A DNA stretch of 35,709 nucleotides from Ruminococcus sp. (GTDB lineage Bacteria > Bacillota > Clostridia > Oscillospirales > Ruminococcaceae). Below are positions 1 to 35,709 of this stretch, one piece after another; within the stretch, counting starts at the first letter, position 1, and each line of letters starts with the position of its first letter. The DNA is taken from NCBI GenBank assembly GCA_015066665.1, contig SVNX01000022.1:1-35709 (forward strand), in the 5' to 3' direction. Made by a program: the position numbers and the translations under genes. The notes beneath the pieces are model-generated. The model was given only the letters and a program-made list of their open reading frames with translations. It ran no database searches and was not told where the DNA came from.

Positions 1-99
1 TACCCTCGCAATATAGCCCCTCCCCCTTCGGGGGAGGGGTTGGGGTGGGGGCAGGCTTTGGGGTGCTAACCCCAGAAAAAAGACTTTTTCTACAAGCTG
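1..99 (+). repeat. Dispersed G-rich repeat, copy 1 (cut by window edge)
   Basis: This 99-base stretch matches 13602-13700 with three substitutions. It holds a perfect 10-bp GC hairpin (17-26 with 30-39) and then four G-runs (30-34, 36-39, 42-45, 47-51) that fit a G-quadruplex motif. In copy 2 the repeat begins further upstream with a hairpin whose right arm is GTACCCT, so copy 1 probably continues left of the window. The copy ends directly against a terminator-like hairpin. Confidence 0.85.
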
Positions 100-135
100 A
101 ACACAGCACTTTGATGTGCTGTGTTCTTTCATTTT
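100..135 (+). terminator. Hairpin terminator next to repeat copy 1
   Basis: Perfect 10-bp stem AACACAGCAC / GTGCTGTGTT (100-109 and 116-125) with loop TTTGAT, followed on the plus strand by a T-rich stretch. It probably terminates a plus-strand gene left of the window. It may also serve as the end of the minus-strand gene that stops at 161, although the minus side has no good U-run. Confidence 0.7.
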
Positions 136-160
136 TCAATGATATCCCGCATACACGCCG

Positions 161-1819
161 TCAGCTCCAGTCCTCTTTTCCGTCCCTGTGCTGTTTCAGA
201 GCGGCAAAGCGCAGAAGCTGCTTGCGGGAAGAAATGCCGAGTTTGCTGTAGATGTTCTTGTTGTGGTATTTGATCGTATTTTCGGTAATGTGCAGGATCT
301 CGGCGATCTGCTTGGCACTCTTCCCCGAGAGATACAGCTCATAGATTCTGTACTCAGCAGGGGTGAGCATGCTGAGATTCTCCACGAAGAAGTGGTATTC
401 CTCCGGTACAATCTCCTCCTTATGCTGCTCAGCAAGGCGGTCGATCTCGCTTTTGGCAAGCTCATACTGTTCGGCGGCCTTTTCGTAGGCTTCCTTGGCA
501 CGGCGTGCTTCCTCCTCGGCATGCTGCCTTGCCTCTTCAAGCGCATCCAGCTGCTGCTCGTAATCATTGTCCTTTTCCGCAAGAAAGGCGAACAGATCAT
601 CGATCTCACGGATTCTGAGCTGCGTGCCGTAGTCTTCCCTTGCTTTGACCAGTTCGATCTTTTTCAGAATGGGGGAGACATATTTCTTGCTCATGACGAT
701 GCAGCAGACCGCAGCCAGAATGGCGGCAATCAGAAAAATCAGAACGATATGCATCTGTCCTCTGTGCAGAAAATAGTCATACTGCGCCTGCGGGAGCATC
801 ACGGCAGCACGGAAGCTGTCACGTCCGATCGTGATGTCACGGGTCAGTCCCACGCACTGTTCATCACCGAAGTCAAACAGCTGTGAGCCGTTTTTATCAT
901 GAATCCGGAGCGTATTGTCCGGACGATTGTAGCGGCCGGAGCTGAACTGCCCTGCATACAGGCCGTCCTGTGCATCAAGCAGACCGCAGGTTTCACTGCC
1001 CCAGCGGCTCTCGACTGTCTTGTGCGAATGCTGGAACAGAAGATCGGTGCTTTCAAAGCCGCAGACGCCTATGATACAGTCGTTGTCATCACGGATGGGG
1101 ACATAGATATAGCGGGCACGTTCCCATGTGTCGGGGATGGAAACGACGGGACTGAGCACGAAATGCGTTCCCTCCGGAAAAAGTGCATCGCTGTCCTCGA
1201 AAAAATCCGTGCTGCACTCGTTCTTCCATCCGCTGTGAAATCCGATATTCCGGCTTTTTCCGGTTGCAAAGGATCCTCTGTAAATCGAGAAATCATTGTT
1301 GACGGTGTTTTCCGAGCAGAGATTGATGTATTTGAGATAGAGGCAGCTGCGAAGCGGGGTGTCGGAATGGCTGTTGGCAGTTGTGTCAAGTATGCAGAAT
1401 GCACCGCTGGCCGGTGCCACCTGCATGTTCAGATAGACCGCATCGTAGAGACGGCTTTGCAGTGTATCAAGGGCGTCCGGATTGTCCTGCAGTTCTTCAA
1501 AGCGGATGCGGTTTTCGGTCAGATAATCCTGAATGGTCTGTTCGAGCTGATTGGAAAAGGAGATGGCACAGGCGGCCAGCTCGTCACTGTCACGCTCGAT
1601 GCGCTCGGAACAGGCGTCAAGCCGTGCCTGCAGATCGTTCATGATCTGTCTGTCGGTCGGACTGAGAATGCCGAACAGGTTCAGCAGAATCACAATAAGT
1701 GCAAGGAAAAGGCAGATCAGGGAAAATACATAGAGCGCAAAGCGTCTGCGCATGGAGACGCCCTCAGCTACGAAGTGCCGGAACAGGCGTCCGATGTCAG
1801 GGAATTTCAGTGTCTTCAT
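161..1819 (-). CDS. Membrane-spanning sensor with C-terminal LuxR-type HTH
   Basis: This 552-residue protein combines an outside sensor and a DNA-binding domain in one chain. A hydrophobic segment at about 27-50 and a second at about 356-377 enclose roughly 305 extracytoplasmic residues, whose length and position suit a Cache-like ligand domain; that assignment is an inference. A HAMP-like stretch (about 378-412) follows, then a charged, Ala/Glu-rich coiled coil (about 415-468). A LuxR-type helix-turn-helix closes the chain (about 485-540, with LTPAEYRIYELYLSGKSAKQ and TENTIKYHNKNIYSKLGISS). No histidine kinase or receiver domain is present, so signalling would be direct, from membrane to DNA. 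An alternative start is Met23. The gene lies 10 bp downstream of a solute-binding lipoprotein on the same strand, its likely signalling partner. LuxR assignment is firm; the ligand is unknown. Confidence 0.8.
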   Translation of the reverse strand: MKTLKFPDIGRLFRHFVAEGVSMRRRFALYVFSLICLFLALIVILLNLFGILSPTDRQIMNDLQARLDACSERIERDSDELAACAISFSNQLEQTIQDYLTENRIRFEELQDNPDALDTLQSRLYDAVYLNMQVAPASGAFCILDTTANSHSDTPLRSCLYLKYINLCSENTVNNDFSIYRGSFATGKSRNIGFHSGWKNECSTDFFEDSDALFPEGTHFVLSPVVSIPDTWERARYIYVPIRDDNDCIIGVCGFESTDLLFQHSHKTVESRWGSETCGLLDAQDGLYAGQFSSGRYNRPDNTLRIHDKNGSQLFDFGDEQCVGLTRDITIGRDSFRAAVMLPQAQYDYFLHRGQMHIVLIFLIAAILAAVCCIVMSKKYVSPILKKIELVKAREDYGTQLRIREIDDLFAFLAEKDNDYEQQLDALEEARQHAEEEARRAKEAYEKAAEQYELAKSEIDRLAEQHKEEIVPEEYHFFVENLSMLTPAEYRIYELYLSGKSAKQIAEILHITENTIKYHNKNIYSKLGISSRKQLLRFAALKQHRDGKEDWS

Positions 1820-1829
1820 GTCTCAGCCC

Positions 1830-3200
1830 TCACATATCCTTGTCCGAAAGGCGTCTGAGCTCTGCAAGAGATGCGGCAGCAAGTTCATCCAGTACAGCCG
1901 CTTTGTCCTCACCGGCGGCTGTGCGCTCGGCATACTGACTGTGTGCGGATTTCAGCACCTGCTTGACATGCTGTTCAAAACAGCTCTGCACATCCGAAGC
2001 GCCTGCATAACGAGGCAGTGCATGGAGCGTATGGCTTTCCATCATGCCGTCCATCATATCGTAAAGATGGGAAAAATGTTCTGTACCTGCCGTGTCCGTA
2101 TCGTCAAACAGTGCTTCAAAGGCGGTATCAGTGACGGGCAGATAACCGGCACTTGTGACAAACTGCAGGTTGTTTTCATCCTCGGTCAGCCATTTTGCAA
2201 AGAGGACGGCAGCATAATTTTTTCGTTCATCCTCGCTTTTTACAGCAAACAGGCCGCCGCCCCGATGGACTGCGGCGGGCTCTGCCGCCTTGAATCGGGG
2301 ATAGGGCAAGGCAAGTGATTCGATCGGCTCTGTAGTATTGTCGGGATAGAAAACCATCTCGGGCTGGTAGAGGATGTCCGCCGTTGAGCCGATGTTGGAG
2401 ATGATCTCCACAGTCTTCCAGCGTGAAGCGGCATAGCCGTCATCGAGACAGATGCCGCCGTAAATGGCCGCCCTGCTCAGAGGATACCACACCTTTTCAA
2501 ATGCATCATCGTCCAGATTCAGCCGCCCGTCCTCGATCAGGGCACTGTCATGGGCTGCCATGCCGATGAAGGCGTAATTGTAAAAGTCGTTGATCTGCGT
2601 GAAATTCTGGCCGTCCGACCAGTCGTAATAGAGATTTGCCGTGTCAAAAAAGCCCTCGAAGGTCAGAAGATCCTCGGCGGATACGTCTGCCTCGTCAGCA
2701 AACCTGTCAAACAGCGTCCGATTCAGGAACAATGCTTCCGAGGATTTGGCAATGGGCAGCATGAGGAGCTTATCGCCGAAACAGCCTTCGTCAATGAATT
2801 CGTCCCTGAAGAGCGCAAGCTCTTCTTCGGAAAAATAGTCATTCCAGCAAAGAAGCTCTTCCTCACCAACGATTTCTGCCACACGCGGATAGGCGGTGAA
2901 GAGATCCGGCAGTTCCTCGGCACCGGGTTCACCGTTGGCTGAGGCAAGCAGTGCCTTGTCAATGGCCGAGGAGCTTGTGACCGACACTACGTTGACCGTC
3001 ACGCCGTTTTCACGGCCGACGGTGTCGTTGAATGTATCAATCGCATCATTGAGAGGGGAGCGGGTCTGGCTGCCATAGACATGCCACATGGTGAGGGTGA
3101 CAGGATGACCGGCATCCGGCCGCTGCCTGCTGCCGCAGCCTGCAAGGCTCACAGCGAGCATGAGCAGAGCCAGAAATATGTAAAAGATTCGTTTCATCAT
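1830..3200 (-). CDS. Extracellular solute-binding lipoprotein (family 1 type)
   Basis: A lipoprotein with a signal peptide (MMKRIFYIFLALLMLAVSLA) and lipobox LAGC, so it should be anchored outside the membrane by the lipidated Cys22. The mature start LTMWHVYG and the following pattern fit the family 1 sugar-type periplasmic binding proteins of ABC importers, about 456 residues. I chose the Met pair at 3200/3197 because AAGGGA sits just upstream; the open frame runs 31 codons further but would bury the signal peptide. No permease or ATPase gene is nearby. It is instead followed 10 bp later by a membrane-spanning LuxR-type regulator. This suggests ligand capture for sensing, though it could also feed a transporter encoded elsewhere. 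The substrate, probably a carbohydrate, cannot be read from the sequence. Confidence 0.82.
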   Translation of the reverse strand: MMKRIFYIFLALLMLAVSLAGCGSRQRPDAGHPVTLTMWHVYGSQTRSPLNDAIDTFNDTVGRENGVTVNVVSVTSSSAIDKALLASANGEPGAEELPDLFTAYPRVAEIVGEEELLCWNDYFSEEELALFRDEFIDEGCFGDKLLMLPIAKSSEALFLNRTLFDRFADEADVSAEDLLTFEGFFDTANLYYDWSDGQNFTQINDFYNYAFIGMAAHDSALIEDGRLNLDDDAFEKVWYPLSRAAIYGGICLDDGYAASRWKTVEIISNIGSTADILYQPEMVFYPDNTTEPIESLALPYPRFKAAEPAAVHRGGGLFAVKSEDERKNYAAVLFAKWLTEDENNLQFVTSAGYLPVTDTAFEALFDDTDTAGTEHFSHLYDMMDGMMESHTLHALPRYAGASDVQSCFEQHVKQVLKSAHSQYAERTAAGEDKAAVLDELAAASLAELRRLSDKDM

Positions 3201-3238
3201 AGAGTCCCTTTCTGACGGGTAGGCATATATCCTGCCCG

Positions 3239-3325
3239 TTTCTGCAATATTTTTGGTTTTCCCACCCTTTTTCTGCAATTTGGGTAGTGTCAAAAAGTCC
3301 GATTTGCGGTATAATCAGATTGCAG
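3239..3325. promoter_or_regulatory. Repeated CTGCAAT motifs between divergent units
   Basis: TTTCTGCAATAT (3239-3250) and TTTCTGCAATTT (3270-3281) are direct repeats 31 bases apart, about three helical turns on the same DNA face. The core recurs inverted as ATTGCAG at 3319-3325. They lie between the minus-strand lipoprotein/LuxR operon and the plus-strand promoter at 3310. A regulator-binding role, perhaps for the adjacent LuxR protein, is an inference. Confidence 0.4.
3287..3315 (+). promoter_or_regulatory. Promoter for leader RNA and DUF6935 gene
   Basis: A consensus -10 TATAAT (3310-3315) lies 17 bases after a weak -35 GTGTCA (3287-3292). Transcription would begin near 3322, giving a leader of about 180 bases before the gene at 3502. 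Confidence 0.55.
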
Positions 3326-3440
3326 GCGACAAAAGAGAGTATGGATCCCTGCGTGCGATCAGGGTGCTCGAAGTTCCTGTGGGTGCGCCAACAGTCACAG
3401 GAACCGCCCGTCCTTTCATTTTAGCATATTACAGCAATTA
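3322..3440 (+). ncRNA. Unidentified structured leader or small RNA
   Basis: No protein is evident in this stretch, but it folds by eye. GTTCCTGTG (3373-3381) pairs perfectly with CACAGGAAC (3396-3404). Around it GGGTG (3362-3366) pairs with CGCCC (3405-3409) with one G-U. Upstream, CCCTG and CAGGG around 3350-3364 could form a competing stem. I could not match it to T-box, SRP, c-di-GMP, FMN, TPP or ZTP consensus elements. It may be a cis-regulatory leader for the gene at 3502 or a free-standing RNA; a 6S-like rod is one untested possibility. Confidence 0.4.
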
Positions 3441-3501
3441 AGTCAAGAATGTGTAAAACGAAAAACGTCTGACAAACCATCATCCAAAGGAGGAAAAACA
3501 T

Positions 3502-4101
3502 ATGGGACTCTTCGATTCCATTCTGAAATCGGCAGGCAATGCCATCAAAAACGAGACCGCAAAACCAGCACCTTCCGGAACACCGGCCGTCGCCAAGGGC
3601 GGCCATCATCAGGAGCGTATTGTCTTTTCGGCACTGCCCAAGAATTTAGCGGAGCTGCAGGCACTCCCGGAAGCGAGCCTTGACACCCCCTACAAGACAG
3701 CGGCACTCACCATTGCGGTGCTCTGTGCATATGAAAACGATCCCGATACCTGCATCGGCATGCTCGATTTTCTCAAAGGGCCGGCCGATGTGAGCAATTA
3801 CGAAAAGGGATTTATCAGGGAACGCCTTGCCGGAAAGTACTACAAGACCTTCTCCTTCTTCGAGGGTGCCACCCCCGAAAACGGCTACAAGCCTTCCGTG
3901 CCCTATGCCATCACCGTGAGTGAGAATCCCTATTCCTTCGATGAGGAAAACTGGGCAACGCTCTATGTCACAAGCGGCGGTGCGGATCATCCGCGGCCGA
4001 TCAAACTGAGAAAGAAGCCTTCTACGGGCCAGTGGTTCGTCAATGACATTCAGTGCCTTGCCGACATCCGAGTACCCGTTGAGGAAGATCCCTGGGCGTA
4101 A
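3502..4101 (+). CDS. DUF6935-like protein
   Basis: A 199-residue protein without signal peptide or membrane segment, so probably cytoplasmic. The N-terminus MGLFDSILKSAGNAIKNET is a short amphipathic stretch, then a Pro/Ala-rich linker. The body has the pattern LAELQALPEASLDTPYKTAA, a central YFEGATPENGYKPS-like segment (here FFEGATPENGYKPSVPYA), and SGGADHPRPIKLRKK, ending in DPWA. I recognise this as the DUF6935 family from memory; its function is not known to me. The start is supported by AAAGGAGG upstream. It is followed after 12 bp by a lipoprotein gene whose RBS begins right after the stop, so the two form an operon, and it is preceded by a long structured leader. Confidence 0.75.
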   Translation: MGLFDSILKSAGNAIKNETAKPAPSGTPAVAKGGHHQERIVFSALPKNLAELQALPEASLDTPYKTAALTIAVLCAYENDPDTCIGMLDFLKGPADVSNYEKGFIRERLAGKYYKTFSFFEGATPENGYKPSVPYAITVSENPYSFDEENWATLYVTSGGADHPRPIKLRKKPSTGQWFVNDIQCLADIRVPVEEDPWA

Positions 4102-4113
4102 AGGAGGAACAGC

Positions 4114-5496
4114 ATGCGTTATCATAGAATCTGGGCAGTGCTGTTGGCGGCTGCCGTGAGTGCGTCTCTTTCTGCCTGTGGAAAGGGCAGCACAGAATCC
4201 GAAGAAAACAGCACATCCGCCGCTTCCGAAGCTGAGACCACGGCTCTCCCGACTGAAGCCGATACCACCAAGCCCACCGCATCCGTGCCGGAAAGCCCTG
4301 ACAGCATAAAGGTCTACTACGGCTGGGGTACGGAGGATGAGAAGTATTATGCGGAGATCTTCTGCCCCGAGGGTGCGGCATTCAGCGAGGACACACTCGA
4401 AACTGCCGAGGATGACGGCAGTGTCATGACCGCAAGCTTGACGGACGAAGTGAAACAATACGCCGTCTCGAGCAGAATGCACTGGCATCGTGATGCCTAT
4501 AACAACGAACCGACCGCCTATCCGATCATTGCACAGCTGTATTTTGACGGCAAGCTTGATGACAAAACCGCTGCCGACCACACCGGCTGCAATCAGAATG
4601 TCACACCGCTGGGCTTTACATGGAACGGCTATGATGTAGTGCTCATCGAGACGACCTACACATTCATGGACTATGGCGAGCAGACCGAACTGTTTGCCGG
4701 CGTCGAGTACGATCTGGATTACTGGAAAACGGAAGAAGGCACGGGCAAGGTGATGGATCTGACCACCAAGGCACTCTTCGGATTTGAGCTGAACAGTCTT
4801 GGCGATGAGGCGCTGACGCAGGAGCAGTGGGCATGGGTTATCAGTGCACTGTTCGGTGTGGAGACGGGCATGGCCGATCCCTTTGCAAAGGAGTCCGCAG
4901 CACCCCCTGCCGCTGTTGCACAAAGTGCACTGGTCGGCGAGTGGATCGACCGGACAAGCGACTGGGAGGACACCTATGTCTTTGCGGACGACGGCACGGG
5001 AAGCTATACAAGCGGCTTCGAGTACGCCTTTACTTACGAGGTGGAGGGGGACACACTTACTGTCACCTATGAAGAGGACGATGTCGATAGATTCACAGTT
5101 TCCGTGGAGGACGGCGTGCTCATTCTTGTGGATGAATTCGGCTATGAGCAGAGATTCGGGAAAAACGAAACTGCGGAAGAAACTACCGTACCGGAGGAGA
5201 GCACACCGGCTGAAGAGGCACATCCCTATGTCAAGGCGGTTCTCGGCACATGGAAGGAAAGCGAGACGGGCATTGATGAGACGTTCCGGTTCGATGCCGA
5301 CGGCACGGGACATTACAGCTGTCTCGTGGAGGATGGTCTCTACGAATGCGAGTTCACCTATTCCTTCCTGCGCAGCGACTACATTGAAATGGTCTATGAT
5401 GATGGCACCGAGGGAGGCTTCCAGATCGTCATCGAGGGCGATACCATGACAGTCCGCAATGAATATGCGTGGGATCTGGCCTATACACGACAGTAA
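4114..5496 (+). CDS. Lipoprotein with two C-terminal beta-rich repeats
   Basis: A 460-residue lipoprotein with lipobox LSAC (lipidated Cys22), followed by an acidic Ser/Thr/Glu linker to about residue 62, so it should be tethered outside the membrane. Residues 65-250 form a domain I do not recognise. After a Pro/Ala linker come two related modules, about 274-349 (VGEWIDRTSDWEDTYVFADD) and about 377-459 (LGTWKESETGIDETFRFDAD), each with a G[TE]W opening, a DGTG turn and an EGDT strand. They are separated by a second acidic linker. Such lipocalin-like small beta modules are common in Bacillota lipoproteins of unknown function. It shares an operon with the DUF6935-like gene 12 bp upstream and ends at a strong terminator. 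No catalytic motif is visible. Confidence 0.75.
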   Translation: MRYHRIWAVLLAAAVSASLSACGKGSTESEENSTSAASEAETTALPTEADTTKPTASVPESPDSIKVYYGWGTEDEKYYAEIFCPEGAAFSEDTLETAEDDGSVMTASLTDEVKQYAVSSRMHWHRDAYNNEPTAYPIIAQLYFDGKLDDKTAADHTGCNQNVTPLGFTWNGYDVVLIETTYTFMDYGEQTELFAGVEYDLDYWKTEEGTGKVMDLTTKALFGFELNSLGDEALTQEQWAWVISALFGVETGMADPFAKESAAPPAAVAQSALVGEWIDRTSDWEDTYVFADDGTGSYTSGFEYAFTYEVEGDTLTVTYEEDDVDRFTVSVEDGVLILVDEFGYEQRFGKNETAEETTVPEESTPAEEAHPYVKAVLGTWKESETGIDETFRFDADGTGHYSCLVEDGLYECEFTYSFLRSDYIEMVYDDGTEGGFQIVIEGDTMTVRNEYAWDLAYTRQ

Positions 5497-5507
5497 TCCC
5501 ATCACAA

Positions 5508-5539
5508 AAGAGCGAAAGGGTGCAGACTCTTTCGCTCTT
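5508..5539 (+). terminator. Hairpin terminator after lipoprotein gene
   Basis: Perfect 11-bp stem AAGAGCGAAAG / CTTTCGCTCTT (5508-5518 and 5529-5539). The U-run is weak, so termination strength is uncertain; it could work on both strands. Confidence 0.65.
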
Positions 5540-5652
5540 GCTGTAAGCGGAGACTGCGTGTGAAACAGAAAACAGCTGCTCTGTCTGCTCCCGATTTGCA
5601 GATCAATTTATGTAGAATCCACAAAAAATCCACCATTTCTGCATTTTGTTTG

Positions 5653-5682
5653 TTGATTTGAGCGGGGTGAGCGTGCTATAAT
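5653..5682 (+). promoter_or_regulatory. Promoter of the GH98 gene (extended -10)
   Basis: TTGATT (5653-5658) and TATAAT (5677-5682) lie 18 bases apart, and the -10 carries the extended TGC motif just before it. Upstream from 5540 I see nothing further. Confidence 0.75.
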
Positions 5683-5731
5683 GATTCTATGGGGGATTGC
5701 CCCATGGAATCTGTGCAGTGTTTTCTGCACA
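5683..5731 (+). promoter_or_regulatory. Two tandem hairpins at the GH98 transcript start
   Basis: GATTCTATGGGG (5683-5694) pairs with CCCCATGGAATC (5700-5711), eleven matches plus one T-G. TGTGCAG (5712-5718) pairs with CTGCACA (5725-5731). The first overlaps the likely start point (near 5689) and could be an operator or a 5' stabilising hairpin. Confidence 0.5.
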
Positions 5732-5756
5732 CAGGAATATATAAAGGAGTCAGGCT

Positions 5757-8744
5757 ATGAAGTTGAAAAGAATTTGTGCGGCGATGCTTTCCGCCGTCAC
5801 TGCGTTCAGCGTTTTTGCAGGAATACAGCCGATGAACAGCATGTCCTCCGCCGATTGGATGGCATCGCTGCCTTCCGCTGTGTTCGAGGTGGAGCCGATC
5901 ACGGCGGAGGCGGCAGGGAATTTCCGCCGCGTCGTATCGAATGAATCCCCGATGTGGATTATTCACATTGATTCGTGGAATTATGCCGATCCGGAAAAGA
6001 TCATCGAGCTTGTGCCCGAGGATGTCCTGCCGTATGTGGTGTTCAACATTTCCCTTTCCATCAACTGGAGCAGCACCGAGCACAAATGGCTCATGGTGCA
6101 GGACGGCGTCGAAACAGCAAGATCCTGGATGAAGGCCTGCGCCGACAAGGGCGTGTGGACGATGATTCAGCCCGCCAGCGGCGGACAGTGCCATTTCCCC
6201 GACTATAAGGCCACGGACGATCTGGACAATACGATTTTCGGCGAGTTCTTCCGTGAATATCCGAACTTCATCGGATTCAATTACTGCGAGCAGTTCTGGG
6301 GCTTTGCCTCCCAGGATTTCCCCGTGACCTACCAGCAGCGATATGATCATTTCTCCGCTCTCCTCAAGCTCTGCAACAAGTACGGCGGCTATCTCGATAT
6401 CAGCTGGTGTGAGAACCAGTGGGGCTCCCAGCTCAATCCCGTTGCCATGCTGAAGACGAATGCCAACTGGGAGAAGGCTGCACGCACCTATTCAGAGAAT
6501 CTCATCCTCGAAGAAAAGTACACCCAGTCCGGCTATATTGCGGCTGTGGAGAGTGAGGTCTATGGTGCGTACATATCCGGCTACTGCGGCAATTTCGGCG
6601 TGCGCTGGGATGATACAGGCTGGTCGGACTACCCCTGGCAGGGCGGTGACCTCGACCCGCAGACCAAGGATCAGTACAGACTTGTGACATCGGTCCCCGT
6701 ACTTCTCGAACGTATGGTGCAGAACGGCATGACCGTCATTGACGGCCCCGAGCTGATCTGGGCGGACTGCATCAAGGAGAACTGGATCAAGCGTGACGAG
6801 GAAGGCTATGAGATCCGTAACTGGTCATTCTATGATCAGTACCAGAATGATGTCCTCGATCTCTACCGGAAGTTCAATGACGGCGCCATCCGCATTCCGA
6901 CCCGTGAAGAAGTGGTCAGCCGGACAAAGGTCGTGGTGATTCAGGATGTCAACAGCGGCAGCAATGATGAGAAATACTGCATCTATAAGAACATGTTCGA
7001 AGGCCTGTACCGTGCGGCTAATGACGGCAATCTGAAGGATAACCATAATCCCTTCAAGTCCACCGGACGCTACCAGACCATTCCCGTTGTATATGGTCTT
7101 GCGGACGATCTTGCCAAGTCCATTCCCGTGCAGATCAAGCAGTCCGAAATCCCTTCAAGATGGAACAGCATTGAAGCCAAGCAGTCCGAATTCAACCGGC
7201 TCTACGGCGAGGACTACTACGGCAATATGTATGCAGGCCGCAACGAAAACAGCTGGGTGACCTATAATCCCTTCAAGACCGAAACCGAAGCGGGCGGCTA
7301 CCTCTATCTGAAGTACAACACCTGCAAGCAGCTTGAAGTGAAATATCCCCGCTACGGCGCCGGTCTGATCAATGAATACGCCGATCATATTGATTTCTAT
7401 CTCAGCAACTATGATGAGGATAATACCACGACCCTGAAGACAGACATGATCAAGATCTATGGCTGCAGCAAGGAGCCTGTCATCACCATGCAGAAGGACA
7501 GGGGTGTCAACCAGCAGAAAACGGAGATCACCACTTCGTACGAGAACGGCACCTTCACGATGTATGTCAAGCACAACGGCCCTGTGGATGTCAGCGTCCA
7601 GTGCGAGGGCAATGAAACCGGCCGTCAGACATCATTCACGCCCTCCAGACAGAGTGCACCCGAATTTCCGGAAAACTATGAGGGCGTGCGCCAGTATGAA
7701 GCGGAAAACTTTGACCGTAAGAACATCGAAGAGAATGTGACCAATGCCTGCAGAAGCGGCGTGACCGGCTGCTGGGGCATGGGCTTTATGAAGTTCGGTA
7801 CAAAGGATACCGCTGCGGCAAGGGATTATGTCAACACCGGAAAGGCCGGTACGTTTGATCTGACACTGCGTTATTCCGCTGTGTCCGATATCAATCAGGT
7901 CGATCTGTATGTGAACGGCACCAAGCAGGAGACGCTCTCCCTTGGCAGTACGGGCTCTTACAATACATGGAAAACGGTGAAGACATCCGTGCAGCTGAAG
8001 CAGGGAGAAAACAAGATCGAATTCCGTGCGAATGCCGCACTGCCGAGCTCCCTCTATCTGGACTGCTTCCAGGTGGCCGGTGATTTCGGAGAACGCAATC
8101 TCCCCGAGCCGATTGCCGGCGGCACTCTCTTCACGGAGGTTATTGTAAGAGATGCGGAAAATCGTGATGACTGGTCGGTTTATGAGAACTTCGGCATTGG
8201 TTCATCCATTTTCGGCGACCGCAATATCCATGCCGCTTCCGTACCGAATGCACTGTTCGGTGCAGAGGCTATCCGTACAGCCTGTGACTCCAAGATGTAC
8301 CAGAAGGAGCTGGGATCATTTGTGGCGGGCGATGACATGACGCTCTATATTGCCACCGATACCCGTGTGGTGGATATGGGACTGCCCACATGGTTCTCGA
8401 CCCTGACTGATACGAATCAGAACATCGTCCTCGACAACGAGCTTGTCCTGCGTGTGTATTCTCGTGAGGTGAAAAAAGGCGATCTTGTGACGCTCGGAAC
8501 AAACGGCGGCAACGGCAACAATGTCTGCTATATTGCCCTTGCGGTTTCTGCGGATGCCCCCCTCAGAGGTGATGTGAACATGGATGGAAAGTTCAATCTG
8601 GCCGATGTTGTGCTGATGCAGAAATGGCTTCTGGCTTCCCCCGATGCAGTACTCGCTGACTGGAAGGCCGGTGACCTCTGTGCAGATGACCGCCTGAATG
8701 GATTCGATCTGGCACTGATGAAACGTGCCGTGTTGGAAAACTAA
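5757..8744 (+). CDS. Cellulosomal GH98 glycoside hydrolase with dockerin
   Basis: A 995-residue secreted enzyme. Signal peptide at about 1-30, then a GH98 catalytic region at about 55-620, opening SNESPMWIIHIDSWNYADPE. Residues matching the GH98 catalytic set as I recall it are Glu178 (NYCEQFWGF), the Asp pair 285-286 (RWDDTGW) and Glu332 (IDGPELIW). Residues 645-775 form a CBM6/35-like binding module (VRQYEAENFD). Residues 793-932 form a module also present in the PL11 enzyme at 21075. A type-I dockerin ends the chain (about 936-995, GDVNMDGKFNLADVVLMQKW and AGDLCADDRLNGFDLALMKR). GH98 includes blood-group endo-beta-galactosidases and endo-xylanases; a dockerin on a fibre degrader favours a plant substrate, but this is inference. 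RBS AAGGAG precedes ATG. Confidence 0.9.
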   Translation: MKLKRICAAMLSAVTAFSVFAGIQPMNSMSSADWMASLPSAVFEVEPITAEAAGNFRRVVSNESPMWIIHIDSWNYADPEKIIELVPEDVLPYVVFNISLSINWSSTEHKWLMVQDGVETARSWMKACADKGVWTMIQPASGGQCHFPDYKATDDLDNTIFGEFFREYPNFIGFNYCEQFWGFASQDFPVTYQQRYDHFSALLKLCNKYGGYLDISWCENQWGSQLNPVAMLKTNANWEKAARTYSENLILEEKYTQSGYIAAVESEVYGAYISGYCGNFGVRWDDTGWSDYPWQGGDLDPQTKDQYRLVTSVPVLLERMVQNGMTVIDGPELIWADCIKENWIKRDEEGYEIRNWSFYDQYQNDVLDLYRKFNDGAIRIPTREEVVSRTKVVVIQDVNSGSNDEKYCIYKNMFEGLYRAANDGNLKDNHNPFKSTGRYQTIPVVYGLADDLAKSIPVQIKQSEIPSRWNSIEAKQSEFNRLYGEDYYGNMYAGRNENSWVTYNPFKTETEAGGYLYLKYNTCKQLEVKYPRYGAGLINEYADHIDFYLSNYDEDNTTTLKTDMIKIYGCSKEPVITMQKDRGVNQQKTEITTSYENGTFTMYVKHNGPVDVSVQCEGNETGRQTSFTPSRQSAPEFPENYEGVRQYEAENFDRKNIEENVTNACRSGVTGCWGMGFMKFGTKDTAAARDYVNTGKAGTFDLTLRYSAVSDINQVDLYVNGTKQETLSLGSTGSYNTWKTVKTSVQLKQGENKIEFRANAALPSSLYLDCFQVAGDFGERNLPEPIAGGTLFTEVIVRDAENRDDWSVYENFGIGSSIFGDRNIHAASVPNALFGAEAIRTACDSKMYQKELGSFVAGDDMTLYIATDTRVVDMGLPTWFSTLTDTNQNIVLDNELVLRVYSREVKKGDLVTLGTNGGNGNNVCYIALAVSADAPLRGDVNMDGKFNLADVVLMQKWLLASPDAVLADWKAGDLCADDRLNGFDLALMKRAVLEN

Positions 8745-8761
8745 CCTGCAATGAATAGGAG

Positions 8762-8802
8762 ACCCCCTGATTTTCTTCGGAAAATCAGGGGGTTTGTTTT
8801 TT
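8762..8802 (+). terminator. Strong intrinsic terminator after GH98
   Basis: Perfect 14-bp stem ACCCCCTGATTTTC / GAAAATCAGGGGGT with a TTCG tetraloop (8776-8779), followed by TTGTTTTTT. Confidence 0.95.
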
Positions 8803-8836
8803 GTCGAACAGCGTAGGATTTTTTTTTACAAAAGGG

Positions 8837-8865
8837 TTGACAATCAGGAATGTATGTGTTATACT
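8837..8865 (+). promoter_or_regulatory. Promoter of the GntR/ABC operon
   Basis: Consensus TTGACA (8837-8842), 17-base spacer and TATACT (8860-8865), upstream of the GntR start at 8908. Confidence 0.9.
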
Positions 8866-8890
8866 GTATATGTCTTGATAGATACAGTAT
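8861..8890 (+). promoter_or_regulatory. Inverted-repeat operator for the GntR regulator
   Basis: Perfect 9-bp arms ATACTGTAT (8861-8869) and ATACAGTAT (8882-8890) with a 12-base centre. They cover the -10 box and the likely start point, only five bases before the RBS. A dimeric GntR bound here would block its own promoter; this binding is inferred from position. Confidence 0.75.
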
Positions 8891-8907
8891 GGACAGGAGT
8901 GCACTTC

Positions 8908-9279
8908 ATGAATATTATTGTCAAAAACAAATCTGACCAGCCGATCTATGAACAGATCGAGGATCAGATCAGGGCGCAGATTTTAGAGGGGAGCATGACG
9001 GAGGATGAACAGCTGCCATCCATCCGACAGCTTGCAAGAGATCTGAAAATCAGCGTGATCACAACCACGAGGGTCTACAATGACCTTGCGGAAGAGGGAT
9101 TTATCATTTCCGTGGCGGGCAAGGGCTATTTTGTTGCACCACGGAACAACGAACTGCTGCGGGAGAGGATGCTCTGCGAAATGGAAGCAGCTCTGGAAAA
9201 GGCGGTCACAAACGGCCGCAATGCCGGACTTTCCGATGAAGAGATACTCAGCACGCTGCGGAACATTATGGAGGAATGA
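8908..9279 (+). CDS. GntR-family regulator, YtrA type
   Basis: A 123-residue cytoplasmic repressor. It has a winged helix at about residues 10-77 (SDQPIYEQIEDQIRAQILEG, then LPSIRQLARDLKISVITTTR) and only a short C-terminal helix region rather than a large effector domain, which is the YtrA-type layout. Start chosen at 8908 because AGGAG (8895-8899) precedes it; a longer open frame from 8794 would run through the promoter. It is the first gene of an operon with an ABC ATPase, two permeases and a serine hydrolase. The perfect inverted repeat over its promoter suggests autoregulation. YtrA-type proteins usually control ABC exporters induced by cell-envelope stress; the inducer here is unknown. 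Confidence 0.9.
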   Translation: MNIIVKNKSDQPIYEQIEDQIRAQILEGSMTEDEQLPSIRQLARDLKISVITTTRVYNDLAEEGFIISVAGKGYFVAPRNNELLRERMLCEMEAALEKAVTNGRNAGLSDEEILSTLRNIMEE

Positions 9280-9281
9280 TC

Positions 9282-10166
9282 ATGGAAAATATTCTGGAAA
9301 TCACGGGACTTTGCAAATCGTACAAGGATTTTTCGCTGAAGGATGTGAGCTTTGCACTGCCAAAGGGCTATATCATGGGCTTCGTTGGCCAAAATGGATC
9401 CGGTAAGACGACCACCATCCGTTCGATTCTCAATATGGCAAAGATCGACAGCGGCAGGATCAGCGTCTTCGGCCTCGACAGTATCGAAAAAACAGTTGAG
9501 ATCAAGCAGCGGCTGGGCGTGGTGTTCGACAGCCTGTATCTGGCGGAGCATCTCAATGCCAAGCAGATCGAACAGCAGCTGCGCCCGTTTTATGAAAAAT
9601 GGGACACGGAAGGGTATTTCCAGAGACTGAAGAAATTCCGTCTGCCGCTGGATAAGAAAGTGGGACAGTTCTCCAAGGGCATGAAAATGAAGCTGATGGC
9701 AGCGGTTGCGCTGTCCCATCATGCGGAGCTGATCATTCTGGACGAACCGACCAGCGGCCTTGACCCCGTTGCCCGTGATGAACTGCTGGACATTCTGGCG
9801 GAATACATCGAGGATGAAAACTGCGGCGTGCTGTTTTCCACACATATCACCGCCGATGTGGAACGCATTGCCGATTATGTGACGGTTCTGCAGGAGGGCA
9901 GGGTATGGTACAGCGGTACAAAGGACGATCTTGCGGAGAAATATCTCATCGTCAAAGGGGCGGAAAAGGATTTTCCGGCATCCGTCAAGGAAAAGTGCAT
10001 CGGCTTTCATGCGTACCGCAATGGCTTTGATGCCCTGATGGAGACGGCAGACAGAAATCTGCTGCCCGACAGCATTGAAACGGAAAAGGCAAGCATTGAC
10101 GAAATTCTTGTCTACATCGCAAAGGAGGCGGAGTATGAAAGAAATACTGCATGTGATGAGGCTTGA
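9282..10166 (+). CDS. ABC transporter ATP-binding protein
   Basis: A 294-residue ATPase that would drive the two membrane proteins encoded next. Walker A is GQNGSGKTT (36-44). The signature loop is FSKGM (130-134), a variant of LSGGQ common in exporters of this type. Walker B is LIILDEP (150-156) with catalytic Glu155, and the switch His is His188 (STHI). The last 90 or so residues form an unassigned accessory region. The start at 9282 is preferred over the ATG at 9276, because GGAGG (9270-9274) is seven bases from the former and one base from the latter. It follows the GntR stop by two bases and overlaps the next gene by 32 bases, pointing to translational coupling. The substrate is unknown. 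Confidence 0.92.
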   Translation: MENILEITGLCKSYKDFSLKDVSFALPKGYIMGFVGQNGSGKTTTIRSILNMAKIDSGRISVFGLDSIEKTVEIKQRLGVVFDSLYLAEHLNAKQIEQQLRPFYEKWDTEGYFQRLKKFRLPLDKKVGQFSKGMKMKLMAAVALSHHAELIILDEPTSGLDPVARDELLDILAEYIEDENCGVLFSTHITADVERIADYVTVLQEGRVWYSGTKDDLAEKYLIVKGAEKDFPASVKEKCIGFHAYRNGFDALMETADRNLLPDSIETEKASIDEILVYIAKEAEYERNTACDEA

Positions 10167-10857
10167 TTTCATCTCCGCCAGCTCCACTGCCGTTACGGTA
10201 ACCATCCTTCTGGTGTTGATTGGAATACCGGCGGCACTCCTGTTCAATCCGTTTGCCGGTATCATTGTGCTGGAATTTCTGCCGATCATTGTGATCGGTC
10301 CCCTGCAGGTATTTGACGGCAAGTACGGCAATCGCCTGCACGGCATTCTTCCCGTCCACCGGAAGAATATCACACGAGGACGTTTTGCTATGTATGCGGC
10401 CTTTTTCCTCTGTATCCAGCTGCTTGTGGCAGTTTTGTCCACTGTCGCTGTGTATGCGAATCTCAATGAACTCTTACCCCTTGAAACACTTTCCGCCTTG
10501 CAGGAACAGCAGTTTTCCTTTGAGACGAAAACCCTGCCGGAACTGATCATCATGTGTGCGATGGTGTCGATTTGCTTCTGGATGTTGTTTTCTTTTTTTG
10601 AGATGTCGGGTCAGATTTTCGGCAGAGAAAATGAAATGAAAATTTTCCTGATCAGCTGTATTGCTGTGATCGGACTCTTCGTCGCTGTGATGACGCTTAC
10701 AAATGCAGGCATTCTGCCCTATTTCGAGGTTCCGGAACTGCCGGCGACCATACCGGGGGCAATCCGTTTTCTGGTGATCGGCGATCTTGCGGCAATTCTG
10801 CTCACTGCTGCATTTTCAGAAATCACAGCACATATCGTATCCAAGCGTGAGATATAA
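10135..10857 (+). CDS. ABC-2-type permease subunit A
   Basis: A 240-residue integral membrane protein with about six hydrophobic segments (for example LVLIGIPAALLF, FAMYAAFFLCIQLLVAVL, LISCIAVIGLFVAVMTL). Start chosen at 10135 because AAAGGAGG (10121-10128) precedes that Met; the upstream in-frame Met at 10075 lies well inside the ATPase gene. It overlaps the ATPase by 32 bases and is followed after 12 bases by a second permease, so the transporter would be a heterodimeric ABC exporter. I see no motif for the substrate. Confidence 0.82.
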   Translation: MKEILHVMRLDFISASSTAVTVTILLVLIGIPAALLFNPFAGIIVLEFLPIIVIGPLQVFDGKYGNRLHGILPVHRKNITRGRFAMYAAFFLCIQLLVAVLSTVAVYANLNELLPLETLSALQEQQFSFETKTLPELIIMCAMVSICFWMLFSFFEMSGQIFGRENEMKIFLISCIAVIGLFVAVMTLTNAGILPYFEVPELPATIPGAIRFLVIGDLAAILLTAAFSEITAHIVSKREI

Positions 10858-10869
10858 GGAGGTGCGGAT

Positions 10870-11640
10870 ATGAAAAAAATACTGGATCTGATCAAAGCGG
10901 ATCTCATGATCATCAACGGCACAAAAAGCAGCATGAAAACGATGTTTCTTCTGCTGATTATATTTGCAGTCGGCGGCGGCATTTTCTTCTCGCCCCTTGT
11001 CATGCTGCTGATGATGTTCATGCTTGCAGCCATGTTTGTACCGTTCATCTTCCAGATGCAGTCGCAGAGCCATTGTGAAAGAATGTTCAGCCTCCTGCCG
11101 ATCGAACGCAGGGATCTTGTCCGTGCAAGATTTCTATTTATGGTCGGGCTGTATGTCGGACTTTGTGTGATCATGTACCTTGTCATGCTTCTGTCTCTTC
11201 AGCTGAATATTTTTGAAAGCGTGCAGGATGTGGATTATGATAAATTCCTGCGGGAAGCGGGTATCGCATTTTCCTTCTTCAAAATCTGCAACCTTGCCTT
11301 TCTGGCAGTCTTTGCCGCTGGCATGTGGATAATGACGCTTCAGCTTCGTCAGTATTTCCGTAATACCGAGCAATTTGCCGATGATGCCCTGAATCAGTTC
11401 TCTGTGAAACAAATCATCATCGTCGGTCTGATCTGGATTGTGGGTGTCGTGATTATGCTGACCGCTGTCGGAGAAGTGGCGATGGGTGCAACAGTATCGG
11501 TACTTCTGCAGCTGTTTATCCAGCTTGCAACTGCGGCGGATGGTGCATTGCTTGCCGTTGTGCTGATTGTGATTGCAGGCTTTGAGGCAGCATACCAGTA
11601 CATCTGCACCGTGCTGGAATACGATGCAAAGGATCTGTAA
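10870..11640 (+). CDS. ABC-2-type permease subunit B
   Basis: A 256-residue integral membrane protein with about six hydrophobic segments. It opens MKKILDLIKADLMIINGTKS and contains SHCERMFSLLPIERRDLVRA, a pattern typical of ABC-2 permeases encoded beside YtrA-type GntR regulators. AAGGAGG stands upstream of ATG. It follows the first permease by 12 bases and precedes the serine hydrolase by 12 bases, whose RBS starts at this gene's stop. It probably pairs with the first permease in the same transporter. Substrate unknown; a role in resistance to an envelope-active compound would be typical but is unproven. Confidence 0.85.
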   Translation: MKKILDLIKADLMIINGTKSSMKTMFLLLIIFAVGGGIFFSPLVMLLMMFMLAAMFVPFIFQMQSQSHCERMFSLLPIERRDLVRARFLFMVGLYVGLCVIMYLVMLLSLQLNIFESVQDVDYDKFLREAGIAFSFFKICNLAFLAVFAAGMWIMTLQLRQYFRNTEQFADDALNQFSVKQIIIVGLIWIVGVVIMLTAVGEVAMGATVSVLLQLFIQLATAADGALLAVVLIVIAGFEAAYQYICTVLEYDAKDL

Positions 11641-11652
11641 AGGAGGGATTTC

Positions 11653-13491
11653 ATGAAACTGATTCAGAAATTATCCGCAGTGGTCTGTGCTGCGGGCCTG
11701 ACGCTTTCTGCGGTGGCAGTGCCCTTTGTTCATGCAGAGGATGCGGTTCTGCCGTCGGGGCTTACACTTGGTGAATTCCGACAGATTCTCGAAGAAGAGG
11801 AACCGAAGCTGGAGGGAAAATTCGCCTCTGCGGAGATCGGCATTTTTCAGGGCGATGAAGTCCTCTATACGGGCTATTTCGGGGAAATCAATCTGACAGA
11901 ACATATTCCGGCGGATGAGAATTCCGTCTATGAATGGGGAAGTATCTCCAAGACCTTTGTCTGGGTGAGTGTCCTGCAGCTCTGGGAACAGGGAAAACTG
12001 GATCTGGAGGAGGACATACGCCATTATCTGCCGGAGGGCTATTTGCAGCATCTGTCCTATAATGATCCGATCACCATGCTGAACCTCATGAATCATAATG
12101 CCGGATGGTGCGAAAATACCTACTCCATTTCCTGCAAGGAGGCGGAGGATGTCCGTCCGCTCGGAGAGGCACTGCAGGATACCGAACCTGCGCAGATGCA
12201 CCGTCCGGGAGAAGTCAGTTCCTATTCCAACTGGGGTGCGGCACTGGCCGGATACATTGTGGAATGTGTCAGCGGCATGGACTATTGTGATTATGTGCAT
12301 GAACATATCCTCGAACCGCTGGGGATGGAACACACTGCCATCAACCCGACACACAGCGATAATCCGTGGGTGCAGCAGCAGCGTGAAGCCCTGCATTCCT
12401 ACCGGTTCAGTCCAATCGGCACAAAGTCCGACCTTGACACCTGCATCGAATATATCGAGGGCTATCCTGCCGGTGCGGCAACGGGCACGCTTGCCGATCT
12501 GATGACCTACGGACAGGCATTTGTTGATCCCGATGCACCATTATTCCAGAATCCCGAAACGCTCGAAATGCTCTTCTCCGGTTCTGATTTCTACGGCGAA
12601 TCCGATATCCCTGTGTGCTGCTACGGCTTCTGGCCGACCGAATACAGCATCCGTGTCTATGGACACAGCGGTGCAACATACGCCTGCAATGCGGATCTGA
12701 TCTTTGATCCGGAAACGGGCTTCGGCATGGCAGTCCTTGTCAACGAATACGGCGGCAACTGGTATATGAACAATGCAGTAGGGCTTGCATTCGGGGCACT
12801 CAGCGATACCAAATATGCACCGTCCGGCAATACGGAAACGTTCATACCGGAGGGGTACTATCTCCCGACACGTTCCTACTATCGCGGAATGATGAAATTC
12901 ATGGGCTTCCTGAATGGTTCGAAAATGGATGACATCGGCGAATTTGAACGCATCGGTGAGAATGTCTGCCAGATCAGACAGAATGGAGCAGCGGTACTGC
13001 TCGCTGAGAAACGCTATCCTGACGGAACAAGCGGATTTGCCGTCAGCTCGGTGGAATATATCAGAGACAATCTGTATATCGGAAAGCTTGCACTGCTTGC
13101 GGTGTATCTTGTTCTTGCCGTAATCTCGAGCTATCTTCTGCGCATTCAGTGGAAGCTCCGCAAAGCAAAACGCTGGACAGCCTGCAAAGGCGACGGCATC
13201 ATCACCGCCGGACAGATGGCAAAGCTTGTATCCGGTCTTGGGCTGCTTGCGGCGGCAATCTGCTTCAGCCTTTTCAGCGGCATGCACAGAACAGGAGCCA
13301 TTGCGATCGGCATTGTGCAGATGGTCTGCATGGCCGTGTGTGCGGCCGCATGTGTGACATCCATTGTGAGCATGGCCTTGAACCGGAAGAATCGGACTGC
13401 GGTGCTCTGGCATGCCTTTGATACCGCCGGCAATCTGTTCGCCGTGTGGGCGATGGCATATTTTGAGATGTACCGCTTCTGGGGCTGCTGA
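11653..13491 (+). CDS. Membrane-anchored serine hydrolase, beta-lactamase/PBP-like
   Basis: A 612-residue protein of the serine beta-lactamase-like family (class C/PBP4*-type). Signal peptide at about 1-28 (cut near VHA). The active-site motifs are SISK (97-100), YSN (191-193) and YGHSG (336-340, in the place of the KTG box). The catalytic part is extracytoplasmic, about 35-385. A beta-rich stretch leads to four C-terminal membrane segments (about 477-497, 524-543, 547-572, 588-607). The RBS AAGGAGG overlaps the upstream stop region. As the last gene of the GntR/ABC operon it may work with the exporter, for example by hydrolysing peptides or beta-lactam-like compounds at the surface. The true substrate may equally be peptidoglycan or a D-amino-acid peptide. 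Confidence 0.87.
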   Translation: MKLIQKLSAVVCAAGLTLSAVAVPFVHAEDAVLPSGLTLGEFRQILEEEEPKLEGKFASAEIGIFQGDEVLYTGYFGEINLTEHIPADENSVYEWGSISKTFVWVSVLQLWEQGKLDLEEDIRHYLPEGYLQHLSYNDPITMLNLMNHNAGWCENTYSISCKEAEDVRPLGEALQDTEPAQMHRPGEVSSYSNWGAALAGYIVECVSGMDYCDYVHEHILEPLGMEHTAINPTHSDNPWVQQQREALHSYRFSPIGTKSDLDTCIEYIEGYPAGAATGTLADLMTYGQAFVDPDAPLFQNPETLEMLFSGSDFYGESDIPVCCYGFWPTEYSIRVYGHSGATYACNADLIFDPETGFGMAVLVNEYGGNWYMNNAVGLAFGALSDTKYAPSGNTETFIPEGYYLPTRSYYRGMMKFMGFLNGSKMDDIGEFERIGENVCQIRQNGAAVLLAEKRYPDGTSGFAVSSVEYIRDNLYIGKLALLAVYLVLAVISSYLLRIQWKLRKAKRWTACKGDGIITAGQMAKLVSGLGLLAAAICFSLFSGMHRTGAIAIGIVQMVCMAVCAAACVTSIVSMALNRKNRTAVLWHAFDTAGNLFAVWAMAYFEMYRFWGC

Positions 13492-13505
13492 CGATATTGA
13501 TCCAT

Positions 13506-13535
13506 CAAGAACTGCCGTTTACACGGCAGTTCTTT
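13506..13535 (+). terminator. Terminator hairpin, first of two identical copies
   Basis: Stem AAGAACTGCC / GGCAGTTCTT with a GTTTACAC loop, ending the GntR/ABC operon. The same 30 bases recur at 13701-13730 on the other side of the G-rich repeat. Confidence 0.8.
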
Positions 13536-13700
13536 CAGTCTGTCGAAAAACCTTATTAGGTTCAAAGGACGAAGTTCTTTGGCGGGTTAGAGGGTACGCA
13601 GTACCCTCGCAATATAGCCCCTCCCCCCTCGGGGGAGGGGTTGGGGTGGGGGCAGGCTTTGGAGTGCTAACCCCAGAAAAAACACTTTTTCTACAAGCTG
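13536..13700 (+). repeat. Dispersed G-rich repeat, copy 2, complete
   Basis: Sequence between two identical terminator hairpins, so the whole 165 bases look like an insertion. The right 99 bases (13602-13700) match positions 1-99 at 96 of 99. The left part has hairpin AGGGTAC-GCA-GTACCCT (13591-13607). A GC stem follows at about 13618-13640, and G-runs (13631-13635, 13637-13640, 13643-13646, 13648-13652) fit a quadruplex motif. No protein is encoded. It may be a non-autonomous mobile element. Confidence 0.75.
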
Positions 13701-13735
13701 CAAGAACTGCCGTTTACACGGCAGTTCTTTTTGTC
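13701..13735 (+). terminator. Terminator hairpin, second identical copy, with U-run
   Basis: The 30 bases repeat 13506-13535 exactly and here run on into TTTTTG. The promoter for the next gene starts four bases later, at 13739. Confidence 0.85.
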
Positions 13736-13738
13736 TCT

Positions 13739-13767
13739 TTGACATTTTTGGGGATATATGGTATAAT
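13739..13767 (+). promoter_or_regulatory. Consensus promoter of the LytTR two-component operon
   Basis: TTGACA (13739-13744), 17-base spacer, TATAAT (13762-13767): a perfect match to the sigma-A consensus, packed directly behind the terminator. Confidence 0.92.
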
Positions 13768-13808
13768 GGAGCCAAAAAGAAAAGAGGAAATCTCGGAAGG
13801 GAGACATC

Positions 13809-14510
13809 ATGCGGATTGCCATATGTGATGATGAAAACCAGTGCCGTCTGCAGGCCGTGCAGGCAATTCAGGACTGTACCAGAAATCCGGATGTGCTGAC
13901 GGATGTATTCGAAAACGGGAGGGTCTTCCTGCAGGCGTTCCGGAAGCACCCCTATGATCTTGTTTTTCTGGATATTGAAATGCCGGAGATGGACGGCATC
14001 ACACTTGCAAGACACCTGCGGGAGCTGCATCGGGATGTGCCCATTGTCTTTCTCACAAGTCACATTGAATATGCCCTTGAGGGTTACGAGGTCAACGCCC
14101 TGCGCTATCTCACAAAGCCCATTCAGAGCGAAAAGCTGCACGAGGTGCTTACGCATGTCATGGCACGCATGCAGGCGCAGCGCACGCTCTGGCTGAAAAC
14201 AGAGGGGGGAGAGGTGCGTGTGCCGGTGGGGGATATCCTCTGGCTCGAGGCGCAGAACCAGAACATCCTCATCCGCACGGCGGACAGGGACTATACCGTG
14301 CGGTACAATCTCAGCGAGTACGAAGCGGAACTGGCACAGGATGGTTTTTTTCGCATCCACAGGGGCTATCTTGCGGCACTGCGGCATGTGAAGAGTCTGG
14401 GGAAGCATGAGGTGACGCTCTCGGACAATACCGTGCTCCCCGTCAGCCGCACAAAGGAAAAATCCCTGAAGGAAGCCCTCTTTCAGTATATTCGGGAGGA
14501 GTCGATCTGA
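13809..14510 (+). CDS. LytTR-family response regulator
   Basis: A 233-residue cytoplasmic regulator. The receiver domain (1-120) has the acidic pair Asp8-Asp9, phospho-acceptor Asp55 (VFLDIEMPEMDG), Thr83 and Lys103 (YLTKPI). A LytTR DNA-binding domain follows at about 130-228, with the typical DILWLEAQNQNILIRT and FFRIHRGYLAAL patterns. LytTR regulators of the AgrA group often control peptide-responsive, virulence or bacteriocin genes. The gene overlaps the sensor kinase by one base, so the pair forms a two-component system. A consensus promoter lies just upstream. The target genes are not evident, but the CPBP protease gene at 16024 is a neighbour to test. Confidence 0.94.
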   Translation: MRIAICDDENQCRLQAVQAIQDCTRNPDVLTDVFENGRVFLQAFRKHPYDLVFLDIEMPEMDGITLARHLRELHRDVPIVFLTSHIEYALEGYEVNALRYLTKPIQSEKLHEVLTHVMARMQAQRTLWLKTEGGEVRVPVGDILWLEAQNQNILIRTADRDYTVRYNLSEYEAELAQDGFFRIHRGYLAALRHVKSLGKHEVTLSDNTVLPVSRTKEKSLKEALFQYIREESI

Positions 14511-15856
14511 TGGATATTGCAATGATCATACTGATAACCCTGTTCGGCGCTACGGCATCCTTTTACACGACTGCCGCACTCATTCTGTTCCTGCGCTGCT
14601 TTTATGATGCCGGCATCATCTGGAACCGGAAAAAGGCACTCATACTCGGTGCGCTCACGGTCACGGAAGCCGTGGCCAATCTGGTCTTTCAGGAGAATAT
14701 GATCGTCTCGGTGCTGCTGATGATCGCCTACTGCATCATTCCGGTCTATGACTACAGCGGCAACAAATTCTTTGCAATGCTGCGGTTTTTTCGTGTGTAT
14801 TTCCTGTCCGTGATGGCTGTTGGCATGGCGGGCATGATCGGCATGTATTTTGTGATGCCGGATTATGATCTGGATTCGCTGGAAACATCCGCTTCGGAAA
14901 CGCTCATACACTGCATACTCATTACGCTGTTCTTCGGCGGCGTGTTCCATTATCTGCACCACAGGCTCGGCAAGGAGAATATCTTCATCCCGTGCGGCCT
15001 GCGGGAGCGTGCCTTCGGCACTGTCTATACGTTGATCGGATTTGTGCTCGGCGTTGTCATTTTTGTCTCCGGAAGGGATGGCCGTGCGACGCTCACCATC
15101 ATGGCATGCTGCATTGTACTCTTTGGCGCAGCGTTTCCGATTTTTGTCTATTATGCGAGGATCAGCGAGTATTACCGTGAGCGCACCCGCTATCAGGAAA
15201 CCTATCTGCAGGCGGAGCTGGCACATTTTCAGCAGTACAAGCAGGCACAGGAGGAGACCCGCCGCTTCCGGCATGATATCCGCAATAATCTCCTGTGCAT
15301 GCATGAGATGATGCAGTCCGGCAAAACGGCGGAAGCGGCCGACTATCTCCGTAATCTGCTGGAGACGGCTGATACGCTCAGTGCAAGATATGTCAGCGGC
15401 GATGAGATCCTCGACTGCATCCTTTCGGCCAAGGCGGAGGTCATGGCACAGAAGGGTATTGCCTTCCGGCTTGACGGCGTACTGGCGGGGGGCTTGCCGT
15501 GGAAACCGATCGATGTATGCAGTGTTTTTGCCAATGCCCTTGACAATGCGATTGAAGCGTGCGAGACGCTTCCCGCAGAACAGCGGCAGATCACAATGAA
15601 GCTGAGGGCAACGCCGCAGTTCTGGTTCGTACGGATCGAGAATCCCTCCGCACGGAATGTGGATGTCGCCCGGCTGTTCCAGCCAAGAAGCGGTTATACC
15701 TCCAAATCCAATGCCGGACAGCATGGCATCGGAACGTATAACATGAAGCGGACGGTGGAAAATTACGGCGGCATGCTGAAGGCCGAATGCAAGGAACGGC
15801 AGTTTGTGCTTGAGTTTATGATCGACAAAAGCGGCTCTTCGAAAAAAGCCGCATAA
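14510..15856 (+). CDS. GHKL sensor histidine kinase (AgrC-like)
   Basis: A 448-residue membrane kinase that should phosphorylate the preceding LytTR regulator. The first 215 or so residues hold six or seven hydrophobic segments. A linking helix follows, then the phospho-acceptor region with His255 (RRFRHDIRNNLLCMHEMM). The GHKL ATPase domain has its N box at 341-350 (ANALDNAIEA) and a G box at 403-411 (GQHGIGTYN). This is the AgrC/ComD-like layout, whose members usually sense secreted peptides. No peptide precursor or AgrB-like processing gene is visible here, so the signal is unknown. The ATG overlaps the regulator's stop and AGGAGG lies upstream. A strong terminator follows. Confidence 0.93.
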   Translation: MDIAMIILITLFGATASFYTTAALILFLRCFYDAGIIWNRKKALILGALTVTEAVANLVFQENMIVSVLLMIAYCIIPVYDYSGNKFFAMLRFFRVYFLSVMAVGMAGMIGMYFVMPDYDLDSLETSASETLIHCILITLFFGGVFHYLHHRLGKENIFIPCGLRERAFGTVYTLIGFVLGVVIFVSGRDGRATLTIMACCIVLFGAAFPIFVYYARISEYYRERTRYQETYLQAELAHFQQYKQAQEETRRFRHDIRNNLLCMHEMMQSGKTAEAADYLRNLLETADTLSARYVSGDEILDCILSAKAEVMAQKGIAFRLDGVLAGGLPWKPIDVCSVFANALDNAIEACETLPAEQRQITMKLRATPQFWFVRIENPSARNVDVARLFQPRSGYTSKSNAGQHGIGTYNMKRTVENYGGMLKAECKERQFVLEFMIDKSGSSKKAA

Positions 15857-15873
15857 TGAGAAAAATCAGCATG

Positions 15874-15900
15874 GCAGCACCCCTTTCGGGTGCTGCTTTT
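15874..15900 (+). terminator. Terminator after the sensor kinase gene
   Basis: Nine-bp stem GCAGCACCC / GGGTGCTGC (15874-15882 and 15888-15896), followed by TTTT. Confidence 0.9.
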
Positions 15901-15963
15901 GCATTTCACGACAGAAATCAAACCGTTTGCGACAGATCTGTGCACGCCTTGTGGTTTTTGTGG

Positions 15964-15998
15964 TAGAATCAGAACATCACAGGGAACAATGTGTTCCC
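15964..15998 (+). promoter_or_regulatory. Probable -10 and inverted repeat before the CPBP gene
   Basis: A -10-like TAGAAT (15964-15969) has no convincing -35. About 12 bases downstream lies a perfect inverted repeat GGGAACA-ATG-TGTTCCC (15982-15998), ahead of the RBS CGGAGG. The repeat could be an operator or a leader hairpin. Confidence 0.45.
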
Positions 15999-16023
15999 GT
16001 CAACAAAAACCGGAGGTATAGAA

Positions 16024-17016
16024 ATGGAACAGACACAAATCATGACAGTCAGAAAATCCGTCAGAAAAGACAGCAGCCGTACGGGCTGGGCGATGATCCT
16101 GTATGCCATCGTCAGCACGATCGTCTCCATGGTCTGGATGACCGGCGAGACCATCATCCGTTCGGGCTTCCGTCTGCAGGGCGTTACGGATGAAGCGCAG
16201 CAGGAGAAGATCTTTGAAGATGTGCTCATTGAGGTCACCGAAATGACCGGTACCTATCTCATCGTCGGCGTGCTGGCAGGGCTTCTGTGCCTGCTCCCGT
16301 TCGTATTCGGCTCCGACCGGATGAAATCCATCTTCCGCACGGAAAAGAAAATGACGCTGCCCTGCTTTCTCGCACTGACCTGCGTGTTCTTCGGCGGACA
16401 GCTGGTGTTTTCCGGTGCCTATGAGCTGATGGAAGCCGGCCTCAATCTTATTGGCTTTACGGCGGAAAGCTCCATGGAAATGGCCACAGCCGGCAGCCAG
16501 ACCATCTCCATGTTCATCTATGCGGGAATCATTGCACCCATTGCGGAGGAACTCGTGTACCGCGGCCTGGCGATGCGCTGTCTTGAAAAGCACGGCAAGG
16601 TTCTGGCAATTGTGGTGTCCTCGCTTCTCTTTGCCGTGATGCATGCCAATCTCCCGCAGTCCGTGTTCGCCTTCATGGTGGGTCTGGTGCTGGGTTATGT
16701 GGCGATGGAATACTCCATCATCTGGAGCATCTTGCTGCACATCCTGAACAATATGGTGCTGGGCGATCTGATGAGCAAGGCACTGGAGGGCTGCAGCGAG
16801 CAGGTGCAGAACATCGTGAACTTATCTGTTCTGGGTCTCTTCTTCCTGCTCGGTCTCATCGTGCTCATCCGAAACGGCAGAAAGCTCTTTGCCTGGATCC
16901 GTGAGAATATGTGGGAAAAGCCCCGCATGCGCTGGACACTGACAACGGTTTCCATGCTTCTCTTCGTGGGTGCGCATCTGGTAATGGCCATTGCCCTTCT
17001 GGAACGCTGTCAGTAA
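16024..17016 (+). CDS. CPBP-family intramembrane metalloprotease
   Basis: A 330-residue membrane protein. The start at 16024 is preferred over 15991 because GGAGG lies eight bases upstream, and the earlier frame would cover the inverted repeat. Conserved motifs are Glu175-Glu176 with Arg180 (EELVYR), His207 (FAVMHAN) and His239 with Asn243 (HILNN), the glutamate and histidine set of the CPBP (Abi/CAAX) family. Several hydrophobic helices surround these. Members include CAAX-type proteases and proteins for self-immunity to bacteriocins or for peptide maturation. It is transcribed separately behind the LytTR system but is its next neighbour, so it could be a target of that system. No small peptide gene was seen. 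Confidence 0.9.
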   Translation: MEQTQIMTVRKSVRKDSSRTGWAMILYAIVSTIVSMVWMTGETIIRSGFRLQGVTDEAQQEKIFEDVLIEVTEMTGTYLIVGVLAGLLCLLPFVFGSDRMKSIFRTEKKMTLPCFLALTCVFFGGQLVFSGAYELMEAGLNLIGFTAESSMEMATAGSQTISMFIYAGIIAPIAEELVYRGLAMRCLEKHGKVLAIVVSSLLFAVMHANLPQSVFAFMVGLVLGYVAMEYSIIWSILLHILNNMVLGDLMSKALEGCSEQVQNIVNLSVLGLFFLLGLIVLIRNGRKLFAWIRENMWEKPRMRWTLTTVSMLLFVGAHLVMAIALLERCQ

Positions 17017-17028
17017 TTTCATCCTATG

Positions 17029-17059
17029 GGCGGAACCCTTTTCAGGGTTCCGCCTTTTT
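17029..17059 (+). terminator. Terminator after the CPBP gene
   Basis: Perfect 11-bp stem GGCGGAACCCT / AGGGTTCCGCC with a TTTC loop and then TTTTT. Confidence 0.95.
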
Positions 17060-17125
17060 CTGATCATCATAGAATGATTTTTGGTGCCCTTGTTTTGGCA
17101 GGGGCGTTTTGTATTGGAAAAAAGA

Positions 17126-17154
17126 TTGCAAATGGAAGGCAGTTGTGGTAAAAT
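17126..17154 (+). promoter_or_regulatory. Promoter of the acetyltransferase operon
   Basis: TTGCAA (17126-17131), 17-base spacer, TAAAAT (17149-17154). The gene begins at 17211 behind an AAGGGGG ribosome-binding site. Confidence 0.75.
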
Positions 17155-17210
17155 GAAAGTAAAGAGGGACGATTCCTGTCGTGCAAATTCATTCGCCAAG
17201 GGGGAATACA

Positions 17211-17768
17211 ATGAGACATACGGGAACGATTGCCTATGAAACAGAACGATTGCTTTGCCGTCCTTTCCGGCAGGAAGACTGCGAGGATATGCTGAAAAAC
17301 TGGATCGCCAATCCCAGTGTGCAGTCAGAATACGGCGAGCCTGTTTATACAACCATGCAAGAGGTGAAAACACTCCTCCATGAATATATTGAAAATTATC
17401 GGAAGCCTGATTTTTACCGCTGGGCAATCATTGAAAAGATGAGCGGTGAGAATATCGGGCAGATTGCATTCTGCAGAGTCTATTCCGATTGCCGGACAGC
17501 AGAAATTGAATACTGTATCGGCGAATCATTCTGGGGTAAGGGATATGCAACGGAAGCCTTAGCCGGACTTATCGACCATATATTCTGCAGCACAGATTTT
17601 CAGAAGCTGGAAGCCTATCATAGGGCCGAAAATACGAAATCCGGCAGAGTGCTGCAAAAGTCAGCAATGCATGTAACGGATACAGTACAGCGCTTTGTAA
17701 GAGATGGTGTAACGCCTCATGGTGAGGTTTGTTATTGCATTGAGTGGGAGGAATATCAGACATTGTAA
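17211..17768 (+). CDS. GNAT N-acetyltransferase, RimJ/RimL type
   Basis: A 185-residue GNAT enzyme that would move an acetyl group from acetyl-CoA to an amine. The start TERLLCRPFRQEDCEDMLKN is typical of the RimJ/RimL-like group. The acetyl-CoA-binding loop WGKGYATEA lies at about 108-116. The C-terminal AENTKSGRVLQKSAM is close to the usual N-x-x-S-xx-V-xx-K-x-G-M motif. The start at 17211 (not 17181) follows AAGGGGGAATACA. It heads a four-gene run of small proteins. The substrate cannot be told from sequence; this group includes enzymes for ribosomal protein termini and for drugs. Confidence 0.9.
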   Translation: MRHTGTIAYETERLLCRPFRQEDCEDMLKNWIANPSVQSEYGEPVYTTMQEVKTLLHEYIENYRKPDFYRWAIIEKMSGENIGQIAFCRVYSDCRTAEIEYCIGESFWGKGYATEALAGLIDHIFCSTDFQKLEAYHRAENTKSGRVLQKSAMHVTDTVQRFVRDGVTPHGEVCYCIEWEEYQTL

Positions 17769-17792
17769 ATTATGCTTTGGGAGGAAAGAACA

Positions 17793-18566
17793 ATGAACCT
17801 GCTGAAAGTAAAGCCGGAAAACGATTCAGACTATTTGCAATATATAAACGAAATTGACTGTGGTGCTGTGTATCCGCTTTCCATTGCAGAGGGATTGCAG
17901 AACGGTGAGATCTATGAAAGTGAGGATAAAAGCTCTGTCCTGCTCTGGCATCACTGCGGATTTGCATTTCTTGCAGGAGTATGTGATGAAACTTTCCTTG
18001 AAGCTGTTTATGAGTTGATTCTGGATCAAAATCATGCTGATAAAAGACGGTTGATCTTGTTTGTAAACAGCACAGCTGCAAAGGATTTCTTCTCAGTGAA
18101 AGCAAATATCGTCATCGAACAGCGGTACTTTTTTGAGTACAGAAACGCACAGCCTGTATATCATACAGTTTTGCCGGATGGATATACGATACAGGAAATA
18201 GACGAAGACATTTTATGCAGAATGCAAGGGAGAATCGTACCAAGCTTTTCCTGGAGCAGTGATAAGGTGTTTCTGGAAAAAGGCAAGGGTTTCTGCATAC
18301 TGCATGGTGAGCACATTGCGGCATGGGCATTTTCTGCCGCCGTAAGCAGCAAAGAAATCGACATCGGCGTGGAGACAAGCCCTGAATATCGGAACCGCGG
18401 ACTTGCGGCTGTTGTATCGTCAAGGATGATACAGTATGTTCTGGAGCAAAACAAAAAGCCTGTATGGGCATGCCATGCGCAGAACATGGCTTCGCAGGCG
18501 TTGGCAGAAAAGATTGGATTTGAGAAAACCGGTGAGTGTTTGATAGTAAAGAAGGAGGAGCGCTGA
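17793..18566 (+). CDS. GNAT acetyltransferase with an N-terminal extension
   Basis: A 257-residue protein. The C-terminal third is a GNAT acetyl-CoA domain with the pyrophosphate-binding loop RNRGLA near residue 200 (ETSPEYRNRGLAAVVSSRM) and the later NMASQALAEKIGFEKTGE helix-strand. The first 140 or so residues have the GNAT_acetyltran-like look with no catalytic motif I can name. Start at 17793 behind GGGAGG. It is 24 bases after the first GNAT gene and its stop overlaps the next ATG by one base. The substrate is unknown. Base composition through 17200-18950 looks more A+T-rich than the flanking genes, which hints at transfer. Confidence 0.85.
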   Translation: MNLLKVKPENDSDYLQYINEIDCGAVYPLSIAEGLQNGEIYESEDKSSVLLWHHCGFAFLAGVCDETFLEAVYELILDQNHADKRRLILFVNSTAAKDFFSVKANIVIEQRYFFEYRNAQPVYHTVLPDGYTIQEIDEDILCRMQGRIVPSFSWSSDKVFLEKGKGFCILHGEHIAAWAFSAAVSSKEIDIGVETSPEYRNRGLAAVVSSRMIQYVLEQNKKPVWACHAQNMASQALAEKIGFEKTGECLIVKKEER

Positions 18567-18940
18567 TGAAACGAGAACTCGGCATTGCACGCTGCGGTCT
18601 TGCATGCTGTCTTTGCTCTGAAAATCGTACCTGTTCCGGCTGTGATTCCGGAGCATGTCCCGACAAAGACTGGTGCGAAAACAGGAAATGTTCTATTGAA
18701 AAAGGAATCGGACATTGTTTTGCGTGCGATGAGGAAGATTGCAGAAAAGGAATGCTCTCAAAAATCAAACCGCTTGGATTGACTCTCTTCGCACGGAGGT
18801 ACGGCTTGGAACAGCTTCTCGACTGCCTTGATCGCAATGAGAAAGAGGGTATCATATATCACAGAAGCGGAATCATCGGAGATTACGATGAATTTGAGGA
18901 TGCGGAGAAGCTGATTGCGTTTATTGCAGGCACCGGATGA
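18566..18940 (+). CDS. DUF3795 cysteine-rich protein
   Basis: A 124-residue protein with eleven Cys in the first 60 or so residues (CGLACCLCSENRTCSGC, then CPDKDWCENRKC, then HCFACDEEDC). This spacing matches the DUF3795 family, in which the Cys clusters probably bind zinc. The start at 18566 overlaps the preceding stop by one base and has GGAGGAG upstream, so translation is probably coupled. It is followed 30 bases later by a GyrI-like protein. The function of DUF3795 is not known to me. Confidence 0.9.
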   Translation: MKRELGIARCGLACCLCSENRTCSGCDSGACPDKDWCENRKCSIEKGIGHCFACDEEDCRKGMLSKIKPLGLTLFARRYGLEQLLDCLDRNEKEGIIYHRSGIIGDYDEFEDAEKLIAFIAGTG

Positions 18941-18970
18941 TAGAAAAATCATGGAAAAGGAGAAAGAACC

Positions 18971-19609
18971 ATGCCATTCGATTTCAAAAAAGAATACAAG
19001 GAATTCTATATGCCGAAGAACAAGCCGCAGATCGTGACGATTCCGAAGATGAACTACATCGCCGTTCGTGGCAAGGGCAATCCCAACGAGGAGGGCGGTG
19101 CATATCAGCAGGCAATCAGTGTACTGTATGCAGTGGCGTACACGCTGAAGATGAGCTATAAGACCGATTACAAGATAGAAGGCTTCTTTGAATATGTTGT
19201 GCCGCCGCTGGAGGGTTTTTGGTGGCAGGATGGTGTGGCAGGCGTGGATTATGCCAATAAGGACAATTTCAATTGGATTTCAGTGATCCGCCTGCCGGAC
19301 TTTGTGACGGCAAAGGATTTTGCATGGGCTGTGGAAACTACTGCGAAAAAGAAAAAGCTCGACTGTTCCATGGCAGAATATCTGACCATCGAGGAGGGCT
19401 TATGCGTGCAGATCATGCACCACGGCAGCTATGATGCCGAGCCGGAAACTGTCGCCCTCATGGATGCTTACCTTGCGGAAAATGGCTATGTGAATGATCT
19501 GAATGCAGAGCGTCTGCATCATGAGATCTATCTGTCCGACCCGAGGAAAGCTGTACCGGAGAAGTGGAAAACGGTGATTCGGCATCCGATTAAGCATGAG
19601 GTGAGATAA
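18971..19609 (+). CDS. GyrI-like small-molecule-binding protein
   Basis: A 212-residue cytoplasmic protein. It opens MPFDFKKEYKEFYMPKNKPQ and has the family-typical IVTIPKMNYIAVRGKGNPNE, YFKIEG/FFEYVVPPLEGFWW-like and MHHGSYDAEPETVALMDAYL patterns. The fold is the GyrI-like ligand-binding domain that is attached to AraC/MerR regulators but here stands alone without a DNA-binding domain. Such stand-alone members have been linked to hydrolysis or capture of small cyclic compounds; that role is inferred. AAAAGGAG stands upstream. It sits in a run with two acetyltransferases and the DUF3795 protein, suggesting a small detoxification or stress cassette. Confidence 0.87.
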   Translation: MPFDFKKEYKEFYMPKNKPQIVTIPKMNYIAVRGKGNPNEEGGAYQQAISVLYAVAYTLKMSYKTDYKIEGFFEYVVPPLEGFWWQDGVAGVDYANKDNFNWISVIRLPDFVTAKDFAWAVETTAKKKKLDCSMAEYLTIEEGLCVQIMHHGSYDAEPETVALMDAYLAENGYVNDLNAERLHHEIYLSDPRKAVPEKWKTVIRHPIKHEVR

Positions 19610-19682
19610 GTGAATGAAAAATGACTCTCTTCGTTCATCAAGGCGGGTGAGCCGGTGAAATCGGACAAAAGGAGGAAAGTCC

Positions 19683-20018
19683 ATGCTCGGAAAAACTGTC
19701 ACCGTTACTGTTGACCGTCCGCTCGGGAGCTTCCATCCCGTACATAAGGATATATCTTATCCCATCAATTATGGCTATATCAAGGGCATCATGGCACCGG
19801 ACGGCGAGGAGCAGGATGCCTATATCCTTGGCGTAGATGTGCCCTTGCAGACATTCACAGGCAGGGTCATCGCCATCATCCGCCGTGCCGATGATGTGGA
19901 GGAGAAGTGGGTGACCGCCCCGGATGGGGTTACCTTCACGGAAGAGGAGATCCGGGAAGCCGTTCGCTTTCAGGAACAATATTTTCAGTCGGAAGTGGCG
20001 GAGATGTGGGAACGGTAA
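19683..20018 (+). CDS. Short inorganic-pyrophosphatase-like protein
   Basis: A 111-residue protein resembling the central part of family I soluble pyrophosphatases. It has DRPLGSFHPVHKDISYPINY, the YGYI following it, and DGEEQDAYILG in place of the usual DGDPxDxLxL acidic motif. It also has GRVIAIIRRADDVEEKWV, parallel to the next conserved strand. It is much shorter than the usual 170-180 residues, ending about 25 residues after that strand, with the C-terminal acidic residues missing. It may be a separate small subfamily rather than a broken gene, since the start has AAAGGAGG and the frame is clean. Hydrolysis of pyrophosphate is possible but unproven. Confidence 0.75.
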   Translation: MLGKTVTVTVDRPLGSFHPVHKDISYPINYGYIKGIMAPDGEEQDAYILGVDVPLQTFTGRVIAIIRRADDVEEKWVTAPDGVTFTEEEIREAVRFQEQYFQSEVAEMWER

Positions 20019-20062
20019 GAAAATCAACATCTGCTGCCTTCAAGGAAAAGGAGTGTGATCCG

Positions 20063-20596
20063 ATGAAATCAAAAAAACGGCGGCTGCTGTTCGTCACAGG
20101 ACTCATTGCCATGCTCTGCGGCATGAGCGTGCTCGGCGTTTTCGGCTGGAAACGCATCAGCCGTGAGATCGAAAAGCACAGGCTGCTGCGGGAATGCATC
20201 GTCTTTGAGATTCCTGCACTTGATATCAGGGCGCCTGTCATGGACGGCACGGAGCACGAGGTGCTCTCCAAGGCAGCGGGGCATTTCCCCGGCACGGGAG
20301 CACTCGGCAGCGGCAACTACTGCATTGCCGGACACAACAGCACCATCTATGCCGAGATCTTCAACGAGATGAAGCACATCGAGACCGGCATGGAGATGTA
20401 CCTCATCGACAATGACGAGAACCGCACACGGTATACCTATGTCGTGACTGAGAATTTCATTGTCGAGCCGAGCGAAACATGGGTGCTCTCTGATTTCGGC
20501 GATGACCGCATCACCATTGTGACCTGCACCGATGACGGCACCCAGCGGCAGATTGTGGTCGGTCAGTACCGCAAAACGCCGCCCTCCAAGAACTGA
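20063..20596 (+). CDS. Sortase (class D-like)
   Basis: A 177-residue membrane-anchored transpeptidase. One N-terminal membrane helix (about 8-28) is followed by the sortase barrel. Catalytic residues are His91 (IAGHNS), Cys155 (TIVTCTDDG) and Arg162 (RQIVVGQYR). The short N-terminus and TCTDDGTQR spacing suit class D; class B is less likely because no extra helix insert is seen. It would cut a C-terminal sorting signal and join the protein to peptidoglycan. In ruminococcal cellulosomes a sortase attaches the cell-wall scaffoldin, but no LPXTG-type protein is encoded in this window. Start at 20063 behind AAAAGGAG; an upstream frame from 19907 would overlap the previous gene. Confidence 0.9.
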   Translation: MKSKKRRLLFVTGLIAMLCGMSVLGVFGWKRISREIEKHRLLRECIVFEIPALDIRAPVMDGTEHEVLSKAAGHFPGTGALGSGNYCIAGHNSTIYAEIFNEMKHIETGMEMYLIDNDENRTRYTYVVTENFIVEPSETWVLSDFGDDRITIVTCTDDGTQRQIVVGQYRKTPPSKN

Positions 20597-20608
20597 ATCA
20601 CGCTTCAG

Positions 20609-20643
20609 AAGCATACGGAACTGATCGTTCCGTATGCTTTTTT
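20609..20643 (+). terminator. Terminator after the sortase gene
   Basis: Perfect 13-bp stem AAGCATACGGAAC / GTTCCGTATGCTT (20609-20621 and 20627-20639) ending in TTTTTT. Confidence 0.95.
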
Positions 20644-20745
20644 GAGCGCATCAGTCATATGAATGGGACGAAAATGCATTTACAAAATGTTCAAAAAGAG
20701 ATAAAATAGAGATAGAAAAAGCGCAGACGTCATCCTGAAAAGAGT

Positions 20746-20868
20746 ACGATATCGAATATCGTTGTGAATGAATCATGTACATTCTGCAACGAATTATCAT
20801 GTGAATGATAGAATTTTTCATTGATTTTCATGCGTGCACATGGTATAATATCGATGTTAGTTAACTAA
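20746..20868 (+). promoter_or_regulatory. Promoter with three palindromes before the PL11 gene
   Basis: The promoter is TTGATT (20821-20826), 17 bases, TATAAT (20844-20849). Three perfect palindromes flank it: ACGATAT-CGA-ATATCGT (20746-20762), TATCAT-GTGA-ATGATA (20795-20810) and TTAGTTAACTAA (20857-20868). The last lies just downstream of the start point and is followed by GTTAAC. They are candidates for activator and repressor sites of the pectin enzymes. Confidence 0.7.
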
Positions 20869-21074
20869 ATGTTAACGTACGGTTTCGGAAAGTTCACATA
20901 TCGGCTGGTTCGACAGGCCGCACAATCCTGCATAACAGTTGAGAAGAGAGATATGAAGAAATTGTAAATGCGCTGTATTTTCAGCGTGATTGCGGATTGA
21001 CTTTGGCGTGAAGATAGGATATGATGAATATACCGAATGGCGAAAACCCAAACATATTACAAGGGGGAATTACT
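20869..21074 (+). other. Long leader of the PL11 gene
   Basis: About 220 bases separate the probable start point from the PL11 ATG. A tiny frame, ATG AAG AAA TTG TAA, begins at 20953 behind GAGAAGAGAGA. A longer in-frame extension from 21021 lacks signal-peptide sense. I recognise no riboswitch. Confidence 0.4.
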
Positions 21075-23735
21075 ATGAAAAAGACATTCAAGAGAACCGC
21101 TGCATTCCTTGCAGCACTGACCGTTGGATTTGCAGGCATGAGCATGCCGCAGATGCAGCAGAATGCACTGGCCGCACCGACACAGATGGTCGAGTACCTC
21201 GACCGCGGCATCACCGCAGTCAACACCGGCTCCGGCATGCTCGTCAGCTGGCGCTTCCTTGCAAGCGATGCGGACAACACCGAATTCAAGCTCTACCGTG
21301 ACGGCAATCTGATCTACACAAGCGGGGCGGGCAAGGCCACCTGCTACCTCGATAAGGGCGGCAGTGCAGCTTCCTCCTACCGTGTGGAAACCATCGTCGG
21401 CGGTGCAGTGAAATCCACCGATACCTGCGGCTTCGTGTCCAACACCAGCTACTTCACCATTCCCATGGATGTACCGAAGGGCGGCACCACACCGGATGGC
21501 GTTACCTATACCTATTCTCCGAATGACTGTTCCACCGGTGATGTGGATGGCGACGGCGTGTATGAGATCTTCGTGAAATGGGATCCGTCCAATTCCAAGG
21601 ACAACTCCCACAGCGGCTATTCGGGCAATGTATTCATCGACTGCTATCGTCTGAACGGTGAAAAGCTCTGGCGTGTGGATCTGGGTAAAAATATCCGTGC
21701 CGGCGCACATTATACGCAGTTCCTCGTTGCAGACTTTGACCTCGACGGCAGAGCCGAAATGACCTGCAAAACCGCAGACGGCACCGTGGACGGCAAGGGC
21801 AAGGTGATCGGCGATGCCTCCAAGGATTACCGCAACGGCGGCGGTTACATCCTCTCCGGTCCTGAGTATTACACACTCTTCGACGGTGCAACCGGCGCTG
21901 CACTGGATACTGTGAACTATGAATATCCCCGCGGCGAAGTCACAAAGCAGACTTGGGGCGATAATTATGGCAACCGCTGCGACCGTTATCTTGGTGCGGT
22001 GATGTATCTTGACGGCGAAAGACCGAGTGCGGTTTCCGTCAGAGGCTACTACACCAGAATGACCGCTGTTGCCTATGATGTTGTGGACAAGAAACTGGTA
22101 AAGCGTTGGGGTTATGATACAGGCTACAACAGATCCGCAGCCGGATACAGCAACGGCAACCATAATGCCATGCCTGCGGATGTTGATGGTGACGGCAGAC
22201 AGGAACTCGTTCTCGGTGCAACATGTATTGATGATAATGGTTCCGTACTTTGGTGCAACTGGATGGGCCATGGCGATGCAATGCATCTGAGCGACTTCCT
22301 CCCCGACAGACCCGGTCAGGAAGTATGGGTTTGCCACGAGCATGCTCCCTACGGCGTATCCCTCCTGGATGCGAAGGACGGCAGCAAGATCTTCCATTAC
22401 GATCATTCCAAGGATACAGGCCGCTGTGCAGCGGGCAATATCTATGCAGGCAATCCCGGTGCAGAATTCTGGGGTGCACAGTCCGGCAGTGTCTACGACA
22501 GCAAGGGTCAGTCCACGGGTATTGAGCGTCCGTCCATGAACTTCCTGATTTATTGGGACGGCGATCTGGAACGTGAGCTGATGAGCGGCAATGCCATCAG
22601 CAAGATCAATGCCAATAAGAAGATTGAGTATCTCCTGATGGCCGATGAATGCGGTTCCTGCAACAGCACAAAGGCCACACCCTGCCTGACCGCTGACCTC
22701 TTCGGTGACTGGCGTGAGGAGCTTGTGCTGCGAACTAATGACAACAAATATCTGCGTGTATACTGCACCCCCTATGCAACCGATGTCAGACTCACCACTC
22801 TGATGCATGATACCCAGTACCGTGCGCAGGTTTCTACCGAGCAGTCCGGCTATAACCAGCCTCCGCATCCGAGCTTCTACCTCGGTTCCGACAAGAATCT
22901 TCCCGCAAGACCCAATGTGGCAGTCAACGGCGGCTATGAGCCGGAGAGCGGCACACTGATTCAGGTGCTCGATGTACAGGACAGCGCAAACCGTCTGAAC
23001 TGGCATATCGGCAACAATGCACAGGTCGGCAGCGTCATCTACGGTGACAGAACCTTCACCTATACCACACTCCCCGAGGCACTCGTGGGTACAGAATATA
23101 TCCAGACTGCATGTGATTCCAAGTTCTCTACGGAGACACTGGCCGGCTTTACTGCTGGTGCAGACATGAGCGTCTATGTGGCTCTCGACAACCGTGTGGA
23201 AACTCTGCCCGCATGGCTGAACGGCTGGGAGAAGACTTCCATGACAGCGCAGAGCGACAATGATGTAACATTTGATATTTATACCAAGAATGTAAAAAAG
23301 GGCGAAGCTGTGGAACTCGGCACAAACGGCCAGTCCTCCTACTGCATGAACTACACCGTATTTGCTTCCACCGTGCCCTATGAGGAACCCACAACTGAGC
23401 CGACCACTGAACCCACTACAGTTCCTACTACTGCACCTACCACCGAACCCACTACGGCTCCCACAACCGCACCCACTACTGAACCGACAACAGAACCTAC
23501 AACCGCACCGACTGATGAAATCAAGCCCACACTGTACGGTGATGTCAATGTGGACGGCAGCGTATCGATCGTCGATGTCATCATGCTCAACCGCAATGTC
23601 ATGGGCTCCGATACCATTTCGCCCATCGGCACCCTCAATGCCGATGTGACCAAGGACGGCGTCGCTGATGCAAACGATTCACTGATGATTCTCAAGTCTC
23701 TCGTGGATCAGCTGACACTTCCCACGCTTTCTTGA
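21075..23735 (+). CDS. Rhamnogalacturonan lyase PL11 with dockerin
   Basis: An 886-residue secreted lyase that would cut the rhamnogalacturonan-I backbone of pectin by beta-elimination. Signal peptide at about 1-34 (ALAAPTQ). The PL11 region at about 36-620 opens MVEYLDRGITAVNTGSGMLV and continues with the Ca-binding, propeller-type signatures GDVDGDGVYEIFVKWDPSNS and ADVDGDGRQELVLG. Residues about 627-766 form a module also found in the GH98 enzyme at 5757. A Thr/Pro/Glu linker (770-815) leads to a C-terminal dockerin (821-883, DVNVDGSVSIVDVIMLNR and NADVTKDGVADANDSLMILK). Start at 21075 because AAGGGGG precedes it. The double CE12 esterase gene follows 84 bases later, a functional pair for acetylated pectin. 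Confidence 0.93.
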   Translation: MKKTFKRTAAFLAALTVGFAGMSMPQMQQNALAAPTQMVEYLDRGITAVNTGSGMLVSWRFLASDADNTEFKLYRDGNLIYTSGAGKATCYLDKGGSAASSYRVETIVGGAVKSTDTCGFVSNTSYFTIPMDVPKGGTTPDGVTYTYSPNDCSTGDVDGDGVYEIFVKWDPSNSKDNSHSGYSGNVFIDCYRLNGEKLWRVDLGKNIRAGAHYTQFLVADFDLDGRAEMTCKTADGTVDGKGKVIGDASKDYRNGGGYILSGPEYYTLFDGATGAALDTVNYEYPRGEVTKQTWGDNYGNRCDRYLGAVMYLDGERPSAVSVRGYYTRMTAVAYDVVDKKLVKRWGYDTGYNRSAAGYSNGNHNAMPADVDGDGRQELVLGATCIDDNGSVLWCNWMGHGDAMHLSDFLPDRPGQEVWVCHEHAPYGVSLLDAKDGSKIFHYDHSKDTGRCAAGNIYAGNPGAEFWGAQSGSVYDSKGQSTGIERPSMNFLIYWDGDLERELMSGNAISKINANKKIEYLLMADECGSCNSTKATPCLTADLFGDWREELVLRTNDNKYLRVYCTPYATDVRLTTLMHDTQYRAQVSTEQSGYNQPPHPSFYLGSDKNLPARPNVAVNGGYEPESGTLIQVLDVQDSANRLNWHIGNNAQVGSVIYGDRTFTYTTLPEALVGTEYIQTACDSKFSTETLAGFTAGADMSVYVALDNRVETLPAWLNGWEKTSMTAQSDNDVTFDIYTKNVKKGEAVELGTNGQSSYCMNYTVFASTVPYEEPTTEPTTEPTTVPTTAPTTEPTTAPTTAPTTEPTTEPTTAPTDEIKPTLYGDVNVDGSVSIVDVIMLNRNVMGSDTISPIGTLNADVTKDGVADANDSLMILKSLVDQLTLPTLS

Positions 23736-23760
23736 CATTTTCATACAATTCCACCCTATA

Positions 23761-23783
23761 GCCGCCGCCACTTGGGCGGCGGC
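23761..23783 (+). other. GC hairpin between PL11 and CE12 genes
   Basis: Stem GCCGCCGCC / GGCGGCGGC with loop ACTTG and no U-run. It is more likely a processing or stability element within a shared transcript than a terminator. A TTGACA over the PL11 stop has no matching -10. Confidence 0.6.
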
Positions 23784-23819
23784 GCACTTCTATCCGGTGG
23801 ATGATTGAGGAGGATAAAC

Positions 23820-26771
23820 ATGAAAAAAACACTTTTCAAACGGCTGGCCGGTCTGTTTCTTGCAGCGGCCATGGCTGTACCGGCAGGTCTTTCGGGCAGT
23901 TTCACCCCCGAAAAGACAGCTTCTGCGGCCGGTACGAATTATCGCTTTGACTTCGGCGGAAATGGCGCTGCTTCGGGCTATACCGCAGTGAGTGCCGCCG
24001 ATGGCTACAGTGCCTCCAGAGGCTATGGCTTTGCCAAGACCTCGGGTGTGAAGAATGTGGGTGCATCCGGTTCCGGTGCGCTCTCCGATGCGGTCCAGTT
24101 CACTGACACTGCATGGTCGAACACATTCAATGTCGATCTCCCGAACGGCCTGTACAGAATCAACATCACACTCGGCAATACCACCCGTACATCGGTCGTG
24201 GCTGAGAATGTGCTGCAGGTTATCAATATGACCGGCAACAATGCCACTGACTCTATCCTGATCCCGATCACGGACGGCCAGCTCAATATCATGGCTTGCC
24301 CCGGCAAAGCGGGCTATGCCTATACCATGAGCGCACTGGACATCGAGTGGGTGTCCGATTCCACACAGCTGCCGCCGACCGTCTGGTTCTGCGGTGATTC
24401 CACCGTCTGCAACTACTACCCCAAGGCCACAAGTACACAGGCCGGCTGGGGACAGGTCTTTGATCAGTTCGTAGGCGAGGGCTGGCAGGTGCGCAATATG
24501 GCTGCCAGCGGTCAGTATGCAGCCGGATTTGTGAATGCAGGTCAGTTCGACCCCATCCTCAAGTACGGCAAGGAGGGCGATGTTTACATCATCTCCATCG
24601 GCATCAACGATACAAATTATTCCAATAAGGACGAATATACCAAGGCCGTAACCGACATGGTGCAGAAGGCCAAGGCAAAGGGCATGCAGGTCATTCTCGT
24701 CAAGCAGCAGGGCAGAAAGGGCGACTATACAAAAAATCCCCTCCTGACCGGCAGATGGTTTGGCGGCCAGCTCGATGCCATCGGTGCTGCTGAAGGCGTG
24801 CAGGTACTCGACCTGTTTAACCTCTTTCAGGATTACTGCGTATCCGTCGGTGCTGCGAAAGCAGACACCTTCTTCGTGGACAATCTCCATCCCAACCGCA
24901 CCGGTGCGCTCATTCTCGCAGAACTTGCCGCTTCCCAGATCAAGCTCGGTGATGCACCGCCCGTGACCGGCGGCGAAACAGGGGACGAAGTCAATGAGGG
25001 CATGACCTTCATGCTGAAGAATGCCAACAGCGGTTTGTATCTTGCGCTGGAATCTGCGCCTGCGGACGGTGCAAATGTCGTACAGGCAGAAAATAAGGGC
25101 ATCGGTGAAGGCTACGCCGCATGGAAGGCCGTTGCCGCCGGCGATGGCTACTACAAGATCTACAGCTGTGCCGATGAGACAAAGCTCCTCGATCTGTACT
25201 ATGGTTCTGCGGAATCCGGCACGAACATTGGCATCTGGAGCGATACCGCAAGCGATGCGCAGCTGTTCAAGTTCATTGAACAGGACAACGGCAGCTACAT
25301 CATCACCACCAAGGCAAGCAATGATGCCAGTGCTGTGGAAGTCAATGCCGCATCCAAGGACAGCGGTGCCAATGTACAGCAGTGGGAGAGAAACGGCCTC
25401 GTGCATCAGACATGGTTCATGGAGAAGGTTGTGACACCCTCTGTGGATGTGACACCGGGCGATCTGAACGGCGACGGCGTGATCAATGGCTTTGACGAAG
25501 CAATTCTGAAGAAGATGCTCCGCGAGGAGAACGGCTCCCGCCGTCAGAAGCGCAGTGCTGATGTCAATGCCGATGCCGGCGTGAATGCGAATGACTGCAA
25601 GGCTCTCCATGATTATGTGATGAACCGCGGCAGTCTTGCCGAGGCAGCAGGCGGCACCAAGCTGTATTATGCTGTCGATCAGGCCTACAACAGCGGCATC
25701 GAGGAGAGCAGCAATGCGGGCTTTGCTTCCGATGCCTACCTGAATCTCGACAACAAGGCGGGAAGCTTTGCTGAGTGGCAGGTCAATGTCCCCACGGACG
25801 GCAATTACCTCTGCACCTTCCACATCGCCAACGGCAGTGCAAACGACCGCCAGATGAAGATCGAAGTCAATAATGCCAAGGATTACTGGGTACAGCCCTT
25901 CCTGACAACTTCCGCTTGGACAACATGGCAGGAGCGTGCCATTGTACTGCCCCTGGTCAAGGGTGCCAATCTCATCCGCATGACCTCGCTCACCGCTGAA
26001 GGCGGCCCGAACCTCGACTATCTGCGTCTGGAATGGACGGATGAGCCGATCGCCGAGGTCTATGCACCCGAGGAAAAGCCCCCTGTAACCGACAATGGCG
26101 GTGATGTGACCATCTACATTGCCGGCGATTCCACCGTGCAGAGCTACAAGGCCAGCTATGCACCGCAGCAGGGCTGGGGCTATTATCTTGGCAACTACTT
26201 CAGCAGCAATACAACCGTATCGAACCATGCCATTGCCGGCCGCAGCTCGAAGTCCTTCTATGACAACGGCCGACTCGATACCATCCTCGGCCAGATCAAG
26301 GCCGGCGATTATCTGCTGGTGCAGTTCGGCATCAATGACGGTGCTGCCAGCAAACCCGAGCGTTATGCGCCCACCTGCGGACAGGTGCCCGGTACGGACG
26401 GCAGCTATGAGTTCTACATGGCAAAGTACATTGAGGGCGCACTCGAAAAGGGTGCAACCCCGATCCTGATCTCCCCGACACTGAGTCTGAAGAACCGTTC
26501 CGGCAATACCTTTGTGGCAAGCTACACAAATTACACGGATTCCGTGAAGAAGCTTTCCGCTTACTATAAGGTTCCCTACATTGATCTCAATGGTCTGATG
26601 GTGGATCACTACAACCAGATCGGCTATGATAAGGCGTACACCTATCATATGTGCGTGACAGGTTCCACTGACATGACCCACTTCACCGAAACCGGTGCAA
26701 ATGCCGTTGCCGGCCTTGTGGCAGGTGCCATCAAGGAGCTTGGCGTGGACATCTCTGGTCGTGTGAAATAA
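23820..26771 (+). CDS. Double CE12 esterase with central dockerin
   Basis: A 983-residue secreted enzyme that would remove acetyl groups from rhamnogalacturonan. Order: signal peptide 1-37; beta-sandwich 40-177; first CE12 domain 186-375 with Ser194 (CGDST), Gly231, Asn263 (GIND), Asp354 and His357 (DNLH); ricin-type lectin CBM13 393-535. Next come a central dockerin 545-605 (GDLNGDGVINGFDEAILKKM and ADVNADAGVNANDCKALHDY), a CBM35-like module 612-742 and a second CE12 domain 762-975 with Ser771, Gly807, Asn839, Asp951 and His954. Both catalytic sets are complete. The dockerin sits mid-chain so both catalytic ends can reach outward. Start at 23820 follows GAGGAGG. It lies 84 bases after PL11, probably co-transcribed. 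Confidence 0.93.
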   Translation: MKKTLFKRLAGLFLAAAMAVPAGLSGSFTPEKTASAAGTNYRFDFGGNGAASGYTAVSAADGYSASRGYGFAKTSGVKNVGASGSGALSDAVQFTDTAWSNTFNVDLPNGLYRINITLGNTTRTSVVAENVLQVINMTGNNATDSILIPITDGQLNIMACPGKAGYAYTMSALDIEWVSDSTQLPPTVWFCGDSTVCNYYPKATSTQAGWGQVFDQFVGEGWQVRNMAASGQYAAGFVNAGQFDPILKYGKEGDVYIISIGINDTNYSNKDEYTKAVTDMVQKAKAKGMQVILVKQQGRKGDYTKNPLLTGRWFGGQLDAIGAAEGVQVLDLFNLFQDYCVSVGAAKADTFFVDNLHPNRTGALILAELAASQIKLGDAPPVTGGETGDEVNEGMTFMLKNANSGLYLALESAPADGANVVQAENKGIGEGYAAWKAVAAGDGYYKIYSCADETKLLDLYYGSAESGTNIGIWSDTASDAQLFKFIEQDNGSYIITTKASNDASAVEVNAASKDSGANVQQWERNGLVHQTWFMEKVVTPSVDVTPGDLNGDGVINGFDEAILKKMLREENGSRRQKRSADVNADAGVNANDCKALHDYVMNRGSLAEAAGGTKLYYAVDQAYNSGIEESSNAGFASDAYLNLDNKAGSFAEWQVNVPTDGNYLCTFHIANGSANDRQMKIEVNNAKDYWVQPFLTTSAWTTWQERAIVLPLVKGANLIRMTSLTAEGGPNLDYLRLEWTDEPIAEVYAPEEKPPVTDNGGDVTIYIAGDSTVQSYKASYAPQQGWGYYLGNYFSSNTTVSNHAIAGRSSKSFYDNGRLDTILGQIKAGDYLLVQFGINDGAASKPERYAPTCGQVPGTDGSYEFYMAKYIEGALEKGATPILISPTLSLKNRSGNTFVASYTNYTDSVKKLSAYYKVPYIDLNGLMVDHYNQIGYDKAYTYHMCVTGSTDMTHFTETGANAVAGLVAGAIKELGVDISGRVK

Positions 26772-26788
26772 TTCTTCCTTTCTGATGC

Positions 26789-26829
26789 AGGTGTCTCTCA
26801 GTTATGAGGGGCACCTTGCTGTTTGCATG
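26789..26829 (+). terminator. Terminator after the CE12 gene
   Basis: Eleven-pair stem AGGTGTCTCTC / GAGGGGCACCT (26789-26799 and 26806-26816) with two G-U pairs; the U-rich tail is weak. Confidence 0.6.
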
Positions 26830-26876
26830 CATCGCATACAAATCCCCCAATCGGGTCAGTTGTAAGCCGCTCTGCC

Positions 26877-26905
26877 TTGACAAAATCCCCCGAATGCTTT
26901 ACAAT
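26877..26905 (+). promoter_or_regulatory. Promoter of the WYL regulator gene
   Basis: TTGACA (26877-26882), 17-base spacer, TACAAT (26900-26905), then GGAGGAG eight bases before the ATG at 26955. Confidence 0.88.
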
Positions 26906-26954
26906 AAAAGTAACACACTCCGTATACAACGGAAAAGAAGGGAGGAGCTTTTGC

Positions 26955-27956
26955 ATGGAACATGAGCGCATTATCCTGATCTATGAATACCTCAGCCGCA
27001 ATACCGATGAGGAGCGGGATGTCTCCATCCGGGATATCCAGAATCATCTTGAGAGTACCACCAACCTCTCACGGGTATCCGTTCTGACGATCCGCCGTGA
27101 CCTTGAGCGGCTCATGACAATGGGCAATGACATCCGCACACGGCAGGGTGCCCACAATACGACCTATTACCGACTGGTCGGCAAGGGCTTTACATTCAAT
27201 GAAATCCGTTTTCTGGTCGATTCCATTTCGATCAACAAATTTCTCTCCGCCCGTCAGAAGCAGACCCTCATCAAAAAATTCGAGGGCATGTGCTCCGCTT
27301 CCGAGGTGCGACAGCTCATCAGCCGGATCTCCCTCAACGGCCGCGGTGCGCCCTCGCTCGATCTGCTCGAAAATCTTGAGAAGGTGCATGGGGTGATCTC
27401 GGAGTCAAGGAAGATCGACTTCGATTACGGCAAATTTGATGCTCAGCGGCGGATGAATTACTACAGCAAAAAACGCAGCATGATCCCCGCCAAGGTCATC
27501 TTCTTCAATGACCGCTTCTATCTCAAATGCCTCGATACCGAGACCGAACAGGTGCGTACTTACCGTATCGACCGTATGAAAAATATCCGCAGCGGGGAAA
27601 AAACCTCCCGTCGTCCGCAGCTTCCCAAATATGACGGCGTGGTGCTCGATATGTTTGAGCCGGAGAGCTTTGAGCTGGTGCGGCTGCGTGTCCGGCAGGT
27701 GCTGCTCAATGATATGCTCGAGCAGTTCGGGGAGTATGCTTCCGTGCGGAATGATACCGAGGATCCTGCCTATGTCATCGTAAGCGCACGCATCGGCATC
27801 AACGACAGCTTCTACCGTTGGGTGATGCGGTACGGCCGTGATATAGAGGTGCTTGCCCCCGAACGCATCCGCCGCACCCTTGCCGAGACCCTGCGTGATG
27901 TGCTCTCGCTCTATGGGGACACGGCGCCCGGAAAGGATGATGACCATGCTGATTGA
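26955..27956 (+). CDS. WYL-domain transcriptional regulator
   Basis: A 333-residue cytoplasmic regulator. Residues about 1-75 form a DeoR-like winged helix (MEHERIILIYEYLSRNTDEE, then VSVLTIRRDLERL). A linking helical region follows. A WYL ligand-binding domain lies at about 150-235, with IDFDYGKFDAQRRM, AKVIFFNDRFYLKCLD and RTYRIDRMKNI, followed by the usual C-terminal extension (about 245-320). WYL domains often bind nucleic acid or small ligands and act in stress, phage defence or metabolism. Start at 26955 is set by GGAGGAG; the earlier in-frame Met at 26823 would put the promoter inside the gene. The stop overlaps the start of the cyclase-family gene by 11 bases, so the two are probably co-translated. 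Confidence 0.92.
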   Translation: MEHERIILIYEYLSRNTDEERDVSIRDIQNHLESTTNLSRVSVLTIRRDLERLMTMGNDIRTRQGAHNTTYYRLVGKGFTFNEIRFLVDSISINKFLSARQKQTLIKKFEGMCSASEVRQLISRISLNGRGAPSLDLLENLEKVHGVISESRKIDFDYGKFDAQRRMNYYSKKRSMIPAKVIFFNDRFYLKCLDTETEQVRTYRIDRMKNIRSGEKTSRRPQLPKYDGVVLDMFEPESFELVRLRVRQVLLNDMLEQFGEYASVRNDTEDPAYVIVSARIGINDSFYRWVMRYGRDIEVLAPERIRRTLAETLRDVLSLYGDTAPGKDDDHAD

Positions 27957-28527
27957 TATTTCACAGGAGGTTTTCTCAAGTGCGGTTTATCCCGGTGATC
28001 CCGTACCGAACAGCCGCCGACTGAGCAGTATTGCAGATGGTGCACTGTACAATCTCACAGAAATGTCCATGTGCGTGCACAACGGGACGCATGTGGATGC
28101 ACCGTTCCATTTCATCGAATCGGGGAAAACTATCGGGGAGATGGGACTTGCGCCGTTCATCGGGAATTGCTATGTCGCACGGCACACGGGCGATGTGACT
28201 GCGGAGGATGCCGCAAGGATTCTGGCGGCAGCACGGGCAGCCGGTGCCGCTGAGCGGATTCTGCTGGCCGGAGCCCTGACGGTAACAGCTGCCGCTGCAC
28301 AGGTTTTTGCCGATGCCGGCATTCTGCTGCTTGGCAATGAGGGACAGACCGTCGGCCCTGCGGATGCCCCGATGGAGGTACACCTGATTCTGCTCGGGGC
28401 AGAGGTTGTGCTGCTTGAGGGTATTGTGCTGACCGATGTCACGGAGGGCACCTATATGCTGATGGCTGCACCGCTGCATCTTGCCGGATGTGACGGTGCT
28501 CCCTGTCGGGCAGTACTCATGAAATAA
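27946..28527 (+). CDS. Cyclase-family (kynurenine formamidase-like) hydrolase
   Basis: A 193-residue metal-dependent hydrolase. It opens MLIDISQEVFSSAVYPGDPV. It has the family metal-binding motif HNGTHVDAPFHF, a clean fit to HxGTHxDxPxHF, in which the His and Asp residues bind zinc or manganese. Length agrees with formamidase-type cyclases (about 200). Such enzymes open N-formyl or cyclic amide bonds; the true substrate here is unknown. The ATG at 27946 has AAAGG about nine bases upstream; ATGs at 27937 and 27940 are too close to that site. It overlaps the WYL regulator, which suggests the regulator controls it or senses its substrate or product. Confidence 0.85.
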   Translation: MLIDISQEVFSSAVYPGDPVPNSRRLSSIADGALYNLTEMSMCVHNGTHVDAPFHFIESGKTIGEMGLAPFIGNCYVARHTGDVTAEDAARILAAARAAGAAERILLAGALTVTAAAAQVFADAGILLLGNEGQTVGPADAPMEVHLILLGAEVVLLEGIVLTDVTEGTYMLMAAPLHLAGCDGAPCRAVLMK

Positions 28528-28532
28528 ACCGA

Positions 28533-28567
28533 AACGCCGGATGCAGATGCATCCGGCGTTTTATATT
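28533..28567. terminator. Bidirectional terminator between convergent genes
   Basis: Perfect 12-bp stem AACGCCGGATGC / GCATCCGGCGTT with loop AGAT, U-rich on the plus side. It lies between the plus-strand cyclase and the minus-strand GH9 gene. Confidence 0.85.
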
Positions 28568-28577
28568 TGATATAACA

Positions 28578-31097
28578 TCAGGAGAACAGTTCCCGCTTCA
28601 TCCGGCCAAGGTCAAAGCCGTTGAGGCGGCCGTCTTCACAGAGATCGCCGGCTTCGGCATCGACGATGTCACCGGCCTGCAGCAGCCATTTCTGCAGCAT
28701 CACCGCATCGTTCAGCGTGAAGGCACCGTCCGCATTCACATCGCCGCGTACGGATGCGGGCTGATTGTAATGCATCATTGCCGAGGTCAGAAGAAGCATG
28801 GCGGCATTGCCGTAGATGGTGTTTTCGTTTGTGGTGTATTCGGCATCGCTGTCGATATAGCATTTGCCCACGAATTTCGAGAGATGCGGATTGTTGTGAT
28901 TGTTTGCTCCCTCAGTGAAATAGCCTGCCGGACAGCGGTAAGGCGCAAGCCTTGCGTCCTTGGAATAGATCGCACTGTAGATGTTCTGCACGCAGTTTGT
29001 ACCGTGACCGGAAACATAACTGAAGGAGATGGGGTTATTGCCCAGGAGGTAGTGGAAATGTCTGTCCATCACGGAAAGGGCATCTTCACGGGGCGCAGCT
29101 TCGCCATAGAGGGCTATGTCACCGAGCATGATGGTCATTGCGCTCTGGGCGGTGTATTTGTTCGAACCCCACCAGAAGCCCCAGCTGGGAATGATCAGTC
29201 CCCAATTGTCGTTTTTCATCACGCGTGTGCGCCATGTTTCGTACTGGGCAAAGGTCTCGGCAATGGCAGAATCGGCATTGTCGTTGCCATAGAGATAATT
29301 GTAGAATCCAAGGAACGAGCGGCCACTGTGGCCATAGCCGATGCAGGAATTCTTGAAGCAGTTGTTGATGGCTTCCTCACTGCGGTGCGTCAGCAGATAG
29401 GACTCGTATTCGCTCACATCGTCTCCGGTCAGACGGAGTGCACGATGGAGCGAGCCGGCTGCCCAGTAGAGGCTGCGGTCGAGGTCATCCTGCTTGAATG
29501 TATAGGTACGGTTGGCCGCACCGATGGACATATTCTTGGGGTTGGCCGGATCCGTTGCCCAATCCCATGCCCGCAGTGCCGTGGCAAGGCAGGCTTCGGC
29601 AAAATCGGCATACTCCGGATAATTTCGGTAAACAATGTACGCATGGGCAAGCACTGCCGCCATATCCGAGGTCGCCAGATGGCACCGGAGATCCGTTTCG
29701 GATGCATCGGAAGTGTGGTCGGATGTTTTGTACAGCGTATCCTCAAGATAGATTACGCCGTCACTGTAGTTGGCTGCCGTGTAGAAGGAGCCGTCCTTGC
29801 TTCTGTGCTCGAGCTTGAGCAGCATGTCCAGTTCCCACTTGATTTCCGCCAGAATCGGCGGTGCCGTTGTATAGGCAGGATGCGAAGGATCGGTTTCCGG
29901 AATGCGGATGTCCACATCTGCAAACACATCCGGATACAGTTCGCACGCCAGCAGCAGATCTTCGATGGAAGTGGCACCGGGGGAGGTGTATTTGCCATAG
30001 TCACCGGCATCGTACCAGCCGCCGGATACATCAAAGGTCTCGGCATCCGAATTGTTCCGGTCAGACCAGCGTCTGACAGCCACGTCGTCGGGATGGAGAT
30101 TTTTGCGTGCAAAATCGCCAGCATAGGCCTCCTCCAGATCGATGCCCTGACGCTGGTAGTAGTAATATTTTGCAAGATCACTGAACAGGCTGTCATACAC
30201 ATCATTGCCGATGCGGAAGGTGGCGGAGGTGATGGTATCAAGCGCAAGATTTTCCCTGATGTCACGCGGTGAACGTGCGGCGGCATCCAGCCCCGCATCA
30301 GGAATGCGGATGAAATAACGGCCCGGTGCTGTCACTTCATCAAAGCGGATGTCGTGCATGATTTCGCCGCCGAAGCTCTCTTCCAGCACACCCTCACCGA
30401 GTGTGCCGGTTGTGACGATTTCATTTGTATCGGCGTTCACCAGCTCCCATGTTTTGCCCTTGAGCGAGCCGAATTTTTCAAAATAGGTCACACGGGCAGA
30501 TTTGGGTGCATTGCAGAAATAGCCAACCTGATTGACCTTGAGCAGGGGATACTGCCGCTCATCATCGGGGGAGGTGATGGTGACGTTCCGGAAGGAGAGC
30601 GTACTGCCCGAGGGCACGCCGCCCACCGCCACGAACTGCAAGAAATCGAGTGTGAAATCCGTGTCCGCATTGGCGTCCACCAGCGGTTTGATCGGCAGGG
30701 AATAGCTTGTCCAGGAAGAGCCGGCGCTGATTGACTTGTATTCTTCGAGATCCGTCCAGTAGATGCGTGTCTCCTTGCCGTGCATGCGGGAGACGAGGCC
30801 GAGCTTGAAATTCACATCGCCCGTTCCGTTGTGAATGACCTCAAAGTTGAGTTTGCCGTTTTCGTAGTAATCGTTGATGGTCAGCGATGTCCAGTTGGTG
30901 TTCGGAGTCATGGTGGCACCGCCCCAGCTTTCGGTCGTCCAGTCCTTTCCGTTGTTGTCGATCAGAATCGTCTGCAGCTGCAGCCCCTCGGTTTCCTGCA
31001 CATTCGCTGCGGATACTGCCGCTGCAGGTGCAGTGGAAAGCAGCATAGCCGCACCGAGTGCGGATGCTGTGATTCTTGTGCGGATCGTTGTTTTCAT
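28578..31097 (-). CDS. Cellulosomal GH9 glycoside hydrolase (cellulase)
   Basis: An 839-residue secreted enzyme that would cut beta-1,4-glucan. Signal peptide at about 1-31. Residues 39-178 form a beta-sandwich of carbohydrate-binding type (LIDNNGKDWTTESWGGATMT) whose family I cannot name. An Ig-like GH9 N-terminal domain follows (185-268, LKVNQVGYFCNAPKSARV). The GH9 catalytic domain is at about 290-778, with Asp363 and Asp366 (WYDAGDYGKY) and catalytic acid Glu758 (TTNENTIYGN). A dockerin ends the chain (783-838, GDVNADGAFTLNDAVMLQKW and GDLCEDGRLNGFDLGRMKRE), close to that of GH98. GCGAGGTG is a weak ribosome site upstream. It faces away from the adjacent GH9-GH16 gene. Endo- or exo-action is not decidable here. 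Confidence 0.93.
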   Translation of the reverse strand: MKTTIRTRITASALGAAMLLSTAPAAAVSAANVQETEGLQLQTILIDNNGKDWTTESWGGATMTPNTNWTSLTINDYYENGKLNFEVIHNGTGDVNFKLGLVSRMHGKETRIYWTDLEEYKSISAGSSWTSYSLPIKPLVDANADTDFTLDFLQFVAVGGVPSGSTLSFRNVTITSPDDERQYPLLKVNQVGYFCNAPKSARVTYFEKFGSLKGKTWELVNADTNEIVTTGTLGEGVLEESFGGEIMHDIRFDEVTAPGRYFIRIPDAGLDAAARSPRDIRENLALDTITSATFRIGNDVYDSLFSDLAKYYYYQRQGIDLEEAYAGDFARKNLHPDDVAVRRWSDRNNSDAETFDVSGGWYDAGDYGKYTSPGATSIEDLLLACELYPDVFADVDIRIPETDPSHPAYTTAPPILAEIKWELDMLLKLEHRSKDGSFYTAANYSDGVIYLEDTLYKTSDHTSDASETDLRCHLATSDMAAVLAHAYIVYRNYPEYADFAEACLATALRAWDWATDPANPKNMSIGAANRTYTFKQDDLDRSLYWAAGSLHRALRLTGDDVSEYESYLLTHRSEEAINNCFKNSCIGYGHSGRSFLGFYNYLYGNDNADSAIAETFAQYETWRTRVMKNDNWGLIIPSWGFWWGSNKYTAQSAMTIMLGDIALYGEAAPREDALSVMDRHFHYLLGNNPISFSYVSGHGTNCVQNIYSAIYSKDARLAPYRCPAGYFTEGANNHNNPHLSKFVGKCYIDSDAEYTTNENTIYGNAAMLLLTSAMMHYNQPASVRGDVNADGAFTLNDAVMLQKWLLQAGDIVDAEAGDLCEDGRLNGFDLGRMKRELFS

Positions 31098-31144
31098 ATC
31101 TTACACCTCGCAAATCGGTTGGAATTGTATCATTTATGTACCAT

Positions 31145-31153
31145 ATTATAGCA
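31145..31153 (-). promoter_or_regulatory. Extended -10 promoter of the GH9 gene
   Basis: On the minus strand TGCTATAAT is an extended -10 with no clear -35, giving a short leader to the ATG at 31097. Confidence 0.6.
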
Positions 31154-31207
31154 TATCAAACAGTGCAATTCATTGTATTATTGTGAACTTTTGTGGTATA
31201 TGACAAC

Positions 31208-31235
31208 AAAAAGCCCCGCTCACAGGGAGCGGGGC
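31208..31235 (-). terminator. Terminator after rubrerythrin
   Basis: On the minus strand, nine-bp stem GCCCCGCTC / GAGCGGGGC followed by TTTTT. Confidence 0.93.
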
Positions 31236-31244
31236 AGGGGATCA

Positions 31245-31901
31245 TCAATAATTTTCGGCATGGAGCTCAAAATAGCTCTGGGGATGAGCGCAGGTCGGAC
31301 AGACATCGGGTGCCTTTGTGCCGACTACGATATGACCGCAGTTGCGGCATTCCCATACCTTGACTTCGCTCTTCTCGAAGACCTGTGCTGTTTCTACGTT
31401 CTTCAGCAGCGCACGGTAGCGCTCCTCGTGATGCTTCTCAATGGCAGCCACCAGACGGAACTTCTCAGCCAGCTCGTGGAAACCCTCCTCGTCAGCGGTC
31501 TTGGCGAATTCATCGTACATATCCGTCCACTCGTAGTTCTCACCGTCTGCGGCAGCTTCAAGGTTCTCGGCAGTGGAGCCGATGCCGTTGAGTTCCTTGA
31601 ACCACATCTTGGCGTGCTCCTTCTCATTGTCCGCAGTCTTGAGGAAGAGTGCAGCAATCTGCTCAAAGCCTTCCTTCTTGGCCTTGGAAGCAAAGTAGGT
31701 GTACTTGTTTCTTGCCTGGGATTCACCGGCAAAAGCAGCTTCCAGATTCTTTTCGGTCTGGGTGCCGGCATACTTGTTCTTAGGAGCTTCCTCGATCAGC
31801 TCGAGCTTATCACCGGTTGCCTTGCAGCGGGGGCAGATGGCCTCTTCGCCGGCGGGCACCTCAAAAACTTCTCCGCAGAGCAGGCATTTATACTTTTTCA
31901 T
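31245..31901 (-). CDS. Rubrerythrin with rubredoxin-like ends
   Basis: A 218-residue peroxide-reducing iron protein that would protect an anaerobe from oxidative stress. The N-terminal rubredoxin-like knot has Cys6, Cys9, Cys23 and Cys26 (CLLCG, CPRC). The middle four-helix di-iron domain has Glu60 in [19 protein letters not shown] and the EKEHAKMWF segment at 93-101. The C-terminal rubredoxin domain has Cys185, Cys188, Cys201 and Cys204 ([18 protein letters not shown]). Having iron-sulfur-type Cys4 sites at both ends is less common than one. Start at 31901 is chosen because the upstream 11 codons lack an RBS, while AAAGGA lies about 13 bases before this ATG. A terminator follows. Confidence 0.95.
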
Positions 31902-32005
31902 GGTTGTGTACCGTCCTTTCTGATTCGGCTGCATACCAATGCAGCATGAATTGGATCCCTCTGTCCCTGTGCGACTTGTACAGTGCAGCAGGACTCCTGT
32001 GATAT

Positions 32006-32034
32006 ATTATACCACATAATCACGAAAATGTAAA
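32006..32034 (-). promoter_or_regulatory. Promoter of the rubrerythrin gene with palindrome
   Basis: Minus strand: TTTACA, 17 bases, TATAAT (plus coordinates 32029-32034 and 32006-32011). A palindrome ATTAT-ACCAC-ATAAT (32006-32020) overlaps the -10 and resembles a PerR/Fur-family site only loosely. Downstream a hairpin GCTGCAT / ATGCAGC (31928-31945) lies in the leader. The remaining space to 32245 shows only the divergent GH9-GH16 promoter. Confidence 0.7.
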
Positions 32035-32172
32035 GGGGGTTCTGAAATTTTCTGACGCCCTGTCTTTGTCACGCCTCCAAACAACAGTGAATTTTTTTGT
32101 GAAAAATCACTAACATGTCAAGAAATTACCATTTATGTCAATGGGTTTGTATCTTTTAATAAATTTTGAGGG

Positions 32173-32210
32173 TATAATGAATATATCATGGTCGGAATGC
32201 GCTGCCGACC
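32173..32210 (+). promoter_or_regulatory. -10 box and start-site hairpin of the GH9-GH16 gene
   Basis: TATAAT (32173-32178) has no good -35. GGTCGG (32190-32195) and CCGACC (32205-32210) form a hairpin in the first bases of the leader, in the same place as the GH98 hairpin. Confidence 0.5.
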
Positions 32211-32245
32211 AGAAACGAAAATATAAAAACTGAGAGGGAAAAAAG

Positions 32246-35200
32246 ATGAAAAAGAGAAGTATCCGGAGAATTGTGGCCGGACTTGCTGCGTGTGTGATGA
32301 TGGCGGCTGCACTGCCCATGACACAGTACACAGCATCTGCTGCCAATCTCATCAGCAACTCCACTTTTGACAGCGGCTCCACCGACTGGGGCATGTACAA
32401 GGAAAGCGGCGGTGCCGCAACACTCGGCACGGACGGCGGCCGTCTGGCACTGAATATTACCAGCACCGGCAAGCTGACCTATGCTGTACAGATGTATTAC
32501 GATATCATTCCGCTGTACCAGAACGGCGTATATCGTCTGAAGTATGATATTTCCTGTTCCACCAACCGTTTTGTAGAGGGCATGATCCAGCAGAACGGCG
32601 GCACTTATCAGGCCTACACATGGAAGGGCCTGGACATCGGCCCCACCCCGCAGACTGTAAACTATGAGTTTACCATGGAAGCGGAGAGCGACATCATGGC
32701 AAAGCTCGTTTTCAACTGCGGCCTGCAGGAAAAGGACGGCGGTTCTCTCGGTGCCCACACCATCTATCTCGATAACGTATCCCTCGAGCTGGTGGATGAT
32801 TCCCGTGTGGACTACGGTTCCACCCGCCCCTATGAGGCACCCATCCTGACCGATCAGGTTGGTTACCGCACAAATGCAAAGAAGACCGCTGTTGTGCGCA
32901 ATGCAAACGGCGTTTCCAAGTTCGATGTTGTCAATGCAGCAAGCGGCCAGGTTGTCTATTCCGGTACGCTCTCCGGCAGCGTGAACAACTCCATGGCAGG
33001 GGAGAGCAATCAGATTGCTGATTTCTCCAGCGTGACCACACCCGGCACCTACTACATCTCCTGCTCCGGTCTCGATAAGTCCTATCCCTTCGAGATCTCC
33101 GATTCTGTTTATGACGATATGCTCGACGCATCCGTGAAGATGCTCTATCTCCAGAGATGCGGCTGTGCAGTAGAGGGCGGCAAGTTCAGCCATCCCGCAT
33201 GCCATACCTCCATGGCAACCATCTACGGTACAAATCAGCAGATCGATGTAAGCGGCGGCTGGCATGATGCCGGTGACTATGGCCGTTACGTCGTACCTGC
33301 AGCCAAGGCTGTGGCCGATCTGCTCTATGCATATCTTGAAAATCCTGCCCTGTACGGCGATAACCTCGGCATTCCCGAGAGCGGCAACGGTAAGGCTGAC
33401 ATCCTCGATGAAGTTAAGTACGAGCTCGACTGGATGTTCAAGATGCAGGCTTCCAACGGCGGTGTCTACCACAAGGTAACCTGCGAGAACTTCCCCGGCT
33501 ATGTAATGCCGCAGAACGAGACCGCACCGCTGATCGTCACACCCATCTCCACCACCTCCACTGCTGACTTTGCCGCTTCCATGGCACTGGCTGCTGAGGT
33601 GTACAAGGACTACGATTCTTCTTATGCAGCAAAGTGCCTGTCCGCTGCGGAAAAGGCATGGAGCTACCTCGAGCAGAATCCGAACTTCATTTTCCAGAAT
33701 CCCTCCGGTATTGTGACCGGTGAATACGGCGACAAGACCGATGCCGATGAGCGTTACTGGGCAGCTGCTCAGCTCTACCGCACAACCGGCAATACAAAGT
33801 ATCTGAATGCTCTCAACGGCACACGCGATGGTCTTGACTGGGCAACCGTCGGCGACTACGGCAACATTGCCCTCGTGACAATGCCGAACATTGACAAGAG
33901 CAGCTCTGCATACCAGAATGCAAAGAGCGCCATCATCAAGCAGGCCGATACATTCGTTTCCCGCTCCGAAGGCTCTCCCTATGGCGTTGCCCTCAACGAA
34001 TTCAACTGGGGCAGCAACATGACCGTGGCCAATGCCGGCATCATCCTGAGCCTTGCTGATAAGCTCGCTGACAGCGACCGCTATGCAAAGGCTGCAGAAG
34101 CACAGCTGCACTATCTGCTCGGCCACAACCCGCTGGGTACCTGCTTCATGACAGGTTATGGTACAGTTGCACCGGTGGCACCGCATCATCGTCCTTCCAT
34201 GGCAGCCAATGCCTGCATGCCCGGCATGCTGGTCGGCGGTGTCAACTCCAATCTGGAGGACAGCGCTGCCAAGGCTTACCTCAACGGTGTCGCACCTGCC
34301 AAGTGCTATGTGGACAATTCCGAGAGCTATTCCACAAACGAGATTACAATCTACTGGAATTCTCCGCTGACCTATCTCGTGACTCTGACCGGCGACAGCC
34401 CCGAGGTTGAGCAGCCGACAACAGAGCCCACAACCGAGCCTACAACCCAGCCGACCACACAGCCCACAAGCCAGCCGATCACAGATCCGGTTGAGCCTAC
34501 CACACAGCCCACACAGCCTTCTGATGGCAACACACTCTATGGTGATGCCAACTGTGATGGTAATGTCAGCATTGTCGATGTCATCTTCCTCAACAAGGCA
34601 CTGCTTGGTACTTCAAACGTAACAGCACAGGGCCGCATCAATTCCGACGTAGATCTGAACAACAACCTTGAGGCCGGCGACTCTCTGCTGATCCTCAAGT
34701 CCCTGGTTGAACTGGTTGACCTCCCCGTAGGTACACCCACCACACAGCCTACAACGCAGCCCACAACACAGCCGACTACACAGCCCACAACACAGCAGCA
34801 GCAGACACAGAACGGCATTCCGGTATACGGCACACCCATGAACGCCAATGCGACCATGGTATCCGATTTCCGTCAGGGTGCCAACTCCTACTTCTTTGCT
34901 TCTGACGGCTGGACAAACGGCAGCTGCTTCAACTGCGGCTGGTATGCACGCAACACTTCCTTTGACGGCGGCGTGCTGAATCTGACCATCGATAAGGACT
35001 GGTCCGGTCAGTACAGCTATTCCGGTGCGGAATACAGAACCGCAGATCACTACAGCTACGGTTACTATGAGACCTCCATGCAGGCCATCAAGAATCCCGG
35101 CGTAGTCTCCTCCTTCTTCACCTACACCGGTCCTTCCGAGAACAATCCCTGGGATGAGATCGATATCGAGATCCTGGGCAAGGACACCACAAAGGTGCAG

Positions 35201-35488
35201 CTGAACTACTACACCAACGGTGTCGGCAATCACGAGTATTTCTATGATCTCGGATTTGACGCTTCCGAAGGCTTCCACACCTATGGCTTTGACTGGCAGC
35301 CCGACCACATCACCTGGTATGTTGACGGCAAGGCTGTTTACACAGCATACGACAACATTCCCAAGACCGCCGGCCGTATCATGATGAACACATGGCCCGG
35401 CACCGGCGTGGATGAGTGGCTCGCACCGTATGACGGCAAGACTCCTCTGACTGCACGTTATCAGTGGGTTACCTACAAGGCTAACTAA
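32246..35488 (+). CDS. GH9-dockerin-GH16 bifunctional cellulase/beta-glucanase
   Basis: A 1080-residue secreted enzyme. Signal peptide at about 1-33; CBM4-like module 34-185 ([20 protein letters not shown]); Ig-like domain 197-282; GH9 domain about 288-715 with Asp341 and Asp344 (HDAGDY) and acid Glu699 ([10 protein letters not shown]). A Thr/Pro/Glu/Gln linker (720-760) leads to the dockerin 764-828 ([20 protein letters not shown], then [20 protein letters not shown]). A second Thr/Gln/Pro linker (830-853) leads to a GH16 domain 855-1080 with the DEIDIE motif, nucleophile Glu971 and acid/base Glu975. GH9 would cut cellulose and GH16 mixed-linkage beta-glucan (lichenan type). RBS GAGAGGG. A mid-chain dockerin leaves both enzymes free. 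Its dockerin is close to that of PL11. Confidence 0.93.
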
Positions 35489-35522
35489 TTAAGCAATCAT
35501 CCTTACCTTTCCATATTCCCGT

Positions 35523-35558
35523 CCCCCTCTCTCAAAAGGAGAGGGGGAACATGTTTTT
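35523..35558 (+). terminator. Terminator after the GH9-GH16 gene
   Basis: Nine-bp stem CCCCCTCTC / GAGAGGGGG (35523-35531 and 35539-35547), loop TCAAAAG, and a TTTTT stretch after a short gap. Confidence 0.8.
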
Positions 35559-35607
35559 GTACGAAAAACCCGCCGGCTTCTTTGAACCGACCCAGTAAAA
35601 ACGTACA

Positions 35608-35651
35608 GTGACAAAAAAGACCTCCTATGGTATAATAGAACCATAGGAGGT
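35608..35651 (+). promoter_or_regulatory. Transposase promoter inside an inverted repeat
   Basis: Promoter GTGACA (35608-35613), 17 bases, TATAAT (35631-35636). Arms ACCTCCTATGG (35620-35630) and CCATAGGAGGT (35641-35651) are perfect; the right arm holds the ribosome-binding site AGGAGG. Own transcripts start near 35643 and lack the left arm, so only read-through transcripts would fold and hide the site. Confidence 0.8.
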
Positions 35652-35660
35652 TTAGTTATT

Positions 35661-35709
35661 ATGGCAAGGAGTTACAGACACATACAGCAGTATGAAAAAG
35701 AAATGCTTG
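35661..35709 (+). CDS. Transposase start (IS3-type, partial)
   Basis: Sixteen codons, MARSYRHIQQYEKEML, run off the window end. The opening resembles OrfA of IS3-type insertion sequences, which usually begins with a helix-turn-helix of this kind. AGGAGG lies 12 bases upstream. Family assignment from so few residues is tentative. Confidence 0.5.
   Translation, partial: MARSYRHIQQYEKEML

Follow-up and report, generated by a model that had tools for sequence, protein, structure and literature searches.

A conserved pair of a solute-binding lipoprotein and a transmembrane LuxR-type regulator as a probable surface-to-DNA system in Ruminococcus

Architecture of the locus

The window, meaning the whole 35,709-nucleotide stretch analysed, starts at base 1 of Ruminococcus sp. 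contig SVNX01000022.1, and the region 3′ of its first gene lies beyond the contig end. That gene and the next lie on the minus strand, and a further operon diverges from them. P0002 (positions 1830–3200, minus strand) is a 456-residue solute-binding lipoprotein (SBP_bac_8, E 4.8e-17) with a cluster-B sugar-type fold. The hydrophobic leader spans residues 5–23, Cys22 is almost invariant in the family alignment, and a lipobox-like string is present in 38 of 42 aligned homologues; sequences omitted as alignment rows were LuxR L015 and the solute-binding proteins (SBPs) L026, L041, L059 and L070, which contain stops, and LuxR L061, which lacks a start.

The stop codon of P0002 is separated by 10 bp from the start of P0001 (161–1819, minus strand), a transmembrane LuxR-type regulator of 552 residues. 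A positively charged N-terminus precedes the first membrane helix (residues 34–52, positions 1664–1720), and the second follows at residues 358–376 (692–748), both placed by hydropathy and the AlphaFold2 model. Between them, residues 54–343 (791–1660) fold in the model as an extracytoplasmic double-Cache-like domain, for which Foldseek returned the dCache chemoreceptor domains of TlpQ, Tlp1, PctA and others (best E 3.9e-7). On the cytoplasmic side, AlphaFold2 predicts a long helix or coiled coil (residues 404–469, 413–610; low confidence toward its end), followed by a LuxR (GerE) helix-turn-helix (HTH; residues 484–539, 203–370, E 1.6e-15). These searches and models confirmed the arrangement first described in an earlier note made from the sequence alone, a lipoprotein 10 bp ahead of a LuxR protein with two membrane helices.

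Membrane segments and a DNA-binding domain thus occur in a single polypeptide, as in one-component transmembrane transcription regulators. No match to HisKA, HATPase or receiver domains was found in P0001 or among the 25 most frequent domain matches of 46 homologues, and a two-component system of the LiaRS type was rejected on this ground. Assignment to the Coriobacteriia LuxR proteins with 10–12 membrane helices was also rejected, because P0001 has just two separate hydrophobic segments.

Conservation of the pair and exchange of its output

A survey of 78 LuxR loci comprised 65 with an SBP gene, seven at a contig edge, one SBP-LuxR remnant (L074) and five of another LuxR type without an SBP, so that the SBP adjoined the Cache-LuxR gene in all 65 loci with upstream DNA. 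Viewed from the SBP side, a Cache sensor lay directly 3′ of the SBP gene in 31 of 32 places at the level of the order, the window included, and in 28 of 29 places in a class survey; the single miss in each was at a contig end. The class survey yielded 51 new SBP places, of which its count covers all but the 22 weaker. Permease-like genes were found near the SBP in 1 of 96 loci, there beyond the LuxR gene, and in none of the class survey loci, in a phmmer search with five sugar permeases of the same genome that divergent permeases could escape. An ordinary ABC transporter for this SBP was rejected, since permeases are almost absent from its neighbourhood. The adjacency and the lack of permeases asserted by the earlier note were both borne out. 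Because adjacency is conserved and transporter genes are almost absent, the view that the two genes form one unit is supported. The combination of an SBP gene with a receptor carrying an extracytoplasmic ligand-binding domain is also the gene pairing of SBP-activated receptor systems. Distances among SBPs and among LuxR proteins were correlated (r 0.92–0.95 within groups), as expected of any co-inherited neighbours, and proximity of an SBP gene to a sensor gene does not always mean a link, according to the part of a paper available to us (PMC11113362). Within the Cache domain, the module farther from the membrane is the better conserved one.

The SBP and Cache module is not confined to LuxR outputs. 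Among 24 classifiable genomes, seven, all distant relatives, carried a GGDEF, GGDEF-EAL (loci L154–L156) or hybrid kinase output in place of the HTH; this typing drew on 26 genomes less two with truncated or fragmentary genes (G259, G353) and excluded the class loci, whose sequence stops some 1.5 kb beyond the SBP gene. A sister regulator type, HisKA_7TM-LuxR, was also found. Because the same module bears such different outputs in distant relatives, it reads, from sequence comparison, as a sensor rather than a transporter. Solute-binding proteins can serve distant permeases, and the one sugar-type permease pair of this genome (C8) has no SBP within the 9 kb examined, so P0002 might be an ordinary transport protein for an unlinked permease such as this, its place beside the regulator being historical. 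Set against the near absence of nearby permeases, the retention of the pairing across wide divergence and the swapping of outputs, this explanation is highly improbable.

A second alternative is that the LuxR protein senses through its own Cache domain and that the SBP is no more than an accessory for concentrating ligand, or else a surface protein under regulation itself. Among the dCache matches, many are chemoreceptor domains with bound ligand, and CuaSR of Ruminiclostridium cellulolyticum answers cellobiose even without its SBP, CuaD, in the part of the study available (PMC10384115). Yet an SBP is present at every Cache-LuxR locus with upstream DNA and remains with the Cache domain even where the output changes, and we regard this alternative as unlikely.

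A divergent operon of surface- and envelope-type genes

The predicted target operon lies on the plus strand and begins with a DUF6935 protein, P0003 (3502–4101; PF22043, E 5.1e-55), followed by P0004 (4114–5496; PF18692, E 1.8e-14), a lipoprotein with two DUF5640 or lipocalin-like stretches. In 27 of 45 related loci, too, a DUF6935 gene lies on the divergent strand, but the domain is not specific to the pair, the SBP being absent from 67 of 80 genomes that have DUF6935; we found no literature on this domain. Many divergent-strand neighbours were lipoprotein-like or secreted-like by a crude signal rule, and the operons of relatives add zinc-ribbon proteins, DUF4428 proteins (in the portion of the literature available, DUF4428 is an N-terminal domain in some SNIPE homologues) and sometimes proteins like YdjI, YdjG and YdjH. 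The operon is surface- or envelope-like and not one of sugar catabolism. The earlier note had placed the pair in a fibre degrader; the conserved neighbour is instead this surface and envelope set, with no fibre-degradation operon, and the link to fibre in this genome is limited to one dockerin protein behind a second operator. A GH98-dockerin gene at 5757–8744 was not supported as a member of the unit, as its reading frame clusters with none from the other loci, where unclustered genes are unannotated.

The same anatomy could also serve a different stimulus, envelope damage or an antimicrobial, with the SBP binding a cell-wall fragment or an envelope-active compound and the regulon resembling that of Psp. 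This would fit the many lipoprotein-like or secreted-like neighbours, and in some relatives and some short-LuxR loci the leader RNA described below has as neighbours genes for TPM, SPFH-zinc ribbon and zinc ribbon-TM proteins, the make-up of B. subtilis YdjI, YdjG and YdjH in the accessible parts of two reports (PMC8581546, PMC11237479). Genes of this type, however, adjoin few SBP-LuxR loci on the divergent strand (ZnR7 and TPM in 3 of 45, SPFH in 5 of 45). The YdjIGH set of this genome lies on another contig (C24), unlinked to the pair, and was rejected as a direct target because it has neither an exact operator nor a leader RNA match, while the second operator of this genome precedes a dockerin protein. 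An envelope stimulus thus keeps an appreciable but minor share of the probability.

Predicted operator and leader RNA

Between the pair and the divergent operon lies a predicted operator, the inverted repeat CACCC-N14-GGGTAG (3263–3287, plus strand), proposed from its conservation and its agreement with the HTH, and 22 bp after it, directed toward the operon, a predicted −10 box, TATAAT (3310–3315, plus strand). The consensus in relatives is YACCC-N13/14-GGGTRG, mostly 21–22 bp ahead of the −10 of the divergent operon. The repeat was present in 50 of 54 upstream regions versus 1.8% of Markov shuffles; two of 55 SBPs had been dropped beforehand for too little upstream DNA, and although spacers of 9–24 were allowed, each matching region had a spacer of 13 or 14. 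On the operon side, 49 of 50 had a −10 matching at at least five of six positions, whereas on the SBP side a six-of-six match occurred in none and a five-of-six match in two. Repeat and −10 together occurred 64 times in 1.55 Mb of locus DNA, 58 of them divergent to the SBP, compared with none for the reversed control. The repeat alone was at background level genome-wide (two places in this genome versus three to four for the reversed control) and was rejected as a regulon finder when used by itself. Its one further occurrence in this genome lies ahead of the gene for a secreted dockerin protein, and no repeat was found in G002, which has the LuxR gene and an SBP cut by the contig end.

The repeat also follows the recognition helix. 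HTHs with KYHN[KR]NIY accompany YACCC-N13/14-GGGTRG, and five proteins with RFHNRNIY or RYHN[KQ]NIY have different repeats, seen by eye, at the same place, an agreement that is confounded with ancestry. Among five 7TM-LuxR loci that share the HTH of the Cache-LuxR type, three carry YACCC-N13/14-GGGTRG and a −10 ahead of an S-layer-type gene; the exact repeat was not found in the other two (L078, L079), nor in five further short-LuxR loci (L295, L296, L297, L299, L300), and it was absent at the GGDEF and kinase versions (L150–L156). Repeat and −10 might instead be a promoter under another factor, the LuxR protein acting elsewhere: the operator is a sequence prediction, its pattern by itself is no rarity across whole genomes, and several of the short-LuxR loci have a related HTH without the exact repeat. 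Against this, the repeat agrees with the recognition helix, recurs at the three 7TM-LuxR loci noted above and is absent where the output is GGDEF or kinase, which makes control by another factor very unlikely.

A conserved structured leader RNA (3321–3416, plus strand; match to our model R1 at 3323–3416) is indicated by covariation and model matches, and a covarying leader was found at the divergent operon in the loci of many relatives. Candidates were seeded by the string GCCAAC, so that the set favours that loop; three of 51 were judged spurious (L066, L072, L162), and 39 of the remaining 48 entered alignment A3, near-identical ones being omitted. No Rfam match at gathering score was found at the leader in the window or in eight loci, nor in two leaders at a relaxed threshold, and known Rfam families were rejected because the matches were sub-threshold and mutually unrelated.

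Proposed mechanism and comparison with known systems

Taken together, we consider it likely that the pair is a two-protein, surface-to-DNA one-component system that adjusts proteins of the surface and envelope, not the uptake of sugars. The direct sensor proposed in the earlier note is supported in part, in that the two genes form one unit and its architecture is a fitting one. Outside the membrane, the lipoprotein would capture its ligand, a small compound that is probably a glycan or resembles one, and dock onto the dCache domain of its partner. A signal passing through the second membrane helix and the coiled coil may then position two LuxR HTHs for DNA, where they are predicted to bind YACCC-N13/14-GGGTRG, mostly 21–22 bp upstream of the −10, and activate the divergent operon. 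The transcript would open, here and in many relatives, with the folded leader RNA, followed by the coding regions for DUF6935 and lipoproteins, and the second operator ahead of the secreted dockerin protein would belong to the same circuit.

For the wider family, we give about even weight to a previously undescribed modular surface-to-DNA circuit, in which evolution has swapped the output of an SBP and dCache receptor among LuxR HTH, GGDEF, GGDEF-EAL and hybrid kinase. In its HTH form the circuit would read a dedicated operator partly common to the sister 7TM-LuxR and drive operons encoding a surface and envelope set around DUF6935 and YdjIGH-like proteins, in many members opening with a new structured leader RNA, possibly a riboswitch or protein-binding leader. 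Receptors known to be switched by SBPs include chemoreceptors, histidine kinases, Ser/Thr kinases and c-di-GMP enzymes, as far as the available portions of two sources extend (PMC9602780, PMC11113362); a dedicated SBP-gated membrane LuxR would add a transcription regulator without a phosphorelay. The pair occurs in gut and rumen bacteria and points to a direct route, with few steps, between the cell exterior and gene control. The predicted operator, −10 spacing and target operon make the system directly testable and offer a ready reporter for a rumen ligand, and the system is a way in to DUF6935, DUF4428 and the leader RNA.

The closest counterpart is CBP-ChiS of Vibrio cholerae, in which chitin-loaded CBP outside the membrane activates the membrane-embedded, promoter-binding ChiS, “likely via a direct interaction” in the part of the report available (PMC11856585). 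The earlier statement that no named system has this form was thus nearly right, CBP-ChiS being an SBP-activated transmembrane transcription regulator of a different build. P0002-P0001 likewise joins an SBP to a membrane-embedded DNA-binding regulator, although here we infer the contact. ChiS is a derivative of a hybrid sensor kinase, unlike the P0001 type, which combines dCache, coiled coil and LuxR HTH and has no kinase domains. CBP-ChiS acts on genes of chitin uptake and catabolism, whereas the P0001-type pair lies beside surface and envelope genes in assemblies of Clostridia type and of Phascolarctobacterium. The best reading is therefore an SBP-gated transmembrane LuxR activator with CBP-ChiS-like working, its ligand, SBP-Cache contact and activation being the inferred parts.

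Other systems share parts of this outline. In CuaDSR of R. cellulolyticum and XylFII-LytS, too, the gene for an SBP lipoprotein of a cellulolytic bacterium adjoins that for a two-TM sensor, and the SBP binds the outer domain of the sensor, in the available part of the account (PMC10384115). CuaDSR, on that partial account, relays its signal from a histidine kinase to a response regulator, which is a protein of its own, and controls sugar uptake genes, whereas here a single polypeptide reaches from the membrane to the DNA. NspS-MbaA, from partial descriptions, also joins an SBP to a membrane sensor, an outline shared by the GGDEF-EAL relatives, but its polyamine SBP and c-di-GMP enzyme represent another ligand class and output. 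The Coriobacteriia proteins DadR, HcdR and CadR, also from gut bacteria, resemble P0001 as activators of LuxR type that span the membrane and act on genes near their own, but they have 10–12 TM helices, with no SBP mentioned in the portion of the report available (PMC9734109), in contrast to two TM helices and a large outer domain here. The sister HisKA_7TM-LuxR is nearer to them in outline than is P0001. Finally, some target clusters resemble B. subtilis pspA-ydjGHI in that they encode TPM, SPFH-zinc ribbon and zinc ribbon-TM proteins, a likeness that, within the accounts available in part, is judged by the YdjGHI partners alone, without PspA; that operon is under SigW control, whereas the clusters described here have a predicted operator, a leader RNA and a LuxR regulator.

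Conservation of the SBP-LuxR pair

Both genes described in the earlier note, one for a solute-binding protein (SBP) lipoprotein and one for a LuxR regulator, were confirmed at their positions. The lipoprotein, P0002 (1830-3200, minus strand; 456 residues), matches SBP_bac_8 (E 4.8e-17), and its predicted structure (pLDDT 91.6) has cluster-B sugar-type SBPs as structural matches, among them 7c14 (E 1.7e-19) and cyclic-maltosyl-maltose, CbpB and UgpB proteins. The regulator, P0001 (161-1819, minus strand), begins 10 bp past P0002 and contains two hydrophobic segments, between which no Pfam family scored above cut-off, and a GerE domain at residues 484-539 (E 1.6e-15). Foldseek grouped its outer domain with chemoreceptor domains of the dCache type (TlpQ, E 3.9e-7), and its model (pLDDT 82.6) has a helix at residues 404-469. 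Elsewhere, the window encodes the cellulosome-type enzymes GH98-CBM-dockerin (5757-8744), rhamnogalacturonan lyase 11-dockerin (21021-23735), GDSL esterase-dockerin (23805-26771), GH9-dockerin (28578-31097) and GH9-GH16 (32246-35488).

Genome contigs queried with P0001 yielded 78 loci. The SBP was immediately upstream (tblastn) in all 65 that matched the N-terminal part of P0001 and had upstream DNA; of the other 13, seven are at a contig edge, L074 retains only a remnant of the two genes, and five (L077-L081) match only the C-terminal part and have no SBP upstream. Across the paired loci, which include two Phascolarctobacterium assemblies (L059, L069), identity ranges from 77% down to about 26% for LuxR and down to 30-35% for the SBP, and the gap by ORF ends is mostly below 20 bp, with 30-63 bp in most diverged ones. 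An SBP profile (E<=1e-30) found homologues in 26/394 genomes of the order and 48/391 of the class. The same sensor was directly downstream in 31/32 places in the order (L145 weakly), the remaining one being incomplete, and in 28 of the best-scoring 29 of 51 new places in the class, each with a locus, the remaining one being at a contig edge. When five sugar permeases from the genome of the window served as phmmer queries, relatives turned up in 1/96 SBP loci and in none of the class-survey loci. Neither of the two outcomes that the earlier note named as refuting its reading, orthologues that are rarely adjacent or transporter genes clearly belonging to the lipoprotein, was thus seen in these loci. 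Pairwise distances of SBP and LuxR agree (r 0.98, 52 pairs; 0.92-0.95 within groups), which is expected because neighbours are co-inherited.

Exchange of the output domain

Among the order-sample homologues, the most diverged have the same N-terminal sensor after the SBP but a different output, which is a hybrid histidine kinase (L150, L152), GGDEF (L151, L153) or GGDEF-EAL (L154-L156). Retention of the SBP beside the sensor across different outputs points to a role in sensing. Among 26 genomes, 24 were typed, 17 with the HTH form (assigned by profile or string, with Pfam run on some only) and 7 with another output. DUF6935, encoded by the first gene of the divergent operon in the window, is present in 13/17 HTH-form genomes versus 0/7 other-output genomes (Fisher p 9.5e-4); 67 genomes without the SBP also have it.

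The divergent operon and its predicted operator

On the strand opposite the pair, at least one recurring family was present in 44/45 loci with enough upstream DNA, a count that is partly circular because the families were built from these same loci. These were DUF6935 (27 loci), the lipoprotein-like cluster c3 (23), DUF4428 (17), cluster c4 (16), small zinc ribbons (13), SPFH (5) and TPM (3). The SPFH-zinc ribbon, zinc ribbon-TM and TPM proteins correspond to YdjI, YdjG and YdjH as presented in the accessible text of PMC8581546 and PMC11237479. Contig C24 of the window's own genome (L180, 7636-10656) carries YdjI- and YdjG-like genes, then a short TPM-like frame that matches the TPM cluster profile at its two ends only.

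A predicted operator, the inverted repeat YACCC-N13/14-GGGTR, was found in 50/54 regions upstream of the SBP, mostly 75-120 bp upstream of the start codon, and in 1.8% of Markov shuffles (same search, spacers 9-24). The other four regions contain a version with one mismatch (three) or two (one). Near the repeat, a -10 with at least a 5/6 match is present on the divergent-operon side in 49/50, spaced 21-22 bp from the repeat in 38 of the 49; on the SBP side, a 6/6 match occurs in none and 5/6 in two. The window has the repeat at 3263-3287 and TATAAT at 3310-3315. This spacing would place the repeat at the -35 position, as in activator-dependent promoters. Across the 1.55 Mb of fetched loci, some of which overlap, there were 64 occurrences of repeat plus -10, 58 of them divergent to an SBP, and 0 of the reversed control.

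The window's genome (2.03 Mb, 77% complete) has two copies of the repeat, one in the window and one at C36:50199-50224, against 3-4 for the reversed control. The repeat alone is thus about as frequent as chance, and the C36 place rests on inner sequence, spacing and position, having TATGAT 22 bp on, as in the window, before a 792-residue secreted dockerin protein (dockerin E 2.1e-8). Pfam names no catalytic domain in this protein (L216, 7200-9715). In Phascolarctobacterium L069 (5917-6830), a second operator and -10 precede a lipoprotein-like gene apart from the SBP-LuxR pair.

HTHs with KYHN[KR]NIY accompany this repeat; proteins with RFHNRNIY (L171, L172, L177) or RYHN[KQ]NIY (L164 plus strand, L176) are accompanied by other repeats, identified by eye, which precede a similar GGGG..-to-10-box core. 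This agreement is partly confounded by ancestry. The HTH is common to the five shorter LuxR proteins (L077-L081), with a HisKA_7TM sensor in both tested with Pfam (L077, L079). In L077, L080 and L081, repeat and -10 precede a gene of S-layer type (with SLH shown in L077) and are absent before the other neighbour operon; the repeat was not found in L078 or L079, nor in the GGDEF/kinase loci L150-L156. Among later short-LuxR loci, L301, whose contig is as long as that of L081, has the repeat, and L295, L296, L297, L299 and L300 do not. L077-L081 belong to a 7TM-LuxR sister family that fuses HisKA_7TM to a nearly identical LuxR HTH, several members lying beside the same operon type, and a similar protein stands in tandem with the SBP-LuxR pair in L049 (898-1863) and L175 (6582-7793).

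A covarying leader RNA

In many loci, the stretch that separates the -10 from the first gene contains a conserved element (window 3321-3416, plus strand) with a long-range GAGRGTA/TACYC pairing and a hairpin with loop CGCGCCAACG, then CCGCCC. Pairing extends to 90.3% of cells in an alignment of 39 sequences, with 87 cells varying on both sides, compared to 28.2 in shuffles and at most 16 in slid versions. At the leader, no Rfam 15 match reached a gathering score. The covariance model found the leader at E<1e-8 in eight loci outside the alignment (L047, L048, L049, L058, L067 and three 7TM-LuxR loci, L077 7182-7276, L080 7186-7279 and L081 6399-6491, minus strand). The leader is not universal, as none was found at E<=0.1 in L027, L028, L030-L034, L038, L059, L060 and L069-L072, L063 reached only E 0.095, and the model found none in the GGDEF/kinase loci.

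In the order sample, 15/394 genomes have the leader at E<1e-8, with four more at 6.7e-4 to 9.6e-4. DUF6935 is present in 14/15 leader genomes versus 80/394 overall (Fisher p 9.6e-10); nine of the 15 supplied rows of the model, and 5/6 of those that gave none have DUF6935. In the latter six genomes, all SBP-free, six of seven places adjoin a short LuxR-type protein; at the seventh (L298), which is without one, the leader is upstream of a YdjI-YdjG-YdjH-like set.

Comparison with known systems

The SBP-LuxR pair is a real and widespread variant of the SBP-gated transmembrane transcription regulator. Computation establishes its pairing, its architecture, the exchange of outputs, a conserved operator-promoter arrangement and a covarying leader RNA; a ligand, contact between SBP and Cache domain, activation and the physiological role are inferred. 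Among the matches listed, from searches mostly of non-subscription literature, we recognised no description of an SBP with a Cache-LuxR protein, and the variant is undescribed as far as these searches go. The accessible text of PMC11113362 and PMC9602780 describes SBP-switched chemoreceptors, histidine kinases, protein kinases and c-di-GMP enzymes, the former cautioning that an SBP gene adjacent to a kinase gene is not always linked to it. A Cache-domain survey lists, in its accessible text, HTH outputs as a class (PMC4822843), and in a term search of the main text of a survey of transmembrane transcription regulators (PMC10269533) none of LuxR, GerE and Cache turned up. Membrane LuxR regulators with 10-12 TM helices are known, according to the accessible part of PMC9734109. 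From the portions available, V. cholerae CBP-ChiS (PMC11856585) comes closest in how it works and CuaDSR (PMC10384115) in its biology.
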